Shown piece by piece: positions 1 through 64,000 of a DNA stretch of 64,000 bases (within the stretch, counting starts at the first letter, position 1; each line of letters begins with the position of its first letter). This stretch comes from Bacteroidales bacterium (GTDB taxonomy: Bacteria; Bacteroidota; Bacteroidia; Bacteroidales; FEN-979), in NCBI GenBank assembly GCA_025355465.1, contig JANXZO010000044.1, positions 1-64,000 of the forward strand. Reading direction: 5' to 3'. The position numbers and the translations under genes are program-made. The notes under the pieces are model-generated. The model made no database searches and was not told the origin of the DNA. It worked only from the letters and a program-made list of their open reading frames with translations.

Positions 1-152
1 AACCGCTTGTTTATCAACTTTTAAAATAATATTTGTTAGTATGTCTTGGATTTCAAAAAGTCAAAATTTTACCAACAAACCACCTTGTTCATTACCGATT
101 AAAACTGTTAATAACATTAAGATTTAGCACTGATTAGTAACTAATAAATAAA

Positions 153-3100
153 ATGAAAAAAGTATTTTTTCCTCTGGTCATTATAGTCCTCCTGATGAAT
201 CATTATATTTCATCTGCACAAAGTTTAACCAAACGGGGAGGGATATGCTTTCGTGTGGACGACAATCCCTCATTAACGAAGTTGCATCAATTTGATTCGG
301 TCTTCAGAAAATACCAGGTCAACTTCTGCATGGCCATGACCTCATGGTCCTTCCCGGTGGCACCCGTATATGTTGATTCTCTCAAAAGTCTCATCGGAAA
401 AGGTCATGAGGTGATGGATAACACACCTACGCATCAGACCCAGTTTTTCAATGTCCTGAATTTTGCAGATACTCTCCTGTATTATAACCATCCTGGTGTG
501 GATCATATTAATAACCAGAAGGTTTGTCTGCGTATTACCGGATTCGATACAACCCAGTCACACAATGAAGGCTTGATTGACATTACCGGAAACATGGTTA
601 TTAGCCGGAATCCTGGTGAATTTGGCGATTTGGCAGGAAATCCCAATTTTTTTGCCTTTTATCTTTCCAGTCCGGTTAATAAAATTTGTCTGTGGTATGA
701 CCGCAAGGCATTGATTCCCACTGATCCGGATACTGTCTACTTACGCACCTTATGGGATGAACCGGTTTCCTTTGGAACGCAAACCGGCATTGCGTACCAT
801 AAATTAACCCAGCGCAATGTGATCATGCACCAGAATGCAGTGCGGTTGCTTGGACAGCGCGCACTTAAAATTTTTGACGAAGTTGGAATGCCTCGTCCGT
901 ATACCTGGATACACCCTGCTGGCCAGATGCCCTGGATCAATGGTTATGATCTGAAAGCCTTTCTTGGAGATTCATTGCTTCAGTATACCCAGGGTTCCAA
1001 TTATATCTATTATTCGTATCTGTCCTACAAAGAGTTAAATCCCGGTGGCTATGCACAGTTCGGCATGCAGTCTCTTGATCTTTCTACGGAGACACAGAGT
1101 TTTGCCTACAGTAGGAAAACTATTGCAAATGCAATTGCGAAACATTATGTAAAGATTGATGCGTCCCGGTTTTCAAATCCCGTGGGTGGATGGAACTCCT
1201 TTCTGAGCCGGACTGACAGCCTGCTCTCCTGGTGTGCCTTAAATAATATTCCAGTACGAACATATAATCAATGGAGTCATTTGCTTTATGACAGTATTCC
1301 GAATAAGATCGCGGATATTTTTCCACCCCTGAATGCTGATCTCGACCATGATGGTTATCCTGATGGTTATGATCCTGATGGAATGCACAGTATTTATGAT
1401 ACAACTGACGGAGTAGGGTGGAGCGGGAACCGGAGTTTTGCCATCAATGGTAATGGAAGCATCTGCGCAGTTAACGGACTGGCCGGGCTCGAACAGGGAC
1501 AAAATAAATTCACAATTTATACCAAAGGCAGCAAACAGGTTGGTAGTGAGGTTACCGTGAATTTTTATTTTCCGGAAACAGGCCAGACAGAATCGTATAA
1601 TGTCTCCTCAGAAACAGCGAACTGGACCGAACAAGTTAAGCTTGTGAACATCCCAACAGGTGTTTCCATGGCCAATATCCAGATTAATCATCAATTTGCA
1701 GGATCAGATACTGTGAAAATCAGTGGCATGGGCTTAAGATCTGCCGCATTTCTTAACAAGTCAATACAACCCCCTCAGATTCATACTGCCAATGAGCCAT
1801 TTACCCCGGTTAACCTAAGTGACCTCCTGATAGATGGTCTTTATGACCCACAAACCATAAACTGGACTATCCATGGAGGGAGTTCATTAAATTATTCAAT
1901 TGCTCCCGGTAGTATTCTAAAAGTTCAGAAAAAGAGCTCCTTTTGGGTGGGACAGGATTCCATTTATGTTGTTGCACTGGCCCCCGACGGTATTCGTGAT
2001 AGTTGCTTCATGTCCTTTATCTCTAACGAAATCCCATACGCCTGCTCAGGAGCTTCAATTCAGTTGACACTGCTAGATACACTCGATAACGCCATTATCC
2101 AGTGGACTTCCCAACCCTATGATCCAACCATCAACAATCCAAATATATACAATCCTGTTGTTTCGCCTACAACGACCACTACCTACATCGTTACGGTCAT
2201 TAATCCGCTTGGTCCGATTAACAAGGATACCGTGGTGGTGGTCAGAAACCCATTTCCCGTACCAATTGTTACAAAGGATACCTCAGTATGCGCTGGATTG
2301 CCTGTGACACTGACTGCTTCCGGGGGAGCAACTTATCTGTGGAGTACCGGTGAAACCCATGATAGCATTATTGTAAATCCTGATCGAACAACCACTTACA
2401 CCGTAACCCTTACCAGCGAATTTGGGTGCAGTTCCGGCGCAACCATACTGTTGACCAGAGTAGAAAAGTCGGTTATTTATCTCTCCGGACTCTGGCCGGC
2501 TTACTGCGCCAACGACCCTTCTGCCACGGTTTTTGCACAACCTGCAGGAGGTGATCTTTATGGAAGTGTCGGACTGATCAAGGACATTTTTTATCCTGGG
2601 CTGGCAATACCGGGGCTCAATAAGATATTTTACGCTTACACTAACAAATACGGATGTAACAGTGTCGACTCCTTGTCTGTGGTAGTGGTGGCACTTCCTG
2701 TTATCAAACCTCAACCCGACACCAGTATTTGTGCCGGAAATTCGATTGCCCTTCACGCCGGATCAGGTTTTGACAACTATCTTTGGTCGAATGGAAGAAC
2801 TGATTCGGTAGTCGTAGTCGACTCTGTTGGCCATGGCCCCGGACCTTATGAAATTTGGGTTTATGTAACCAAAGACGGTTGTGCAGATAAGGACACTGCC
2901 AGAATTAATTTTACGATATGCCCGATAGGATTTAACGACAAGGAGTTGGCAGGCCTTTTTTCTGTTTATCCTAACCCAGCCTCCGATGAAATTGTCATTT
3001 CAAATCTTAACAGCCAAACGTCTGATGCCTGTTTCGAACTTCGAAACATGAAAGGGGATAAGGTTGCTGAGGGATTAATCCACGCACGGGAGACTCGAAT

Positions 3101-3191
3101 CAGTATTGCAGCGTTGGCAAATGGAATCTATCTTCTCAACATAAAATGGCAAGGAAAAATATATAACCTGAGGTTGGTGAAGACCGGATGA
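153..3191 (+). CDS. T9SS-secreted protein with polysaccharide-deacetylase-like N-terminus and Ig/PKD-like repeats
   Basis: An N-terminal signal peptide (about residues 1-23, ending SSAQS) and a C-terminal T9SS type A sorting domain (about 935-1012, opening with SVYPNPASDE and ending in a short basic tail) show secretion through the type IX system. Residues about 28-110 look like a NodB/polysaccharide-deacetylase start: RVDDNPS for the Asp motif and GHEVMDNTPTH for the metal motif. The first His of the usual H-x3-H pair is replaced (DN in place of NH), so classical Zn-dependent deacetylation is doubtful. Around 395-410 a Asp-rich stretch (DLDHDGYPDGYDPDG) resembles a calcium-binding TSP3/dockerin-like loop. 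Residues about 630-930 hold three PKD/Ig-like Bacteroidota repeats with motifs such as YLWSTGET and YLWSNGRT. The gene stands alone on the plus strand. Function is inferred as a surface or secreted carbohydrate-related protein; enzymatic activity is unproven. Confidence 0.8.
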   Translation: MKKVFFPLVIIVLLMNHYISSAQSLTKRGGICFRVDDNPSLTKLHQFDSVFRKYQVNFCMAMTSWSFPVAPVYVDSLKSLIGKGHEVMDNTPTHQTQFFNVLNFADTLLYYNHPGVDHINNQKVCLRITGFDTTQSHNEGLIDITGNMVISRNPGEFGDLAGNPNFFAFYLSSPVNKICLWYDRKALIPTDPDTVYLRTLWDEPVSFGTQTGIAYHKLTQRNVIMHQNAVRLLGQRALKIFDEVGMPRPYTWIHPAGQMPWINGYDLKAFLGDSLLQYTQGSNYIYYSYLSYKELNPGGYAQFGMQSLDLSTETQSFAYSRKTIANAIAKHYVKIDASRFSNPVGGWNSFLSRTDSLLSWCALNNIPVRTYNQWSHLLYDSIPNKIADIFPPLNADLDHDGYPDGYDPDGMHSIYDTTDGVGWSGNRSFAINGNGSICAVNGLAGLEQGQNKFTIYTKGSKQVGSEVTVNFYFPETGQTESYNVSSETANWTEQVKLVNIPTGVSMANIQINHQFAGSDTVKISGMGLRSAAFLNKSIQPPQIHTANEPFTPVNLSDLLIDGLYDPQTINWTIHGGSSLNYSIAPGSILKVQKKSSFWVGQDSIYVVALAPDGIRDSCFMSFISNEIPYACSGASIQLTLLDTLDNAIIQWTSQPYDPTINNPNIYNPVVSPTTTTTYIVTVINPLGPINKDTVVVVRNPFPVPIVTKDTSVCAGLPVTLTASGGATYLWSTGETHDSIIVNPDRTTTYTVTLTSEFGCSSGATILLTRVEKSVIYLSGLWPAYCANDPSATVFAQPAGGDLYGSVGLIKDIFYPGLAIPGLNKIFYAYTNKYGCNSVDSLSVVVVALPVIKPQPDTSICAGNSIALHAGSGFDNYLWSNGRTDSVVVVDSVGHGPGPYEIWVYVTKDGCADKDTARINFTICPIGFNDKELAGLFSVYPNPASDEIVISNLNSQTSDACFELRNMKGDKVAEGLIHARETRISIAALANGIYLLNIKWQGKIYNLRLVKTG

Positions 3192-3224
3192 ACTGAAAAG
3201 TTATTGATTTCCTGTTCGTTGAAA

Positions 3225-4229
3225 TTATTTGTCCTTAATGCACCGTACGGATAATCCGCCTGTCTTTTCTGTAGAATCCCTTGCAACACTCCCGTATTTA
3301 TAATTCAGGTTTCGACTCCACGCTTTCTTGGATAAATCAGAGGTTGACCAGAAAAATCCATCGCTTGAGAGGAGTTCAAAGGTTCCGGTGAGTGTACGGG
3401 TCCCTGCCGGCAGTGCTGAAAAACCACTCTCGTTGCTGGCATCCTGATTGGGCGACCTCCACAAGCCGGTTGACTCATCCAGTGTACCGGTCATTTTTAA
3501 CTTTCCTCCTGCAACAGCATCACTTCCAAAATAATCAATCAGGGTCTGCCACTCCACATCTGAAGGAACGTGCCAGCCATCCGGGCAAATATTTCTTGTA
3601 TCATTTGCGGCAAACCAATTGTATAAAAGCCCGTAAACCTCCTTGTTGGCATCGTTTTTATCATACACGCAATAGGCCCCTTTGTCCATGCCGGTCCATT
3701 CATTCGATTCGACCACATTCAGGATTGGATCACCTTTCATGTAATGCGTGGTTTTCAGATTCTCTTTGAGCCAATCCTGGTTACCTATTATTATGGGATG
3801 GTAAATGTTTCCGTCGACATCGGTTATTGTTGATCCACCACCCGGCAGTGTTTTCAGTGACACTTCATTTCCGTAAGAAGTTCCCAAGCTGTTGGTAGCA
3901 TAGGCACGTACGTAATAAACGGTGTTGGGAGTCAATCCGTTAAGGTTGCTTGTAAACGTTCCGATACCGGCACTCTCCAATGTTTTTGTTCCTGAAATGT
4001 CAGGGTTGTGGGAGGTACTGTAACAGATCCCTCTGACAGTCACCACCAGACCTCCGTTGGAAGTAACATCGCCACCACCGGTAGCCGTGGTTTGGGTGAT
4101 ATTCGTAATCGCTATTGTTGAGACAGTCGGGAGTGCAGTGGGTTCGCTTTTGTTGCAGCTGGTTGCGAACAGAAAAATCTGCAATATAAGGCAGGTTCTC
4201 AGAAAGCTGATGACGTTATAATGGTTCAT
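3225..4229 (-). CDS. Lipoprotein with Fn3-like domain and Fibrobacter-succinogenes-major-paralog-type domain
   Basis: The 334-residue product begins with a lipoprotein signal peptide whose lipobox FATSC puts the lipidated Cys at residue 25. Residues about 38-130 form a fibronectin-III-like module (repeated Thr/Gly strands, then the motif YYVRAYATNSLGTSYG, common in Bacteroidota surface lipoproteins). Residues about 137-333 match the Fib_succ_major type: DVDGNIYHPIIIGNQDW near the start, NICPDGWHVPSDVEWQ in the middle and GLSVRCIKDK at the end. These domains are frequent in Bacteroidota and Fibrobacter outer-membrane lipoproteins, and their biochemical role is unknown. It is the gene downstream of the large repeat protein, from which it is separated by a predicted terminator, so it probably has its own promoter. 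No clear promoter box was found in the 15 bp left between the terminator stem and the start codon. Confidence 0.8.
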   Translation of the reverse strand: MNHYNVISFLRTCLILQIFLFATSCNKSEPTALPTVSTIAITNITQTTATGGGDVTSNGGLVVTVRGICYSTSHNPDISGTKTLESAGIGTFTSNLNGLTPNTVYYVRAYATNSLGTSYGNEVSLKTLPGGGSTITDVDGNIYHPIIIGNQDWLKENLKTTHYMKGDPILNVVESNEWTGMDKGAYCVYDKNDANKEVYGLLYNWFAANDTRNICPDGWHVPSDVEWQTLIDYFGSDAVAGGKLKMTGTLDESTGLWRSPNQDASNESGFSALPAGTRTLTGTFELLSSDGFFWSTSDLSKKAWSRNLNYKYGSVARDSTEKTGGLSVRCIKDK

Positions 4230-4243
4230 ATTATTGGCTTAAA

Positions 4244-4286
4244 TGAAAAAAGAAAGGACTGGCAGCAAACCACCAATCCTTTCTTT
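4244..4286 (-). terminator. Rho-independent terminator of the large repeat protein gene
   Basis: A perfect 10-bp inverted repeat, AAAGAAAGGA (4249-4258) and TCCTTTCTTT (4277-4286), is separated by an 18-nt loop that can add three more pairs after one mismatch. Read on the minus strand the stem ends directly in a T-rich run (TTTCTTTTTTCATTT). It lies 37 bp past the stop codon of the 4323-8120 gene, the expected position and orientation. Confidence 0.7.
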
Positions 4287-4322
4287 AAAAACAGAACTGA
4301 TTATCCTTTGTTAATCATGTCG

Positions 4323-7300
4323 TTACCTAACAATGCTAACCTTTTTACGAATCCATCCTTCCGATGTTTCAATCGACAGAACATAAACGCCAGGAGCAAG
4401 GTCGGTGCTTTCAATCTGGGTTGAAGTTACGGATTTGTCTAAGGACCTGTTCATAACCACTCTTCCTGTGAGTTCGCTCAGGGTAAACCGGGTAAATGTA
4501 AGCGGCGCTTGGCAGGCAATGTTAAATGACTGGCTGGCAGGGTTAGGATAAACCTTTACCTTGCTTTCGGTAGATTGGGTATCACCCGTTCCGGCAGTTG
4601 CATCTTTCATGCCTGCAACATATTTGTAGAAAAGTTTAAAATGACCATAGCTACTGGCGTTCCAGCCGCGAACCTTAACAAAGGCAATATCGGTAACCAA
4701 GCCAGTTCCATAGGTCGCTGTCCAAACGATCTTTGAGTTGTAATCTCCGCAGGAAGGAATAGCACAGCCGTCGTCGTCTTCCTTAAGCCATGCGCCGTCA
4801 CCATTCATTAATACCATGAATGTGTCGAATTCTTTCAGTGCTGTTGGATCGCAACCGGTTTGAAAGGTGTATGAGTCTCCGGTTTTGATTTGTTCAACTT
4901 TGAAGACATAGCAACCGTCGCTCGTAACTTCTGCATTTGCGGTTTTCATTGTCAGGCCTGCCGTGATGGTTACATTTGAAGAAGTCGGTGGTACAGCACA
5001 TTGCGGTGTGTAGGAGCTGTATGCGAGGGTATAGGTTCCGAATTTTGAGCTGTTATACCCGCGTACTTTGATGAAGGCATCTCCGCCAACCGGATAGTTT
5101 GCAGGAGCAGTCCACTCGATTTTTGAGGAATAATCGGTGGTTCCCGGAACAGCACAACCATCATCATTGGCAATGATCCATGTCCCTATATTGTTATAAA
5201 GTTCTAAATACGTATCGAAATTTGCTGTGGCACCGTCGCCACAACCGGTTTTGAAGGTGTATTTTGTCCCTGGAGTTGCAGAAAATTTGTAAACTATACA
5301 TGCGTCACTTCCGATTGTGATTGCTGAAGCCAAGTTGGTTTTCCATGCAGGGTCCACTGTAAGAGCAACGTCGAATACTGGTGGGGTATTACACGTGACA
5401 GGAGCCGGCACACCATATTTATAGGCAAGCCGGAACGTACCGAATTTGGAGCTGTTATATCCACGAACTTTGATAAAGGCAACGTCAGTCACTAGCCCAG
5501 TACCGTATGTGGCAGTCCAGATTATTTTTGAAGAGTAATCTCCGACGGAGGGATCCTTGCAGCCATCATCATCGGAAGTGATGAGTACGCCGGCAGCATT
5601 GTAGAGTTCAAGGTAAGTATCAAAGGTGGCAGCGGCTCCATCACCACAGCCAGTCTTAAAGGTATACTGAGAACCTGAGTTAATACCGGTTACTTTGTAT
5701 ACTTTGCAACCGTCACTGGCAACTACGATAGCAGGATCCCCTGGCAGTAGCGGCATTGTTTTGTAGGTAACGTCCGGTGCAATGACCTCATCAAAATCAG
5801 CCGGAGGAGTCTTACAAACACTTCCTGAACCGGTTGAAGATGCAACATATGCCATCCTGAAGGTGCCAAACTTATAGCTGTTATAACCACGAACTTTTAC
5901 GTAGGCAACATCAGTCACCAGACCAGTGCCATAATTTGCAACCCATTCTACCTTTGAACTGTAGTCATTGCTTGCCGGAACTGCACAACCATCATCATTC
6001 CCGGTGAGAAATGTACCTTCTGAATTGTAAAGGCCGATATACGTATCGAAATTTGCTGTAGCAAGGTCGGGGGCACCGGTTGCACAGCCTGTTTTGAAGG
6101 TGTAAGCTTTACCTGAGGTAATACCAGTGACTTTGTAAAGAATACAGGCATCACTAACAATGGTAGCTGCAGCAGCAGTTACATAAGGCCCGTCTACAAC
6201 AGGGGCAATAGTGAAATCAGGAACTACGCCAACCTCCGGTGTTTTACAAACCGCAACACCAGCCGGAGTTGCCGAATAAGAATAAGCCAGTGTGAAGGTG
6301 CCGAATTTTTCACTGTTATAGCCGCGTACCTTTACATAGGCATGGCCCGTGTAACCTGCAGTCCAAATAATTTTGGAGGAGTAATCGCCGCTTGCCGGAA
6401 CTGCACAACCGTCATCGTTGCCCATCTGCCAGACACCTGTGGCATTGTAGAGCTCCAGGTAGGTGTCAAAATTGGCGACCCCATCAGTACATCCAGTTTT
6501 AAAGGTGTACTGGTTTCCCGATACGACTTCAAATTCATAAATTTTACATTCACCGCTCACAATAGAACTTGAAATAGTACCCCAGGGACCTGTTGAAACG
6601 GGAACAACAACTTCGCCGACGCCATCGTGATCAGGAGGTGTTTTACAGAGAACCGGAGGCGCTGCGGAATATTTACACGCAATGGTAAAATCACCATGAC
6701 TCTCTGCATTATAACCACGTACTTTCACGTAAACATCAGCGGTAGTAGCTGCCAGCCAGATGATTTTAGAAGTATAATCGTGATTTGCAGGCACCGCGCA
6801 ACCATCATCATTCCCTGTGATCCAGACACCTTCGTGATCATACAATTCAAGGTATGTATCGAAGTCGGCAGATGCACCATTGCCGCAACCTGTTTTGAAG
6901 GTATATTCTTTGTTTTTGGTAACCGCTATTTTGTAAACATAGCAACTTTGAGCCACCACCGATTTTGAATCAGTGTACCATGTGTCAACCACGGCGAGGT
7001 TAAGTAATCCGTGATAGGCTGGAGGAGCGAGGCAGGGGCCCTGGCAGGAAGCGGCAGGTTGGAATCCGGGGTCGGTTGATCCGTCGGTTCCGTCTCCAAG
7101 GAAGGGACTCTGGTTCACCAAGCCTGATTTTTTTGCTGCTACTGTTGCCGCAACATTGGAGCCCCACCAGTTGCATGTTGCATTGACCGCAACTGTACCA
7201 ACGTTATCAATTCCAAAATCAGTGTTGCTTGAAAGGTCATTGTTGTGGGCCACAGCAATACTGCCGTCCGTTACAGCATAACCAACTGCAATCCCGCAGG

Positions 7301-8120
7301 AATTATTTGTCAGGATGGAGTTTGATATTGTCGCATTGGTACCTGTGCCCCAGTAATCAGTTACCAAAACAGCAGCGGAAGTTGAGCCGTCGGAAAGAGC
7401 CACACCTTTGCAATCGGAACAAGTCAATGCGGTTACGGTACCTGTCCCACCACCTCCAAACTCAACGCCATAATCAAGCCAATCGCCAACACCTTTCCCA
7501 GTGTAGGTTACATTTTGAATCGTGCCAATAGGATTAGGACTCTCAACGTTACCCCTGACATGGATTCCGATTCTCCCAATATTTATCAAGGTTGTGTTCG
7601 AAATAGTCCCGGTTCCCTTAAAAAGAACGATTCCACGTCCATCAAATCCGGTATATTGTACATTTTTAATGATGCAATCATCAACGGTCAGGGTTCCCCT
7701 TGACTGGATGGCATGGTTAATCTGTTTACCATCGCAATCCACGGTGAATTTTTTAAAGATAACCGTGGCAGTCTCATCAATATAAATAAACGATGCAGCT
7801 TTTACATTTCCCCCTACAGCCGAAGGAACGCTTGGCTTAATAATTGTTGTCGCCGCGGCGGCTCCAATTAGGGTGAGATTTTTATTGAGATCGATCTGAC
7901 CTGTTTCTGTGTAAGTTCCTGCAGCAACATTGATTACATCACCTGCTATGGAGGAAGTCACCGCTTTCTGTATTGTCTGCCACGGGAGGGCAAGGGTTCC
8001 GTCTCCTGTAAGATCAGAACCGGTTGTCCCGTTCACATACCTGTTTGCAGCATAGGTGAGACCAGGAAAAAGCATGATGAAGAATATCATCAATGCACGA
8101 AAGTAAATATGTTTCTTCAT
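4323..8120 (-). CDS. T9SS-secreted beta-helix protein with six tandem Cys-containing repeats
   Basis: The 1265-residue product has a signal peptide (about 1-24, ending TYAA) and a C-terminal T9SS sorting domain (from about 1180, KVYPNPASQSF). Residues about 25-350 are a right-handed parallel beta-helix (opening RYVNGTTGSDLTGDGT, with a DUF1565-like layout of repeated N-containing rungs). From about 362 to 1170 there are six copies of a 125-145-residue module, each starting with a C-x-x-P-P motif followed by CxVYK, YTFKTGC, FDTYLELY, DDGCAVP, DYSSKI and VKVRGYNSSKFGTF. The module resembles the bacterial pre-peptidase C-terminal (PPC) beta-sandwich, with conserved Cys pairs that could form disulphides outside the cell. 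No catalytic domain is evident. It is likely a surface adhesin or matrix protein. A terminator follows and a candidate promoter lies upstream at about 8289. Confidence 0.82.
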   Translation of the reverse strand: MKKHIYFRALMIFFIMLFPGLTYAANRYVNGTTGSDLTGDGTLALPWQTIQKAVTSSIAGDVINVAAGTYTETGQIDLNKNLTLIGAAAATTIIKPSVPSAVGGNVKAASFIYIDETATVIFKKFTVDCDGKQINHAIQSRGTLTVDDCIIKNVQYTGFDGRGIVLFKGTGTISNTTLINIGRIGIHVRGNVESPNPIGTIQNVTYTGKGVGDWLDYGVEFGGGGTGTVTALTCSDCKGVALSDGSTSAAVLVTDYWGTGTNATISNSILTNNSCGIAVGYAVTDGSIAVAHNNDLSSNTDFGIDNVGTVAVNATCNWWGSNVAATVAAKKSGLVNQSPFLGDGTDGSTDPGFQPAASCQGPCLAPPAYHGLLNLAVVDTWYTDSKSVVAQSCYVYKIAVTKNKEYTFKTGCGNGASADFDTYLELYDHEGVWITGNDDGCAVPANHDYTSKIIWLAATTADVYVKVRGYNAESHGDFTIACKYSAAPPVLCKTPPDHDGVGEVVVPVSTGPWGTISSSIVSGECKIYEFEVVSGNQYTFKTGCTDGVANFDTYLELYNATGVWQMGNDDGCAVPASGDYSSKIIWTAGYTGHAYVKVRGYNSEKFGTFTLAYSYSATPAGVAVCKTPEVGVVPDFTIAPVVDGPYVTAAAATIVSDACILYKVTGITSGKAYTFKTGCATGAPDLATANFDTYIGLYNSEGTFLTGNDDGCAVPASNDYSSKVEWVANYGTGLVTDVAYVKVRGYNSYKFGTFRMAYVASSTGSGSVCKTPPADFDEVIAPDVTYKTMPLLPGDPAIVVASDGCKVYKVTGINSGSQYTFKTGCGDGAAATFDTYLELYNAAGVLITSDDDGCKDPSVGDYSSKIIWTATYGTGLVTDVAFIKVRGYNSSKFGTFRLAYKYGVPAPVTCNTPPVFDVALTVDPAWKTNLASAITIGSDACIVYKFSATPGTKYTFKTGCGDGATANFDTYLELYNNIGTWIIANDDGCAVPGTTDYSSKIEWTAPANYPVGGDAFIKVRGYNSSKFGTYTLAYSSYTPQCAVPPTSSNVTITAGLTMKTANAEVTSDGCYVFKVEQIKTGDSYTFQTGCDPTALKEFDTFMVLMNGDGAWLKEDDDGCAIPSCGDYNSKIVWTATYGTGLVTDIAFVKVRGWNASSYGHFKLFYKYVAGMKDATAGTGDTQSTESKVKVYPNPASQSFNIACQAPLTFTRFTLSELTGRVVMNRSLDKSVTSTQIESTDLAPGVYVLSIETSEGWIRKKVSIVR
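4620..7040 (-). repeat. Six tandem PPC-like coding repeats (about 0.37-0.43 kb each)
   Basis: Within the beta-helix protein gene, six successive units begin (C-x-x-P-P or C-x-T-P codons, minus strand) near 7036, 6648, 6250, 5818, 5396 and 5002. They share the block order YTFKTGC / FDTYLELY / DDGCAVP / YSSKI / KVRGYNS. The units are diverged at DNA level, so this is an old array kept by protein selection, not a recent slippage product. Confidence 0.8.
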
Positions 8121-8534
8121 AAGGGTCTATGGTTTTTATTTGGTTTCTAACATCTGTAATTATCGGATGATCATAGGGAATATTATATGAATTTTAAAGA
8201 TTGCGGGGGAATATATAAGAATTATCAGATTTTGAGTAAAATACCATAAACATGCTGCAACTTGGAATATGTTTTATGTGTCACGTAACAAATATAACAA
8301 ATAAAATCTCATTTCCAAGTAGATGTGGTCAATAAATTAGTAAGTGTATTGATTTGGCGGGTAAGTGTACCAAAAGTAAAAATTGAAAACAAAACTGAGG
8401 GGTTACATCGTGGTGTGCCGGAGGTAGATGTATGAGTTATTTCGAAAAATATTTCGTTGAATAAACTAAACAATAGGTTAACAAATCAAAAAATCAGCCA
8501 TTCATCAGAATAATATCATCGTTGACGAACGTGA
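8121..8534. other. Longest gene-free stretch in the window (414 bp)
   Basis: This AT-rich gap separates the T9SS repeat-protein gene from the last gene of the polysaccharide locus, both on the minus strand. It holds a candidate minus-strand promoter (8289-8319) and a loose inverted repeat (ACTTGGAA at 8260-8267, TTCCAAGT at 8313-8320). I see no convincing ORF, tRNA or strong terminator in the rest. Confidence 0.6.
8289..8319 (-). promoter_or_regulatory. Candidate Bacteroidota promoter for the beta-helix repeat protein
   Basis: Minus-strand -7 box TATATTTG (8289-8296, TAnnTTTG) with CTTG exactly 19 nt upstream (8316-8319), a 3/4 match to the -33 TTTG. Transcription would start near 8284, giving a leader of about 160 nt before the start codon at 8120. 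Confidence 0.42.
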
Positions 8535-9833
8535 TCAGTCAATTTCCAGGTTCTCAATAATGGAGATGAGCTCCTGTGGACGATAGGGTTTGGCGATGTA
8601 TTCATTCATCCCTGCTGCCAGGCAACGTTCACGGTCTGTCACCATCACATGGGCGGTAACGGCCACGATTTTAATGTTTACTTCGGGGGCTGTATCGGCT
8701 TTCTGAATTCGTTCCTTTTCAATTTCCCTGATCACATGGGTGGCTTCAATACCGTCCATGATTGGCATGGCAATATCCATGAGGATAAGGTCGAATCTGG
8801 ATTTTCTGAACTTTTCGACGGCAATTTTTCCGTTTTCGGCTACTTCCACAGTATGCCCGGCTCGCTGGAGGCTCGTCACAGCAAATTTTTGATTCAGGAG
8901 GTTGTCCTCAACCAACAAGATAGACAATGGTCGTTGTACCCTTGTTTTGGTATGTGTGTTCACTGCCAGTTGCCGGGTAAGTTCTGCTTCGTCGCTCCGG
9001 GTAACTGCCAGGGCAAACCAAAAAGTGGATCCTTTGCCTTTTTCGCTGATCACGCCGATCCTGCCGTTCATCAAACGCGTGAGATTCTTCGATATCGACA
9101 ATCCGAGGCCTGTGCCTTCGTACTTTTGTATCAATGGATTTTCAAGCTGTGCATATTCATTGAACAGATTCTCTTGTTCCTCAGCGGAAATACCAATGCC
9201 GGTATCTGTTATTTCAAATTTCAGCAATACGATATCATCCTTGGTTGAAACGGAGGCAAGGTCCTCGTCAGAAAGTAGTTTTTGTGACTGAATGTTATGC
9301 GGGTCAAGCGGGATGGTCTCTACCGACACTTCGACATGGCCTTCATTGGTAAACTTCAGTGCGTTGTTCGTGAGGTTGATTAAAATCTGTTTCAGCCGGT
9401 TTGGATCTCCCACTACGCAGGTTGGTACCGAGGATTGGATTTTTGAGAAGAGTTCAATTCCTTTGCCTCTGGCTTTGATTGAGAGCAGTTTTATTACCTG
9501 GTGGATCTCTTCATGCAGAAAATAGGGCTTTGATTCGAGTTTGAGCTGTCCGGCTTCAATTTTTGAAAGGTCGAGGATGTCGTTTATGATTGCCAGGAGG
9601 TTGTGGCTCGAAATATTGATGATTTCAAGAAATTCACGTTGTTCAGATGTCAGGTCGGTCTGACTGAGCACGTTATAAATCCCGATAATACTGTTCATGG
9701 GAGTTCTTATCTCGTGGCTCATGTTGGCCAGGAACATGGTTTTGGATCTGCTCACTTCGGCTGCCTCGTTCTTTACCTTGACAAGCTCTTTTTCCAGTTC
9801 CGCTATTTTTGCCTGCAATTGTTCTTGGGACAT
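8535..9833 (-). CDS. Hybrid histidine kinase without a sensor domain (HisKA-HATPase-receiver)
   Basis: The 432-residue protein starts with a short coiled coil (1-30) and goes straight into a HisKA domain with phospho-acceptor His40 in SHEIRTPMN. It is followed by a HATPase_c domain (about 90-280, with DTGIGIS and GTGLGLSISKNL) and a C-terminal receiver (about 303-430) with VEDN acidic residues, phospho-acceptor Asp353 in LMDIAMP and the Lys of AKPYRP. No transmembrane or PAS input domain is present, so it probably senses through a partner or acts in the cytoplasm. It starts 1 bp after the stop of the second hybrid kinase, implying co-transcription and joint work. The pair closes the polysaccharide locus and may form a phosphorelay with the receiver proteins at the locus start; that link is inference. 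Confidence 0.87.
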   Translation of the reverse strand: MSQEQLQAKIAELEKELVKVKNEAAEVSRSKTMFLANMSHEIRTPMNSIIGIYNVLSQTDLTSEQREFLEIINISSHNLLAIINDILDLSKIEAGQLKLESKPYFLHEEIHQVIKLLSIKARGKGIELFSKIQSSVPTCVVGDPNRLKQILINLTNNALKFTNEGHVEVSVETIPLDPHNIQSQKLLSDEDLASVSTKDDIVLLKFEITDTGIGISAEEQENLFNEYAQLENPLIQKYEGTGLGLSISKNLTRLMNGRIGVISEKGKGSTFWFALAVTRSDEAELTRQLAVNTHTKTRVQRPLSILLVEDNLLNQKFAVTSLQRAGHTVEVAENGKIAVEKFRKSRFDLILMDIAMPIMDGIEATHVIREIEKERIQKADTAPEVNIKIVAVTAHVMVTDRERCLAAGMNEYIAKPYRPQELISIIENLEID

Positions 9834-9834
9834 A

Positions 9835-11250
9835 TCAAAATTTATTCAACTGATTTTTTATAATAGAATATAACTCCTGCTGATTGATCGGCTTGGCAAT
9901 GTAGTCATCAAATCCCGATTCAAGAAGCTTTTCTTTATCGCCTGCCATGGCATAAGCAGTCTGGGCTACGAATGGAATGGTTTTATACTCCTTCCATTTC
10001 TTTCTGATCTCGTGCATGAGCCGGGTGCCATCCCAGGGAGGGGGTAAGTTAATATCAAACAGCATGATATCGAAAACCTTTCCTTCGGAGAGTGCATTCT
10101 CGATTACACGCAATGTTTCGTCACCATTGGCTGCTGAGACTACAGTGCCAAGTCTTTTGGTCATTTCATACAACACCATCTTATTCATCAGGTCATCCTC
10201 AACAATGAATACATCGAGACCCTGCATGGATTTTGCTTTCTGTTTCCGTTCGATCTCTTTCGGCGACGGTTTGGGCTGCTTTGTACTCTGAACCTTCAGA
10301 AACACAGTGACCACCGTACCCGTTCCCCTGTCACTTTCAATGGTGATATGTCCCTGCATGAGTTCGATCAGGCTCTTTGCAAGCGGGAGTCCAAGGCCCG
10401 CACCCTGCGACTCTTTTGTGTATCCTGTGGTATCATGGCGAAAAGGATCAAAGAGGGTAGGAAGGAAGGCTTCATCAATCCCGATACCAGTATCTTTAAT
10501 TCGAATGGATACCTCATCCTGTTCGCTTAAAAATTCGGTCGAGATATTGACAAATCCCTTCTCCGTGTATTTAACAGCATTTTCGATGATGGCACTCAAA
10601 ACATTTGTCAGGCTTTTTTCGTCGGCAAGGGCCTCGGGAACTTCATTGGCAATAAAATTCAATTTGAGTTTCTGTTCATTTGCCTTGAAGATGAACAACT
10701 GCGTTGCAGTTCCCACAATGGCATTCACATTGCAGGGTTTCAGCGTCAATTGCATGTCGTTGGCCTCTATCCGGCTCATGTCGATGATGTTGTTGAGCAG
10801 ATGGAGCAGTCGGTCGCCACTCTCAGATATGGCTCTTGCATAGTCGAAAAGCTCCTTATTTTCAAGCAATGAAATCTCTGCTTCAAGAAGGCTTGAAAAG
10901 CCAATTATGTTGTTTAATGGAGTTCTGATTTCATGACTGATGTTCGAAAGGAAAGCATTTTTAAGGAAATTGGCTTCTTCGGCACGTTTGAGCGCTTTTT
11001 TCAGAGACAGGTCTAACTTTCCGTGTTCCTTTATTTCTGCCTGAAGCTCATGGGTCTTATCGACTGTCTTCCCCGGTGCAGATTCCTGAAGTCTGTGAAG
11101 TTCCGTGGCGATGCTTTCTGCCGTTGCAGATTTTTCGGCAAGCTGACGGGTTAACTCGCTCCTGGATTTATAAAGGATGGTCAACCGGTAACCAAATACC
11201 GCCAGAAGACCGGTAAGAAGCACAATAAGAATAATATACAGAATTTCCAT
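9835..11250 (-). CDS. Membrane-anchored hybrid histidine kinase (TM-HisKA-HATPase-receiver)
   Basis: One N-terminal transmembrane helix (about 4-25) anchors the protein; there is no periplasmic sensor loop of any size. A coiled coil (about 30-90) leads to HisKA with His106 in SHEIRTPLNN, a HATPase_c domain (about 150-330; DTGIGID, GAGLGLPLAKSL) and a receiver (about 345-470) with VEDD acidic residues, Asp399 in LFDINLP and a Lys in AKPINQ. The receiver has an unusual Pro-rich insertion just after the phosphorylation site (LPPPWDG). It lies 4 bp from the upstream methyltransferase gene and 1 bp from the next kinase, so all three are likely one transcript. Role: signalling tied to the polysaccharide locus; the signal is unknown. 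Confidence 0.85.
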   Translation of the reverse strand: MEILYIILIVLLTGLLAVFGYRLTILYKSRSELTRQLAEKSATAESIATELHRLQESAPGKTVDKTHELQAEIKEHGKLDLSLKKALKRAEEANFLKNAFLSNISHEIRTPLNNIIGFSSLLEAEISLLENKELFDYARAISESGDRLLHLLNNIIDMSRIEANDMQLTLKPCNVNAIVGTATQLFIFKANEQKLKLNFIANEVPEALADEKSLTNVLSAIIENAVKYTEKGFVNISTEFLSEQDEVSIRIKDTGIGIDEAFLPTLFDPFRHDTTGYTKESQGAGLGLPLAKSLIELMQGHITIESDRGTGTVVTVFLKVQSTKQPKPSPKEIERKQKAKSMQGLDVFIVEDDLMNKMVLYEMTKRLGTVVSAANGDETLRVIENALSEGKVFDIMLFDINLPPPWDGTRLMHEIRKKWKEYKTIPFVAQTAYAMAGDKEKLLESGFDDYIAKPINQQELYSIIKNQLNKF

Positions 11251-11254
11251 CAGG

Positions 11255-12061
11255 TTATTTGTAGGCTACATAAAGGTTTTCATCGGGATTGATGGCCAGT
11301 TTTGAGAAATCAACAGGCCATTTATCTTTAGCAGGGTTATGTACGAGTACCCGAAACCCGATTTTCTCAAGGCAGCTTGCATAGTCCTGCCCATAAATAC
11401 GTACATGGTCGAATTGCCCGAAGGCCTCTTCGCGCTCTTCTGGTTTTGTAATTGCAAAGTCCTCGTATGTCTCCTTCAGAATTTTTGAAACGGGTACTTG
11501 CAGAATCGCCCATCCACCGGGTTTGAGGATGCGGTAGATCTCATGCATGGCTTTAGTATCGTCAGGAATATGCTCCAATACATGGTTGCAGATTATAACA
11601 TCGAAATCATCGTCCTTAAAAGGGATGTTGGTAATGTCTATAAGGTTGGTTTTCTGATCATAATAGTAACCTTCAAGGTATTTTACGCCCGCTTTGTATC
11701 TGATGTTCGGGAGGGAGGATAGAAGCGCTCTCAGGCAGCCTTCGGGCGCTACATGAAATACGCTTATTTTTGCCGTGAAGATATTTGTCTTCTCCTGAAG
11801 AAAGAGGTATATAAGCCTGTCCCTGTCAAGGGAGTAGCATCGGGGACAAACATTGTTTTTCCGGTAGCCGGCACCGACGATCTGTTTTTCAAAAAGCACA
11901 GGAAGATCGAAACCTCCCGGTAAAAATTTGCGGAAGCTGTTTTTGCAATATGGGCAGTAATAGGCTGTTCCGGAATAGATCATCGCCTTAACTTTCTGAA
12001 GCCCCCCCCTGAGCTTCTTTCCAAGCCAGAACGGAATGTATTTTTTAAATGGAATGTTCAA
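11255..12061 (-). CDS. Class I SAM-dependent methyltransferase with N-terminal zinc-ribbon-like Cys pairs
   Basis: The 268-residue protein has two CxxC-type pairs near the N-terminus (YYCPYCKNSF and NNVCPRCYSLDRDR) that could bind zinc. A methyltransferase-11-like core follows, with IICNHVLEHIPDD (motif around residue 155) and ILKPGGWAILQVP. The usual glycine-rich SAM loop is replaced by FHVAPEGCLR, a form seen in sugar- and polysaccharide-locus methyltransferases. It sits between the glycosyltransferase run and the two hybrid kinases. It probably methylates a sugar or a lipid-linked intermediate; the substrate cannot be deduced. A TATATTTG box 76 bp upstream suggests that it can start its own transcript with the kinases. 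Confidence 0.78.
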   Translation of the reverse strand: MNIPFKKYIPFWLGKKLRGGLQKVKAMIYSGTAYYCPYCKNSFRKFLPGGFDLPVLFEKQIVGAGYRKNNVCPRCYSLDRDRLIYLFLQEKTNIFTAKISVFHVAPEGCLRALLSSLPNIRYKAGVKYLEGYYYDQKTNLIDITNIPFKDDDFDVIICNHVLEHIPDDTKAMHEIYRILKPGGWAILQVPVSKILKETYEDFAITKPEEREEAFGQFDHVRIYGQDYASCLEKIGFRVLVHNPAKDKWPVDFSKLAINPDENLYVAYK

Positions 12062-12136
12062 GGTTGTTTGATTTAAAGCGGAAAAACAGATGAATTATTT
12101 AATCGGTTAAAGATAGGATAAAAATCTTCGCTTTTG

Positions 12137-12144
12137 CAAATATA
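12137..12144 (-). promoter_or_regulatory. Candidate -7 box upstream of the methyltransferase-kinase genes
   Basis: TATATTTG on the minus strand fits TAnnTTTG and lies in the 101-bp gap after the GT2 stop codon. A start near 12132 would give a 70-nt leader. No clear -33 TTTG at 19 nt. Confidence 0.35.
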
Positions 12145-12162
12145 TTTTCCTTAAACAGCTCA

Positions 12163-13344
12163 TTATCCCCGTTTGGCTCGTTCCCAGTTTACCGATTGCT
12201 TCTTTTTGAGATATCTGAAAAATCCCAGATAAACCGCATAATTCATAATGAAAAAATAGTAAGGGACAAAGAATATTTTGGATTTCAGATGTTTTGATTC
12301 GAGGAACCAACCGAGCAGCGCCATAAAATAAAAAGCCACCTGTCCCCAGAATAACCACGAATAAATGGTTGTGAAATCGATGAACCTGCCGTGAATGCAA
12401 AGCATGAAACTGGCAGTAAACATCAAAAGTAACCCGACCGGAGCAAGGGTCCAGCGCAATACCCGATGCGAAATATACTGGAATGAGAGCACACCGAATT
12501 TGAATGGGTTCAGCAGCTCTTTCAGCCGGACAATGGATTGGATGCCTCCGGCAGAGATCCTGATTTTTCGCTTTAATTCCTCCCTTACGCTGGCGGATGG
12601 ATTTTCGATTGCATAGGCTTCAGGATCGTACTGAATTGTGTACCCAAGCATTGCAATGCGCAGCGAGATGATGAAGTCGTCGAGCAATGTATCTGTTTCA
12701 ACAGGCTGGTAAAGTGCTGTTCTTACGGCAAATAGTTCCCCGGCGGCTCCAACAACAGAGTATAGTTCTGCGTCCAGTCTTTTCAGTGAGGATTCATACT
12801 TCCAATAAATGCCCTCAGTGGCAGCTGCGGTATCTTTCCCGAAAATTCGCTTCTCTCCAGAAACACAACCTACTTTTTCATCGGCAAACATCCTCACGAT
12901 CCTGCGAATAGATTCCTTTCCCAACATCGTATTACCGTCGGAAAAAATGACGATCGGGGTGTTAACGAATTTCATCCCACGGTTCATGGCTGCCACTTTT
13001 CCAGCCCGGTCCGGCAAATGATGAACCTCAACCTTGGGATAATTTTTCAGGAGGTCAGGCGTTCCATCATCTGAGCCATCAGTGACCCAAAGATACCGCA
13101 CCTTGTCTTCCGGGTAGTCGAGCGCAAATGAATTCGCCATTTTCGCGGCAATGAACTCCTTCTCATTAAATGCAGTAACAAAAAGTGTAACCTCGGGTTC
13201 AAAATTGGCTTCAGTTTTATATTTTATTGCAGGGCCGACAAGCCTTTTCAGTTTTACCAGGGTGTACAGCAGGATTCCATAGCCAATATAGGAGTAGAAG
13301 ACCAGGAATGCGAAGACCCAGAAGATGATTTCCAAGGTTAACAT
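12163..13344 (-). CDS. Membrane glycosyltransferase family 2
   Basis: The 393-residue protein has an N-terminal transmembrane helix (about 5-28), a GT2 catalytic domain (about 48-290) and about three C-terminal helices (about 300-375). GT2 signatures are VTAFNEKEFI, VTDGSDDGTPDLL, the DxN-type FSDGNTML metal site and DDFIISLRIAMLGY, with a basic RKIRISAG segment before the membrane helices. This topology is that of processive or lipid-substrate GT2 enzymes (hyaluronan/cellulose-synthase-like and ICA-like). It is in the polysaccharide locus just downstream of a PIG-L deacetylase. It likely adds a sugar on the cytoplasmic membrane face; donor and acceptor are unknown. Confidence 0.85.
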   Translation of the reverse strand: MLTLEIIFWVFAFLVFYSYIGYGILLYTLVKLKRLVGPAIKYKTEANFEPEVTLFVTAFNEKEFIAAKMANSFALDYPEDKVRYLWVTDGSDDGTPDLLKNYPKVEVHHLPDRAGKVAAMNRGMKFVNTPIVIFSDGNTMLGKESIRRIVRMFADEKVGCVSGEKRIFGKDTAAATEGIYWKYESSLKRLDAELYSVVGAAGELFAVRTALYQPVETDTLLDDFIISLRIAMLGYTIQYDPEAYAIENPSASVREELKRKIRISAGGIQSIVRLKELLNPFKFGVLSFQYISHRVLRWTLAPVGLLLMFTASFMLCIHGRFIDFTTIYSWLFWGQVAFYFMALLGWFLESKHLKSKIFFVPYYFFIMNYAVYLGFFRYLKKKQSVNWERAKRG

Positions 13345-13398
13345 GAAAACATATTAAATCATTAAAGAACAGGTCTGAACACAGTCCAAAATGTCGCT

Positions 13399-14040
13399 TC
13401 AGCGAATAATTTGTTTGACCGCCTCGAAGGCTTCTGCATATTCGCAATTACATTGACTACCCCTGAATTCTGCCGAGGATCTCATGCCGACCATGATCTT
13501 CTTCTGATACCTGCCAACGATCTGGCTTTCATGCGCCAGAACGGACCTCTCTTTAATGTCATAATAGCTGGAAATATCGACATAATAGTTGGCTTCAGAA
13601 AATATTTTGCCTACCCTTGGATAAGGTACTTGTTCATACAGAAAGATTTTATCCACATACCGGGCAGCGGCAAATACACTTTTCAGGGTATTGATATGAT
13701 CCTGATGCGAATCGCCATTCCAGTGGGTGTAGATGACATCGACTTGTAAGCTTTTTATCACCTTCTCTATGGCAAAAATAGAGGTTCTGTCAAAAGGTAC
13801 GCACTGGTCGAGAAAATCAAGGAGGATAAGGTCGGCTCCGATGATCTTAGCGGCCTCCTCCGACTCCTTTTTCCTGACCTCCTTTGTGTCTACGATTTCA
13901 TAATTGATATTCATACTATCGCTGCAAGTCATATGCATGATGGTTACTTTGTCACCCTCTTTGATATGTCTGGCAAGCGTTCCGGCACATCCGAATTCAA
14001 CATCATCAGGATGGGCTCCAATGGCTAAAACGTTACTCAT
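13399..14040 (-). CDS. PIG-L family deacetylase
   Basis: The 213-residue protein begins with the diagnostic AIGAHPDDVEFGCAGT motif (His8, Asp10 and Asp11 at the metal and catalytic site) and carries GDSHQDHINT in the middle, the second metal-ligand His region. PIG-L/LmbE enzymes remove N-acetyl groups from GlcNAc-type sugars using zinc. Its start overlaps the stop of the WbqC-family gene by 8 bp, a sign of translational coupling. In this locus it probably deacetylates an amino sugar during polysaccharide precursor synthesis, perhaps to allow a different N-acylation by the hexapeptide transferase nearby; that coupling is inference. Confidence 0.85.
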   Translation of the reverse strand: MSNVLAIGAHPDDVEFGCAGTLARHIKEGDKVTIMHMTCSDSMNINYEIVDTKEVRKKESEEAAKIIGADLILLDFLDQCVPFDRTSIFAIEKVIKSLQVDVIYTHWNGDSHQDHINTLKSVFAAARYVDKIFLYEQVPYPRVGKIFSEANYYVDISSYYDIKERSVLAHESQIVGRYQKKIMVGMRSSAEFRGSQCNCEYAEAFEAVKQIIR

Positions 14041-14653
14041 GGCTTATGGCGTTAAGTGTAATTTCACTGTATCCGAAAATGTATTCAAGGATTGTATGAT
14101 AATTGGGGACGGTTGCACTGAAATATTCAATGGAGATCTTATTTTTGAGAAATGTCTCTTCATCAAGATACTCCCTTCCAAACTGGCCGGATATGTAATG
14201 GTCGGCCTTGACCTCCTTTAATATATTGAGTATCAGATCTGATTTTGCCCCGTCCACATTCAGTGTTGAGGCCATGATCATTGGAACTTTGATATTTAAC
14301 TTTTCGCGACAAAAATGGAGCGCCTTCATATTAATATCAACGAGTTTTTCTCCATCATAAATTTCGCTGAAATCATACTTATACCGCATTTTCAGTTTGG
14401 TAAGCAACTTCTTTTTCCAGAGTGCCTCTGGTGCCACGAGCACTTCGCTGAAATCTTTGTTGTGGGCCTTCGATTCGACGGTAACTGTGAAAAAGCTTTT
14501 ATTGTTGTTTTCATCCGTGAACCAGTTTCTGTTTCCCCAGTAGTTCTTACGGTAATGAACATTATCGAGCACAACAAAAAGGTCGGCTTTATACATCTTC
14601 TGGAAAAACCCGAGATAGGGAAAGTGCTCAGGCTGATGAATGGTTACGTTCAT
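14033..14653 (-). CDS. WbqC family protein
   Basis: The 206-residue product shows the WbqC-like opening VTIHQPEHFPYLGFFQKM, followed by FVVLDNVHYRKNYWGNRNW and a C-terminal part with SGQFGREYLDE. WbqC-like proteins occur in O-antigen and capsule loci and are proposed to act in amino-sugar or sugar N-modification steps; their exact activity is poorly defined. It overlaps the PIG-L deacetylase by 8 bp and follows a GT2 gene after 7 bp. The pairing with a deacetylase suggests that the two modify the same nucleotide-sugar or lipid-linked sugar. Confidence 0.8.
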   Translation of the reverse strand: MNVTIHQPEHFPYLGFFQKMYKADLFVVLDNVHYRKNYWGNRNWFTDENNNKSFFTVTVESKAHNKDFSEVLVAPEALWKKKLLTKLKMRYKYDFSEIYDGEKLVDINMKALHFCREKLNIKVPMIMASTLNVDGAKSDLILNILKEVKADHYISGQFGREYLDEETFLKNKISIEYFSATVPNYHTILEYIFGYSEITLNAISHE

Positions 14654-14660
14654 GGCTATT

Positions 14661-15539
14661 TTATTCGTTAGGTTCTAAAAGATTGTCCTCCTTGTCTCTG
14701 TAGCCCTTTTTGGCCGGTGTAAAATAGATTTGAATCCGTTTCGACTCCTTGGCAATTTTTCGTCCTATCATTCCAAACAGGTTTCCCTGGTCATCAAGCG
14801 ACCGCGTGGTTGTCCAGATGCGCGACCTGCGGGTATTTATGAAGGCAATTTTTCCATGCTGGGTCAGGGCATAAGCCATGGAGCCATCTTCGCCTCTTTT
14901 GACTCTTGTATACCAGCCAATTTTCCGGCCCAGTTCCATGGGAATGCCAAAACTCCCGCCTCCAACACTTAGCTCCGGGCGGTTGATGCGACGCAGGATC
15001 AGTGAAAAGTCGCGGATTATTTCGTAAACAGCAAGTGTTAACCGCCCCTTGTTGTTTGTAGGAATGTAGGAATCTACGCTGTAAACCGCCGAAACACCCT
15101 CTTTTTCAAAAGCTTTGGCAAATTCAGAAGCCCATGTAGGTGGATACAGGCAATCTGCATCGGTACAAAGGTAATACTTGCCTTTCCCGAGGTCCATGGC
15201 CGCCTGACGGGCGTGACCGATGCCCTGGCTTGTAGCCAGAACCGAGAATGCACCACAACGATCGAGCAGTTCCTGGGTGCGGTCGGTTGAATTATTGTTG
15301 GAAACAATTACCCTGATGGGAAAAGCGGTCTCCTGTTCTGCCAGGGATGATAAGCAACTCAGGATATTTTTCTCCTCATTATATGCAATAACCCCGATGG
15401 TGAGGAAGGCATCTTCTGCCTTTTTATCTTTCAGGCCTGCTCGAATCCGTTCGAATACCTCCTCTGGAATGTCATCGATATTGTCGAATCGGACCAGGTT
15501 TCTTTTTACCCATTCTGGAACACGAAATTCTGGAATCAT
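14661..15539 (-). CDS. Glycosyltransferase family 2
   Basis: The 292-residue soluble protein has GT2 features: TIGVIAYNEEKNI, VSNNNSTDRTQELL, a metal site CTDADCLYP and GEDGSMAYALTQHGK. About 45 residues precede the catalytic fold, and no transmembrane helix is evident. It is in the middle of the polysaccharide locus between the hexapeptide acyltransferase and WbqC. It probably transfers a sugar from a nucleotide donor to the lipid-linked repeat unit; specificity cannot be called. Confidence 0.83.
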   Translation of the reverse strand: MIPEFRVPEWVKRNLVRFDNIDDIPEEVFERIRAGLKDKKAEDAFLTIGVIAYNEEKNILSCLSSLAEQETAFPIRVIVSNNNSTDRTQELLDRCGAFSVLATSQGIGHARQAAMDLGKGKYYLCTDADCLYPPTWASEFAKAFEKEGVSAVYSVDSYIPTNNKGRLTLAVYEIIRDFSLILRRINRPELSVGGGSFGIPMELGRKIGWYTRVKRGEDGSMAYALTQHGKIAFINTRRSRIWTTTRSLDDQGNLFGMIGRKIAKESKRIQIYFTPAKKGYRDKEDNLLEPNE

Positions 15540-15560
15540 TTGAAAAACAATTTATTAAAT

Positions 15561-16190
15561 TTATGATTTAACGACATTGACACGCTGCCATTGCTTCGTT
15601 GCCGGGTCATATTGTTTAACGATTTTTGCCGGGTTTCCGAGTGCAAGGGAATAGGGAGGGATGTTTTTGGTTACTACAGCACCTGCTGCAACAACACTGT
15701 GTTTGCCAACGGTGATTCCGGCAAGGACAACACAATTGGCACTCAGCCATACCTCATCTTCAATTACGACCGGAGCCGTAGAAACACCCTGTTTTGTAAT
15801 CGGCTTCGAAACATCTTCATAATTATGGTTTAAGCCGGCGATTACCACTCCCTGTGCAAGGATCACATCATTGCCGATCTTCACGGGCCCAATCAGCGTG
15901 CAGCCAAGACCAATCCGGGTGCGATCACCGATATAGATATCCCCAACGCCGTTATTGATCACCGTAAAATCTTCCACTGTTGAATTATCACCGAGGTAAA
16001 ACCTATTAAATGGTAATACGTCCATTCGTGTCCTCCTTCGGATCAGTGCATTTTTACCACGGTGGTGATAAAATGGATTTACAAACCATGTCACCCACAT
16101 TCTCGGTCTTGCCTGGTTTTTAGGCATAAGGAGCCACAAGGTAAGTTTTTTTAAACCCGGGTCTGATTTGATTTTTGAAACAATACTCAT
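15561..16190 (-). CDS. Left-handed beta-helix (hexapeptide) acyltransferase
   Basis: Hexapeptide repeats run from about residue 60 (LGDNSTVEDFTVI, IYIGDRTRIGLGCTLI, VKIGNDVILAQGVVI) to a WcaF/CatB-type end (VWLSANCVVLAGITVG, ALGNPAKIVKQY). The catalytic His is probably in GLNHNYEDV. Such enzymes O- or N-acetylate sugars of capsules and O-antigens. I chose the ATG at 16190 (MSIVSKIKSD, 209 residues). The longer reading from 16223 would overlap the upstream glycosyltransferase by 22 bp and adds 11 residues that do not look conserved. The role in the locus is decorating the polysaccharide repeat. Confidence 0.83.
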   Translation of the reverse strand: MSIVSKIKSDPGLKKLTLWLLMPKNQARPRMWVTWFVNPFYHHRGKNALIRRRTRMDVLPFNRFYLGDNSTVEDFTVINNGVGDIYIGDRTRIGLGCTLIGPVKIGNDVILAQGVVIAGLNHNYEDVSKPITKQGVSTAPVVIEDEVWLSANCVVLAGITVGKHSVVAAGAVVTKNIPPYSLALGNPAKIVKQYDPATKQWQRVNVVKS

Positions 16191-16201
16191 GTTTTCATAG
16201 T

Positions 16202-17413
16202 TTAGCGCTGCCGTTGTAAACAAATCTCCACCACTTTGCCTATTTCTTCGATATTGTTCTCCCAGGAATGCGTCATGGCATATTTTTGGCGAGATTCTGC
16301 CACGGCGGGAGAGTTCTCACTCAATGCGCGGAGGATCATAAGCCGGAACTCCTCTTCTTCAGAGGCAAGGTAAACATAATCTTTAAAGTACTCCATTGCA
16401 ATAGTTTTTGTGGCTACAACCGGTTTGCCCATAATCAGGTATTCATCTATTTTCCGGGGATAGTTACCAAGGGTAACCTCGTTAACAACCTGCGGATTTA
16501 TGGCCACATCAAAGAAATTGACATAGGATGGGAGTTCTGACTCCGTCTTCGGTCCGAGGAAAATTACATTGGGAAGAAGGTGAATTTTGCTGCTGAGGAA
16601 AGTGGCATCTTCCGGTCCGACAAGTAAAAATCCTATTTCGGGTAATCCTTTTGCAAGATAGATCAGAAGGTTTAGATCGATGCGCAAACTTCTTAGCACT
16701 CCAAGGTAACCGACGATCGATTTGAATTTACTTTTTAAGGCAATTACGCTTTCAGGCAAGGGCTTAACCTGAGAATGGTTAAATAGCGCGATGTCACATC
16801 CCTGTCCAACGAAATAGCAATGGGGAGAAAACTCCCTGGCATACTCCGCAAGTGACTCCGAGTTGGTAATTACGGCATTGGCCTTTTTGATTATTTGTGC
16901 CTCAATCCGTGTTCCTTGTTTTTTATAATAGTCGGTGGCTACTATATTATCACGGATATAATACAGAAAAAGTGAAGGCTTTATCAATTCAGGCAGGGAG
17001 AGACTCCGATAGAAATCACTGTCTGTTAAAAGAATAAAATTGCTGAATCCCAGATGTTTAATAGCCAGGTTAATTTGTGTCGCAAAGCGCCTGCCATTGA
17101 TCTTGTTCAGGAAATCAAAAATCAGGGAGGAATCTATCCGGTTTATCGACTCAAGGGTGGTTCCGGGCGTGAACACCCAAAGGTTTTCTTCGACCTTTTC
17201 AAGTTGCAACTCCCGCTTATGTTTAGCGTTCAGAAATGCCTTAACTTTTGGTTCGTTGCGTTGCCTGATAAGGGTGGCACGGTCGTAAGCGTAATTGACA
17301 AAAAGGACCCGGTTATTTTTTGCAAGTGTTCTCGCAATATTTGCAATATTGCTGCCGAGTTTGAAATTCCAGGATTGCAGTCCCGTAATTACGATATCCC
17401 AATTCTTTTGCAT
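16202..17413 (-). CDS. Glycosyltransferase (GT4-like), paralogue of the upstream gene
   Basis: The 403-residue protein opens with DIVITGLQSWNFKLGSN and ends with a GT-B type C-terminal half: IVGYLGVLRS, LLVGPEDATF, NVIFLGPK, DVAINPQ, PRKIDEYLIMGKPVVATKT. That is the nucleotide-sugar binding layout of family 4-like enzymes. It shares most blocks with the next gene upstream (17438-18628), so the two are tandem duplicates that have diverged, probably for two different linkages. The gap between them is 24 bp. It acts in the cytoplasm on the lipid-linked repeat unit. Confidence 0.82.
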   Translation of the reverse strand: MQKNWDIVITGLQSWNFKLGSNIANIARTLAKNNRVLFVNYAYDRATLIRQRNEPKVKAFLNAKHKRELQLEKVEENLWVFTPGTTLESINRIDSSLIFDFLNKINGRRFATQINLAIKHLGFSNFILLTDSDFYRSLSLPELIKPSLFLYYIRDNIVATDYYKKQGTRIEAQIIKKANAVITNSESLAEYAREFSPHCYFVGQGCDIALFNHSQVKPLPESVIALKSKFKSIVGYLGVLRSLRIDLNLLIYLAKGLPEIGFLLVGPEDATFLSSKIHLLPNVIFLGPKTESELPSYVNFFDVAINPQVVNEVTLGNYPRKIDEYLIMGKPVVATKTIAMEYFKDYVYLASEEEEFRLMILRALSENSPAVAESRQKYAMTHSWENNIEEIGKVVEICLQRQR

Positions 17414-17437
17414 CTTTTCTGGAGGTTAGTATCAACA

Positions 17438-18628
17438 CTACTTCTTCAATTCTAAGGCATGCCTGTATATTTTGCCAACAAATATCTCAAAACTATGGGA
17501 TTCAGCAATTTCATTTCTTCTTTCTTCCCAATCCGGACTGTTTTCGCGAAGCGCCAGTTCGATCAAGGTGACATATTCCTCATAATTTCCCGCCAGGTAG
17601 GTGATATCCTCGAAGTATGTCATAAATGCTGTTCTTGTTGCCACTACGGGTTTGCCCATTGCAAGATATTCATCGATTTTAAGCGGGTAATTAACATCGG
17701 TAATTGGATTGACAGCCTGCGGATTCAGCGCTACATCGAATGATTTAATATAGCCCGGAAGTGAGTTGGCGTTCTTTCTTCCCAAAAACAGCACGTTTGG
17801 CAAAGAATGCAGTTCCGAATGAATGAAATCCCGATCTTCCGGTCCTACCAAAACCAACATCCAGTCAGGCCTTGCTTTGGCAACATAAACCAATATCCCA
17901 ATGTCCAGTCTGATCGTTGTGAGTGTGCCAGTATATCCGATAACAGGCCGTCTGATCCCCTTAGCGTCATCAGGAATTACCAAAGTCTCATCATCATGAT
18001 AGAGCGACAGATCGCACCCCTGGCCGATCATAAAGGAGTTAGGGTTGTGTTTTCGTGCGAACTCGCAGAAAAAATCCGAGTTTGCGACTGCAAGATCAGC
18101 TTTGGCGATTAGTTTCGGTTCATGAATGGTGCCATGCTTCTGGTGATAATTCACCAGGGTCACAGCATCACGGAGAAGATAGATAAACAGGTCGGGTTTC
18201 AATAGCTCTTTCAAATAAAATCCGATGAGCATGCTGTTATCATCCAGAATTATAAAATTTTTAAACCCAAGTCGGCTTATGCCCCCACGAATTTTTGAAG
18301 CAAATCGCCGCTCATTAACTTTATTGAAAAAGTCGAATAACCAGGGAGAGTTGATCCAGTTTATCGATTCAAGTACCGTTTTTGGATAGAGGACCCACAG
18401 GGTAGGAGAGATCTGTACGAGGTCGGGTTCAAGTCCCTTGTTGATTCGAAGCCGTTTGGCTACCTCGGGTGTATTCTTTTTCTGAAGGACGAGTTTACGA
18501 TTAAGCGGTGGATTCACAAACAGGACCCTGTTCTTTTTCGATATTTCAATGGCGGTATACCGGCAGGTACTTCCCATGTTAATATCCCACGATTGTAATC
18601 CGAAAACAATAAAGTCCCTGTCTTCCAT
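17438..18628 (-). CDS. Glycosyltransferase (GT4-like), tandem paralogue
   Basis: The start is set at the ATG at 18628 (MEDRDFIVFGLQSWDINMG), which aligns with the start of its paralogue. The longer frame from 18694 would overlap the upstream gene by 56 bp. C-terminal GT-B blocks are PVIGYTGTLTTIRLD, VLVGPEDRDF, NVLFLGRK, DVALNPQAVNPI and PLKIDEYLAMGKPVVATRT. The roughly 396-residue length matches the paralogue. It is in the glycosyltransferase run of the polysaccharide locus and probably adds one sugar to the repeat unit. Confidence 0.82.
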   Translation of the reverse strand: MEDRDFIVFGLQSWDINMGSTCRYTAIEISKKNRVLFVNPPLNRKLVLQKKNTPEVAKRLRINKGLEPDLVQISPTLWVLYPKTVLESINWINSPWLFDFFNKVNERRFASKIRGGISRLGFKNFIILDDNSMLIGFYLKELLKPDLFIYLLRDAVTLVNYHQKHGTIHEPKLIAKADLAVANSDFFCEFARKHNPNSFMIGQGCDLSLYHDDETLVIPDDAKGIRRPVIGYTGTLTTIRLDIGILVYVAKARPDWMLVLVGPEDRDFIHSELHSLPNVLFLGRKNANSLPGYIKSFDVALNPQAVNPITDVNYPLKIDEYLAMGKPVVATRTAFMTYFEDITYLAGNYEEYVTLIELALRENSPDWEERRNEIAESHSFEIFVGKIYRHALELKK

Positions 18629-18638
18629 AAGTAATGAC

Positions 18639-19790
18639 TTAGCAATTCTTGTTATTTCCTGAATATAGTTCACGATATATCTCCAGATAGTCAAGGGCCA
18701 TTTTTCTCCAGGAGAATCTGGCCACCTGAAGAAACCCTTTTTCTCTCAGCGAGGCTCTTAGTTGTTGGTCCTGGAAAAGTCTACCCATGGCCGTTGCAAT
18801 ACTGGTTGGATCTTTTGGGTCGACCAGTAAAGCAGCATCGCCGGCTATTTCGGGCATGGCAAAAACATTCGATGTAATAACCGGGGCACCGCATGCCATG
18901 GCTTCGAGAATGGGAATTCCGAAGCTCTCAATAAATGACGGGTATAGGAACTGCAAACACATCGAGAAGATCGCCGGGAGATCAGGATTTTCAATATAAT
19001 CGAGCCGTACGATGTGCTTAAGCAAGGTTCCCAATCCTTCCGTATTCAGGATCTCATTTAGTCTTTCCTCAGGAAAGTCGGCAATTACCAGCGGTATCGG
19101 GACAGGAGATATTTTCAGAAATTCCGAATAGGCTATGAGTGCGCCACGGGTATTCTTCTTAGGATCTGTGTTGCCAAGCAAAAAAATAAACTGGTCTGGC
19201 AGGTTATATCTGGATTTGATACCGGCAAGCAGTTCCGGTGAGGTAACCGGTACAAAGCGCTTGCTGACTCCATTGCAGACTACTGAAAGCCGGTTGTTGC
19301 GGATGCCAAAGAAGTCAGCAATTCTAATCTTTTCAGAATTTGAAACAGTGATTATTTTTCTGCTTTTTTTTACAACCACAGGTACTACAAACCGGCGGTA
19401 CATATTTCCGAATTTCTGGTATGAAGTAAAGCCTTTTCTGAAAAGGCTGACGGTTTCCAGATAAAAAATGTCGTGCAGTGTGAGGATCAACGGAACCTTG
19501 CTAAACATTGGTCCGGTATTACTGGTGCAATGAAGCAGATCGCATCCATATTTCCTGGCGGCTTTGGGTAAAGCTAGCTGTTCCCATAAAGGATAGCTTC
19601 CTCCGTTGAGTTCGATGATCCGGAAGTTATCAGTAGAACTAAGGCATTTATCCGGGCCTGGGGCCACAAAAACATAATATTCATTTTCCTTATCAATAGC
19701 CATCAGGTTTTGCACGAGCTCAAGTGCCACGAAATCCATTCCATGCTTTTTACGACGAAATAACCTTTGTCCCTCTATTCCGATTTTCAT
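18639..19790 (-). CDS. Glycosyltransferase family 4
   Basis: The 383-residue GT-B enzyme begins with IGIEGQRLFRRKKHGMDF and has LLHCTSNTGP and LTLHDIFYLE in the acceptor half. The donor half has FIFLLGNTDPKKNT, the EX7E-type motif FIESFGIPILEAMACGAPVITS and ALLVDPKDPTSIA. This is typical of mannosyl- and rhamnosyl-transferase-like GT4 proteins in O-antigen loci. Its ATG overlaps the stop of the upstream GT2 gene by 4 bp. Donor sugar unknown. Confidence 0.85.
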   Translation of the reverse strand: MKIGIEGQRLFRRKKHGMDFVALELVQNLMAIDKENEYYVFVAPGPDKCLSSTDNFRIIELNGGSYPLWEQLALPKAARKYGCDLLHCTSNTGPMFSKVPLILTLHDIFYLETVSLFRKGFTSYQKFGNMYRRFVVPVVVKKSRKIITVSNSEKIRIADFFGIRNNRLSVVCNGVSKRFVPVTSPELLAGIKSRYNLPDQFIFLLGNTDPKKNTRGALIAYSEFLKISPVPIPLVIADFPEERLNEILNTEGLGTLLKHIVRLDYIENPDLPAIFSMCLQFLYPSFIESFGIPILEAMACGAPVITSNVFAMPEIAGDAALLVDPKDPTSIATAMGRLFQDQQLRASLREKGFLQVARFSWRKMALDYLEIYRELYSGNNKNC

Positions 19791-21007
19791 GGCTTGCCCT
19801 TCTTTTGCATGGTTTTGGAATTTCCTGTAGCGGAATGTTCGGTGTGAATGAACTTTTTGTTGGCTCCTTTTGTACTGAAGAGAGAAAAGAGCATCAGGAG
19901 GAAGCCTTTGGGCAGATCTGAAATTGCCTTGAGAGTCCGGGTGTTATAAAATTTACCGGGAACTGCAAAAAGTATTGCCATGATGCAAAGCAGGGTAAGT
20001 ATGAGCCAGGCCAGTGTATACAGTACCGGGTTGAAGAAAAGTGAAAGAACGGTTATCGCCGGCAGCAATCCAAGGAGCAACACCCGCGGGGGAAGAAGCA
20101 TCTGAAGCGACTTGTCGAAAAAGTCGATGTTTCCGTTAATAAATAAATGCCTCAAGGCTTCGAAAAAATATTGTGAGTAGTGAAGTTGTGCAGACAGCCA
20201 TCTTCTCCGTTGCTTAATAAACACTCCGGAAACCTGAACTTTCTCATCGAAAACATAGGCATTCCCAAGGTATTCAATCTTTATCCCTGCCTTGAGCATG
20301 GTCAGTTCAATCTCTTTATCGAACCCGCCGATTGCCTTAATGCCCTTCATGAGATTCTTGAAGTAAGTATAATCGAAGGCCATACCTGACCCAATAAGGC
20401 TTGATGACAGTCCAAGAATGCGATGCCCCTTTCTGAAGATATGGTTGTTAATTTCCTCACTGGCGGCATCGAGCAGGGCAAAGGAAGTATTGATGTTTTT
20501 GGCGATTCGGTGGCCTTGCACAGCGAATAATCCAGCGTTAAAGGCATTGTTGATAAGTGTCAGAAAATCCGTTGCCATGAGATTATCGGCATCCAGAACC
20601 ACCACAAGGTCATAATAGTTGTCGGGGAGCTGTGCCAACGCCATATTCAGGGCTTTGGATTTTGTACTCACCTCGAACGATACTTCGATCACTTTAACAG
20701 AAATTGATCGTAATACATTAAGTGTTTCAGGTTTAAAAGAATCTGCAATAACAATAACGTCAAATGCATCGGAGGGATAATCCTGTCTGGTAGCCTCCGT
20801 TACCGATTCGATGATAACCGAATCTTCCTTGTAACCCGGGATAAGCAAAGCAATTTTTTGAATCCTCTTAATATCAACATCTTTGGTTTCAAGTTTGAAC
20901 AGGCCGGCCAAAGAAAAGATGAATATATAGATGGTCCCGAATGCCAGGTAGCAGAAAAGAAGTATCTGTAAAACTGCCACGATTATTAATAGGAAGTCAA
21001 CAAACAT
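19787..21007 (-). CDS. Membrane glycosyltransferase family 2
   Basis: The 406-residue protein has an N-terminal hydrophobic segment (about 3-38), a GT2 domain (IALLIPGYKEDSVI, VVVLDADNLM metal site, KEIELTMLKAGI) and the KQRRRWLSAQ motif equivalent to QxxRW. It ends with at least two transmembrane helices (about 305-360) and a basic tail. This resembles processive BcsA/HasA-like or N-acetylglucosaminyl GT2 enzymes. A -7 box 41 bp upstream (21048-21055) suggests an internal promoter. It is followed with 4-bp overlap by the GT4 gene. Confidence 0.84.
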   Translation of the reverse strand: MFVDFLLIIVAVLQILLFCYLAFGTIYIFIFSLAGLFKLETKDVDIKRIQKIALLIPGYKEDSVIIESVTEATRQDYPSDAFDVIVIADSFKPETLNVLRSISVKVIEVSFEVSTKSKALNMALAQLPDNYYDLVVVLDADNLMATDFLTLINNAFNAGLFAVQGHRIAKNINTSFALLDAASEEINNHIFRKGHRILGLSSSLIGSGMAFDYTYFKNLMKGIKAIGGFDKEIELTMLKAGIKIEYLGNAYVFDEKVQVSGVFIKQRRRWLSAQLHYSQYFFEALRHLFINGNIDFFDKSLQMLLPPRVLLLGLLPAITVLSLFFNPVLYTLAWLILTLLCIMAILFAVPGKFYNTRTLKAISDLPKGFLLMLFSLFSTKGANKKFIHTEHSATGNSKTMQKKGKP

Positions 21008-21047
21008 GGTTCATTATTTTGGTTTGGTTCTGTCCTGAAGCAATTAA

Positions 21048-21055
21048 CAAATATA
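21048..21055 (-). promoter_or_regulatory. Candidate internal -7 box in the glycosyltransferase run
   Basis: Minus-strand TATATTTG in the 109-bp gap between two GT2 genes; a partial -33 (TTG) lies about 18 nt upstream. A start near 21043 gives a 36-nt leader for the 19787-21007 gene. Confidence 0.38.
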
Positions 21056-21116
21056 ATTATTTAACCTGATCGCCAACTCCTGCCGACCCTGAAAAGCGCC
21101 GGTTTAGCTATATTCT

Positions 21117-22082
21117 CTACAGGTAGGGATTGTTGTGAATTTCCTTGCTGAACAAGTTTTTCGTATGCCAACCCAATGCTCTGAAATAAGCGTAGAAGAG
21201 AGCTATTTTACCCATCAGCAAAAATTTAACTGCATTTTTAGGTATGGCAATCACGAGTTGGTAAAGAATTCCCACTAGAAAGTCACGGCCGAAAATATTG
21301 CGTCGCATGAATACCAGCCTGTTACGGTTCAGATAATAAATTTTCAGGGGACTCAGCTTTCCTGTAGAGACTGATTCCTTGTGATACACCAATGAATTGT
21401 GAACATACCAGATTTTATAGCCCGCTCTTTTAATTCTGAAGCTCCAGTCAGCTTCCTCATAATAAAGGAAGAATATATAAGACATCAATCCTATTTTTCT
21501 GATCACCTCCATCGGGACCAGCATGGCTGCTCCGTGGGCATAGGCAGTTTCGTAGTCTTTATCATATTTTCCGGTATCCTTTTCACGGTAGCCTATCGCA
21601 GCGTTCCTGACGGTGTATTTGTTAATGGGTAAAAATCCGGCATATTGAATGATGTCGGGGTCATAGTAGAAACGAATTTTCGGGCTTATGGCTCCAATGG
21701 AAGGGTCGGCAAGCATTTTTTCCACCATAGGTTCCAGGAAACCCGGGTCTACGATAGTGTCATTGTTAAGCAGCAATACATACTTGCCTCTGGCCCTCAT
21801 TATTCCCTGGTTGTTACCTCCTGCAAAGCCCCAGTTAACGTGGCTTGCGTAGAAGATCACATTGGGAAATCGACGTTTGATGATGCCAGGGTCATCGTTG
21901 GGAGATTTATTATCTACAATAATGACCTCGATATTGGGGTAGGTTATCTTGTTTAGCGACTCAATAAAATCACAGGTAACAGTGGGATGATCATAATTGA
22001 CCGCGACGATCGATACCAACGGGCACTCTTTCGATTTTGGCAGGGAAGTTTTACCCTTGTATAATGTATAGGTATCTGACAT
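21117..22082 (-). CDS. Glycosyltransferase family 2 (rhamnosyltransferase-like), tandem paralogue
   Basis: The 321-residue protein has SIVAVNYDHPTVTCDF, VIIVDNKSPNDD, the metal site LLNNDTIVDPGF and FLYYEEADWSFRIKRAGYKIWYV with VYHKESVSTG. These blocks are typical of WbbL/RfbN-type GT2 rhamnosyltransferases. It is about 60% alike by eye to the next gene upstream (22101-23039), sharing the same motif order to the C-terminus (NRxR..MRRN, GWHTKNLF). It lies 18 bp after that paralogue. Likely one of two deoxyhexose additions to the repeat unit; inference from family only. Confidence 0.83.
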   Translation of the reverse strand: MSDTYTLYKGKTSLPKSKECPLVSIVAVNYDHPTVTCDFIESLNKITYPNIEVIIVDNKSPNDDPGIIKRRFPNVIFYASHVNWGFAGGNNQGIMRARGKYVLLLNNDTIVDPGFLEPMVEKMLADPSIGAISPKIRFYYDPDIIQYAGFLPINKYTVRNAAIGYREKDTGKYDKDYETAYAHGAAMLVPMEVIRKIGLMSYIFFLYYEEADWSFRIKRAGYKIWYVHNSLVYHKESVSTGKLSPLKIYYLNRNRLVFMRRNIFGRDFLVGILYQLVIAIPKNAVKFLLMGKIALFYAYFRALGWHTKNLFSKEIHNNPYL

Positions 22083-22100
22083 TTGTATCCCCCCGGATAA

Positions 22101-23039
22101 CTATGTTTTGAGGTATGGGTGAGCGTAAATATTTTCGTTAAAAGCATTTTTTATATGCCACCAAAGAGCACGCAGATAAGCTTTAAGCAGGTCAAACCGA
22201 CCCTTTATCAGATATTGCGTAATATTTTTAGGAATGGCAATCAGGCATTGAAACAGAATGCTTATCAGGTAAGTAAACCCATATACATTCCTTCTCATAT
22301 ACAACCACCGACTACGGTTAAGATAATAGGTTTTCAACGGGCTCATTTTCCCGGTGGAGACTGATTCCTTGTGGTAAACCACAGAATTGTGAACAAAATA
22401 GATCTTATATCCTGCTTTTCGAAGCCTGAACCCCCAGTCAAGTTCTTCGTAATAAAGAAAAAATGCTGTCGACATAAGTCCGATGCTTTTAAGAGCCGTT
22501 CTGGATATCAGCATGGCTGCACCATGTGCATATGCTGTAATCGTATCGGTTTGATAACGACCGTCATCTTTCTCGGCAAAGCCAATTGATCTGCTACGTA
22601 TTGTATATGAGTTAATAGGGGTGAGTCCGGCATACTGAATGGTGTCGGGCGAATAATAATATTTGATTTTAGGACTCACTGCACCGATTTGCGGATCAGA
22701 CCTCATTTTATCGATCAGCGGCTCAAGAAATCCTTCTGATACCTCGGTATCATTGTTCAGCAGCAGAATAAAATCGCCATGAGCATGTTCTATACCCAGG
22801 TTATTGGCTCCGGCAAACCCAAGATTCTCACCCGCCTCTATCAGCAGAATCTGCGGATATTGTTCCTTGATAACACGTGCATTATCACCCGGAGCATGGT
22901 TGTCGACGACAATGACCTGGATGGACGGATAAGAAATTCTGAAAAGTGTAGCAAGCATGTCACAGGTAACTTCCGAATGGCCGTAATTAACAGTAACAAC
23001 GGATACAAGGGGGGAACTGTCGTTGGATGTATCTGTCAT
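22101..23039 (-). CDS. Glycosyltransferase family 2 (rhamnosyltransferase-like), tandem paralogue
   Basis: The 312-residue protein shows VSVVTVNYGHSEVTCDM, VIVVDNHAPGDN, LLNNDTEVSEGF and FLYYEELDWGFRLRKAGYKIYFV with VYHKESVSTGKMSPL. It is the close paralogue of the following gene. Its start overlaps the stop of the O-antigen polymerase-like gene by 4 bp, so translation is probably coupled. Function: transfer of a sugar, probably a deoxyhexose, to the polysaccharide repeat unit. Confidence 0.84.
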   Translation of the reverse strand: MTDTSNDSSPLVSVVTVNYGHSEVTCDMLATLFRISYPSIQVIVVDNHAPGDNARVIKEQYPQILLIEAGENLGFAGANNLGIEHAHGDFILLLNNDTEVSEGFLEPLIDKMRSDPQIGAVSPKIKYYYSPDTIQYAGLTPINSYTIRSRSIGFAEKDDGRYQTDTITAYAHGAAMLISRTALKSIGLMSTAFFLYYEELDWGFRLRKAGYKIYFVHNSVVYHKESVSTGKMSPLKTYYLNRSRWLYMRRNVYGFTYLISILFQCLIAIPKNITQYLIKGRFDLLKAYLRALWWHIKNAFNENIYAHPYLKT

Positions 23040-24508
23040 ACCTTAAGGGCCTTGGTTGTATCTAAAGATTCCTGTTCAAGTTCTTTGTCAAGATCCTCTC
23101 CCATAAATATGAACGCCATGCTTGTATATACCAGCAGACCTGTTGGCATCTGCCCGTAAACGCCATTACCATAACTGGTGACAATAATTCCAAGTACACC
23201 GCATAGCAGTGCGGTCAGCCTGAACCTCAGTTCACGGTTTCTGATCCTGAACATAACCAGGTATGACCCTTTTAATATTATGTAGGTAAGCAAAGCCAGA
23301 TGAATTGCCAATCCGACAAGACCTTGTTCCGCCCAGATCTCAACATACCAGCTATCGGTAGGGACGCTTGCAAGGAAGGTGCCGGGAGTAAACCTTGTAG
23401 CTTTGCCCCCTGCGTGACCCACCCCGCCACCGAATGGCCTTGTTGCCAGGTAGGGTCTCAATTTATTCTGATTTTCGAGTCTTGTTTGCAGCGATGCATT
23501 TTTTGGATCGAACGCAGTGCGCATGCGGTTTACAAAATAAATTCCCTGGCCAATATAGGTATATTTAAAAAAGCCGAATACGGCAACGCCGAGGACCATT
23601 CCGATTACCAGTGCTTTAAAATTCCGGATCAGTAAGAGATATAGCGGAAAAGCGCCGATCATAACACCCCATGCACCGCGGGTCCCTGAAAGAAACATCC
23701 CCCAGAAACAAAAGAATGCTGTGATCAGGCAAAATATTCTTTCGTTGCGTTTTGAAGTTGAGAGGCCAATAATCAGCGCTACCATGCCTGCATGTGCCTG
23801 TGACGATCCAAACTGTCCGGCATCCGTGAAAAATGAAAATGCGCGCAGCTGACCGAACAGTATATGTGTTGATCGTCCAACAGTGTCGAGCCAATACACT
23901 TCGTATGGATCTAATCCTATGTACAATTGAATCATTCCTTTGAAGGTGCCAAGGATTTCAACAGCAAACCATAAATAAAGGAAGTAAGTGAGATATTTAT
24001 TCTTGTTAAATAACAGAAAAACAAGAGTTACCGTTAAAAGCATGTAGAGGTGGGTTCTCATGAAATAAAACCATGCTGTTCTGCTTTGAACTTCCGGGTT
24101 GAAAAATTGCAGGATAATATATCCGTACCAGATCAGTGCCACATACGTGATGTCCTTATTTGCCTTTGACCACTCGATCCCTGAATAAAAATATTTAAAA
24201 AACAGCGCAATGTAGGTCAACACCAGAAAGAAGTCCACACCAAGTCCAAAAGGTGCTGCAAATACATAACGTGCCAACCCCAATGCAAAGAAGTTGGTGA
24301 TGTAAACGGCGAAAAAACTGACAACCGGGTTTCGGAAGGTTGAGATGAGAAACATGGCTGCAAAAGGTAATACAAGTAAGGCCGCCGCCGCCAATAATCC
24401 CATTTCTGCGATAAAGAAACCGGCACCCAGAATAGAAATAAGCAACAACACCATCACAGTAGGTTGGTTCAGTTTTTCTGTACCAGTGGGTGCATTGATG
24501 GGATTCAT
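23036..24508 (-). CDS. O-antigen ligase/polymerase family membrane protein (Wzy-like)
   Basis: The 490-residue protein is hydrophobic with roughly 11-12 predicted membrane helices and one long periplasmic loop (about 340-385) containing RPFGGGVGHAGGKATRF and VPTDSWYVEIWAEQG, the usual Wzy_C/O-antigen ligase pattern. FLSGTRGAW in the middle is another family hallmark. Such proteins polymerise or ligate undecaprenyl-linked repeat units on the periplasmic side. Its neighbours, a Wzx flippase directly upstream with 4-bp overlap and Wzc, support the polymerase role over the ligase role. Confidence 0.83.
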   Translation of the reverse strand: MNPINAPTGTEKLNQPTVMVLLLISILGAGFFIAEMGLLAAAALLVLPFAAMFLISTFRNPVVSFFAVYITNFFALGLARYVFAAPFGLGVDFFLVLTYIALFFKYFYSGIEWSKANKDITYVALIWYGYIILQFFNPEVQSRTAWFYFMRTHLYMLLTVTLVFLLFNKNKYLTYFLYLWFAVEILGTFKGMIQLYIGLDPYEVYWLDTVGRSTHILFGQLRAFSFFTDAGQFGSSQAHAGMVALIIGLSTSKRNERIFCLITAFFCFWGMFLSGTRGAWGVMIGAFPLYLLLIRNFKALVIGMVLGVAVFGFFKYTYIGQGIYFVNRMRTAFDPKNASLQTRLENQNKLRPYLATRPFGGGVGHAGGKATRFTPGTFLASVPTDSWYVEIWAEQGLVGLAIHLALLTYIILKGSYLVMFRIRNRELRFRLTALLCGVLGIIVTSYGNGVYGQMPTGLLVYTSMAFIFMGEDLDKELEQESLDTTKALKV

Positions 24509-25890
24509 CTGTTTTGGTACTTTAACTTAAGATTGGCAAATATATCGGTATAGAATTTCCATCCTTCGATGAAGACATATTTAAGTCGCAGCGGTATCTC
24601 CTTGTTAAGCAGGTAAAAACCGGTGGCTAACCCGATCATTTCAAAACCGATGGACCCGATGGAAACGCAGATAAGTATCGTCATGATGCTGAAGGCCGGG
24701 AACAGGGCATGGATGATAAAAACCGCGATGATATCTCCGACAATGTTAGCAGTCATCATAATGGTTGTCTTAAGAAAATTCTTATCAGGCTTATTAATGC
24801 TGTCCAGCCCGATACCTGTGAACCTGTCAATTGGCAGGAGTAGCGAGAAGATGATAAACATCTGCATTACAATTCCTAGTCCCACTGAATATTCTTTATA
24901 TTGGCTGCCCCCAAGCAATATCACAAAATCTCTGGCTACCAATGCACTGATAAGTCCGACAGGGATGAGTAGCAGTGTCAATGCACCGGAATAGGAGTAG
25001 AACACCTTCCTGAAAGCGTTGTGGTTACCTTCGATGCTGGCTTTAGACATTTTCGGAAATGCTGTTGCAGTAAAGCTTCGCAATACAATCTCCACGATCT
25101 CAGTGAATTTTATCGGGATACTGTAAAGTGCTACTCCTGTTGTTCCGAGGAATGGGCTGAAGCCGATGATGAAGGTGTCCGCACTCTTCAGGAGACTGCT
25201 GCCGATGGAAGTGCCCATCGAATATTTTCCATATTGAAGCGTGATTTTATTTACCTCGCGCGTTGCATGGAAAATGTATCGTGAGCCGTCCCAGTTATAG
25301 ATGGTGCAGACAATTGTCGTGATCAGGTTGGCGAGGATGTGAAAGATTATAATCCATTCCACGTTCATCCTGAAAAACACATAATTGAGGATCAGATAGA
25401 TTAAAAAGCTACCCATGAAAATACACCTGATCAGGAAGATTTTTCCGAATTTTTCATCAGCCTGAAGGATGGATAAGGCATTTCCCCAGGGAAGGTTTGA
25501 AAGGGCCAGAACAGGGTACCAGACGAAAAACAGATAGTAACCGGATTTGTGAATGTGACTGGGAAACAGGGCAAGTAAAGGATAGAGAATGAGGGAGATG
25601 AGCACGATACTGGCAAGTCCGATAAACCAGCTGGACCCGATGTATTTTTTCCGCTCTTGTCCTTCAGTCCCTGAAAGATAGCGTGTCAGCGCTACCCGGG
25701 TTACGCCAAATCTCATCAGATCGGCCAGGGTTGCAGCCGTGATGAACAACACCCATTCCCCGAACTGATCTGTGTTAATGCTTCTGACCAGGATTACGAA
25801 AGTGAGAAAGCCCAGTAAAGCACTAATGAAATTTCCGGCTAATGAGAGAAAGTTCTTTCCTTTCAGTATTTGTTTTAATGAGTTGTACAC
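24505..25890 (-). CDS. wzx: Polysaccharide flippase (Wzx-like, MATE/MOP superfamily)
   Basis: The 461-residue protein has about 12 transmembrane segments and the N-terminal pattern of oligosaccharide flippases (LAGNFISALLGFLTFVILVR, then FGEWVLFITAATLADLMRFG). The start is GTG at 25890 (MYNSLKQ). Wzx proteins flip undecaprenyl-diphosphate-linked repeat units across the inner membrane. It overlaps the polymerase gene by 4 bp and follows the Wzc gene by 19 bp, the classic wzc-wzx-wzy layout. Confidence 0.83.
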   Translation of the reverse strand: MYNSLKQILKGKNFLSLAGNFISALLGFLTFVILVRSINTDQFGEWVLFITAATLADLMRFGVTRVALTRYLSGTEGQERKKYIGSSWFIGLASIVLISLILYPLLALFPSHIHKSGYYLFFVWYPVLALSNLPWGNALSILQADEKFGKIFLIRCIFMGSFLIYLILNYVFFRMNVEWIIIFHILANLITTIVCTIYNWDGSRYIFHATREVNKITLQYGKYSMGTSIGSSLLKSADTFIIGFSPFLGTTGVALYSIPIKFTEIVEIVLRSFTATAFPKMSKASIEGNHNAFRKVFYSYSGALTLLLIPVGLISALVARDFVILLGGSQYKEYSVGLGIVMQMFIIFSLLLPIDRFTGIGLDSINKPDKNFLKTTIMMTANIVGDIIAVFIIHALFPAFSIMTILICVSIGSIGFEMIGLATGFYLLNKEIPLRLKYVFIEGWKFYTDIFANLKLKYQNR

Positions 25891-25909
25891 CGGAGGTCTT
25901 TACATGTCA

Positions 25910-28591
25910 TTAAATACCATTTTTTTCCCTGAACTGAAACAAAAGAATATGTTTTAGCGACCTTCTGAAATTAGACCGCTGCTTTGGGACATCACCAAAG
26001 ACGGAATCGAGATATTCAAGTTCCACTCCGTTCAGAATGATCTGCGTATTCTGCTTTAAAACACCTCTGAAAGCATCGAGTGCGGCAACATCTGCATCGG
26101 TCCATGATCGGTTTGCTCTTACGACGAGCAATGCAAGATCGAAGTTTTTTATCAGCTCAATCGGGTAGGTATTGTTGATGAGTGAAGGAATCTCGACGAA
26201 AACATAATCATAGCTGTCTATGTCGAGATGCTCATAACCTGACATCAGGTTCCCTACACTTTTCGTCTCAAAGAAGTTGTCCCTGATCTCAAACTGGATC
26301 TCGTCATCAGTTGGCGGAACGAGTTCTCCAACACTCAGATAGGAAGAACTTTGCGATTGATCTTTGGCATAATTGAGATATAAAACATTCTCACCAAATG
26401 ACCTCAGTTTTCTGCATAATTCCCGTGCAATGGTAGTCTTCCCTTCAGCATCTCTGGTACTAAAGAATAACAGTTGAACAGGTTTTTTCTGTTGTTCATC
26501 ACCCATATGGAACAGCGCCAGTTTGATGTTCTGCGCCATTATTTCTACCAGTCGCGGAAGGATGAAGCCGATGTTGACGGCATAGATCTGCCTCACAATT
26601 TTGGGGTATACGCCTGCTACTTTAAGTTTGATAAACTGCTCAGCACGCTCGGCGGTTTTAATGGTCGTGTCGAAGTATTCCATCGCCAGGAGTATGGCAA
26701 GGATAAGAACAAAGCCAATGAGTGCAGCCATTAGTACCAACAGCATGAATTTTGAAGCCTGGGGTGTAAGTGGAAAATAGGGAGGGTCAACTACCTTAAT
26801 ATTTGTAGATAACTCATCGTCCTGTTGTCGCAATTTGGCCATATTCAGGTCATGCAACAAAGTAAGAAATTCTTCTTCGGTAACAGCGATCAGCCGTTCA
26901 ATCCTTTTTGTTTCGGCCCCCAGAGGAGCAAAGATTTCATAATAGCGAACAAACTGCTTTTTTCGGTCGGAGAGAACCCTCAATGCCGCTTTACACTCTT
27001 CAAATGCAATCACGTTGGCCAACCATGCGTTCAGCAGTTCTTTTGTTGGCAGCCCTTCAACGCTGTTGTTCACACGGTAAAGGTTGTCGATGTTGTACTT
27101 GATGTCTTTTTTAATGGCTTCCGCCCGGGTTTTGAGGGCAGACAACTGCAGTACCGTGGCAGAGTCATTGCGCATGTCGATTTCAATGTTTGCAACCTGC
27201 ATGGTAGTGGTGGCAAGTTCACCGCGCAACCTTATGATGGCACTTGTATTTACTGACAACTTAGCATGTTCTTCTAATTTTCTCTCCACCATTTTAATGG
27301 CGGCATCTGCAGAGGCGAAGGCAATCTGCCGGTTTTGATAAGCTACATCAAGTTCTTCCTTCTGGCCGGCAATGGCCTTGGTCTGTTCATAATAGTTGAT
27401 GATGTTATTACGCTCATTGAAATCGACCAGATCATTCTCGGCTTTTTGCAAACGGCGCATGGCATCTTCCAGTTGACGTTTAAAATAGGCGATTACAGCA
27501 TCCGTCTGGTTTTGTTTCAGTAATTTGTAATTGCGGATAAAAACTTTCGTCAAAAAAATCAATGTATTCTGACAAATTCCGGGATCCGGGTTTGTATAAT
27601 AAATGGTAAGAAGGTCACTGTTTTCATTTCGTATTGTTCCGGCATTGCTCAAGGCCTTAATACTATAGAACAGATCTTCGGAACTCCAGAGTTTATATAT
27701 GAAGTTGTAGTCATTCTGACGTGCATAATTGAGCAATCTTTTAACCGCCCGCTCAAAAGCAGTTGTTGTATCAGTATATTCCCGCATCGACTGTGAAATC
27801 GATTCCGTATTAATGTTATAAAAATCAACTTTGTTGGCGGAGTCAATGCTGGCCTGAATATTCACAGCGGGTGAGGGTTCCGGGTTGATCGTCGGGTCGG
27901 CAAGTTCGGCAGATTGTTTACTTTTTGTCCCATTGCCGATGGCCAGCCTCTGTCCGACTGAAATGGAATTGGAGGCAAGTCCGTTGAATTCTTTTAACCG
28001 CTGCACTGTCATCCCCAATTGTTTCGAAATCGAGAAAACTGTTTCTCCACGCTTAACGATGTAGAAGCTTTTTTCACTTTTATTTTGCGATGGTTGCTCT
28101 ACCGGTTGGTCGTAGGAGGTACGGGCATCCGGTTCCGTTTGGTAGGTTGTGTCGTTATAGGAGGTTTTTCGTGATGGTGGACGGTAATACCTTCTGTCGT
28201 TGCGTTTCTCTTTTCGTACGATGTCCATCACCTCTGCAGGCACTTTGGCCAGCAGATCCTCCCAGTTTTCTTTTGAAATATAGCGTGCATCGGGACGTTC
28301 AAGCATAAGGTGCTGCACAAGTAGTCTGACCGAGACTTCCTCAAGGGTCTGACGTGCCCTGATCAGGTTGATGAGATTATCAAATGCTGCGTTGTTGGCG
28401 GTAATGTCAATCCTGGCTTGTTGCTGAACTGAGTATCCGGACGTGATTCCGGTGTAGACCGTAGTTTCGGACCGGTAGTTCTTTTGCTTGTTCCTGGTCA
28501 GCAGAAAAACTGTTGCCGCCATGATTAGTGGAACCAAGATAAGCAATAGTATATGCCGTTGAAGAACTTTAAAAAAGTGAATAAGCTTCAT
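25910..28591 (-). CDS. Wzc-like chain-length/co-polymerase protein with an inserted LysM domain and degenerate kinase domain
   Basis: The 893-residue protein has an N-terminal Wzz transmembrane helix (about 14-32), a periplasmic region with coiled coils (about 340-560), a second helix (about 628-652) and a cytoplasmic P-loop domain (about 690-870). A LysM domain is inserted at about 176-219 (YIVKRGETVFSISKQL..VGQRLAIG), which would sit in the periplasm and could bind peptidoglycan or another GlcNAc polymer. The Walker A is STRDAEGKTT. The usual Walker B IDTPP is VFVEIPS, and the C-terminus (LFQFREKNGI) lacks a tyrosine cluster. Autokinase activity is therefore doubtful. It follows the TolC-like gene with a 1-bp overlap. 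Confidence 0.85.
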   Translation of the reverse strand: MKLIHFFKVLQRHILLLILVPLIMAATVFLLTRNKQKNYRSETTVYTGITSGYSVQQQARIDITANNAAFDNLINLIRARQTLEEVSVRLLVQHLMLERPDARYISKENWEDLLAKVPAEVMDIVRKEKRNDRRYYRPPSRKTSYNDTTYQTEPDARTSYDQPVEQPSQNKSEKSFYIVKRGETVFSISKQLGMTVQRLKEFNGLASNSISVGQRLAIGNGTKSKQSAELADPTINPEPSPAVNIQASIDSANKVDFYNINTESISQSMREYTDTTTAFERAVKRLLNYARQNDYNFIYKLWSSEDLFYSIKALSNAGTIRNENSDLLTIYYTNPDPGICQNTLIFLTKVFIRNYKLLKQNQTDAVIAYFKRQLEDAMRRLQKAENDLVDFNERNNIINYYEQTKAIAGQKEELDVAYQNRQIAFASADAAIKMVERKLEEHAKLSVNTSAIIRLRGELATTTMQVANIEIDMRNDSATVLQLSALKTRAEAIKKDIKYNIDNLYRVNNSVEGLPTKELLNAWLANVIAFEECKAALRVLSDRKKQFVRYYEIFAPLGAETKRIERLIAVTEEEFLTLLHDLNMAKLRQQDDELSTNIKVVDPPYFPLTPQASKFMLLVLMAALIGFVLILAILLAMEYFDTTIKTAERAEQFIKLKVAGVYPKIVRQIYAVNIGFILPRLVEIMAQNIKLALFHMGDEQQKKPVQLLFFSTRDAEGKTTIARELCRKLRSFGENVLYLNYAKDQSQSSSYLSVGELVPPTDDEIQFEIRDNFFETKSVGNLMSGYEHLDIDSYDYVFVEIPSLINNTYPIELIKNFDLALLVVRANRSWTDADVAALDAFRGVLKQNTQIILNGVELEYLDSVFGDVPKQRSNFRRSLKHILLFQFREKNGI

Positions 28592-29355
28592 TATTCAATT
28601 TTATTGATTACATTAAACCGAATACCTACGATTTCCTGGAGTATCATATACGCATTATAAAATTCGATGCGTGCCTGTTCAAAGTCGGTGACAGCCCTTC
28701 TGTTCATTTCGCTGATGGTAGCCAATTCATAAAGGGTCATCTGCCCATTGAGAAATTCCTTTTCTCCCATATCCTTTTGCAACTGCATGGAAATCGTATT
28801 GTCGTTGGCTATTTTTAGTACTTTCTGTGTGATGATAAGCTGGTTGTACTGCAGGATTATCGATTTTCTCAATTCAAGTGCTTGATTGTCTTTTGCGGCC
28901 ATTGCTTTTTCCATCTCTTTTTTGGCTGTTTTGATTCTATTCCCCCGATCCCAGAAGTAATCCATCGGTACCCGCATAGAGAGTCCGGCAACGGCATTGT
29001 TAACGTTTTGGTTTGTCAAAACTTTATTGACATCTCCGAGGTTGGTTTTATTTGTTGAAAGACCATCATAGATGTAGTTGCTAAAATTGGCATCAATATA
29101 AAAGTTTCTCATCCACTCCCTTTTTTGGGTTGTGATCTTGTATTTGTAAATGGAGATGTTGGCATCTGCCTCTTTCAGTAAAGGAGAATGGATCATGGCA
29201 GAGTCGATGAGATCCTGCAAAGGTGGTATGCGTTGGGTTATATCATCCAGAAGCGGGTTGAATGAGGTGGACCCATCAGTATCCTGACCCATTGAAATAA
29301 CAGGACCGGTTAGCGAGATCAGAAATAATAACCATATTAGGCCAAATACTTTCAT
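28591..29355 (-). CDS. Half-length TolC-like outer-membrane efflux protein
   Basis: The 254-residue protein has a signal peptide (about 1-23) and one TolC/OEP-like repeat: PPLQDLIDSAMIHSPLLKEADANI near the N-terminus, a beta-hairpin region (VAGLSMRVPMDYFWDRGNR) and a long helix pair with GQMTLYELATISEMNRRAV. Family members usually have about 420-480 residues with two such repeats. The frame is clean, with no adjacent remnant, so this looks like a genuine short form and not a truncation. It is in the polysaccharide export segment (1-bp overlap with the Wzc-like gene), where a Wza-type exporter would be expected. It may assemble as a six-copy channel; that is speculation. Confidence 0.72.
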   Translation of the reverse strand: MKVFGLIWLLFLISLTGPVISMGQDTDGSTSFNPLLDDITQRIPPLQDLIDSAMIHSPLLKEADANISIYKYKITTQKREWMRNFYIDANFSNYIYDGLSTNKTNLGDVNKVLTNQNVNNAVAGLSMRVPMDYFWDRGNRIKTAKKEMEKAMAAKDNQALELRKSIILQYNQLIITQKVLKIANDNTISMQLQKDMGEKEFLNGQMTLYELATISEMNRRAVTDFEQARIEFYNAYMILQEIVGIRFNVINKIE

Positions 29356-29386
29356 CGTTTAAAAATAGTTACAAAAATGACTCTTT

Positions 29387-30619
29387 TCATACGTTTTCTT
29401 TTGCCACTATGGCGCTAAAAGTTCTGAAGATGATTTTCAGATCGCCGATAAAGGAATGATGTTCAGCGTAATAGTTGTCCAAGGCAAACCGTTCTTCTTC
29501 AGACATAATGGCGTTTCTTCCCCGTTTTTCAACCTGCCACAAACCGGTCAGTCCGGCCGGCGCACGGAAACGCCGGCTCCATCGTTTCTTTGTGAGGGCT
29601 TCAGCTTCATTCAACGGCAAGGGGCGGTTACCAACGATCGACATATCACCTTTGAGGATGTTGAATAATTGGGGCAGTTCGTCGATGCTTGTTCTCCTGA
29701 TAAACTTGCCAACTTTGGTGATACGCGGATCATCAACCACCTTAAGAAATGCCCTTTTTGCATTCCGGCGTTTGTTGGCAAGGTGTTCGCAGATTTCCTG
29801 ACCGTCTACATACACGATGGGTGAGCATTTTTGACCCGGGGGCAAAGCTCCGCATTCGGCGCACTCATCTTCGATGGGTTCATTAATGTACTGGTTCAGA
29901 TGCGCAACATCCTTAATGCGTTTATCTGCATCTGGACACATCGAACGGAATTTATAAAAATCAAATATTTTATAATTTGAGCCAACCCGTTTCGAGATGT
30001 AATAGACTTTGCCACGAGTTTCGAGCAAGATGGCAATAACGGTCAGCAACATGACCGGTGATAATAAAATCAGGGCAAAGATGGCTAACGTAATGTCAAA
30101 AAGTCTTTTGCCAGCAGGTATTCTGTAAGGAGTCATATCCTCATCCTGGTGTGCGTGCGGCTTCGGAACGTAGTTGGTTTTGAACTTTGTCAGGAATTGG
30201 AGCCTGCTGTATATGTTATCAATGTTTATGGAATTCTGATAGAAGTCATCTACCCCCATGCCATAGGCTTCTTCCTTGGCATCGATCAGTATTTGACGGG
30301 AGAGTATGATATAGGGGGTTTTCGGATGAATGTTATGTAATTTCAGCTTCCTGTGAAAAACGAGTGCATTGATCCCGGGAATGATGAATTCACTTACAAT
30401 CCCATCAAGTTGGTGCACCTCATTGTAGACGAAGTCAAACCGTGTATCCTGGTCCAGGTCAAATAACCGGAAAGAATTGCCGGTAAGCCAGTAGATCGCT
30501 TCAAGCCCGTTTGATACAACAGTTACTTCGAATAACCCGTGTTGTCTGAAAAGTGCAATGAGACTTTCGTCGTTGCCAATGTAAAGAATTTTCAGACATT
30601 CGGGAGAAGGGTCGGTCAT
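29387..30619 (-). CDS. Undecaprenyl-phosphate sugar transferase fused to a degenerate receiver domain
   Basis: Residues about 175-410 are a bacterial sugar transferase (WbaP/PglC/WcaJ type): one membrane helix region (GKRLFDITLAIFALILLSPV), FYKFRSMCPDAD, RRTSIDELPQLFNILKGDMSIVGNRPLP and GLTGLWQV. A Cys-containing insertion (about 245-275; C-x2-C-x8-C-x11-C) is typical of Bacteroidota members. Residues 1-150 resemble a response-regulator receiver (LKILYIGNDESL, VTVVSNGLEAIYWL, GVDDFYQNS). The acidic pair is GN, the phospho-Asp position is Ser-Glu and the conserved Lys is Asn, so it cannot be phosphorylated in the usual way. It initiates repeat-unit synthesis on undecaprenyl phosphate and is 6 bp from the stand-alone receiver. 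Confidence 0.86.
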   Translation of the reverse strand: MTDPSPECLKILYIGNDESLIALFRQHGLFEVTVVSNGLEAIYWLTGNSFRLFDLDQDTRFDFVYNEVHQLDGIVSEFIIPGINALVFHRKLKLHNIHPKTPYIILSRQILIDAKEEAYGMGVDDFYQNSINIDNIYSRLQFLTKFKTNYVPKPHAHQDEDMTPYRIPAGKRLFDITLAIFALILLSPVMLLTVIAILLETRGKVYYISKRVGSNYKIFDFYKFRSMCPDADKRIKDVAHLNQYINEPIEDECAECGALPPGQKCSPIVYVDGQEICEHLANKRRNAKRAFLKVVDDPRITKVGKFIRRTSIDELPQLFNILKGDMSIVGNRPLPLNEAEALTKKRWSRRFRAPAGLTGLWQVEKRGRNAIMSEEERFALDNYYAEHHSFIGDLKIIFRTFSAIVAKENV

Positions 30620-30625
30620 AAATGC

Positions 30626-31024
30626 CTAATTTCCGGTACGTTGTTTGTAAAGTTCTTTCGATTCTGTTCTTCGTTTGATCCGGACAATGAGTTCTTTGGG
30701 ATTAAATGGTTTCAGTAGATAGTCGTCAGCCCCCATCTCGAAACATTTGATTTTATCTGCACTTTCTTCTTTCCCGGAAAGCATGATCAACGGAATATCC
30801 TCGAAAAATCCACTTTCCCTGATTCTCCTGATAAATTCGAACCCGTTCATCACAGGCATTTCAACATCACAGATAATTACATCCGGGAGATTGCCTGACT
30901 GAAGATAAAACAGCGCATCCATGCCGTTACTCATCGTCGTAACTTCAAAGTCTTTATTGAAGGTATTTTCGATGATAAAACGGATACTCTTTTCATCGTC
31001 AATGGCGAGTATCTTTTTTTTCAT
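30626..31024 (-). CDS. CheY-like single-domain response regulator
   Basis: The 132-residue protein is a complete receiver domain: AIDDE with Asp9 and Asp10, phospho-acceptor Asp53 in IICDVEMP, Ser in MLSGKEE and Lys in LLKPFNPKEL. No output domain is attached. It is the first gene of the polysaccharide locus, immediately upstream of the sugar transferase whose N-terminal pseudo-receiver looks like a diverged copy of it. Likely phospho-donors are the two hybrid kinases at the far end of the locus; this is inference. Confidence 0.88.
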   Translation of the reverse strand: MKKKILAIDDEKSIRFIIENTFNKDFEVTTMSNGMDALFYLQSGNLPDVIICDVEMPVMNGFEFIRRIRESGFFEDIPLIMLSGKEESADKIKCFEMGADDYLLKPFNPKELIVRIKRRTESKELYKQRTGN

Positions 31025-31044
31025 GAAATACTTATATTGGTAAG

Positions 31045-31052
31045 CAAATATA
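31045..31052 (-). promoter_or_regulatory. Candidate -7 box at the head of the polysaccharide locus
   Basis: Minus-strand TATATTTG lies 20 bp upstream of the receiver gene start in the 112-bp gap below uvrB. Expected start near 31040. The -33 element is not clear. This is the best place for the locus promoter. Confidence 0.45.
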
Positions 31053-31136
31053 TTCTATTTCTAAACTGTTAATGTAAATAGATATTAACAAAAAAAGAAA
31101 GTTATTGACTAAAAAACCTTGTCTGTGGCTGGTTTC

Positions 31137-33158
31137 CTATTTTGAATCGAGTAATTTCCGGAGTGCCGAAAGTTCATCCCGCAGACGAGCTGCTTCCAGA
31201 AAATCTAGTGCCTTCACCGCCTCTTCCATATTTCTTCTCGTTTTGGTGATTAGTTTTTGAAGGTCCTCCTGGGAAAGATATTGAACAACAGGGTCTGCAG
31301 CAATGTCGGCATATTCTTTCTCTACATAGGCTGCCGGGGCTTTCCGGTTCCCGTCTACAGCAGTAGTCTGCCTCATTATGTCACGGGTGCTTTTGACGAT
31401 CTGTGCCGGCACTATGTTATTGACGATGTTATAAGCCATCTGTTTTTCCCTGCGGCGATTGGTTTCGTCCATCATGCGGCGCATGGATTCTGTGATTTTA
31501 TCAGCATACATAAGTACCCTGCTGTTGATATTCCTGGCTGCTCTGCCTGCAGTCTGTGTCAGTGAGCGTTCCGATCTCAGAAATCCTTCTTTATCTGCAT
31601 CCAGAATCGCCACCAGCGAAACTTCAGGCAGATCAAGTCCTTCGCGGAGCAGGTTTACACCCACAAGAACATCGAACGTGCCAAGTCTGAGTTCGCGCAT
31701 GATTTCAACACGTTCAAGCGTTTCTACGTCGGAGTGAATATAACGGCACCGGATTTCCATCCGCGTAAAATATTTGGAGAGCTCTTCGGCCATCCGTTTT
31801 GTGAGTGTGGTAACGAGTACTCTTTCATTTTTGATGATCCGTTTGTTGATCTCATCCAGAAGGTCATCAATCTGGTTAAGACTGGGTCGGACTTCGACCT
31901 GAGGATCAAGCAGTCCCGTAGGACGAATGACCTGTTCAACAACAACTCCTTCGCACTGTTGCAACTCGAAATCTGCGGGTGTTGCACTTACATAAATCAC
32001 CTGGGATATTTTGGCGGCGAATTCATCGAATTTAAGCGGTCGGTTATCCAATGCCGACGGCAAACGGAAGCCATATTCAACAAGGGTTTGTTTACGCGAC
32101 CTGTCTCCCCCAAACATGGCCCTGATCTGTGGCACCGATACATGACTTTCGTCTATGACCATGAGGAAATCATCCGGGAAATAATCCATCAGACAGAAAG
32201 GGCGGGAGCCGGGAGCGCGACCGTCAAAATAACGCGAGTAGTTCTCAATACCGGAACAGTAGCCGAGTTCACGCATCATCTCAATGTCATAACTTACGCG
32301 ATCTTCCAGCCGTTTTGCCTCAAGGTCCTTACCGTTCTCCCTGAAATAGGCGCACTGTTTGATCATGTCATCCTGGATATCTACGAGTGCTTCTCTCATC
32401 TTATCCGGCGACGTCACAAAAATATTCGCGGGGTAAAGTGTCAGCTGGTCCATATCAACAATTCTTCTGCCGGACAAAGGGTCGAAGGATTCAATTATTT
32501 CTACTTCGTCCCCGATGAAAATTATTCGGATGGCAGTATCCAGGTATGCTGGAAATACATCAACAGAATCTCCTTTTACCCGAAATTTTCCACGGGTGAA
32601 CTCGCCTTCTGTTCTTGAGTAAAGACTGTTTACCAGCGCATGAAGAAATTTCTTACGGTTTACCTTCTCATGCAGGCTTAGCCGGATCACACTTTCGCCA
32701 AAATCGTCCGGATTGCCAATGCCGTAAATACAAGAAACAGAGGCTACGACAATGATATCCCTTCGTCCGGATAGCAACGAAGAAGATGCGCTTAACCGGA
32801 GCTTTTCTATCTCATCGTTGATCGAAAGGTCCTTCTCGATATAGGTGTTTGTAACCGGTATATAAGCCTCAGGCTGGTAATAGTCATAATAGGAAACAAA
32901 GAATTCAACCGCGTTCTCTGGAAAAAACTGTTTGAATTCACCATACAGCTGGGCAGCCAGGGTTTTATTGTGACTGAGAACGAGGGTGGGACGTTGAAGT
33001 TCCTGGACGACATTCGCAATAGTGTATGTTTTTCCCGATCCTGTTACCCCCAGCAAAACCTGTGCGGGATCTCCGCGCCGGATCCCTTCAACAAGCTGAC
33101 GAATTGCCTCAGGCTGGTCGCCCGTAGGCATGAACTCGGATGTTAATTGAAAATTCAT
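31137..33158 (-). CDS. uvrB: UvrABC system protein B
   Basis: The 673-residue protein is full length for UvrB. It opens FMPTGDQPEAIRQLVEGI, with Walker A GVTGSGKTYT, the beta-hairpin YYDYYQPEAYIP, Walker B VIDESHVSVPQI, helicase motifs VSATPADFELQ and GVNLLREGLDLPEVSLVAILDADKEG, and a C-terminal UVR domain. It is the damage-verification helicase of nucleotide excision repair in the cytoplasm. It lies 8 bp after the endonuclease/exonuclease/phosphatase-family gene and probably shares its transcript. Confidence 0.97.
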   Translation of the reverse strand: MNFQLTSEFMPTGDQPEAIRQLVEGIRRGDPAQVLLGVTGSGKTYTIANVVQELQRPTLVLSHNKTLAAQLYGEFKQFFPENAVEFFVSYYDYYQPEAYIPVTNTYIEKDLSINDEIEKLRLSASSSLLSGRRDIIVVASVSCIYGIGNPDDFGESVIRLSLHEKVNRKKFLHALVNSLYSRTEGEFTRGKFRVKGDSVDVFPAYLDTAIRIIFIGDEVEIIESFDPLSGRRIVDMDQLTLYPANIFVTSPDKMREALVDIQDDMIKQCAYFRENGKDLEAKRLEDRVSYDIEMMRELGYCSGIENYSRYFDGRAPGSRPFCLMDYFPDDFLMVIDESHVSVPQIRAMFGGDRSRKQTLVEYGFRLPSALDNRPLKFDEFAAKISQVIYVSATPADFELQQCEGVVVEQVIRPTGLLDPQVEVRPSLNQIDDLLDEINKRIIKNERVLVTTLTKRMAEELSKYFTRMEIRCRYIHSDVETLERVEIMRELRLGTFDVLVGVNLLREGLDLPEVSLVAILDADKEGFLRSERSLTQTAGRAARNINSRVLMYADKITESMRRMMDETNRRREKQMAYNIVNNIVPAQIVKSTRDIMRQTTAVDGNRKAPAAYVEKEYADIAADPVVQYLSQEDLQKLITKTRRNMEEAVKALDFLEAARLRDELSALRKLLDSK

Positions 33159-33166
33159 GGCCCGGG

Positions 33167-34282
33167 CTATTTTGAGATGGTAAGTGTAGCGGAAATGGGG
33201 TAATGATCTGAGAGGTCGACTTCCATCTTTTTATAGACAATTGCTTTGAACGCCTCAGAATGGAGAATGTAATCAATCCTGAATGCGGGAAATTTACCGG
33301 CATATGTGCTGCCGAACAGGCCTTCACCAGCTTCGATGTAAGAGTCCGAGAGAACGCGTGAAAGCTGATGATAGGTATACGATGAAGGAGAGTCGTTAAA
33401 ATCGCCTGCAAGAATGACCGGATAAGGGGCGCCGGCAATATCCCTGATCAGACTTTCCACCTGGGTTGATCTGAAAATAAAGGCCTTCCGGAGCTTCCAC
33501 ATCATCTTTTTTGAACCTACATCAAGGGGTGTAGTTTCCTTCCCAGGTTCAGTAAGATGTGAGTAGAAGGAGTAATCATCATCTCCGAAGCGGATGGATT
33601 CAAGGTGGAGATTGTAAATTCTGATGGTATCTCCATGAATCAGGACATCGGTGAAAATTGCAAAGAGGCTCTTGTCTGGTAATTTATAGGTTCCTGTTCT
33701 GACAATCGGGTACCTTGAAAAAGTTGCAATCGCATTGATTTTTTGCTTGTTAAAAAACTCCTGGTAGTTCTTGAAAAAAAAATGCTGAAGTTTGATCGCT
33801 TTGGTAAACTTTTCGAGGGTTTTATTGAAATCTTCTCCAATTGCATAAAACTCCTGAATACAGATTATATCTGCATTATCGGCTGCAAGAAATTCGGTGA
33901 CCTTACTGCGGGTTTCGCTGATTTTATCGCCCCGCTGGCTGCCATACAGGCTATGTACGTTGAAACTGACCACTTTAATTTTTTCACCGTTTTGCTCTTT
34001 GGGTGTGGAAAGCCGGAAAGGATAAACGGTTTTCAGGTTATTCCACCCGGCAAGCAAAGCAAAAAGTGAGATGAAAACATATCTTTTCCAGGTAACGAGC
34101 CATACTAAAACAAAGAACAGGTTAAGGATCAGAAACACCGGATAAGCCAACCCAAAAAATGCAAGGACCCAGAATTTTCCCGGACTCAAATATCCGGCAG
34201 CATAGGAGAGAAGAAGACATACCGCCAGAAGGATGTTTAAAGAAACCGACAGGATGACCAGCAGCGATTTTCTTCGTTTCAT
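33167..34282 (-). CDS. Endonuclease/exonuclease/phosphatase family protein with N-terminal membrane helices
   Basis: Three hydrophobic segments (about 8-30, 38-62 and 68-85) precede an EEP fold (about 102-371): VVSFNVHSLYG, IICIQEFYA (metal Glu), IRIYNLHLESIRFGDDDYSF, LAGDFNDSPSSYTY and DHYPISATL, the final catalytic Asp-His. The same layout is very common in Bacteroidota next to rhomboid genes. The substrate (nucleic acid, phospholipid head group or sugar phosphate) cannot be told from sequence. It lies 18 bp from the rhomboid gene upstream. Confidence 0.88.
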   Translation of the reverse strand: MKRRKSLLVILSVSLNILLAVCLLLSYAAGYLSPGKFWVLAFFGLAYPVFLILNLFFVLVWLVTWKRYVFISLFALLAGWNNLKTVYPFRLSTPKEQNGEKIKVVSFNVHSLYGSQRGDKISETRSKVTEFLAADNADIICIQEFYAIGEDFNKTLEKFTKAIKLQHFFFKNYQEFFNKQKINAIATFSRYPIVRTGTYKLPDKSLFAIFTDVLIHGDTIRIYNLHLESIRFGDDDYSFYSHLTEPGKETTPLDVGSKKMMWKLRKAFIFRSTQVESLIRDIAGAPYPVILAGDFNDSPSSYTYHQLSRVLSDSYIEAGEGLFGSTYAGKFPAFRIDYILHSEAFKAIVYKKMEVDLSDHYPISATLTISK

Positions 34283-34300
34283 ATTGCAGGTCAGAATTTG

Positions 34301-35248
34301 TTATCGTTTATTGGAACTCCGGAACAAAAATTCCTTCTCGGCCTTGGTTAGACTATCATAACCTCCTTTTGAGATCTTTTCCAATATTTCGTCAGTTTTT
34401 CTTTGCATTTCAACCTTCCGAAAATTGTAATCTTCGTCAGAAACGGGACGTTGGTATCTGCCTCCTGATGATTGAGCCGGAGATTTTCTGCGCATACGTT
34501 GAAAAAAATCTCCTGCAAACCTGAAAATGGAAGGGCCACTGTTTCTATTTCCTTGTGCTGCCGGGCTGTTTCGAATAACCTGCGCAAAAAGGAATCCGAA
34601 AATTGCACCGCCGATATGGGCAAGGTGCCCTCCGGCGTTCCCGGAAGGGATCATGAAGAAATCAAAGACAAATAAGAGTATCGCCATGTATAAAATCCTC
34701 ACATTCCCGAAAAAGAGCAGTCTGACCGTGTATTGAGGAACGTAAAATGAGATTGTGGTAACGATTGCCATAACTGCAGCAGAAGCCCCAATGGCGAAGG
34801 AAATTGGCACCATTGCCTGAAAGCGCGGAAAAAAATTGAAGGCAAGAACGTAAACAAGTCCTCCGGAAATACCCCCAAGGAGGTACACCGTTAAAAGTTT
34901 CCTGTTGTTAAGATATTCGAGAAAAATTTTACCAAACCAGTATAACCAGAGCATATTAAACAGTACATGCCAGATTTCAACATGCAGAAACATATACGTG
35001 ATCACGGTCCAGGGGCGTTCGATCAATGCGGGGAGGCTGGCCGGAATGGCAAAATTTTGCATCACCCATGCTTCGGCCAGTCCAGATTCGGGTCCGCCGG
35101 CAAGGTAAACAACTACCTTAATAACCTGCACGAGTGCCCACACCGTTGCATTTATCAGGATAAGAACGGAGAGGGCAGACCCGCTTCTGAAGAAGCGCTT
35201 CAACTCCTCCATTGGGTTCGGTGGCTGGTTGTAGTTATAATTCATCAT
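34301..35248 (-). CDS. Rhomboid family intramembrane serine protease (GASA variant)
   Basis: The 315-residue protein has six membrane helices, HVEIWHVLFNMLWLYWFG in the first part, the Ser-containing IGASAAVMAIV and the catalytic-His helix GGHLAHIGGAIFGF. The usual GxSG is GASA here. A soluble C-terminal tail of about 90 residues (RYQRPVSDEDYNFRKVEMQRK) is typical of the Bacteroidota longer paralogue. It is 3 bp downstream of a second rhomboid gene. Confidence 0.87.
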   Translation of the reverse strand: MMNYNYNQPPNPMEELKRFFRSGSALSVLILINATVWALVQVIKVVVYLAGGPESGLAEAWVMQNFAIPASLPALIERPWTVITYMFLHVEIWHVLFNMLWLYWFGKIFLEYLNNRKLLTVYLLGGISGGLVYVLAFNFFPRFQAMVPISFAIGASAAVMAIVTTISFYVPQYTVRLLFFGNVRILYMAILLFVFDFFMIPSGNAGGHLAHIGGAIFGFLFAQVIRNSPAAQGNRNSGPSIFRFAGDFFQRMRRKSPAQSSGGRYQRPVSDEDYNFRKVEMQRKTDEILEKISKGGYDSLTKAEKEFLFRSSNKR

Positions 35249-35251
35249 TTC

Positions 35252-36082
35252 TTACAGTTCAGATTTCTTTCTCCAGTAATAGATCAGGAAAAAGCCAAAT
35301 ATCATACCACCAAGATGTGCAAAATGAGCAACATTGTCGTTGGGATTGTTGGAAACCCCAGAAAAAAGCTCTATGCCACCGTAGAGGATAACGAGCCATT
35401 TTGCTTTAATGGGAAATAAAAAATAGATAAACACCAGCATGTTGGGAAACATCATTCCAAAAGCAAGAAGAATACCATAAACAGCGCCCGATGCACCAAT
35501 GGTAGGAGTGCTGATCTTGTCCTGGTACAGCTGGAGTATGTTGTCTTTTGAAATAAGGAAGTAATGCTGGTTAACCGGACTGGCATTCCAGTCGGACAGG
35601 AAGGACTTCAGTTGTTCAAAAAGCTCCCTGCTGTGAGGTGGATACTGATTTACAAATGCCACGAATGAATCAATCCCCGGACTCATATTATAGGCACTCA
35701 CAGCGGTTTCCAGGGAGGAATAACTCCACCACTGAACAGCGGTTTGCACCACTGCTGCACCGATGCCTGTGATCATATAATAGGTAAGAAATCGTTTTGG
35801 ACCCCACACATTCTCCAAAAGGTATCCGAACATCCACAAGGCAAACATATTCCAAAGCACGTGGGGAAAGTCGGCATGAAGAAACATGTAGGTAACGAAC
35901 TGGTACGGGCGGAACAGGTCTGATTTGAAGTAATGCAGACCCATGAGCTGAACCAGATCAATCCCGAACGCAGTTTGCATGGAGAGGGTTGCAAGGTAAA
36001 ATAATGCGTTGATTATCAGTAAGTTTTTTACGACAGGAGGAAGCAGGCTGAAACCGGACGGACTATATTGCTGGTTTGTCAT
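35252..36082 (-). CDS. Rhomboid family intramembrane serine protease
   Basis: The 276-residue protein shows HADFPHVLWNMFALWMFG, catalytic Ser in TIGASGAVYGILLAFG and catalytic His in NVAHFAHLGGMIFGF. It has no extended tail. About six membrane helices are predicted. The periplasmic-side insertion (about 120-175) between helices is longer than in E. coli GlpG. It sits 10 bp after mutL, 3 bp before its paralogue, in the conserved mutL-rhomboid-rhomboid-EEP arrangement of Bacteroidota. Confidence 0.9.
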   Translation of the reverse strand: MTNQQYSPSGFSLLPPVVKNLLIINALFYLATLSMQTAFGIDLVQLMGLHYFKSDLFRPYQFVTYMFLHADFPHVLWNMFALWMFGYLLENVWGPKRFLTYYMITGIGAAVVQTAVQWWSYSSLETAVSAYNMSPGIDSFVAFVNQYPPHSRELFEQLKSFLSDWNASPVNQHYFLISKDNILQLYQDKISTPTIGASGAVYGILLAFGMMFPNMLVFIYFLFPIKAKWLVILYGGIELFSGVSNNPNDNVAHFAHLGGMIFGFFLIYYWRKKSEL

Positions 36083-36092
36083 TTTATGGGAT

Positions 36093-37901
36093 TCATGATA
36101 GTTTAAATTTTCGATTTAGCTCTTCATAGGTGAAGAGGGTGAGCGTAGGTTTTCCTTCCGGGGAAAATTCAGGAACCTTGCACGAAAAAAGGTTTTCGAC
36201 AATGGTATCCACCTCTTCCTGCATCAACTTGCGTCCCCGTTTAACCGCAAGTTTTTTAGCCATGTTTTTTGCCAGCACGTGGTTTGGATTGGATTTACTT
36301 TCCTTATCGGGGGCTTTGAGTGATTCAATCAGCGTTTCGAGCAGTTCACCCGGATTTTGCGTAGAGACTGAAGCCGGAATTGAATGGATCACATAACTGT
36401 TCTTCCCGAATTCTGCCATGTCGAACCCTAATTTCATGAGGTGAGGAAGCCATTCCTTTACCATAAGTGCTTCATCAGAAGTTAGTTGTATGGAATGTGG
36501 AAGGAGTAGTTTCTGAGAAGCCGATGTGTCACCGGCAGGCTGATCCAGAAACCGTTCGTATAAGATACGTTCATGGGCATGCTGCTGGTCAATGATGACG
36601 ATCCCCGTTTTAGTATGGGTGATGATGAATGCGTTTTGAACCTGGATGGACTTTGTGGATTCTGAAGCGGGAAACCCCATCAATTCAGGTTCCGGTGCAG
36701 GCATGGGTATTTGTTGATAGAGCTTTTGCCACCCATCGATTGAGTTATGCATTTTTTCAGGAAACGGGTTCTGATTTTCCGTTCGCATTCTCTTTTCGAA
36801 AGGATTATAGTCGGGATTTAAGGTGATTGTCGGGGGTCTCACCTGGTGATCTTTTGGAAGCGCAGGAAGTTCCATGCTCTGTTCCACGTTAAAATCCAGA
36901 GAAGGGGAGAGGTTGAATTTACCGATCGATTGTTTTACTGCAGCATGCAGGATTGCATAGATACTTTTTATATCCTGGAAATTGATCTCTGTTTTCGTCG
37001 GATGAATATTTACATCGATTGTTTTGGGATCGACCTCAAGATAAAGAAAATAGCTCGGGAATGAATCATTGGGGATAAGCTCTCTGAAGGCAGTCTCCAC
37101 CGCATGGTGAAGATATGGGCTTTTCATATACCTGCTGTTGGTAAAGAAATATTGCTCACCGCGACTTTTTTTGGCAAATTCCGGTTTCCCTATAAACCCG
37201 GCGATATTTACGATATCGGTATGTTGTTCAACAGGGATCAGTCGCTGGCCGTAGGAATTTCCGAAGAGGTTTACAATTCGCTGTTTCAGATTGCTGACTG
37301 GTAATTGAAATAGTATCTTGTCCTGATTGTAAAAATTAAATGCAATATTGGGATTTACCAGAGAGATACGGAAAAATTCTTCCATGATATACTTCAGCTC
37401 GAGCGTATTGGATTTTAAAAAATTCCGACGCGCCGGAACATTGAAGAACAGGTTTTTAACACTGATTGAGGTCCCGTCCGGGCAGTTAACCGCGGATTGT
37501 CCTTTAAATTCGGTTCCTTCCACGATGATGGCTGTCCCGATCTCATCCTCTGTCCGTTTGGTGCGCAATTCCACCTGAGCAACAGAGGCAATAGAAGCGA
37601 GGGCCTCTCCCCGGAAGCCAAGGGTCCTGATCGCAAAAAGGTCGTCTGCCGATCTGATCTTTGAAGTAGCATGCCGTTCAAAGCACATCCTTGCATCGCG
37701 TTCAGACATGCCACAACCGTTATCAACAACCTGGATCAGCATTTTGCCCGATTCCCGGATGATGAGTTTAATTTCTGATGCACCCGCATCAATTGTGTTT
37801 TCCAGCAACTCCTTCACGGCAGAAGCAGGTCTTTGTACTACCTCTCCTGCAGCGATCTGGTTGGCAACGGAATCGGGTAAAAGTTGAATCAGGTCTGACA
37901 T
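36093..37901 (-). CDS. mutL: DNA mismatch repair endonuclease/ATPase MutL
   Basis: The start is set at the ATG at 37901 (MSDLIQLLPDSVANQIAAGE), which matches the conserved MutL N-terminus. The longer frame from 37928 adds nine unconserved residues. The GHKL ATPase shows the NTIDAGASEI Glu/Asn site, VDNGCGM, ATSKI and LGFRGEAL. The C-terminal dimerisation half holds VIIDQQHAHERILYE and ACKVPEFSPEGKPT-like ends. The canonical DQHAxxExxxxE endonuclease motif is present as DQQHAHERILYE, so nicking activity is plausible. A -7 box lies only 5 bp before the ATG. Confidence 0.94.
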   Translation of the reverse strand: MSDLIQLLPDSVANQIAAGEVVQRPASAVKELLENTIDAGASEIKLIIRESGKMLIQVVDNGCGMSERDARMCFERHATSKIRSADDLFAIRTLGFRGEALASIASVAQVELRTKRTEDEIGTAIIVEGTEFKGQSAVNCPDGTSISVKNLFFNVPARRNFLKSNTLELKYIMEEFFRISLVNPNIAFNFYNQDKILFQLPVSNLKQRIVNLFGNSYGQRLIPVEQHTDIVNIAGFIGKPEFAKKSRGEQYFFTNSRYMKSPYLHHAVETAFRELIPNDSFPSYFLYLEVDPKTIDVNIHPTKTEINFQDIKSIYAILHAAVKQSIGKFNLSPSLDFNVEQSMELPALPKDHQVRPPTITLNPDYNPFEKRMRTENQNPFPEKMHNSIDGWQKLYQQIPMPAPEPELMGFPASESTKSIQVQNAFIITHTKTGIVIIDQQHAHERILYERFLDQPAGDTSASQKLLLPHSIQLTSDEALMVKEWLPHLMKLGFDMAEFGKNSYVIHSIPASVSTQNPGELLETLIESLKAPDKESKSNPNHVLAKNMAKKLAVKRGRKLMQEEVDTIVENLFSCKVPEFSPEGKPTLTLFTYEELNRKFKLS

Positions 37902-37906
37902 CTTCA

Positions 37907-37914
37907 CAAAAGTA
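37907..37914 (-). promoter_or_regulatory. Candidate -7 box immediately upstream of mutL
   Basis: Minus-strand TACTTTTG ends 5 bp before the mutL ATG, so the transcript would start at or next to the start codon (leaderless). No matching -33 element at 19 nt, so the box could be chance. Confidence 0.3.
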
Positions 37915-38060
37915 CCGATAAAAACCAAAACAGGTTTATATTTTCCACCGGATGATCGGAAAAAAAGGAGGCAACTGTAAATGCCAAAAGAAGACCTTGC
38001 GATCTTCCCGGCACATGGTGCTAAAAAGCCATCTAAAAGACGAAAAGCACTTTACTGTTG

Positions 38061-38621
38061 TTAAAATCTGGCTTTATCCAGCACAGGAAACCTCATTTGA
38101 ACGAGGTAAAAAGCCCCGTAGAATACCGCACTGAAGAACATGGTACCCAGAAAGTCATTCATAAAGAATGAAATTCCGTAAGTCGTGTCGCGGAAAAACA
38201 TAAGGCCTGCAATGTAGCATTCCATTAGGCCCGCAAATGACTGGGGATAAAACGGACTGGCGAGCCATGAGGCGAAGTTGGTTATCAGGAAAAAGATAAC
38301 CGCCGACGAGACTGAGGCAAGCGCAACCGATCCCACATTCACTTTCTTCCGGATCGACATACCAATGATCACCGTGATGGCAAAACCCAGATAAACAGCG
38401 GGCATATTAGCGTGCAGACCAATAACGAGATCGCTGATAAACATCGCGGCGATCGGAAAGGCGAAAGCATATTGCTTTCTGTCGAAATAGGTCCCGGCAA
38501 ACAGTGCCATGGCTGCAATCGGCGTAAAGTTCGGCCAATGCGGTAACAGCCTTAATAAGGCTGCAAAAAGGATAACTGTGAAAACAACAATAAATCTAGG
38601 AGTAATAGATTTATATCTCAT
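38061..38621 (-). CDS. DUF6580 family putative transport protein
   Basis: The 186-residue membrane protein has five or six helices and the family signature PHWPNFTPIAAMALFAG near the N-terminus, then FPIAAMFISDLVIGLH and a FFRDTTYGISFFMNDFLGTM-like C-terminal part. The fold resembles ECF-type S components, but no substrate is known. It is divergent from the amidohydrolase and separated from mutL by 132 bp with no obvious terminator. A -7 box lies 23 bp upstream. Confidence 0.8.
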   Translation of the reverse strand: MRYKSITPRFIVVFTVILFAALLRLLPHWPNFTPIAAMALFAGTYFDRKQYAFAFPIAAMFISDLVIGLHANMPAVYLGFAITVIIGMSIRKKVNVGSVALASVSSAVIFFLITNFASWLASPFYPQSFAGLMECYIAGLMFFRDTTYGISFFMNDFLGTMFFSAVFYGAFYLVQMRFPVLDKARF

Positions 38622-38643
38622 TTATATATTAGTTATGATCAGA

Positions 38644-38651
38644 CAAAAATA
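38644..38651 (-). promoter_or_regulatory. Candidate -7 box for the DUF6580 gene
   Basis: Minus-strand TATTTTTG, 22 bp upstream of the DUF6580 start, within the 115-bp divergent region. The -33 is poor. Confidence 0.4.
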
Positions 38652-38697
38652 ATAAATCATTTTAATTAAAGTCAAGGAATCTGTAAAAATGTTTTTA

Positions 38698-38705
38698 TAT
38701 TTTTG
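38698..38705 (+). promoter_or_regulatory. Candidate -7 box for the amidohydrolase gene
   Basis: Plus-strand TATTTTTG, 31 bp upstream of the amidohydrolase ATG, the mirror partner of the box at 38644-38651. Start expected near 38710. The -33 is poor. Confidence 0.42.
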
Positions 38706-38736
38706 AATAGTCACATAATCAACTGAAAACAAAAGG

Positions 38737-40374
38737 ATGAAACCAAAGATAGTACTTCTGTTCTTAATATTTCTTGTTGTTGTAAATCCGGGATGCAAAA
38801 TGAAACAGCAGATCGATACGCTTGTAACGCATGCAAGGATATATTCAGTCGATTCCACGAACCAGGTATTCGGAGCCATGGCGATTGATAAGGGTAAGAT
38901 ACTGGCGCTTGGATCGGAGGAGGAGCTTTCCGGGCGATACACCGCCAGAAATGTAATTGATGCAGCCGGTGGTACTGTATTTCCGGGATTCATTGATGCC
39001 CATTGCCATTTTTATGGTATGGCATTGGGACTTCAATATATCGATCTTGGCGGAACGACATCATTTGATGAAGTGCTGAAAAGGCTGGGCAGGGGTGTGA
39101 AGGGATACAACGGAAGCTGGATTGTAGGCCGTGGATGGGATCAAAACCTTTGGAAAGAGAAGGAATTTCCGGACAATACCAGACTCAGCGTCTTATATCC
39201 CCATAACCCGGTAATGCTTATCCGGGTCGATGGCCATGTAGTACTGGCAAACGCAGAGGCACTCAGGTTAGCCGGGATCGGTGTGGTTAACTCCTATAAA
39301 AAGGGAGAAGTTGAGGTAAAAGCCGGAAAACTAACAGGAATTTTGGGTGAGAACGCTGCTGATAAGATGAGAAATACAGTTCCTGTACCTGATGAAACAG
39401 CCATAACCGGGTTATTGGCCAGGGCGGAGAAACTCTGTTTGCAAGCAGGCCTTACCGGTGTAAGTGATGCTGGCCTCAATACCGGTGAAGTAATACTTCT
39501 CGATACCTTGCAGCGGCGGCGGCAACTCTCGTTGAACATCTATGCGATGCTTAGTCCTACGCCAGAGAATATCCGACATTTTGTGCAAAAGGGGCCTTAT
39601 GAAACTGACCGGCTCAGCGTGCGATCGATAAAATTATATGCCGACGGGAGCTTAGGAAGCAGGTCGGCATTGCTGAAAAAGCCATATTCTGATGATCCTG
39701 GTACCAACGGGATTCTGACAACACCGGTTGATACTATGCGGTATTTGTGTAAGTTAGCTCTGGCGCATGGTTATCAGGTGAACACGCACTGTATCGGTGA
39801 TTCAGCCTGTTCGTTAATGCTGGGATTGTATGCCTCCTGTCTGCACGGCAAAAATGACAGGCGCTGGAGAATCGAGCATGCACAGGTTGTTGACCCGGAG
39901 GATCTCCATCTCTTTGCAGATAATTCAGTTATCCCGTCGGTTCAGGCTACACATGCTACCTCAGATATGGGCTGGGCCGGGAAACGTCTAGGCAGTGAAA
40001 GAGTCAAAGGAGCCTATGCCTACAAGGATCTTCTCCTGCAAAATGGCTGGCTTGCTAACGGAACTGACTTCCCGATCGAACAGATTTCACCGATTCTCAC
40101 TTTTTATGCTGCTGTTGCCAGAAAGGATGTGCAAGGCAATCCTGTTTCGGGATTTCAGCCGGAAAATGCCCTGACCCGGGAGGAGGCGCTTCGTTCCATT
40201 ACCTCGTGGGCTGCGCGGGCTAATTTTCAGGAAACAAAAATGGGAAGTCTGGAACCCGGGAAAAATGCCGATTTCGTTATCCTGGACCAGGATCTCATGG
40301 AAATACCTCTTGCACGAATACCGCAAACCAGGGTATTAAAAACCTATGTTCATGGTGAACTGAAGTATCCTTGA
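38737..40374 (+). CDS. Lipoprotein amidohydrolase (YtcJ-like amidohydrolase 3 family)
   Basis: The 545-residue protein has a lipobox VNPGC with lipidated Cys20, so it is anchored in a periplasm-facing membrane leaflet. The metal-binding HxH is in FPGFIDAHCHFYG, followed by GGTTSFDEVL, KLYADGSLGSRSALL (metal and catalytic region), NTHCIGDSA and RIEHAQVVDP, and a C-terminal ASWAARANF..GSLEPGKNADFVILDQD. Length and motif order fit YtcJ-type metal-dependent hydrolases of unknown substrate. The stop codon directly abuts the stop of the convergent gene, leaving no intergenic terminator. Confidence 0.88.
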   Translation: MKPKIVLLFLIFLVVVNPGCKMKQQIDTLVTHARIYSVDSTNQVFGAMAIDKGKILALGSEEELSGRYTARNVIDAAGGTVFPGFIDAHCHFYGMALGLQYIDLGGTTSFDEVLKRLGRGVKGYNGSWIVGRGWDQNLWKEKEFPDNTRLSVLYPHNPVMLIRVDGHVVLANAEALRLAGIGVVNSYKKGEVEVKAGKLTGILGENAADKMRNTVPVPDETAITGLLARAEKLCLQAGLTGVSDAGLNTGEVILLDTLQRRRQLSLNIYAMLSPTPENIRHFVQKGPYETDRLSVRSIKLYADGSLGSRSALLKKPYSDDPGTNGILTTPVDTMRYLCKLALAHGYQVNTHCIGDSACSLMLGLYASCLHGKNDRRWRIEHAQVVDPEDLHLFADNSVIPSVQATHATSDMGWAGKRLGSERVKGAYAYKDLLLQNGWLANGTDFPIEQISPILTFYAAVARKDVQGNPVSGFQPENALTREEALRSITSWAARANFQETKMGSLEPGKNADFVILDQDLMEIPLARIPQTRVLKTYVHGELKYP

Positions 40375-41016
40375 TTATTTGAGTTGTTTGCAAACCAATT
40401 TCCCGATCTTTTTTCCAGCGGATTCAAAGCATTCTGAGATGCGCAGGGTGGCATCGTAAGAGGTTTTGCTCACGGAGACACCGCCGACAGACATTTGGGG
40501 CTTTGATTTTGGTTTGGCGCCATCCATGTCGATCGTGGCGATAACTTTTTCGGGTGCTGCGGTCTCAATCAGATCGACCAGCATGTTAACCGAAGCAGAT
40601 TTTGCAGTGCCCATCACGACTGTTTCAACCCCTTGTTCAACAAAGGTGACGTGTACAACAAAAGTGTATTTTGCGGAAGGATCGGATTTGAGAACAATAC
40701 CGCAATCTTCCGCTTGTTTGTTGAAGTCTTCCTCGAAGGCTGGCTGACAGATTTCAGTCTTTGCAGCATTCCATTTCGCAGCCCACTCATCACCAGAGCC
40801 TGGTTTTTTTGCATTACGGTCTTCGATCCCTTTTTTCAGATATTCCTCTTCTGTTTTAAATTTACCTACTTCCATTTTGCCGTAGTCGTAGGTGATATTG
40901 ACCACTTTCGCTCCTTTTAGCATAATCAGTTCTCCTGATTTGAGATCCTGGGCGGAAGCATTGAAACAAGACAAGAAGAAAATTGTGGCTATCAATAAAA
41001 ATCCAGTTTTTTTCAT
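40375..41016 (-). CDS. Secreted protein of unknown function
   Basis: I chose the ATG at 41016 (MKKTGFLLIATIFFLSC). It gives a clean signal peptide ending NASAQD, and the upstream frame to 41055 would run into the promoter. The mature protein of about 190 residues is mixed alpha/beta with a Lys-rich segment around 60-85 and no motif I recognise. Cysteines at the pairs CQPAF, DCGI, ECF and VCKQLK could form two disulphides. It may be a periplasmic or outer-membrane-associated protein. A full-consensus promoter precedes it, so it is expressed independently of the cluster to its right. Confidence 0.72.
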   Translation of the reverse strand: MKKTGFLLIATIFFLSCFNASAQDLKSGELIMLKGAKVVNITYDYGKMEVGKFKTEEEYLKKGIEDRNAKKPGSGDEWAAKWNAAKTEICQPAFEEDFNKQAEDCGIVLKSDPSAKYTFVVHVTFVEQGVETVVMGTAKSASVNMLVDLIETAAPEKVIATIDMDGAKPKSKPQMSVGGVSVSKTSYDATLRISECFESAGKKIGKLVCKQLK

Positions 41017-41057
41017 AGGATTATTTTTAATGGTTAATGCAGTAATGTTTATCACGA

Positions 41058-41088
41058 CAAAATTATCACAAACATCATGACAAACAAA
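41058..41088 (-). promoter_or_regulatory. Full-consensus Bacteroidota promoter
   Basis: Minus-strand TTTG (41085-41088), exactly 19 nt, then TAATTTTG (41058-41065): a perfect -33/-7 match. Start near 41053 gives a 37-nt leader to the ATG at 41016. It also supports the short start of the secreted protein gene. Confidence 0.68.
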
Positions 41089-41106
41089 ATTTTTCCCAAT
41101 AATTGG

Positions 41107-42414
41107 CTAACTGGCCCGGTTGTCTATGAATTTCAAGGTCTTTCGACCGGATTCCGGTAATTGAATAAGGCTTATCTCCTCCGGTGGACGGAAGCGGATG
41201 AGGGGAGCAACGCGTAACTTTGCCCGGAAGTGTTCTTTTATATCGTTTTCCTGTTTCGGAGTGGACACCTTCGTGCCCGCATGAATCAGAACCTCATCGG
41301 TACCAATTTCATTGGTATACACTTCAACGATATAGTTTTGAATAAAACCGATATTATCCAGAATATCGTACAGGGCAGAAGGATAAAGCGTTGTGCCTTT
41401 GTACTTAATCATCTGATTTTTCCTCCCCACAATGGGACCGAGGCGCATGGTATTTCTGCCACAGGGGCAGGGCTCAGTATAATAGGCGGATACATCTCCT
41501 GTACGAAACCTGAGAAGAGGCATACCTTCAACACCCAGCGTGGAGACTGTAACCTCGCCGTATTCACCTTCCTTTACCGGGTTGAAATTGTCATCGAGTA
41601 ACTCAACAATAATCAGTTCGGGGTGATGGTGACCGCCAATGCCTTCAGAACACTCGGTGAAGGAGGTGCCCATTTCGGTGGAGGCGTAAGTTGAGTAGAG
41701 TTTCAGCGGCCATTTTTCAGAGATTTTCCGTCCCAGTGTATTCAGGCTAAAATCGGGATTTCGCAAAGGTTCGCCGATGCAGATTGCTTTTAGGAGTGAG
41801 CTGGACTTATAGTTGATCTTGTGGTGTTCAGCAAATTCGATAAGTTTCAGTAGAAACGACGGTACAGTTACAAAGGCATTGGGTTGGATCCGGCGAATGG
41901 TATCCCATTGAAGTTCAGGTATCCCGTTTCCAACCCTGACAACACCTGCACCGATCATCCTGATGCCGAGGAAATAGGCGAGACCCGCCATGAACCGGCG
42001 ATCGAGGGTAGTCATCAGCTGATAAATATCCGCTGAGTTACCTCCTGCGCATGTGAAAGATATCGCCTCATTGTAGGCAAGCCGGTCGAGATCTTTACCC
42101 GTCATGGAAAACGTAACAGGATCGCCCAGGGTACCTGAAGTCGTGATATAATCAATGATTTGTTGCGGAGGTACACAACGAAATTGTTCGTTGTGTTGCT
42201 GGAGATCCGTTTTACTGGTTACCGGAATATTTACCAGGTCATCAATACCTCTGATATTACCAATGTCGATCCGGTGTTTGCTGAACAGGGCTGAATAGAA
42301 TGGTGATTTTTCCTTGAGAAATAGCAGTAGTTCCCGGAGTTTGCCATCCTGGAATTTCCGTATCTCCTTCGTGGATTGTAGCTCAATTTCAGGTACGAAG
42401 GCTGCTGTTGTCAT
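41107..42414 (-). CDS. Phenylacetate-CoA ligase-like adenylate-forming enzyme (PaaK family)
   Basis: The 435-residue protein has the AMP-binding P-loop TTSGTLGDPVTFSMTG, the core motif YASTEMGTSFTEC, LLRFRTGDVSAYY and a PCPCGRNTMRLGPIVGRKNQMIKYKG segment with a Cys pair, as in PaaK and its relatives. These enzymes activate aryl or acyl acids as adenylates and pass them to CoA or an ACP. In aryl-polyene and flexirubin clusters such ligases load the aromatic starter. Here it is the last gene of a run containing an ACP (43242-43529), so loading an acid onto that ACP is likely. It follows the outer-membrane protein gene by 17 bp. Confidence 0.82.
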   Translation of the reverse strand: MTTAAFVPEIELQSTKEIRKFQDGKLRELLLFLKEKSPFYSALFSKHRIDIGNIRGIDDLVNIPVTSKTDLQQHNEQFRCVPPQQIIDYITTSGTLGDPVTFSMTGKDLDRLAYNEAISFTCAGGNSADIYQLMTTLDRRFMAGLAYFLGIRMIGAGVVRVGNGIPELQWDTIRRIQPNAFVTVPSFLLKLIEFAEHHKINYKSSSLLKAICIGEPLRNPDFSLNTLGRKISEKWPLKLYSTYASTEMGTSFTECSEGIGGHHHPELIIVELLDDNFNPVKEGEYGEVTVSTLGVEGMPLLRFRTGDVSAYYTEPCPCGRNTMRLGPIVGRKNQMIKYKGTTLYPSALYDILDNIGFIQNYIVEVYTNEIGTDEVLIHAGTKVSTPKQENDIKEHFRAKLRVAPLIRFRPPEEISLIQLPESGRKTLKFIDNRAS

Positions 42415-42431
42415 GGAGGTTGGTCCTGGAC

Positions 42432-43154
42432 CTAGAATTTCAATCCAAAAAGCACGCGGAAGGTTGAAACATCGATGGTACGATCTTTTGGCTTTGTTGT
42501 ACTGACGTTATCGTAGGTAACGCTTCCGAAGTTGTATTGGAATGAAAACGCCAGAATCCGGTAACGTAATGAGAGGCTGACTTCATTCTGAAGGTAAGTG
42601 ACCCCATATTTTGTGAGCCTGTCGTCGCTGTAGTTTTCCCATTCTCCGTAGTAGTAGCAGAAGTTTGCGTTCAACTTATAGGAAAGGTCGATCATCAGTT
42701 TATCGATCGGATTGATGGTAAAAACCGGTCCGAATTTCTGCCCGCCAAAGAAATAATAGTGGTTAGCAACTTTGTCTGTGAGAACCGGCTGTGTTGAATT
42801 AAAGGAGAATGTGAGGAATGTGGCATCGATACCCAGGCGAAGGTGGTTGTTGGCGAATGCCGGACCAATGTAGATCAGGTACCCGAGGTCCATGGCTGCT
42901 CCAATTTTAGCAGGAAGGTAGGTCAGTTTTAATGTTGGGGTTGCCGTTTTGTCATTGAACGTGGTTCCGGTGGCAAATGTCCCAACCGGGAAAACGGGGC
43001 CAAGCTTCAGGTAAAATCCACTGGTAATGGAATTCGGCATTTTCATTTTCTGTGGTTGCTGGGCTTGCGGCTGGTATGGCTGTTGATCCTGTGCCTGCGC
43101 AAAGATGGAGGTCGTCAGGAGCAAGGCCATCATGAAATAGAAGGAGCGTTTCAT
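42432..43154 (-). CDS. Outer-membrane beta-barrel protein
   Basis: With the start at 43154 (MKRSFYFMMALLLTTS) the 240-residue product has a signal peptide ending IFAQAQ, then a Gln/Pro-rich stretch (about 21-36). It then alternates beta-strands with aromatic ends (GFYLKLGPVFPVG, LKLTYLPAKIGAAMDLGYL, LRLGIDATFLTFS, SLRYRILAFSFQYNFG) and ends in a Phe-type residue (VLFGLKF), the typical outer-membrane insertion signal. The longer start at 43208 lies upstream of a promoter box. It could be a pore or surface anchor for the cluster product; unknown. Confidence 0.75.
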   Translation of the reverse strand: MKRSFYFMMALLLTTSIFAQAQDQQPYQPQAQQPQKMKMPNSITSGFYLKLGPVFPVGTFATGTTFNDKTATPTLKLTYLPAKIGAAMDLGYLIYIGPAFANNHLRLGIDATFLTFSFNSTQPVLTDKVANHYYFFGGQKFGPVFTINPIDKLMIDLSYKLNANFCYYYGEWENYSDDRLTKYGVTYLQNEVSLSLRYRILAFSFQYNFGSVTYDNVSTTKPKDRTIDVSTFRVLFGLKF

Positions 43155-43186
43155 TGTGTTTGGTTTCAGTAATTTTTGTTGGTGAT

Positions 43187-43194
43187 CAAAAATA
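43187..43194 (-). promoter_or_regulatory. Candidate -7 box for the outer-membrane protein and ligase genes
   Basis: Minus-strand TATTTTTG, 32 bp upstream of the ATG at 43154. Start near 43182. It argues against the longer start at 43208. Confidence 0.4.
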
Positions 43195-43241
43195 CGAAAA
43201 TATTCCAAACAAGAAGAAACAGTTTTATCTCTGCCTCAGGA

Positions 43242-43529
43242 TCAAACGACGGCTTTGGATTTTTCCGCTGTGATGAACTCAGCGATGCTGTCTATGGAAC
43301 GAATCACTTCCCTGGCCAGGTTCTGATCTGCGATGCGGATTCCGTAATGGCGCTGGATGGCCATGATAATCTCGATGGCGTCTACGGAGTCGAGGGTTAG
43401 GGCATTACCCCCTCCAAACAATGGAATCTTATCATCAACATCGGCCGGGTTCACGTCCGTGATTCCTACTGTATTCATAATCAAATTTTTGATCTCTGTT
43501 TTAAGGTCAGTGGAAGGTATGTTTGTCAT
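43242..43529 (-). CDS. Acyl carrier protein
   Basis: The 95-residue protein (ATG at 43529, MTNIPSTD) has the phosphopantetheine site LTLDSVDAIEI with the Ser of DSVD, flanked by ACP helices (LKTEIKNLIMNTVGI and IRSIDSIAEFI). The GGNALTLDS spelling is that of secondary-metabolism ACPs in Bacteroidota aryl-polyene type clusters rather than the housekeeping AcpP (GADSLD). Its start is 19 bp after the stop of the BtrH-like gene. It is the probable partner of the ligase, the ketosynthase and the BtrH-like acyltransferase. Confidence 0.88.
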   Translation of the reverse strand: MTNIPSTDLKTEIKNLIMNTVGITDVNPADVDDKIPLFGGGNALTLDSVDAIEIIMAIQRHYGIRIADQNLAREVIRSIDSIAEFITAEKSKAVV

Positions 43530-43548
43530 GAATTTTCGTTTTTCCAGG

Positions 43549-44553
43549 TTATTTAATTGTTTGCGCCAACCTTTTGAAAAATTTTTCTTCAACGTCGGCC
43601 CTGTCGGCGATCATCTCGCTCAATTGCCTGAGTTTATCCGGTCCCAGATCCCGGTTTTTACCAATACGCGCAGAGAACAGTGAAATTTCACGCCATCCGT
43701 CGCCGATCTCCATCAATTCCTTCGACCGTTCAAGAAGTTCGGGCTTGCTGATGATTCCGGCGGCCTGTTGCAGGAATGTTGCATACATAAACCGGAACCC
43801 GGCTCCTCCTGTTCCCTGATCTTCCAGCAATATATTGATTTTCATTATCTCATGAGAAAGGTGTTCAGTGTCCCTTGCGAATTTAGGCCATTCTACGATT
43901 TTTCTGGAGAGTTGCCGGATCCCTTTTACACCCAGGAATGGGATAGGTATTTTAAGCATGTAAAAACAAGCTTTCTTAATGCCCTTAAGAATTGCTTTTT
44001 CGTAATCAATACTGGCAGGGACGAATGTAGGATAAAATAAGAATCCTTTGGGTGACATGTTTCCGCCGGCAAACCTGCCCTTTTCAAGCGAATCAGCCTC
44101 CAGCGATACGATCTTTGGAAAATAAGCATCACTGATTTTATAGCACGAGCCTTCCTTGCCGATTACCGTGAGGTAATGCACATTGATATGGACCCGCTCC
44201 CAGGAGGGAACATAATCCATGTAAAAGAAATCGACCTGACATCCGACGGGGATTCCACGTTCGAGGAGTGCGTCAAGGGCCTTCATCCCATCGGCCGGCT
44301 TTTTAAAATCTTTTGTCTGGAACCGGGCCCCGATTCGCTTTTCGATATTTGTCCGCATCTGGCCAGGCTTATTTCGCACGATGAATGTGGGGAAGGTGAA
44401 GGCCTTCATTTTGTGGAAATATCCAAAAAAAATACCACTGGCAATCCCGAATACCAGCGGTTCTGAAATCTCCAGACCTGCATGGTTCAGCAACCCGGTA
44501 ACGGTACCTGATTCACAGTGAGCACCCATTTTATGTTTAAAATTTTCAACCAT
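43549..44553 (-). CDS. BtrH N-terminal domain-containing protein (putative ACP-dependent acyltransferase)
   Basis: The 334-residue protein has the BtrH-type opening: MGAHCESGTVTGLLNHAGL (His12-Cys13), ISEPLVFGIASGIFFGY and a central domain with VHINVHYLTVIGKEGSCYKISDAYFP. BtrH of butirosin biosynthesis transfers an acyl chain from an ACP to an aminoglycoside, probably through the conserved Cys-His. The C-terminal 150 residues are helical (DUF4872-like). The gene lies directly between a small helix-turn-helix protein (1-bp overlap) and an ACP, which fits ACP-to-acceptor acyl transfer. The acceptor is unknown. Confidence 0.75.
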   Translation of the reverse strand: MVENFKHKMGAHCESGTVTGLLNHAGLEISEPLVFGIASGIFFGYFHKMKAFTFPTFIVRNKPGQMRTNIEKRIGARFQTKDFKKPADGMKALDALLERGIPVGCQVDFFYMDYVPSWERVHINVHYLTVIGKEGSCYKISDAYFPKIVSLEADSLEKGRFAGGNMSPKGFLFYPTFVPASIDYEKAILKGIKKACFYMLKIPIPFLGVKGIRQLSRKIVEWPKFARDTEHLSHEIMKINILLEDQGTGGAGFRFMYATFLQQAAGIISKPELLERSKELMEIGDGWREISLFSARIGKNRDLGPDKLRQLSEMIADRADVEEKFFKRLAQTIK

Positions 44554-45065
44554 TATCCGATCCTCTCTTCAATTTTTGTCAACACCACGTATGGATTGTC
44601 AGTTTTGGGTTGTTCAACACAGATCCTTTTTGCCTTGTTTTCGAGGATCAGCAGGGATTCATAATGATCGTCCTCCTTAACCAGGAGAAGTTGAAGCATA
44701 TTCGCTGCAGGGATATTAAAAACGGCTGCATAACGGCATAGCTCATCAACCGTTGCACTGGCAAAATGGCCTGATTCAAGATGTTTTTGCACCCTTGATT
44801 TTCGGATTGAGGTACGGGCTGACAATTCAGAAAGGCTCAGGTCTTCGAGCGTCATATAATATTTCACCGGACTTATCAAACCTCTGATAACCTGTTCTCT
44901 CAGTCCGGCTTCAAGGTTGTGCCGTTTGTAAAAATAGTCGTCAATGTAGTTGGCTGATATATAAGAACCAGTCTGAATAGGTCCGTATTTCCCATCTTCT
45001 TTCTCCACATACAGGATCATCTGTTGTTCCGGATAATCCACATAACCATCTTTCTCTTTCATCAA
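44553..45065 (-). CDS. Helix-turn-helix domain protein (putative regulator)
   Basis: The 170-residue protein carries an XRE-like HTH around residues 72-125 (LSLSELSARTSIRKSRVQKHLESGHFASATVDELCRYAAVF, read here as two helices with the RKSRVQKHL recognition part). It is preceded by a 70-residue acidic N-terminus. No ligand domain is apparent. It overlaps the BtrH-like gene by 1 bp, so it is co-expressed with the cluster and may regulate it. An alternative is that it is a structural partner of the BtrH-like protein and the HTH does not bind DNA. Confidence 0.62.
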   Translation of the reverse strand: MMKEKDGYVDYPEQQMILYVEKEDGKYGPIQTGSYISANYIDDYFYKRHNLEAGLREQVIRGLISPVKYYMTLEDLSLSELSARTSIRKSRVQKHLESGHFASATVDELCRYAAVFNIPAANMLQLLLVKEDDHYESLLILENKAKRICVEQPKTDNPYVVLTKIEERIG

Positions 45066-45084
45066 TATGTATTATGGAAATAAC

Positions 45085-46275
45085 CTAAAGTTTCCTGTTT
45101 GCAAAAATAGCAATGCTTATTGTCATGGCAAAACCAAAAAAGGAAAACAGCAGGAGTGATCTCGGGATTACGCTGACAACAGTGCCTTCCCTGATGAAAA
45201 TTTCAAGGTAATTATCGATGCCCCATCTAACCGGCGACAGATAACTTACATATTGGATAAATTGCGGCATGATATGAATAGGAAGGAATGTTCCGCTGAC
45301 AATACCAAGTAGAACAACTGCTACAGATCCGAACAGGGCAGCCTGGTTATGCGTAGTGGCGGCGGCGCCAACGATTGTTCCGAATCCGATGGCCGCCAGG
45401 GAAGCTGCGATGGTTGCCAGTGCAATGGCTCCCCAGGAGTTCCCTAGTTCAAGTCCGGGCAGTCCGAAAAATAGCGGAAATGCCCAGCAGCCGACGAGGA
45501 GCATGACGAGAAACTGGAGCAGGCAGACAACCAGGTATAGGGCTACTTTTCCGGAAAGTATGGTGAAGATCCTAACAGGTAGCGTCATCAGCCGCTGGTA
45601 ACCACCTTCATTTTTTTCATTGATCAGGCTACCCGACAGCGGAATTACAATAAAGAACATGGCGAAGAGAATAAATCCGGGAACATTATTCTGTATCGGG
45701 CTTGGTACGATGGTGGATTTGTCATTTCCTGCGAAGGATTCATTTACCGGGGGAAGGTTTTTCAAGGTGTTGGTTATCATGCCTTCAATCACAGGTTTCA
45801 TCTCCCCGGCGGTTGATATCAGCAAACCTTCAATGGCAAACCTGCTTTGTGTCCCTTTGATGATATAGGTGAGTGAATTAACCATGGCGGTGCGGTAGGC
45901 GGGTTGCAGGACCGGATCGATCAACAGGGTTATGGCCGAATCTGCTGGTCCGGTTATGATGGCGAATTTGCAACGTCCTGACCTTATGGCACTACGGGCT
46001 CCTGCCAGGTTTTTGGTCACTCCATCAAGCGACCTCACAACAGTGAAAATGCCGGAGGAATCAAGATTTTTGGCAAGCCCTGCCGAAAACGGTGTGCCAG
46101 GTTCTTCCACAAGCAGGACAGGGGTTCGTGCACCCTGCGACTGCAGGGCATTTTCCTGGGCCAAAGTAACCACAAGGATCAACAGGACCGGCATGACAAA
46201 AAGGATAGCAAGTCCGGGCAGGTCGCGGAGCAACAGCAAAAGTTCTTTATGAAAAGCCGCTCCTAATTTAAACAT
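45085..46275 (-). CDS. ABC-2 type transporter permease
   Basis: The 396-residue membrane protein has one helix at the N-terminus (about 22-42), a roughly 130-residue extracytoplasmic domain and five C-terminal helices with the ABC-2 signature LINEKNEGGYQRLMTLPVRIFTILSGKV and a final SYLSPVRWGIDNYLE. The family exports lipids, polysaccharides or drugs and needs an ATP-binding subunit. None is found anywhere in this window, so it may be encoded beyond 64000 or elsewhere in the genome. It overlaps the O-methyltransferase gene by 8 bp and belongs to the biosynthetic cluster. Confidence 0.83.
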   Translation of the reverse strand: MFKLGAAFHKELLLLLRDLPGLAILFVMPVLLILVVTLAQENALQSQGARTPVLLVEEPGTPFSAGLAKNLDSSGIFTVVRSLDGVTKNLAGARSAIRSGRCKFAIITGPADSAITLLIDPVLQPAYRTAMVNSLTYIIKGTQSRFAIEGLLISTAGEMKPVIEGMITNTLKNLPPVNESFAGNDKSTIVPSPIQNNVPGFILFAMFFIVIPLSGSLINEKNEGGYQRLMTLPVRIFTILSGKVALYLVVCLLQFLVMLLVGCWAFPLFFGLPGLELGNSWGAIALATIAASLAAIGFGTIVGAAATTHNQAALFGSVAVVLLGIVSGTFLPIHIMPQFIQYVSYLSPVRWGIDNYLEIFIREGTVVSVIPRSLLLFSFFGFAMTISIAIFANRKL

Positions 46276-47377
46276 GATGCTGCGGATTTGCGGGTTCTGC
46301 TTCGATCAGGCTGATTGGAGCGATCGTAGGTATGATGCGGTTAATTTTGAAACCGGATTGTTCGAGAAGCTTTTGAAATTCCTCCCGCGTTCGTTCGCGT
46401 CCACCGTGCATGCATGCGAGCATCTGGATGTCGAGCAGGGGGGCCAGTGCAGGAGTGTTAATTGTCTGAACAATCATGTCGATGATCAGAATCTTTGCCC
46501 CGGGAGTCATAGAGCGTCTTATATTTGAAAGCATCCGAACACAATCATCATCATTCCAGTTATGAATAATGTTCTTCATGATATAAAGATCTCCTGTGGG
46601 AATCGTCGCTGAAAAGAAGTCACCGGTAATGATCGTACAGCGCTGCGCTGCATTCTTTGAATTTAACAGGGCAGGAGCTTTGATCACGGCCTCCGGCAGG
46701 TCGAAAAGAATTCCGACAGGAGCATCATAATGAATCAGAACATGGGCCAGCAAAAAACCTTCTCCTCCGCCAATGTCAACAATTACCGGGTATTTCCCGA
46801 AGTTGTAAGCAGTGAGAACAGGGGCCAGTCCGAGTTCAGAAAGATTGGACATTGACCTGTCAAAAACCGCGTACTCTTCAGGGTGTTGTTGCAGGTAATT
46901 ATAAACCGGTATTCCATATTTGTCGGCGAACGGATCATTCCCTGTCTGAGCAGCCACCATCAGGTTACTCATAAGGTTCCAGTTTACAGGACCCAGGTGA
47001 TGAAGAATGGCATATCTCAGTGAACCTGGTTCATCAAGCAGTCCGCGGGAGATGGAGTTAAGTGCGAACCGGCGATCTTTTATCTCTTTGAAAATTCCCT
47101 GGCTGGAGAGTGCGCGAAGGATGCGGTATAGGGATTCCGGGTCAGATTCCGTTTGTTGTGCAATTGTTTCTACGGTTTCAGGTCCGTTCTTCAGGATACC
47201 GGCGACATCTAACTTTGCCGCAACATAAAGGGCGGGTAAAAGCCAGAAAGACTGAAACTGTTCATACAGTACCACATTGCCGGGAAACAACTTCCTGTTA
47301 GCCTTTAAAAGGGCATTGCGAAAGAGGTTGAGACCCCTTACGAGCCAGACGGGTGGGATTTTAGGCGGTGGTTTCAC
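46268..47377 (-). CDS. O-methyltransferase, CrtF/hydroxyneurosporene type (Methyltransf_2)
   Basis: The 369-residue protein has an N-terminal dimerisation/winged-helix half (LPALYVAAKLDVAGILKNGPET..ESLYRILRALSSQGIF) and a C-terminal SAM domain: IVDIGGGEGFLLAHVL, LFDLPEAVI, ITGDFFSATIPTGDLYIMKNIIHNWNDDDC, ILIIDMIV. This is the small-molecule O-methyltransferase family that includes carotenoid CrtF and plant caffeate methyltransferases. An aryl or hydroxyl group of the cluster product is the likely substrate. It overlaps the stop of the flavoprotein-like gene by 17 bp and the permease gene by 8 bp. Confidence 0.84.
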   Translation of the reverse strand: MKPPPKIPPVWLVRGLNLFRNALLKANRKLFPGNVVLYEQFQSFWLLPALYVAAKLDVAGILKNGPETVETIAQQTESDPESLYRILRALSSQGIFKEIKDRRFALNSISRGLLDEPGSLRYAILHHLGPVNWNLMSNLMVAAQTGNDPFADKYGIPVYNYLQQHPEEYAVFDRSMSNLSELGLAPVLTAYNFGKYPVIVDIGGGEGFLLAHVLIHYDAPVGILFDLPEAVIKAPALLNSKNAAQRCTIITGDFFSATIPTGDLYIMKNIIHNWNDDDCVRMLSNIRRSMTPGAKILIIDMIVQTINTPALAPLLDIQMLACMHGGRERTREEFQKLLEQSGFKINRIIPTIAPISLIEAEPANPQHHV

Positions 47378-49169
47378 AGACTTCGGGCACGGCCAAAAGT
47401 TTCAGCTCATTTTCGAGTTCATGCAAGTCGGCAAGGATTTTGGATCGCATTGTACTGAATTTATCCTTAAGCCCGGCAAACAGTGTTTTGTAATATTCAA
47501 CTCCCTGGTTCAGATTTTCCCGGAATGTGATAAAATATTCGGACTGTTTGTCTGTAAGCGGTTGCTCCGTTTCATTGAGTTTTTTACGAAGGTAGTCGAT
47601 GTACAGCCTGAGTTCCTTGAGGAACATATTGGGCCGGTCGGTACGTTTAATGACATTGATCCTTCCGTAAATGTGATCTACCAATTGTTTCAGTGTCATT
47701 ACCTCACTGAAATAGGCCATGTTGGGGCCGGGGCAGACAGAAACACCCGGTTTTTCGATTCGGGTATCCAGGTTGTTTACCAGGAGTGCTGCAGTTCCAA
47801 GTCCTACGCAGATGCAGGATTTTTCAACAATTTTATCGTATTCCTGCTGATGTTCTGCAGGAGGCAGGGCAAGCGCATCAAGTTCCTTGATTTTCAAGCG
47901 CTGATATTTTCGGGAGGCGATACAAAGCGGTTTCTCTCCGAATTCATGACTAAGCGCTGCAATGGTTTTGGAGCAGGGATTACCGGGTCTACCTTCGTTG
48001 ATAAACTGCTGCTTTTCCATGTCTTTGGTATTTCCCCGAAGGTTATTAAAGGGTACCCCAAGCGGTGATATATCACTGAGGTAGAGGTCTTCCTCTTTCG
48101 CATCTTTAAGCAGATTCAGCGTGTGTTCGTCCACATTCACCACCTCGGGAACCAGAAGGAAGGGGGTTCCCCAGCCAATGGAATCCAGTTCATAGTGGTC
48201 GGCCAGAAAATTATGCTCCGTGGAGGTTCCGACTCCACCCTGCGCAGTAACTTTAATGGTAAACGGCTGCAATGGAACAGGCCGGTTTTTTGCCTTCAGG
48301 GCTAAAGCGTAGAATGCGTGTACCTCATTGATCAGTGCAGCGCGATTGGTTTTGAATTCTTCAAGAACGGGGCCCAGGAGATAACCGGTTGATGGGAAAG
48401 CATGTCCGCCGCAATTCAAGCCGGATTCAACCCTGTATTCAGAAACCCACAGACCTTTTTTTGCGAGGTATTTGCCCTGGATAAGTGCAGAGCGGTAATC
48501 GCTGACTTTGAGCGTGATTTTTTTCGCCAGGTTCATTGCAGCATCCGGGTAAAACTCTTCGAATGTCTCGAGGTAACTGTATAACCGGGGACTCATTCCT
48601 GCTGACAGAACCACGGAGGATTGCAGTTTGCTTTTGGCAAAACCACGGAGGGCGGCGTGAGCATCGTTGTATTCGATGGGCAGCTGCCTGTCGCCGAGAT
48701 AGTTTTCCTTGTCGACCTTGGTCATGATATTCACATCGATACTACCCATCGACAGATTCTCGTTAATCCAGTCTTTTACCTCCTGGATGTTCCATGTCTT
48801 CTTCATCTCTTCAAACTTCAACTTAATCTGCGAAGTATCCGGCAACAATTCCATGTATTTTTGGAATTCGCTGCTTTTCTGATGAAATGAGGCTTTGACC
48901 TCCTCAAACTTCTCTCTGGCAATTTTATCGATCAGGTTCAGGTAAGCTGTAATTCGCTGTGCCCGGAAGTCTTCTATTTTTTCTGAGATGGACTGGAAAG
49001 GAATATCGAATTTTTCGCTGTAAAACTCACGCATCTTTTCCATCAGCATATCATCAAGGAGTGATATAACAGAGGAGATACCGAGGTGAGCAACCTTGGC
49101 GGGGGTGTCAATCGAATATCCGATACCGAGTACAGGTATGTGAAATGAATGAGGATTAAGGTTTTTCAT
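47361..49169 (-). CDS. Putative FMN-dependent TIM-barrel enzyme (nitronate monooxygenase/FabK/PfaD-like)
   Basis: The 602-residue protein starts at the ATG at 49169 (MKNLNPHSFHIPVLGIGYS). It is not a family I can name with certainty. Several blocks match the layout of FMN-binding enoyl-reductase/nitronate-monooxygenase barrels: HIPVLGIGYSIDTPAKVAHLG at the N-terminus, the phosphate-loop-like GLNCGGHAF, and VTAQGGVGTSTEHNFL followed by WGTPFLLVPE, equivalent to AAGGI...GTRFLxxxE. Insertions (about 70-200 and 480-602) are helical. FabK reduces enoyl-ACP, and PfaD acts in trans in polyunsaturated fatty acid synthases, which would fit the ACP-rich neighbourhood. A -7 box lies 36 bp upstream. Confidence 0.5.
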   Translation of the reverse strand: MKNLNPHSFHIPVLGIGYSIDTPAKVAHLGISSVISLLDDMLMEKMREFYSEKFDIPFQSISEKIEDFRAQRITAYLNLIDKIAREKFEEVKASFHQKSSEFQKYMELLPDTSQIKLKFEEMKKTWNIQEVKDWINENLSMGSIDVNIMTKVDKENYLGDRQLPIEYNDAHAALRGFAKSKLQSSVVLSAGMSPRLYSYLETFEEFYPDAAMNLAKKITLKVSDYRSALIQGKYLAKKGLWVSEYRVESGLNCGGHAFPSTGYLLGPVLEEFKTNRAALINEVHAFYALALKAKNRPVPLQPFTIKVTAQGGVGTSTEHNFLADHYELDSIGWGTPFLLVPEVVNVDEHTLNLLKDAKEEDLYLSDISPLGVPFNNLRGNTKDMEKQQFINEGRPGNPCSKTIAALSHEFGEKPLCIASRKYQRLKIKELDALALPPAEHQQEYDKIVEKSCICVGLGTAALLVNNLDTRIEKPGVSVCPGPNMAYFSEVMTLKQLVDHIYGRINVIKRTDRPNMFLKELRLYIDYLRKKLNETEQPLTDKQSEYFITFRENLNQGVEYYKTLFAGLKDKFSTMRSKILADLHELENELKLLAVPEVCETTA

Positions 49170-49204
49170 GTCAGGGTATTGACGCAACAAATCTGAATAA
49201 AGTA

Positions 49205-49212
49205 CAAAGGTA
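49205..49212 (-). promoter_or_regulatory. Candidate -7 box upstream of the flavoprotein-like gene
   Basis: Minus-strand TACCTTTG, 35 bp before the ATG at 49169. It is in the gap after the 128-residue gene and could launch the flavoprotein, O-methyltransferase, permease, HTH, BtrH-like and ACP genes as one unit. Confidence 0.42.
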
Positions 49213-49259
49213 TGGAATTTTAATCAGAAAACCGGTTGGGTGGAATCCATGTTTTAAAA

Positions 49260-49646
49260 TCACAGCTCCAAGAGGCGGTCAACTTCCGGCGGACTTAATC
49301 TTTTCCATTGAGGGTCAATGAATTTATCACCATCCCAATGGAAATTTACGAGGTCAAAAGTCTCCTCATAAAACGCCAGTTTGCTTCCCATGTCGGGGGT
49401 GTGTTCGATAAAAATAAAATCGGCGGGGTTGCATTTCTGTTCGGCAAGAACCTGCGTTGCCAGTGGTGCGCACCATTCGGTAACTGCTGTACCAGGGTTC
49501 TGCCGGTATATTTCAGTTGCAATGGCAAGGCGTTTGCCGTCTTTTCGCTTTATCGTTTTTAATCCGCAACGTGAAGGACTTTCCCAATAACCGAGAAAGT
49601 CGAAGTAGCGGTCCATGTATTTGTTGAATTCAGGATTGATGTCCAT
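49260..49646 (-). CDS. Conserved-looking small protein of unknown function
   Basis: The 128-residue soluble protein is not recognised. It is rich in aromatic and acidic residues (YMDRYFDFLGYWESPSRCG, VNFHWDGDKFIDPQWK) and has three Cys. There is no signal peptide or membrane helix. It is flanked by the radical SAM gene (33-bp gap with short repeats) and the flavoprotein-like gene, and the frame shows normal codon use. It may be a small accessory enzyme of the cluster. Confidence 0.6.
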   Translation of the reverse strand: MDINPEFNKYMDRYFDFLGYWESPSRCGLKTIKRKDGKRLAIATEIYRQNPGTAVTEWCAPLATQVLAEQKCNPADFIFIEHTPDMGSKLAFYEETFDLVNFHWDGDKFIDPQWKRLSPPEVDRLLEL

Positions 49647-49650
49647 AGTA

Positions 49651-49674
49651 AATAGCGAAATAGCGAAATGGCGA
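49651..49674. repeat. Three-copy 8-bp tandem repeat
   Basis: AATAGCGA (49651-49658), AATAGCGA (49659-49666), AATGGCGA (49667-49674) between the start of the 128-residue protein gene and the stop of the radical SAM gene. Might tune translation through spacing or be slippage debris. Confidence 0.55.
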
Positions 49675-49679
49675 ATAGG

Positions 49680-50951
49680 TTACGATACGGTGATTACTTT
49701 TTTACCGAAACTTTCATTGGCAAGGTCCCGGCGGCGTGGAGCGTAGGTACCGTCAGCGACTTCGCGCGAAACAACCGTGTTGATAAGATTAAACATCTTC
49801 ATGGTTTGCGGTTCATCCTTATAAAAAGTATCCCAGGCATACTGATAAAGTTCCTGCAGGCGGTCTGCCGACATATGTTTCGGATGATAGACGACTTTAC
49901 CGGCATTGTAATGATTCCAGTCCGTGTCGAAAATCCTACCTTGTTTCAGCAGGTCACTGTAGGCCTTGGTGTGAGGGAATGGGGCCAGTACCGTAAATTC
50001 GGCCAGATCAAGTTCGATTTCGAGCAGGAAATCCACCAGCCGCTTGATGTCATCCTCAGTCTGGTTATCCAATCCGAGCAGAATGGTGCCCTCAACGGCA
50101 ATGCCGTAATTGTGATATTGTTTAATGCGGTTCTTAATATAATCGGAAGTGTCGAAAACTGCCTGGTAAACATACCAGGCTCCGGCCTGTGCAGCCAGAT
50201 CCAGCACTTCATCCTTATCTTCGATGGTGTGGCTTACCCATTTCTTTTTGAGCGGTATCATCGCTTTGAACAGATCCTTTTCCCATTGGGTGTCGAGCGC
50301 CAGAGAGTTGTCTACAATAAACAAACGGTTATTGTCCATTTGCGAAAGCTCTTCCACTACACGGTCGATGGGACGCGGGCGGAATCCGCGACCGCCAAGG
50401 TAGCGAACGGCACAGGGATAACAGTCGTAGATGCAGCCCCTGGAGGCATGGAAAAGATCCACCATCCTGAAACCTTTGTGATAATAGAGGTCCTTCTTCA
50501 GAATGTCTCTTCTTGCCGGTCCGATGAGGTTCATATCGGGGGGCTTGTTCAGGAAGTTGTAGATTTTTTTGAGGTCATTCTTTTTAAAATCGTCAAAGAC
50601 CTGTTTGAGCCGGCCTTCCACTTCCCCAAGAAAGACAGAATCGGCATGCAGCATGGCCTCTTCAGCGTGGAGCATCGTAGAGATCCCACCCATAATAACC
50701 TTCTTGCCGAGCGCGCGGTACTGGTCAGCAATTTGCCAGCCCCGCTTTACCTGTGTGGTAAGCATGGTGGAAATACCAACAAAGTCGCAATTGCCGTCAA
50801 TCACAAGCTCTTCGACATTCTCATCGGTGAATTCTACTTCAACATCATCAGGGATTTCAGCGGCCATAACGACCGGTCCATGAGGCGGGAGATAAAAGGT
50901 AGTTTGCCCTTCAAGCTTCTCCCATCGCGGGTATATTAATTTAAATTTCAT
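49680..50951 (-). CDS. B12-binding-type radical SAM enzyme
   Basis: The 423-residue protein has an N-terminal Rossmann-like half in the cobalamin-binding position (DFVGISTMLTTQVKRGW, KVIMGGISTMLHAEEAM, SVFLGEVEGRLKQVF) and then the radical SAM cluster motif SRGCIYDCYPCAVRYLGG (CxxxCxxC), with GRGFRPRPIDRVVEEL and VEGTILLGLDNQTEDDI downstream. The cobalamin His motif DxHxxG is not seen, so B12 binding is not certain. Family members do methylations, cyclisations and C-C bond rearrangements. It overlaps the C45-type gene by 4 bp. Its role is probably a chemically demanding step on the lipid product. Confidence 0.82.
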   Translation of the reverse strand: MKFKLIYPRWEKLEGQTTFYLPPHGPVVMAAEIPDDVEVEFTDENVEELVIDGNCDFVGISTMLTTQVKRGWQIADQYRALGKKVIMGGISTMLHAEEAMLHADSVFLGEVEGRLKQVFDDFKKNDLKKIYNFLNKPPDMNLIGPARRDILKKDLYYHKGFRMVDLFHASRGCIYDCYPCAVRYLGGRGFRPRPIDRVVEELSQMDNNRLFIVDNSLALDTQWEKDLFKAMIPLKKKWVSHTIEDKDEVLDLAAQAGAWYVYQAVFDTSDYIKNRIKQYHNYGIAVEGTILLGLDNQTEDDIKRLVDFLLEIELDLAEFTVLAPFPHTKAYSDLLKQGRIFDTDWNHYNAGKVVYHPKHMSADRLQELYQYAWDTFYKDEPQTMKMFNLINTVVSREVADGTYAPRRRDLANESFGKKVITVS

Positions 50952-52660
50952 TGTTCCTTAGTTTGTAATTCACAATTGCATATTGCCAGCTTCCGGATGA
51001 TGGCCTTCTTCTCAGACCATCGCGGCACTACTTTCTGCAGGGCGTTCCGGTAGTTTCCTGCTGCTTTGGCCCATTGTTTTTTCCGGAGGTAATAATCTCC
51101 GGTGAGGGCCCAGACTTCAAAATAATCCGGGTTTGAAGCCTTGAATTCATCCAGGAAAGAGTTCGGTAACGCACCGGTACCATTTTGCTTAAGCGATAAA
51201 CTCAGTATGTTCCGCATTTCTCTGAAGCGCGCGAACTTTTTGTATTCTGCAGAGTTCAGAAACGGATCGGCTGGTATTGACTTTTCCGGAACCGAGATCT
51301 CTGTTTGCTGCTTAAGCGGCGCAAAGTTATGAAATATTTTGCTTAGATCGTAACAAACATAAGGGCCAATTTGCCATGGATCGGTGGATATCCAAACCAG
51401 CCGTTCTGCCGGTTTGAATATGACCGAATGATGCGCAATCAGCTGGTTTATCGCTTTCTCGTTTCCCATTCCTATCTCATTGTCGTTCAATCCTTTCCGG
51501 TCGCGAAGAATGCCTGCAAATGCAGGCACATCGAGGGGAACGGCCTTCATGATATCCTGTATCAGTCGTTTTTGCCGGTACACAGAAGCATTCTCATTTT
51601 TGTTGGAGATGTTCATCGGGTCGTTGACGAATGCCGGTGACTGAAAGTGGTTGGTACAGGTGATATGGCTGGCAGCCGGAAGCACCAGGGCAATATGAAA
51701 GGGTGATTTTTCAATGATGGCTGCCTTGTTGTCGGCGGCTGAACCAATCAGGATGGATTCCGAAACAAAGGTTTCCCTTCTTTGCGCGATAGCATAGGCT
51801 TCATCAATGTTTCCTGCATACTGAAGGATCTCTCTTGCCACGATGGAAATCGGGGTTCGGGCTGACCAGGGAATATCGGACTTGGCGGCATTAATGGTGA
51901 CGGTAAGTCCTTTTTCATTCATCCCTGAAACTGTGCCGATCATGCCTCCCCAGGTTATCATCATGAATGGGATCCCGGAATCGGGTTTCTCAAAACAGAT
52001 GATTTTATTTTCTGCAAACTCATCTCCAGCATAGAAATCAAAATTCCGACCGATAATCAATGAGCTGTCTCTGGTGTCTTTTCCCCAGGCTGCAAAACTT
52101 GTGCAGCCAACCAGGGCAATATTCTGAAGCGCATGTCCGATATCGTGGGCCGAATGGTAATTAAGCATCCGCTGGTAATTAGATCCGATAAAGTTGAACC
52201 TGGCAGAGGCAGAATGGGAGATGCCAAAAATCTCAAGCTGATACTCTCTGTCGATGTATTTGTCGATATCGCGGTTGAACCAATAGATGAAATATTTCAG
52301 AAAACGGAGGTAGAAATCAGATGGGATCATTTCGCGGATCCGGTCGATGAAGGCCTGTTCCTGTTTTTCAATCAGGTTCGCCGAGAGTTTTCCATTGATA
52401 ACTCCGCGTTCGAATGGTTTTCCTTCCAGGTACATCTCCCACAACCCGGAGCTGCTGCGCTGCAGCCAGTTGTTGCCGATGGATCTGAGCCCGCTGGCAT
52501 CGCTCTTCACCGCAACAGTAAAAATGGCTGTGTTACCGGCAACCGGAGGAGAGACCCGGGTTAACAGCGCATATGCCAGGACGGTAATTACAAGCAGGCC
52601 GGAAAAAATAGCAACAACCCATTTCAGCCGTTTAAACCGGGGAGATTTTCGATCAGCCAT
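50948..52660 (-). CDS. C45-type autoproteolytic acyltransferase/hydrolase (AAT-like, membrane-anchored)
   Basis: The 570-residue protein has an N-terminal membrane anchor (about 14-35), a C45/acyl-CoA:6-aminopenicillanate acyltransferase-like Ntn core with the Cys nucleophile Cys186 in VGCTSFAAWG, IIGRNFDFYAG, MMITWGGMIGTVSGMNEKGL and TCTNHF-like strands, and a helical TPR-like tail (about 500-570). C45 enzymes form or break amide/ester bonds by acyl transfer after self-cleavage before the Cys. Here it may release or acylate the product in the periplasm, given the anchor. It overlaps the FAD oxidoreductase by 8 bp. Confidence 0.78.
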   Translation of the reverse strand: MADRKSPRFKRLKWVVAIFSGLLVITVLAYALLTRVSPPVAGNTAIFTVAVKSDASGLRSIGNNWLQRSSSGLWEMYLEGKPFERGVINGKLSANLIEKQEQAFIDRIREMIPSDFYLRFLKYFIYWFNRDIDKYIDREYQLEIFGISHSASARFNFIGSNYQRMLNYHSAHDIGHALQNIALVGCTSFAAWGKDTRDSSLIIGRNFDFYAGDEFAENKIICFEKPDSGIPFMMITWGGMIGTVSGMNEKGLTVTINAAKSDIPWSARTPISIVAREILQYAGNIDEAYAIAQRRETFVSESILIGSAADNKAAIIEKSPFHIALVLPAASHITCTNHFQSPAFVNDPMNISNKNENASVYRQKRLIQDIMKAVPLDVPAFAGILRDRKGLNDNEIGMGNEKAINQLIAHHSVIFKPAERLVWISTDPWQIGPYVCYDLSKIFHNFAPLKQQTEISVPEKSIPADPFLNSAEYKKFARFREMRNILSLSLKQNGTGALPNSFLDEFKASNPDYFEVWALTGDYYLRKKQWAKAAGNYRNALQKVVPRWSEKKAIIRKLAICNCELQTKEQ

Positions 52661-54155
52661 TCCGTATTTTCTTTAAAAGTGATTCAATTCCAAGAATCTC
52701 TCCGCAGGTCATCACCGCGGCGATGGTTACCCCGAGTACACCGTGGATATTGGTATTCTGACCTGTAAAATAAAAATTCGGAATCTTGGTTTTCGGGAGG
52801 AGGGTTGTCATCAATGGATCCCGGTAATCTTTCCGGATGCCATACAGAGAACCTTCGGGAATGCCGGTATAATCGCGGTAGGTAAGTGGAGTGGAAATTT
52901 CCATGTGACTGATAGCGCCGGGCAGATCGGGAAAATACCGGGCTACAAAGGCCAGTAGTTTCCCGGCTCCTGACTGCTTCATTTCAAGATATTCACCTCC
53001 GCGTTTGCCAACAGAAGTACGTTCCCACGGGAGGTAGTCGTTGTAGTTCGAATAGGTCAGCACTGTAGCCGTCTCCGCAAATATTTGTCCTGCACGTTGG
53101 CAGGGTGTTGACAACAGCGCCATCTCCGGCCAGTCCGTATCACGCGCCGGAGGATTTCTCCATACATCCGTGGAATTGTGCATGTAATAATTCCTGTTGA
53201 GATAAGGGAATTTCTCCGGTTTCAATCCAAGGTGCAGGATAAATGATGCAGATGTATTCACAAGACTGTTGATACGCTTGCGAAAGGAGCTCCTTACCAT
53301 GTTTTCAGGCATCATTTGCAGGGTTTTCTGCGGATGAATTGAAGATATCAGCAGGTTTGACAGGAACAGCTCACCATCATGCGATTCCACCAAAAATTTC
53401 TGATTCATGTCGCGGATACTGACGATCTCCTTGTGGGTGAGAACCATACCGCCACTTGTTCTGATATTGTTGGTAAGAAGCTGAGCAATGCCGGAACTAC
53501 CCCCGACAATCCGGTATGCACCGGAAAGGAATGAATGGTTGATGATGGCTGCCGTGTGCTGGGGGGTGGCTTCACTGCCGGCATAAAGATAATTGTTGCC
53601 GGCAAGCACTGCCGATAGCGGAATCCTGCCATTCCGGGAGAACACGTTACCTCCAAGCGTCCGATACCAGTCCATGGCACCGGCAGTCCGGTAACGCTGT
53701 TCATGATTGTCTTCCGGCACCTGCAGATGGTACAGCGGGGAGGCCTCTGTAATTATTTGTAGATCCTTGATGTAAGCCTCCAAAACAGAGCGCGAACCCG
53801 GAAAGAGCGGCGAAAGACGATCAATAAAACCGTATGGATGCTGTGCTATCGGGAATTCGTCATCCCCGAACCGTATGTGGTCGAATCCGTCTGCATCAAG
53901 GGGCTGAAGGGACAAATTGCCGGTAATCCCTAAATATTTCCAGTAGCGGTTAAGTGTCTGGCCTTCACCCATACTGCCAATATAATGAACGCCTGTATCA
54001 AAGGAATGTCCGTGCCTGATAAAGCTTTGCAGGTTGCCTCCCGGGGTATGATGTTTCTCGATCACACAGACATTGAACCCTTCTTTGCTCAGGATATTAC
54101 CACAGACAAGTCCGCTGAGGCCGCTGCCGATAATGGTAACATCGAATTTTTTCAT
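52653..54155 (-). CDS. FAD-dependent oxidoreductase, phytoene desaturase/CrtI-like
   Basis: The 500-residue protein opens with an FAD-binding GxGxxG: DVTIIGSGLSGLVCGNIL, then IEKHHTPGGNLQSF and HSFDTGVHYIGSMG; the C-terminus has FYFTGQNTNIHGVLGVTIAA. This is the CrtI/CrtO/retinol-saturase family, which desaturates, isomerises or reduces conjugated chains. I start at the ATG at 54155; an earlier TTG at 54167 is possible. In a polyene-like cluster it would act on the double-bond system of the chain. It lies 8 bp after the MMPL fusion gene. Confidence 0.83.
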   Translation of the reverse strand: MKKFDVTIIGSGLSGLVCGNILSKEGFNVCVIEKHHTPGGNLQSFIRHGHSFDTGVHYIGSMGEGQTLNRYWKYLGITGNLSLQPLDADGFDHIRFGDDEFPIAQHPYGFIDRLSPLFPGSRSVLEAYIKDLQIITEASPLYHLQVPEDNHEQRYRTAGAMDWYRTLGGNVFSRNGRIPLSAVLAGNNYLYAGSEATPQHTAAIINHSFLSGAYRIVGGSSGIAQLLTNNIRTSGGMVLTHKEIVSIRDMNQKFLVESHDGELFLSNLLISSIHPQKTLQMMPENMVRSSFRKRINSLVNTSASFILHLGLKPEKFPYLNRNYYMHNSTDVWRNPPARDTDWPEMALLSTPCQRAGQIFAETATVLTYSNYNDYLPWERTSVGKRGGEYLEMKQSGAGKLLAFVARYFPDLPGAISHMEISTPLTYRDYTGIPEGSLYGIRKDYRDPLMTTLLPKTKIPNFYFTGQNTNIHGVLGVTIAAVMTCGEILGIESLLKKIRNG

Positions 54156-54163
54156 GTTCCAGT

Positions 54164-57100
54164 TCAATTTAACGCAGGTCGCCGTGTGATCACCAAAAGA
54201 TTATTGGATGTGAACTTTTTCAGGTCAAGAACCTGCAATTCCATGCCATATTCTGCTACGATTTCATGGATATTTGCCACGGTGGTAAAAAAGAGGGTTT
54301 TGTCGTTGCCGGTAGTTTTATTAAAGCCGATCCGAGTTGATAAAAATTCGGTAAGCTTCGACTTCTTATGACGTTTTGTGAGTTCGGCGTTGGCTTCTCT
54401 GATAAGGATCACGCCTCCCGGATTAAGGTTCTCAAGACATCGCCGGAGCAGGTACTCCTGCTTTGGAGGCGGCAAGTAATGGAGTATATCACTCAGCAGA
54501 TATCCATCCTGCGGCAAAATGTCAAATTCTGAAACATCGGCACAGGTGAAAGTAATCCGATCCTCTTTATCATAGGCGTTTTCAGCCACCCTTATTTTTT
54601 CAGCATCGTAGTCCACTCCGGTAATCCGACGTTCAGCAGCAGTAAAGGCCAGCATGTATGAGATGAAACCATAGCCGCATCCCAGGTCTAATATATCACC
54701 TTTTACCGGCAGTAACCGGCAGTAATCCGAATAGTTGTTTTCCAGGCTGAGCTTGGCTTTCAGGTACCATTCGATAACCGGCCCTTTAAAGATATAGTTA
54801 AGAATCAGCCTTCGACGGTAGTAGGTGCCGTTTCCTTCTTCGGCTTTAATCTTTTCATATTCCTTCACATAATACTTCCGGAACTGTTTTGAACGGGTCA
54901 CATAATCCCCGCCAAAACCGGGATCGTTGCAGGCTACCCTTGGAAGGACGCGCATGGTGAGATAATTCGGGCGTCCCCAGAAAGTATCCTTTGGAAGAAA
55001 GTCTCCGGACCCAAAAACAACCAGGGGGATGACATCCACCTTCAATTTTTCAGCCAGGTAGAATGCACCACGGTGAAAGCGTTGTATTTTATGATCAGCT
55101 GAACGATGCCCTTCGGGGAAGATGAGAATAGAGAACCCCTCGCTGACTTTTTCTCTCAGGTCGCCCATGATGCTGTCAATCCCGTTCTCCACATTTGAGA
55201 AATTGGCAAGGTGTGCGATCGGACCGAATACCGGTGATTTGTGGACCCAGGTTGTGGTAAGAATGATAATTTTGGGATAAAGTCTTAAAAAGGCCGGAGT
55301 TTCTATCAGTGACTGATGGTTGCTTATGATAATACCCGGGGTAGAAAAATCCTCCCCGCGGGGGTTGTCATACTTCCTGGCCCATGCAAAAGTAAATGCG
55401 ATATAGGCTTTTGAGAGTTTGGAAAACATCCAGTGAAACCAATACTCTTTTCGTTTTTTCCGGACCGGAACAAACAGGTACATGATCCATCCCAGAATCA
55501 TAAGCAGGAGGGCAATAGCTACGATGTTGCCCCAGGTGACAAACGTTTTAATCACAATGCGGGCGGTTACCGGGAACTTTTTTCTGGCGGTCCGGTCGGT
55601 GATCAATGCATTGAAGAGAAATGGCGGTATGACAAAGGTGATCATAACCACTGAAACAATGCCTACCAAGGCAATCATTGCAATGGAATGAAGGGCAGGA
55701 TGCCGGGCGAAAAAGAGGGCGCCGACGCCAAAAATTGTTGTTACCGATGAGAGGAAAATCGACACCTTGTAAGCGCTGATATCGTTTTTTTCGAATTTGT
55801 AGTCGTGTTGCAACCCCCGGACCATCAGGATGCTGTAATCCACGCCAAGGCCGAAAATAAAGGAGGAGATAATGATGTTGAAGATGTTGAACCGGGTGCC
55901 GGTCAGCCCCATGAAACCGAGGGTTATCAGCCAGCTGATAAACATCGGGAGGGCCGCTATGATGCCGAGTTCTATGCGCCCGAAGGAGATTACCAGCAAT
56001 ATGGATACAAAAAGCATGGACAACATGACCAGGAGGTCGAAATCATGTTTTACCGAGGCAATGAACTTATCGGTGAGAAGCTGTTTATCGAACATGACAT
56101 TGCCGGAAGCCTTGTTAAACATCTCATATACCGCAGGCTTATTCTCCTCCTTCACTTTCAGGATGGACGATATAAGTGTGATTCCGGGCTTTACCGTGAG
56201 CCAGTCTGCAACAAGCGGGTTGGACAAAAGTTCTGGATCGCCGGCCGAAAGTGGTTGATACAGTTCATTAATCATGTTGAAAAAGCCATCAAAAGCGCCA
56301 CTTTTAAAGCCAAGCAGGGCAGCCTCTTTTTCAAGGGTATTTCGAAGGATCATTTTCCGGTCAGAAGTCCAGTAGCCATTCCATTGGCTGATTTTGATCC
56401 GCTGCAGGGAGTCGGATTGGAGCAAATGACCTGCACCGGAGACCTGCGAAACCAGCGCATTTCGTGTTGCTGACGACAAGAGGGGGTTCAGTTTTTCGTG
56501 GTTTTTCAGTGCCTCTTCGGAGTTTCTGCCGGTGGATACAAGGTATATATTCTTCAACTTAAAATCGCTGATCCTGCTCAGGTGAGACTCGGCGTTCGAC
56601 AAGGCAGGTGTTACATAGCTCAAGGAGGACATGTTTTTTTCGAAGCCGGCCCTTTTTGCGAAAAACAGGCTGGCGATAATCAATACCAGAAGTATTCCTG
56701 TGAGATAGGGATTCTTGTCAAACCTGATGGTTGCGAATTTATCCACCCACGATGGCTGGTGGCGGGTAAACGCCCTGGCAGATTTTTGTGTGAGGAACTG
56801 GGGGAGGAAAGCCAGGGCGAAAAAAGCGGCGCCGAGAACACTCAATGCGGCAAACCAACCAAGATCGTTTAACACCGTGGACTCAAGGAATATCAGACAA
56901 AGGAATGCACCGGCGGTGGTCAGACTGCAAACAACGATGGTTTGCGACATCTCGCGCAGCACCGCTTCGATGTTTCCTTTCCTCCTGAAGTGATTGATCA
57001 TGTAAAGTGCGTAATCAACAATCAATCCGAGAATTACTGATCCTATGCCCAGGGATATAGCGGAAATTTTTCCCCGGGTCAGATAGAGGATTGCCAAGGC

Positions 57101-58033
57101 CATTCCGCCACCGAAAATTGCCGGAAGCAGTCCCAGTAAAGGAACCCTGAGACTCCGAAAATACCAGCCGAGCAGCAAGAAGATGAGTGAGAATGCAATG
57201 GCGAGGGTAACTGCAATGTCCTTCTTTAGCTGAGTTGCATTGGACACGGACACAGCGACCGAACCGAAAAATTCGGCGTTAACGTGTCCTTTTCCATCAT
57301 TCGAGAGTTGTTTTATGGTTTGGGTCAGACCTTCAATAAGTTGAGTGTTTTTTGACGTCTCGTTGACCGTGTTTGCAGGAGAGATAAAAATCAGTAAATG
57401 TTGAAGATCTTGTGTGAAAATGCTGCCATTGTAAACAACAAAGTTGCTGCCTGCCTGCAATGAACTGAGCTTTTTAAAGGCGAGGTTGGTCAGTGCAAGG
57501 GGATCCTGCATGATGCGCTTTTTCAGGACTATGCTGCCTGGCGAAAGCAGGATGCGATAATCCTTTTGCAGCGCCTTTTTTATTGCATCGGAGCCAATGA
57601 TTGAGTCGATCTTAAGATAGTCTTTTTCATCCAGGAAAGAGGGCAGATGTCCGGTTACCAGGCTTGTCATTATTTCCATCAGGGAATCGGATGCCCTGAA
57701 CGAAATACTGCGGATAAAAGCGCTGTCGTACCGATAGGAGAGTGAATCAACCAACCTGGCGCCGAATGCCTGCAAAGAATCGGGACTGGCTGCAGCAAGT
57801 GTGTCTTTGAGTGAAATGGTGATGATCAGTTTATCGGTCAGTTTCAGGTTCCCGACAACATAGTTTGTTTGGTCTTTGGTTCCTTTGCCGGGCAGACTCT
57901 TCAGAATATCTTCCTCGAACCTGATCCGTGAGGCAAAGACTAGAATAAGGATCAGAAAAGAGAGTAGAACCAGGTAAAACAGGATCCGGTTGCGGTTAAA
58001 GAAGTTATACAGTGAGATAAAAAAGTTCGACAT
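54164..58033 (-). CDS. Trifunctional MMPL exporter / PlsC-type acyltransferase / SAM methyltransferase
   Basis: The 1289-residue protein has three parts. (1) An MMPL/RND exporter (about 1-860) with 12 membrane helices and two periplasmic loops; typical blocks are GIGSVILGLIVDYALYMINHF and FIFGLGVDYSILMVRGL. (2) A lysophospholipid acyltransferase (about 885-1070): ISNHQSLIETP and LIFPEGHRS. The catalytic HX4D is HX4E here (H-QSLI-E). (3) A methyltransferase (about 1100-1289): ILDLGCGYGFISYML, ENLNPGGVILIREA. The fusion is known from Bacteroidota annotations and accompanies lipid-like secondary-metabolite clusters. It probably acylates and exports the product. It lies 8 bp before the CrtI-like gene. 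Confidence 0.88.
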   Translation of the reverse strand: MSNFFISLYNFFNRNRILFYLVLLSFLILILVFASRIRFEEDILKSLPGKGTKDQTNYVVGNLKLTDKLIITISLKDTLAAASPDSLQAFGARLVDSLSYRYDSAFIRSISFRASDSLMEIMTSLVTGHLPSFLDEKDYLKIDSIIGSDAIKKALQKDYRILLSPGSIVLKKRIMQDPLALTNLAFKKLSSLQAGSNFVVYNGSIFTQDLQHLLIFISPANTVNETSKNTQLIEGLTQTIKQLSNDGKGHVNAEFFGSVAVSVSNATQLKKDIAVTLAIAFSLIFLLLGWYFRSLRVPLLGLLPAIFGGGMALAILYLTRGKISAISLGIGSVILGLIVDYALYMINHFRRKGNIEAVLREMSQTIVVCSLTTAGAFLCLIFLESTVLNDLGWFAALSVLGAAFFALAFLPQFLTQKSARAFTRHQPSWVDKFATIRFDKNPYLTGILLVLIIASLFFAKRAGFEKNMSSLSYVTPALSNAESHLSRISDFKLKNIYLVSTGRNSEEALKNHEKLNPLLSSATRNALVSQVSGAGHLLQSDSLQRIKISQWNGYWTSDRKMILRNTLEKEAALLGFKSGAFDGFFNMINELYQPLSAGDPELLSNPLVADWLTVKPGITLISSILKVKEENKPAVYEMFNKASGNVMFDKQLLTDKFIASVKHDFDLLVMLSMLFVSILLVISFGRIELGIIAALPMFISWLITLGFMGLTGTRFNIFNIIISSFIFGLGVDYSILMVRGLQHDYKFEKNDISAYKVSIFLSSVTTIFGVGALFFARHPALHSIAMIALVGIVSVVMITFVIPPFLFNALITDRTARKKFPVTARIVIKTFVTWGNIVAIALLLMILGWIMYLFVPVRKKRKEYWFHWMFSKLSKAYIAFTFAWARKYDNPRGEDFSTPGIIISNHQSLIETPAFLRLYPKIIILTTTWVHKSPVFGPIAHLANFSNVENGIDSIMGDLREKVSEGFSILIFPEGHRSADHKIQRFHRGAFYLAEKLKVDVIPLVVFGSGDFLPKDTFWGRPNYLTMRVLPRVACNDPGFGGDYVTRSKQFRKYYVKEYEKIKAEEGNGTYYRRRLILNYIFKGPVIEWYLKAKLSLENNYSDYCRLLPVKGDILDLGCGYGFISYMLAFTAAERRITGVDYDAEKIRVAENAYDKEDRITFTCADVSEFDILPQDGYLLSDILHYLPPPKQEYLLRRCLENLNPGGVILIREANAELTKRHKKSKLTEFLSTRIGFNKTTGNDKTLFFTTVANIHEIVAEYGMELQVLDLKKFTSNNLLVITRRPALN

Positions 58034-58062
58034 AGTTATTTTAAAACACAGTTGTTAAGCCT

Positions 58063-59274
58063 TCAATGTTCATCGGTTTTGACTGGTTTGGTTTTTCTGA
58101 AAACTGAGAGTAGCAGGTAGGTAATGAGTCCGCTGGTTGCCCCAAGGATCACTCCGAATACGACGCTTCCCACAAGGTATTGAACCAGATTACTCCTGAT
58201 CCACTGAAAATCTATGCCCGGAGAGTAGGACATGGAGGAGGAGTTCTGACCCAGCACAATACCGCCTGTATGATAACTGGCGAACAGGATAACCGGCAGG
58301 AGTGGAGGCAGGCTGATATTGGAAAACGCCACAGTGAGGAAGCGGTTGAGGCGCAGCAGGTAAGCGATTCCGAACGATGCCATGATCTGCCATCCCCAGA
58401 TGGGTATGACTCCCATGAACATACCAACGCCCACTGAACAGGCAATGCGGGTATTACTGTCGGCGCTGTCAAGAAAATATTTCCGGATAAACTCCCGCGC
58501 TGATTTTTTACGCATGTTTTTGAAAAACAGGAATGGCCGCACCCAAAGCAGGGCCATAAATACAAGGATACTGTTTACAATACTGACCCGTGAAAAGTCG
58601 CGAAATTTCCGGAAGTGAGACACCCTGCTCTCCTTCGGGGCGTAATAAACTTTAACAGGAACCGAAAGTATTTTCACCCCGGCCCAGGCGAGACGTACGA
58701 GCACCTCCACCTCAAACTCATATTTTTTGGTGTAGAACCGGCCAAGGTCACGAACGCAATCAAGCGGATACAGGCGGTAGCCGGTTTGTACGTCGGGAAC
58801 GGTTTGGCCTGTCTCGACTTTAAACCAGAAAATCGAGAACTTGTGGCCGAAGCTACTTGTTCCCGGAACGGCTTCCTGAACCATGTTCCGCGCACCAATG
58901 ATCATGGCATCGGGATTACTTTCTATAGCTTCCAGGAAGGAAGGGATGTCTTCAGGGAAATGCTGACCATCGCTGTCGAGCGTGAGGGCATAACGAAAAC
59001 CCTGGCTTATGGCATATTTAAAACCTTGCCGTAACGCCCATCCTTTGCCCGTATTCTGCGCGATATCGATGCGCTTAACCTGTGGAAAAGCATTCAGGAT
59101 GGCTGACGTGTTATCTGTCGATCCATCGTTTACCACAATTACGTCACGGCAATAAAGGAGCGTGTTTTGCAATACCTCAGAAAGTGCATGATCATTGTTA
59201 TATGTGGCAATCATCACGCAGCACCTGAGTTCGGCCATTTTAGCTGGGATCCGGGTGATTTCTGGCATCACCAA
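58063..59274 (-). CDS. Glycosyltransferase family 2 with C-terminal DUF2062 domain
   Basis: The N-terminal GT2 domain (about 15-235) shows MIATYNNDHALSEVL, VVNDGSTDNTSAIL, the DSDGQH metal site and FEVEVLVRLAWAGVKIL, the pattern of dolichyl-phosphate-mannose-synthase-like GT2 enzymes. After it come a membrane helix (about 242-262) and a DUF2062 domain (about 280-395; VGVGMFMGVIPIWGWQIM, FSNISLPPLLPVILFASY). The combination recurs beside MMPL exporters in aryl-polyene-type clusters. A likely job is transfer of a sugar to the lipid product or carrier. Starts at codons 1, 3 and 13 are possible; the promoter box 31 bp upstream allows all. Confidence 0.84.
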   Translation of the reverse strand: MVMPEITRIPAKMAELRCCVMIATYNNDHALSEVLQNTLLYCRDVIVVNDGSTDNTSAILNAFPQVKRIDIAQNTGKGWALRQGFKYAISQGFRYALTLDSDGQHFPEDIPSFLEAIESNPDAMIIGARNMVQEAVPGTSSFGHKFSIFWFKVETGQTVPDVQTGYRLYPLDCVRDLGRFYTKKYEFEVEVLVRLAWAGVKILSVPVKVYYAPKESRVSHFRKFRDFSRVSIVNSILVFMALLWVRPFLFFKNMRKKSAREFIRKYFLDSADSNTRIACSVGVGMFMGVIPIWGWQIMASFGIAYLLRLNRFLTVAFSNISLPPLLPVILFASYHTGGIVLGQNSSSMSYSPGIDFQWIRSNLVQYLVGSVVFGVILGATSGLITYLLLSVFRKTKPVKTDEH

Positions 59275-59304
59275 AGTCGACTTTTATAAGGTCGTAACAT
59301 GTAA

Positions 59305-59312
59305 CAAAAGTA
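59305..59312 (-). promoter_or_regulatory. Candidate -7 box for the GT2-DUF2062 gene
   Basis: Minus-strand TACTTTTG, 30 bp upstream of the start codon, in the 70-bp divergent region. Leader about 26 nt. It could head the run of minus-strand genes down to about 49680. Confidence 0.42.
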
Positions 59313-59332
59313 GCAAAATTAGCGGATTTGAG

Positions 59333-59340
59333 TAAATTTG
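59333..59340 (+). promoter_or_regulatory. Candidate -7 box for the first plus-strand radical SAM gene
   Basis: Plus-strand TAAATTTG ends 4 bp before the ATG at 59345, which predicts a leaderless transcript if used. The -33 is not evident. Confidence 0.38.
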
Positions 59341-59344
59341 CATT

Positions 59345-60685
59345 ATGAAGATCCTGTTGATAAATCCGCCGCGCTCACCGGAAAACAATATCCTGAAATT
59401 TGCGCCCGAGGATGCAAAACATTTTATCCATAAAAAACTGATCGGTCCGCCGCTGGGTCTTCTTACCATTGCCGCTTCTGTGAAGGATCACGATGTTGTA
59501 TTGTTCGATACCAAAGGTGAATATGACCTTGTTCCGGATACACCGCCGCTGGCAGAACTTGTCAGGTTGCTTCTTGCGAAGCACCGGCCTGAAGTGGTAG
59601 GCGTGACCACCATCACCTCTGAGTTTGATTTTTCGGTAGAGATACTCCAGACGGTTAAACAAACTGATCCCGCCATTCTCACCATTGCCGGCGGGCTTCA
59701 TGCCACTCTTTGCCCTAGGGATTTCACCGATTTGTCGGTGGACATTGTGATTCCCGGACAATCGCCGCATGTTTTCAGGAATGTGATCCTGGCAAAGGAG
59801 AAAGGTCTTCGCTATGAATCTGTTTCGGGCATTTATATCAACGGTCTGGCTGGTTTGAAAAAAACTGTGGGCAAACCCGGAAAATGGGATAGTGCCAATG
59901 CAGACTACCTCATGCCCGACCGCAGTCACCTAAGCCGTTGGATCGAAACCTACAAAGTAGGCAACAGCCCGTTTCCGAGTACTTATGTTTTTACTTCACT
60001 GGGATGTCCGTATAAATGCACCTTTTGTTCCATCTGGACCCAGTTCAAAGGAAAATATTACCAGCGTAGCATCGAAAGTCTAATCGCTGAGCTTAAATCC
60101 ATCGACGAATATCCGGTAGTCCGCTTTGCTGATGCAAATACCGTTGTGGATGAACACTTCATGCTCGACCTGTTCCGGCGCATTGAGGAGGAGGGGATCA
60201 AAAAGACATTTATCATGGATATTCGCGCAGATGTGGCAGCACGCCGGCCGGATATCATTGCAAAGCTGGCTGCCGGGGGGCTGAAAGTTGTGATATGCGG
60301 GTTCGAATCATTCCGCGATGAGGAGCTCAAACGATATCATAAGGATTCTCCGGCAGTGGACAATCAGACAGCGGTGCGGGTTTTTGAGGAAAACGGTATT
60401 ATGGTAAGGGGCAATTATGTGATTCCCAACGACTACACCGATGCCGATTTCAAAGCGCTGGCCGAATATTCCGACAGAAATCGCGTGGTATATGCCGGTT
60501 ACACGGTGCTGACGCCCATGCCCGGAACGATCTATCACAAAGAGGTGAGAGACCGGATCGTCGATTTTAATTACCGCAAGTACAACTTCTTTAATTCGGT
60601 GATGCAAACCACACTGCCCCATGATGAATTTCATCATCGTGTCGGCAGTTTGTGGCTCATTAAAAAGGGGAAGGATGTTATTTAA
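59345..60685 (+). CDS. B12-binding-type radical SAM enzyme
   Basis: The 446-residue protein begins KILLINPPRSPENNI, the usual opening of the B12-binding/radical SAM family, with VVGVTTITSEFDFSVEIL and IAGGLHATLCPRDF in the Rossmann half. The 4Fe-4S motif is SLGCPYKCTFCSIWTQFKG, followed by VRFADANTVVDEHFMLDLF and VRGNYVIPNDYTD. The cobalamin His is not seen. It pairs with the next gene 10 bp downstream and is transcribed opposite to its neighbours. A role in remodelling the acyl chain or its head group is inferred from context only. Confidence 0.85.
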   Translation: MKILLINPPRSPENNILKFAPEDAKHFIHKKLIGPPLGLLTIAASVKDHDVVLFDTKGEYDLVPDTPPLAELVRLLLAKHRPEVVGVTTITSEFDFSVEILQTVKQTDPAILTIAGGLHATLCPRDFTDLSVDIVIPGQSPHVFRNVILAKEKGLRYESVSGIYINGLAGLKKTVGKPGKWDSANADYLMPDRSHLSRWIETYKVGNSPFPSTYVFTSLGCPYKCTFCSIWTQFKGKYYQRSIESLIAELKSIDEYPVVRFADANTVVDEHFMLDLFRRIEEEGIKKTFIMDIRADVAARRPDIIAKLAAGGLKVVICGFESFRDEELKRYHKDSPAVDNQTAVRVFEENGIMVRGNYVIPNDYTDADFKALAEYSDRNRVVYAGYTVLTPMPGTIYHKEVRDRIVDFNYRKYNFFNSVMQTTLPHDEFHHRVGSLWLIKKGKDVI

Positions 60686-60695
60686 CCTTTGAACA

Positions 60696-62123
60696 TTGAA
60701 ACGGGTACTTTTAGTCAATACCAATGTGGAGAAGTCGCCCTATCCGGTGCCGCCGCTCGGGTTGTGTATGATCGCTGCCAATCTCGAGAACCGCTATGAG
60801 GTAAAGGTCTATGACGGGGTTTTTGATGAAGGAAAATCTCTGCCACAGCTAGTCGGGGCATTTGCCCCCGATTTCGTCGGTTTCAGCATAAGAAATATTG
60901 ATGATGTGGTAGCCGATCGGGAGATTTATTACATCAGTGATATCCTGGATCGTTTTATTTTGCCGGTGAAAAGTATCACAAACGTACCAATCATCATCGG
61001 TGGCAGTGGATTCAGTATTTTCCCGGAGGCGTTGATGGATCTGACAAAGGCCGATTACGGTGTGGTTGGTGAGGGTGAGGATATTTTTCCCGTGCTGCTC
61101 GACCGCATTGTTGAAGGCAAACCGGTCGACGACCTTCCCAATCTGTTGACAGCTGGCAGAAAGCATGTAACAAGCGGGAGCCGGCCTGGTTTCAGTTTGC
61201 ATCCACCGTCTGTTTTTGCCGAGATTGACCGGCGCATTGATTTCGCACCTTACCTGGCAAAGGGTGTTTACTCTATCCAGACAAAACGGGGATGTTCCCA
61301 TGGTTGTATTTACTGTACCTACCCGGTAATTGAAGGACGAACATTCAAAACCAGGACGGCCTCGTCGGTGGCAGATGAGATAGAGCAGGCACATAAGCGG
61401 CTTGGCTTTATTACGTTCGAGTTTGTGGATTCGACATTCAATGATCCCAAAGGCCATGCAGAGGCAATTTGCCGCGAGATCATCAGAAGGAAGCTTAAGG
61501 TGAGGTTACGAACGATGGGAATGAATCCGCGCCATTGCAGCGAAGAACTTTTCGAACTGATGATGCATGCCGGATTTGCACAGATAGATGCCACTCCGGA
61601 CACTGCTTCGCCCCGGATGCTGAAGACCATGAAAAAGGGGTTTAACCTGGATGAGATCGTTGAAATGGCAACCCTGATCAGGAAATTCAACCTGCCGACC
61701 ATGTGGTTTTTCCTTTTTGGCGGTCCGGGTGAAGATCGGTCAACCTTCAACGAAACAGTAGATTTTATCCGGTCATACATCAGTCCCGAAGACCTGGTTT
61801 ATTTGAATGCTGGGTTAAGAATCTATCCCAACACACCGCTATGTCATACAGCCATCCGCGAAGGACGAATCAAGCCGGACGAATCCATTCTTTATCCCCC
61901 GGTTTATTATTATTCAGCGGCGCTGCCCAAGAAAGAACTGGAACAATGTATCAGGGAAACCGCGCAACTTTTCCACAATTGCATTCCTGCACTGGAAACA
62001 GCTCCTCCGAAGGAGATGATTGGCGAGGCTGTGGCAAAAAAAAACAGGGAGGGGTTGACAGAACCCATGTTCAGGACCTTGCTGGCGATACGCAGGCAAT
62101 GGCGGAAAGAGGGCAGGATCTAA
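60696..62123 (+). CDS. B12-binding-type radical SAM enzyme
   Basis: The 475-residue protein has a TTG start (LLVNTNVEKSPYPVPPLGL follows), the Rossmann half FVGFSIRNIDDVV / IIIGGSGFSIFPEALM, the radical SAM motif TKRGCSHGCIYCTYPVIEGRTFKTRT and the TIM-barrel blocks FEFVDSTFNDP and FFLFGGPGEDRSTF. It resembles BchE/HpnJ-like enzymes more than methylthiotransferases. It follows the first radical SAM gene by 10 bp, so the two are co-transcribed. The stop codon overlaps the stop of the convergent acyltransferase gene by 4 bp. Confidence 0.84.
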   Translation: MKRVLLVNTNVEKSPYPVPPLGLCMIAANLENRYEVKVYDGVFDEGKSLPQLVGAFAPDFVGFSIRNIDDVVADREIYYISDILDRFILPVKSITNVPIIIGGSGFSIFPEALMDLTKADYGVVGEGEDIFPVLLDRIVEGKPVDDLPNLLTAGRKHVTSGSRPGFSLHPPSVFAEIDRRIDFAPYLAKGVYSIQTKRGCSHGCIYCTYPVIEGRTFKTRTASSVADEIEQAHKRLGFITFEFVDSTFNDPKGHAEAICREIIRRKLKVRLRTMGMNPRHCSEELFELMMHAGFAQIDATPDTASPRMLKTMKKGFNLDEIVEMATLIRKFNLPTMWFFLFGGPGEDRSTFNETVDFIRSYISPEDLVYLNAGLRIYPNTPLCHTAIREGRIKPDESILYPPVYYYSAALPKKELEQCIRETAQLFHNCIPALETAPPKEMIGEAVAKKNREGLTEPMFRTLLAIRRQWRKEGRI

Positions 62124-63031
62124 TGCGGCAAGGCGTCGAGTGCGTAGAATTTGAACTTCCCTTCAACAAACTTTGCATTTTTCAATAAACCTCTGGATGG
62201 ACCGCATTCGATAAACGTGTTGATCCCGTTATCCAGCAGCTTCATCAGGGTATGGAACCAGTTTAGGTGATGGAACAGGTTGTTTGTGAGTTCATTTCTG
62301 ATCGATTCCGGGGAGGTAAGTTCTTGTCCGTCGATCAGTGACAGAATAGGGCAGGAGGGTTCTGAAAATGTCAGACTCCTGACAGCATGATCAAATTCCA
62401 TGGCTGCTGGTTGCAGAAAGACAGAATGGTAGGGGGTATTCACATTCAGCTGGCGTACATGCAAGGCACCTTCCTCTCTGGCAGCATCCAGTGCTGTTAA
62501 TACCTCCGTATTTTCTCCGGAAATCACAAAAGCATAAGCGCTGTTCTGGTTGGTAATTTCAAGTGTAGCGCCCGAAGCGGAAACAATTCTCTTTATATCC
62601 TTGATGTCGAGGCCGATCACCGTACCCATGTTGTAACATTTACCCGCTGTGAGTTTGAGGATCGCATGATAGGCAGAACGGATAAGCATCAGTCCATCGG
62701 TAAAGCTGATGACGCCGGCATCGTAAAGGGCAGCATAGATTCCCATGCTATAGCCGGCAGAACAGGAGGGAATGAATCCATTCTTACGCAGGGAAACAGA
62801 GGCAGCGCAACTGTAAATGTAAGTGATGAACTGGGTGTAGAGTTCATCTTCGAGAAAATTGTGATTTTCAAAATCGAAATCTGCCAACCGTGTTTCAGCC
62901 TCCGGGGAGGCAATGCTGATCAATGTGTGGAAATGATCGATAAATCCGGGTAGTTTAATCCCCGGATGATTGGTATATTCACTGGCAAAAGCCGGGAAGA
63001 TAAACGCCAGATGCTGATCAGACAAGGACAA
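62120..63031 (-). CDS. Malonyl/acyl transferase (FabD-like)
   Basis: The 303-residue protein has the acyltransferase nucleophile elbow AGYSMGIYAALYDAG with Ser95, the His region NTPYHSVFLQPA, and the C-terminal ECGPSRGLLK. The usual GHSxG is GYSMG and the FabD Arg region is diverged, so the extender acid may not be malonyl. In a cluster with a separate KS and ACP it loads extender units onto the ACP. It is 8 bp after the longer ACP gene and probably shares its promoter. Confidence 0.78.
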   Translation of the reverse strand: MSLSDQHLAFIFPAFASEYTNHPGIKLPGFIDHFHTLISIASPEAETRLADFDFENHNFLEDELYTQFITYIYSCAASVSLRKNGFIPSCSAGYSMGIYAALYDAGVISFTDGLMLIRSAYHAILKLTAGKCYNMGTVIGLDIKDIKRIVSASGATLEITNQNSAYAFVISGENTEVLTALDAAREEGALHVRQLNVNTPYHSVFLQPAAMEFDHAVRSLTFSEPSCPILSLIDGQELTSPESIRNELTNNLFHHLNWFHTLMKLLDNGINTFIECGPSRGLLKNAKFVEGKFKFYALDALPH

Positions 63032-63039
63032 TAAGAGAT

Positions 63040-63348
63040 TTATTTTTCAAGTTCGAGAAGCCTCTTTTCATGTTCAATAATCAGCAACTGCATATCGATC
63101 AGTTCACCAATTGTTGCTACAGGATTTTTGACGGCATATTTTCCGATGACCTTGAGCTCAATGTCCAAGGTGTATTTTTTCTTGAAAATCTCAATTAGTT
63201 CCAGAAACATCAATGAATCCCCGTCGAGGTCTTTAATGATGTTTGTATTATCGTTGATCTGTGATCTGTCTACTTCACACTCCTCAGCAAAAAAACTGTA
63301 AACTATTTCCCTGACTTCGTTCTTAGTGTTTTCAGTAATTCTGGCCAT
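63040..63348 (-). CDS. Acyl carrier protein (extended form)
   Basis: The 102-residue protein (ATG at 63348, MARITEN) has the phosphopantetheine motif DLDGDSLMFLELIEIF with the Ser of GDS. The C-terminal helix is long and charged (EHEKRLLELEK), unlike housekeeping ACP. It lies between the ketosynthase and the FabD-like gene. A -7 box at 63367-63374 overlaps the longer start at 63369 and therefore favours the shorter one. Confidence 0.86.
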   Translation of the reverse strand: MARITENTKNEVREIVYSFFAEECEVDRSQINDNTNIIKDLDGDSLMFLELIEIFKKKYTLDIELKVIGKYAVKNPVATIGELIDMQLLIIEHEKRLLELEK

Positions 63349-63366
63349 CCTTTTAAAAATTTTTTG

Positions 63367-63374
63367 CAAAAATA
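63367..63374 (-). promoter_or_regulatory. Candidate -7 box for the ACP and FabD-like genes
   Basis: Minus-strand TATTTTTG in the 42-bp gap after the ketosynthase stop. Start near 63362, leader about 14 nt to the ATG at 63348. Confidence 0.42.
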
Positions 63375-63390
63375 ATACTTTTAGAAGAAT

Positions 63391-64000
63391 TCAGGTCGGA
63401 TATTTTTTGAACACAAGCGTAGCATTATGACCTCCAAAGCCGAAGGAGTTTGAGATGGCGGCCTGAATGTCCTTTTCACGGGCTTTATTCGGAATGTAGT
63501 CCAGATCCAGATCCGGATCGGGATTGTCGTAATTGATGGTCGGGGGTAAGATACCGCTTTGAAGGCTGAGCACGGTAATTATGCCTTCCATGGCTCCGGC
63601 GGCGCCAATGGTATGACCGAGCATCGATTTGGTAGAGGATACCGGGACATGCCGGGCAAGTTCACCGAAAACCCGCTTTATGGCCATGGTTTCATAGCGG
63701 TCATTGAGTTCTGTTGAGGTGCCATGGGCGTTGATGTAACCAACTTCTGCCGGGGTAACCCCGCTGTTTCTGAGCGCAGCTTCCATCGTTCTGGCCATCC
63801 CGACGCCATCACCCATGGGAGCCATGATGTTGTATCCTTCGCTGGTGAGGGCATGTCCGGCTATTTCGGCCCTGATCCTGGCTTTCCTGGCAAGGGCATG
63901 GGGTTCAGATTCGAGCACAAGCACACCGGCGCCTTCGCCGATAACAAAACCGTCGCGATCTTTGGAAAATGGCCGGCTGGCTTTTTCAGGAGGATCGTTG
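63391..64000 (-). CDS. Beta-ketoacyl-ACP synthase II-like (FabF-like), N-terminal part beyond the window
   Basis: The frame runs open to the right edge of the window, so the true start lies past 64000. Visible blocks are [17 protein letters not shown] (64000 side), the catalytic-His motif [11 protein letters not shown], the second His in [17 protein letters not shown] and the C-terminal [16 protein letters not shown]. The catalytic Cys is outside. The C-terminal 203 residues are typical of FabF/KAS-II condensing enzymes. It probably performs the chain-elongation step with the ACP encoded next to it. Confidence 0.9.

Follow-up and report, generated by a model that had tools for sequence, protein, structure and literature searches.

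A putative two-component switch on polysaccharide initiation: a live receiver beside a phosphoglycosyl transferase that carries its dead paralogue

The window, that is, the whole stretch of 64,000 nucleotides analyzed here, encodes a phosphorylatable-looking stand-alone receiver directly upstream of a protein in which a receiver without its phosphorylation site is fused to the phosphoglycosyl transferase (PGT) predicted to initiate synthesis of an exported polysaccharide. Our best reading of this pair, to which we give a probability of roughly 55%, is a two-component switch that acts on the first step of that synthesis through pairing of a live with a dead receiver. In this reading, the stand-alone receiver would be phosphorylated by the cluster's two hybrid kinases (or by other kinases) and would then bind its dead paralogue at the N-terminus of the initiating PGT; this live/dead pairing would alter PGT activity, most likely upward, activation being preferred to inhibition because of what is known of EpsW and EpsZ in Myxococcus xanthus. 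We give even odds to the evolutionary scenario in which duplication of the receiver turned a homodimer into an obligate two-gene live/dead heterodimer on an initiating PGT, with the first committed step as its output, and in which this arrangement was kept from Prevotella to Spirosoma.

The gene pair and its polysaccharide cluster

The receiver gene is the upstream member of the pair, and 6 nt separate its stop codon from the ATG of the PGT gene, which is in the same frame (Table 1); the preliminary description had the coordinates and strands of both genes exactly right. Upstream of the receiver gene lies a gene that we take, from its translation, to be uvrB. Response_reg was the one Pfam family matched by the stand-alone receiver. 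With a receiver fold in the model, no output domain, and all five site residues intact in the alignment (D9 D10, D53, S83, and K105, or DDDSK, as had been claimed for it), this protein is a single-domain response regulator. All five site residues were retained in 95 of 97 partner receivers in the alignment, a count of nonindependent sequences in that some 30 Prevotella-type partners are nearly identical. The signature KPFNP, which the window's stand-alone receiver carries, was present in 92 of 94 partners (the partners at loci L056, L057, and L064 being excluded from this count) versus a single one of the 70 other receivers in the genome of the window. The partner at L142 also lacks the Asp at the site (DEESK), and the partner at L064, which adjoins a PGT without an N-terminal domain, has a degenerate site (ENGTK).

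The N-terminus of the PGT gave a subthreshold Pfam match to Response_reg (3.1e-4, residues 69 to 140), and a receiver was detected at this position by Pfam in 13 of 26 members of the family alignment at E values of up to 0.01. In the AlphaFold model, this region forms a complete (beta-alpha)5 receiver fold from strand 1 to helix 5, with pLDDT values mostly of 90 to 97 except in a loop insert (residues 65 to 82) and at the C-terminal edge. The site residues in the alignment are G-N, E, S, and N (by hand numbering, G15 N16 at the acidic pair, E77 at the position of the Asp, and N129 at that of the Lys). None of 95 homologues of the domain in the alignment kept all five site residues, and 75 of the 95 have Glu in place of the Asp. 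The domain is thus a pseudo-receiver, a receiver fold that lacks the residues required for phosphotransfer, as had been proposed from the translation, and the blocks said to be shared by the two receivers (VTTMSNGMDALFYL versus VTVVSNGLEAIYWL) are both present in the translations.

The catalytic domain matches the solved structures of PglC and WbaP, with the motif of the re-entrant helix (D175-x12-P188) and the catalytic dyad (D313-E314) in place. Residues D175, P188, K223, R308, and D313-E314 align with D11, P24, K59, R88, and D93-E94 of PglC, when the residue list in the available text of PMC12802240 is mapped by hand onto the deposited PglC chain, whose numbering is offset by 4. By the definition in the same text, a Bac_transf domain with D-x12-P, K, R, and the DE dyad and without an N-terminal transmembrane (TM) bundle plus DUF makes this enzyme a small monotopic PGT. 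The catalytic domain also contains a four-cysteine insert, which corresponds to a gap in PglC and WbaP in the alignment and is possibly a metal or redox site. The cysteine pattern was found in 33 of 91 homologue rows (the window being counted twice), its carriers being the family of the window, Spirosoma, Larkinella, Mucilaginibacter, Chitinophaga, and Aureispira; the PGTs of Bacteroides and Prevotella have an acidic insert in its place.

Table 1. Features of the receiver/PGT pair and of the polysaccharide cluster in the window
Feature	Position	Strand	Basis or remark
Live single-domain receiver (CheY-like), 132 aa	30626-31024	-	Pfam Response_reg (PF00072), 6.8e-29
Pseudo-receiver fused to small monotopic PGT, 410 aa	29387-30619	-	Pfam and AlphaFold
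Pseudo-receiver domain, PGT residues 9-149	30173-30595	-	AlphaFold fold and alignment
PGT catalytic domain (Bac_transf)	29405-30109	-	Bac_transf 1e-58 (Pfam); PglC alignment
Four-cysteine stretch, C253, C256, C265, C277 (hand numbering)	29789-29863	-	Insert inside the catalytic domain
Short outer-membrane-efflux (OEP) protein, half the size of TolC, one OEP match	28591-29355	-	Pfam; next after the PGT
Wzz/BY-kinase-like co-polymerase with LysM domain	25910-28591	-	Pfam
Wzx-like flippase (Polysacc_synt_3)	24505-25890	-	Pfam
Wzy-like polymerase (Wzy_C, O-antigen ligase family)	23036-24508	-	Pfam
Glycosyltransferases and modifying enzymes, close-packed	11255-23039	-	Names read from translations
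Hybrid histidine kinase 2 (HisKA-HATPase-receiver)	9835-11250	-	Pfam
Hybrid histidine kinase 1 (HisKA-HATPase-receiver), last of the close-packed run	8535-9833	-	Pfam

The pair heads a close-packed run of genes on the same strand, from 31024 down to 8535, with no gap larger than 109 bases; past the kinases, 414 bases separate the run from the next gene. The genome's one match to Poly_export (Wza-type) sits on another contig, and the short OEP protein may provide the exit through the outer membrane for this pathway. Through its LysM domain, the co-polymerase could link the export machinery to peptidoglycan; the three co-polymerase counterparts scanned (L016, L035, and L059) gave no match to LysM. 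In all of eight relatives, picked by hand for the length of their contigs, the same two hybrid kinases occur further down on the same strand, as in the window, and the OEP and co-polymerase genes come after the receiver/PGT pair. Among 60 more distant loci with longer flanks, scanning with the kinases of the window found a similar kinase in 7, in some cases on the opposite strand, downstream, or next to a PGT that lacks the N-terminal domain, and Pfam revealed an eighth at L053; this argues against a kinase beside the pair as a general rule. Elsewhere in the window, the cluster at 41107 to 63031 resembles, judged from its translations, aryl-polyene/flexirubin pigment clusters; among its members are radical-SAM-like genes, an aromatic ammonia-lyase-like gene, and a gene for a 1289-aa fusion of exporter, acyltransferase, and methyltransferase.

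Origin of the two receivers and models of their pairing

The relatedness of the two receivers was assessed against 71 distinct receiver domains extracted with their flanks from the window's genome (77 matches listed, 70 used, and 7 weak ones left out). The dead receiver scored highest with its partner (Smith-Waterman score of 92, rank 1 of 71), the runner-up reaching 69 and the background having a mean of 39 and a standard deviation of 13; the similarity to the partner was therefore higher than that to the genome's other receivers. A tree was built from 16 pairs of dead and live receivers together with 70 background receivers; the dead and live ones grouped together apart from the background (support of 98/93), the 16 pairs having been chosen by hand among the more receiver-like ones, without Bacteroides and Prevotella, and the background coming from one genome. 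The dead receivers formed one clade (98/92); the live receivers did not form a single clade, two changes being needed for that. A comparison of profiles matched dead to live receivers with a probability of 99.8 and an E value of 4e-28. Chance similarity or an artefact is excluded by the ranking within the genome, the tree, and the profiles. Since the dead receivers fall in one clade and form a joint group with the live ones, the receiver gene was probably duplicated once, early, after which one copy would have become part of the PGT and its site would have been lost.

When other lineages were ranked against the receivers of the window's genome as background, the partner came first in 21 of 59 nonredundant pairs, and in Bacteroides, Prevotella, Parabacteroides, and their kin it ranked between 5th and 63rd of 71. 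The N-terminal domains of the Bacteroides/Prevotella type still matched those of the window's group by profile (probability of 96.9, E value of 2e-10), and they matched live receivers weakly (probability of 82.5). Judged by these comparisons, the dead receiver of Bacteroides, Prevotella, and kin is strongly drifted.

The heterodimer was modeled with AlphaFold as one fused chain of receiver and pseudo-receiver, in which the stop codon was read as Gly and the true pair alone was used; with 30 paired rows in the alignment, the model reached a pTM of 0.85 and a pLDDT of 88.8, and such a pTM is high for a prediction of two domains of similar size. A full-length run reached a pTM of 0.58 with a flawed alignment, in which the pseudo-receivers of 23 PGT-only rows were aligned to the live receiver, so that its result on the arrangement of the domains is weak. 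PleD was the best multidomain PDB match for the model, and the two did not superpose (rmsd of 13 to 15 A over some 295 columns), which rules out a PleD-like domain arrangement for the model. In the VIA-align list the live receiver fills almost all rows, so this list bears on the single receiver.

Pairing across Bacteroidota and alternative readings

Conservation of the gene pair was assessed in a set of homologues from 80 genome contigs and relatives, which yielded 91 PGT rows at 150 bits or more, or 90 distinct loci; the window is present twice in this set (its copy, L001, was left out as a row), and one locus with masked runs of N was left out. A receiver gene was directly upstream in 84 of the 91 rows, or 83 of the 90 distinct loci. 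Of the seven misses, four are contig edges (L044, L063, L101, and L103); at L065 the PGT frame is apparently broken and a receiver open reading frame (ORF) lies 433 bases up, at L113 the receiver is inside a 405-aa ORF 150 bases up, and at L062 the PGT has no N-terminal domain and a receiver ORF lies 2.5 kb up.

Because these homologues had been picked by their similarity to the window, a sample of 296 genomes was also drawn from the phylum; the best six candidates per genome were scored, and 24 genomes, the window's included, had a match at 1e-70. With the window set aside, a receiver gene was upstream on the same strand in 15 of 15 copies of the PGT with the N-terminal domain (13 genomes), and in 14 of these the open frames overlap or lie within 40 nt of each other, the remaining pair being 220 nt apart. 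The same pair, for which a search in other Bacteroidota had been proposed, was thus recovered in at least 13 of the sample's other 295 genomes at the 1e-70 threshold, and the module is spread over Bacteroidota but patchy; in this sample, no copy of the fusion was found without an adjacent CheY-like gene.

PGTs without the N-terminal domain had an adjacent receiver in 4 of 10 cases in the same sample, versus 15 of 15 with it (one-sided hypergeometric P of about 0.001, calculated by hand). No receiver ORF was found within 1.5 kb at 30 other Bac_transf loci, drawn from the phylum by family. As these control loci are the best Bac_transf match of each genome and mostly large PGTs, the ten small relatives without the domain are the stricter control. 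Coincidence in receiver-rich clusters is disfavored by the 30 loci, with 4 of 10 in the stricter control.

The four adjacent receivers count against any strict requirement for the dead receiver. KPFNP is present in all four and also in the partners at L056, L057, and L064, where the PGT likewise has no such domain. The four suggest that the tie between receiver and PGT may be older than the pseudo-receiver or independent of it, and that the receiver may act on the catalytic domain. The live receiver could accordingly control the PGT through that domain, with the pseudo-receiver serving only dimerization or folding of the PGT, and the available text of PMC12802240 has EpsW modeled in contact with the catalytic domain of EpsZ as well as with its DUF. 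We consider this explanation unlikely but a serious one, given the difference in pairing between PGTs with and without the N-terminal domain, the paralogy of that domain to the partner, and the pTM that the two receivers reach as a chain on their own.

At L130, L131, and L135, a PGT without the domain lies behind a KPFNP receiver, itself behind a longer receiver-bearing ORF that is cut by the end of the locus; this ORF is perhaps a hybrid kinase, and the arrangement may be an alternative stage of the same system. On an Anaerolineae contig (L068, positions 5863 to 6915), a phosphorylatable-looking receiver is fused in cis to the PGT. This fusion would be a one-gene version of such control of a PGT, and we count it in favor of the proposed switch.

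Another possibility, which we hold to be rather improbable, is that the pseudo-receiver is a decoy for the kinase or a competitor of the receiver, and that the target of signaling is another protein, such as the co-polymerase, and not the PGT. Such roles of pseudo-receivers are discussed in the available text of PMC12632262, and in the window, as well as in loci of Prevotella, Bacteroides, and Aureispira, the genes for the receiver, the PGT, and the OEP protein are neighbors of one another and of a long gene of co-polymerase type; however, the order of receiver and then PGT holds where the following genes differ, as in Larkinella (L009), where glycosyltransferases come next. That the two genes are merely cotranscribed neighbors without physical interaction we regard as very improbable in view of the invariant pairing in the phylum sample, the common origin, the excess conservation of the partner, and the empty control loci, even though the interaction is a prediction from sequence and model.

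The switch acting through live/dead pairing therefore stands in part as first described, that is, as a phosphorylation-dependent heterodimer controlling the PGT. That receiver and PGT are a working pair is supported by the common origin, the conservation of KPFNP, the kinases in the cluster, and the model of the fused chain; we infer their binding, its dependence on phosphorylation, the effect on the enzyme and its direction, and the identity of the kinase that feeds the receiver.

Known systems and significance

In M. xanthus, phosphorylated EpsW stimulates EpsZ (Schwabe et al. 2025, PMC12802240, available text). As would be the case here, a single-domain response regulator is reported there to act posttranslationally on the PGT that starts a Wzx/Wzy polysaccharide, and a contact between receiver and PGT is proposed. 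EpsZ, however, is described as a large monoPGT in which a TM bundle is combined with a DUF lacking the beta-hairpin, an architecture not found in the window PGT by Pfam or AlphaFold; the latter is small and carries a pseudo-receiver paralogous to its partner, followed by Bac_transf. The discussion of that paper mentions, with reference to O'Toole et al. 2021, that receiver domains may occur in small monoPGTs, and a word search of its main text, as available, did not find "Bacteroid".

Of the systems in the available text of a 2025 perspective on pseudo-receivers (PMC12632262), PleD of Caulobacter (receiver, pseudo-receiver, and diguanylate cyclase) is similar in that control of its enzyme is shared by a live receiver and a pseudo-receiver. 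It differs in being one polypeptide, with another enzyme and a different modeled arrangement of domains, whereas the live receiver is encoded by a separate gene in the window and at the loci where a partner was found. In BldM/WhiI and CmrR/CmrT, too, an atypical response regulator has, or is proposed to have, a second response regulator as its partner, but these pairs regulate gene expression and are not enzyme fusions (PMC12632262). Heterodimers with live receivers are listed as a possibility for pseudo-receivers in the same text, which calls the switching on and off of bacterial pseudo-receivers a mystery. Among the matches listed from the open-licence literature, no description of the Bacteroidota pair was found. 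Control of PGTs by a response regulator has thus already been reported in Myxococcus, and a pair of live receiver and pseudo-receiver on a small PGT would, on the present comparisons, be a new form of it.

The module is a natural and repeated case of a pseudo-receiver whose likely partner is encoded by the adjacent gene, whose read-out is enzymatic, and for which the cluster supplies candidate kinases. If the proposed pairing is true, it would answer, for one family, the question of what activates a bacterial pseudo-receiver. It would also extend control of PGTs by response regulators to small PGTs in Bacteroidota, gut genera included, and would bear on the timing of surface polysaccharides in these bacteria.
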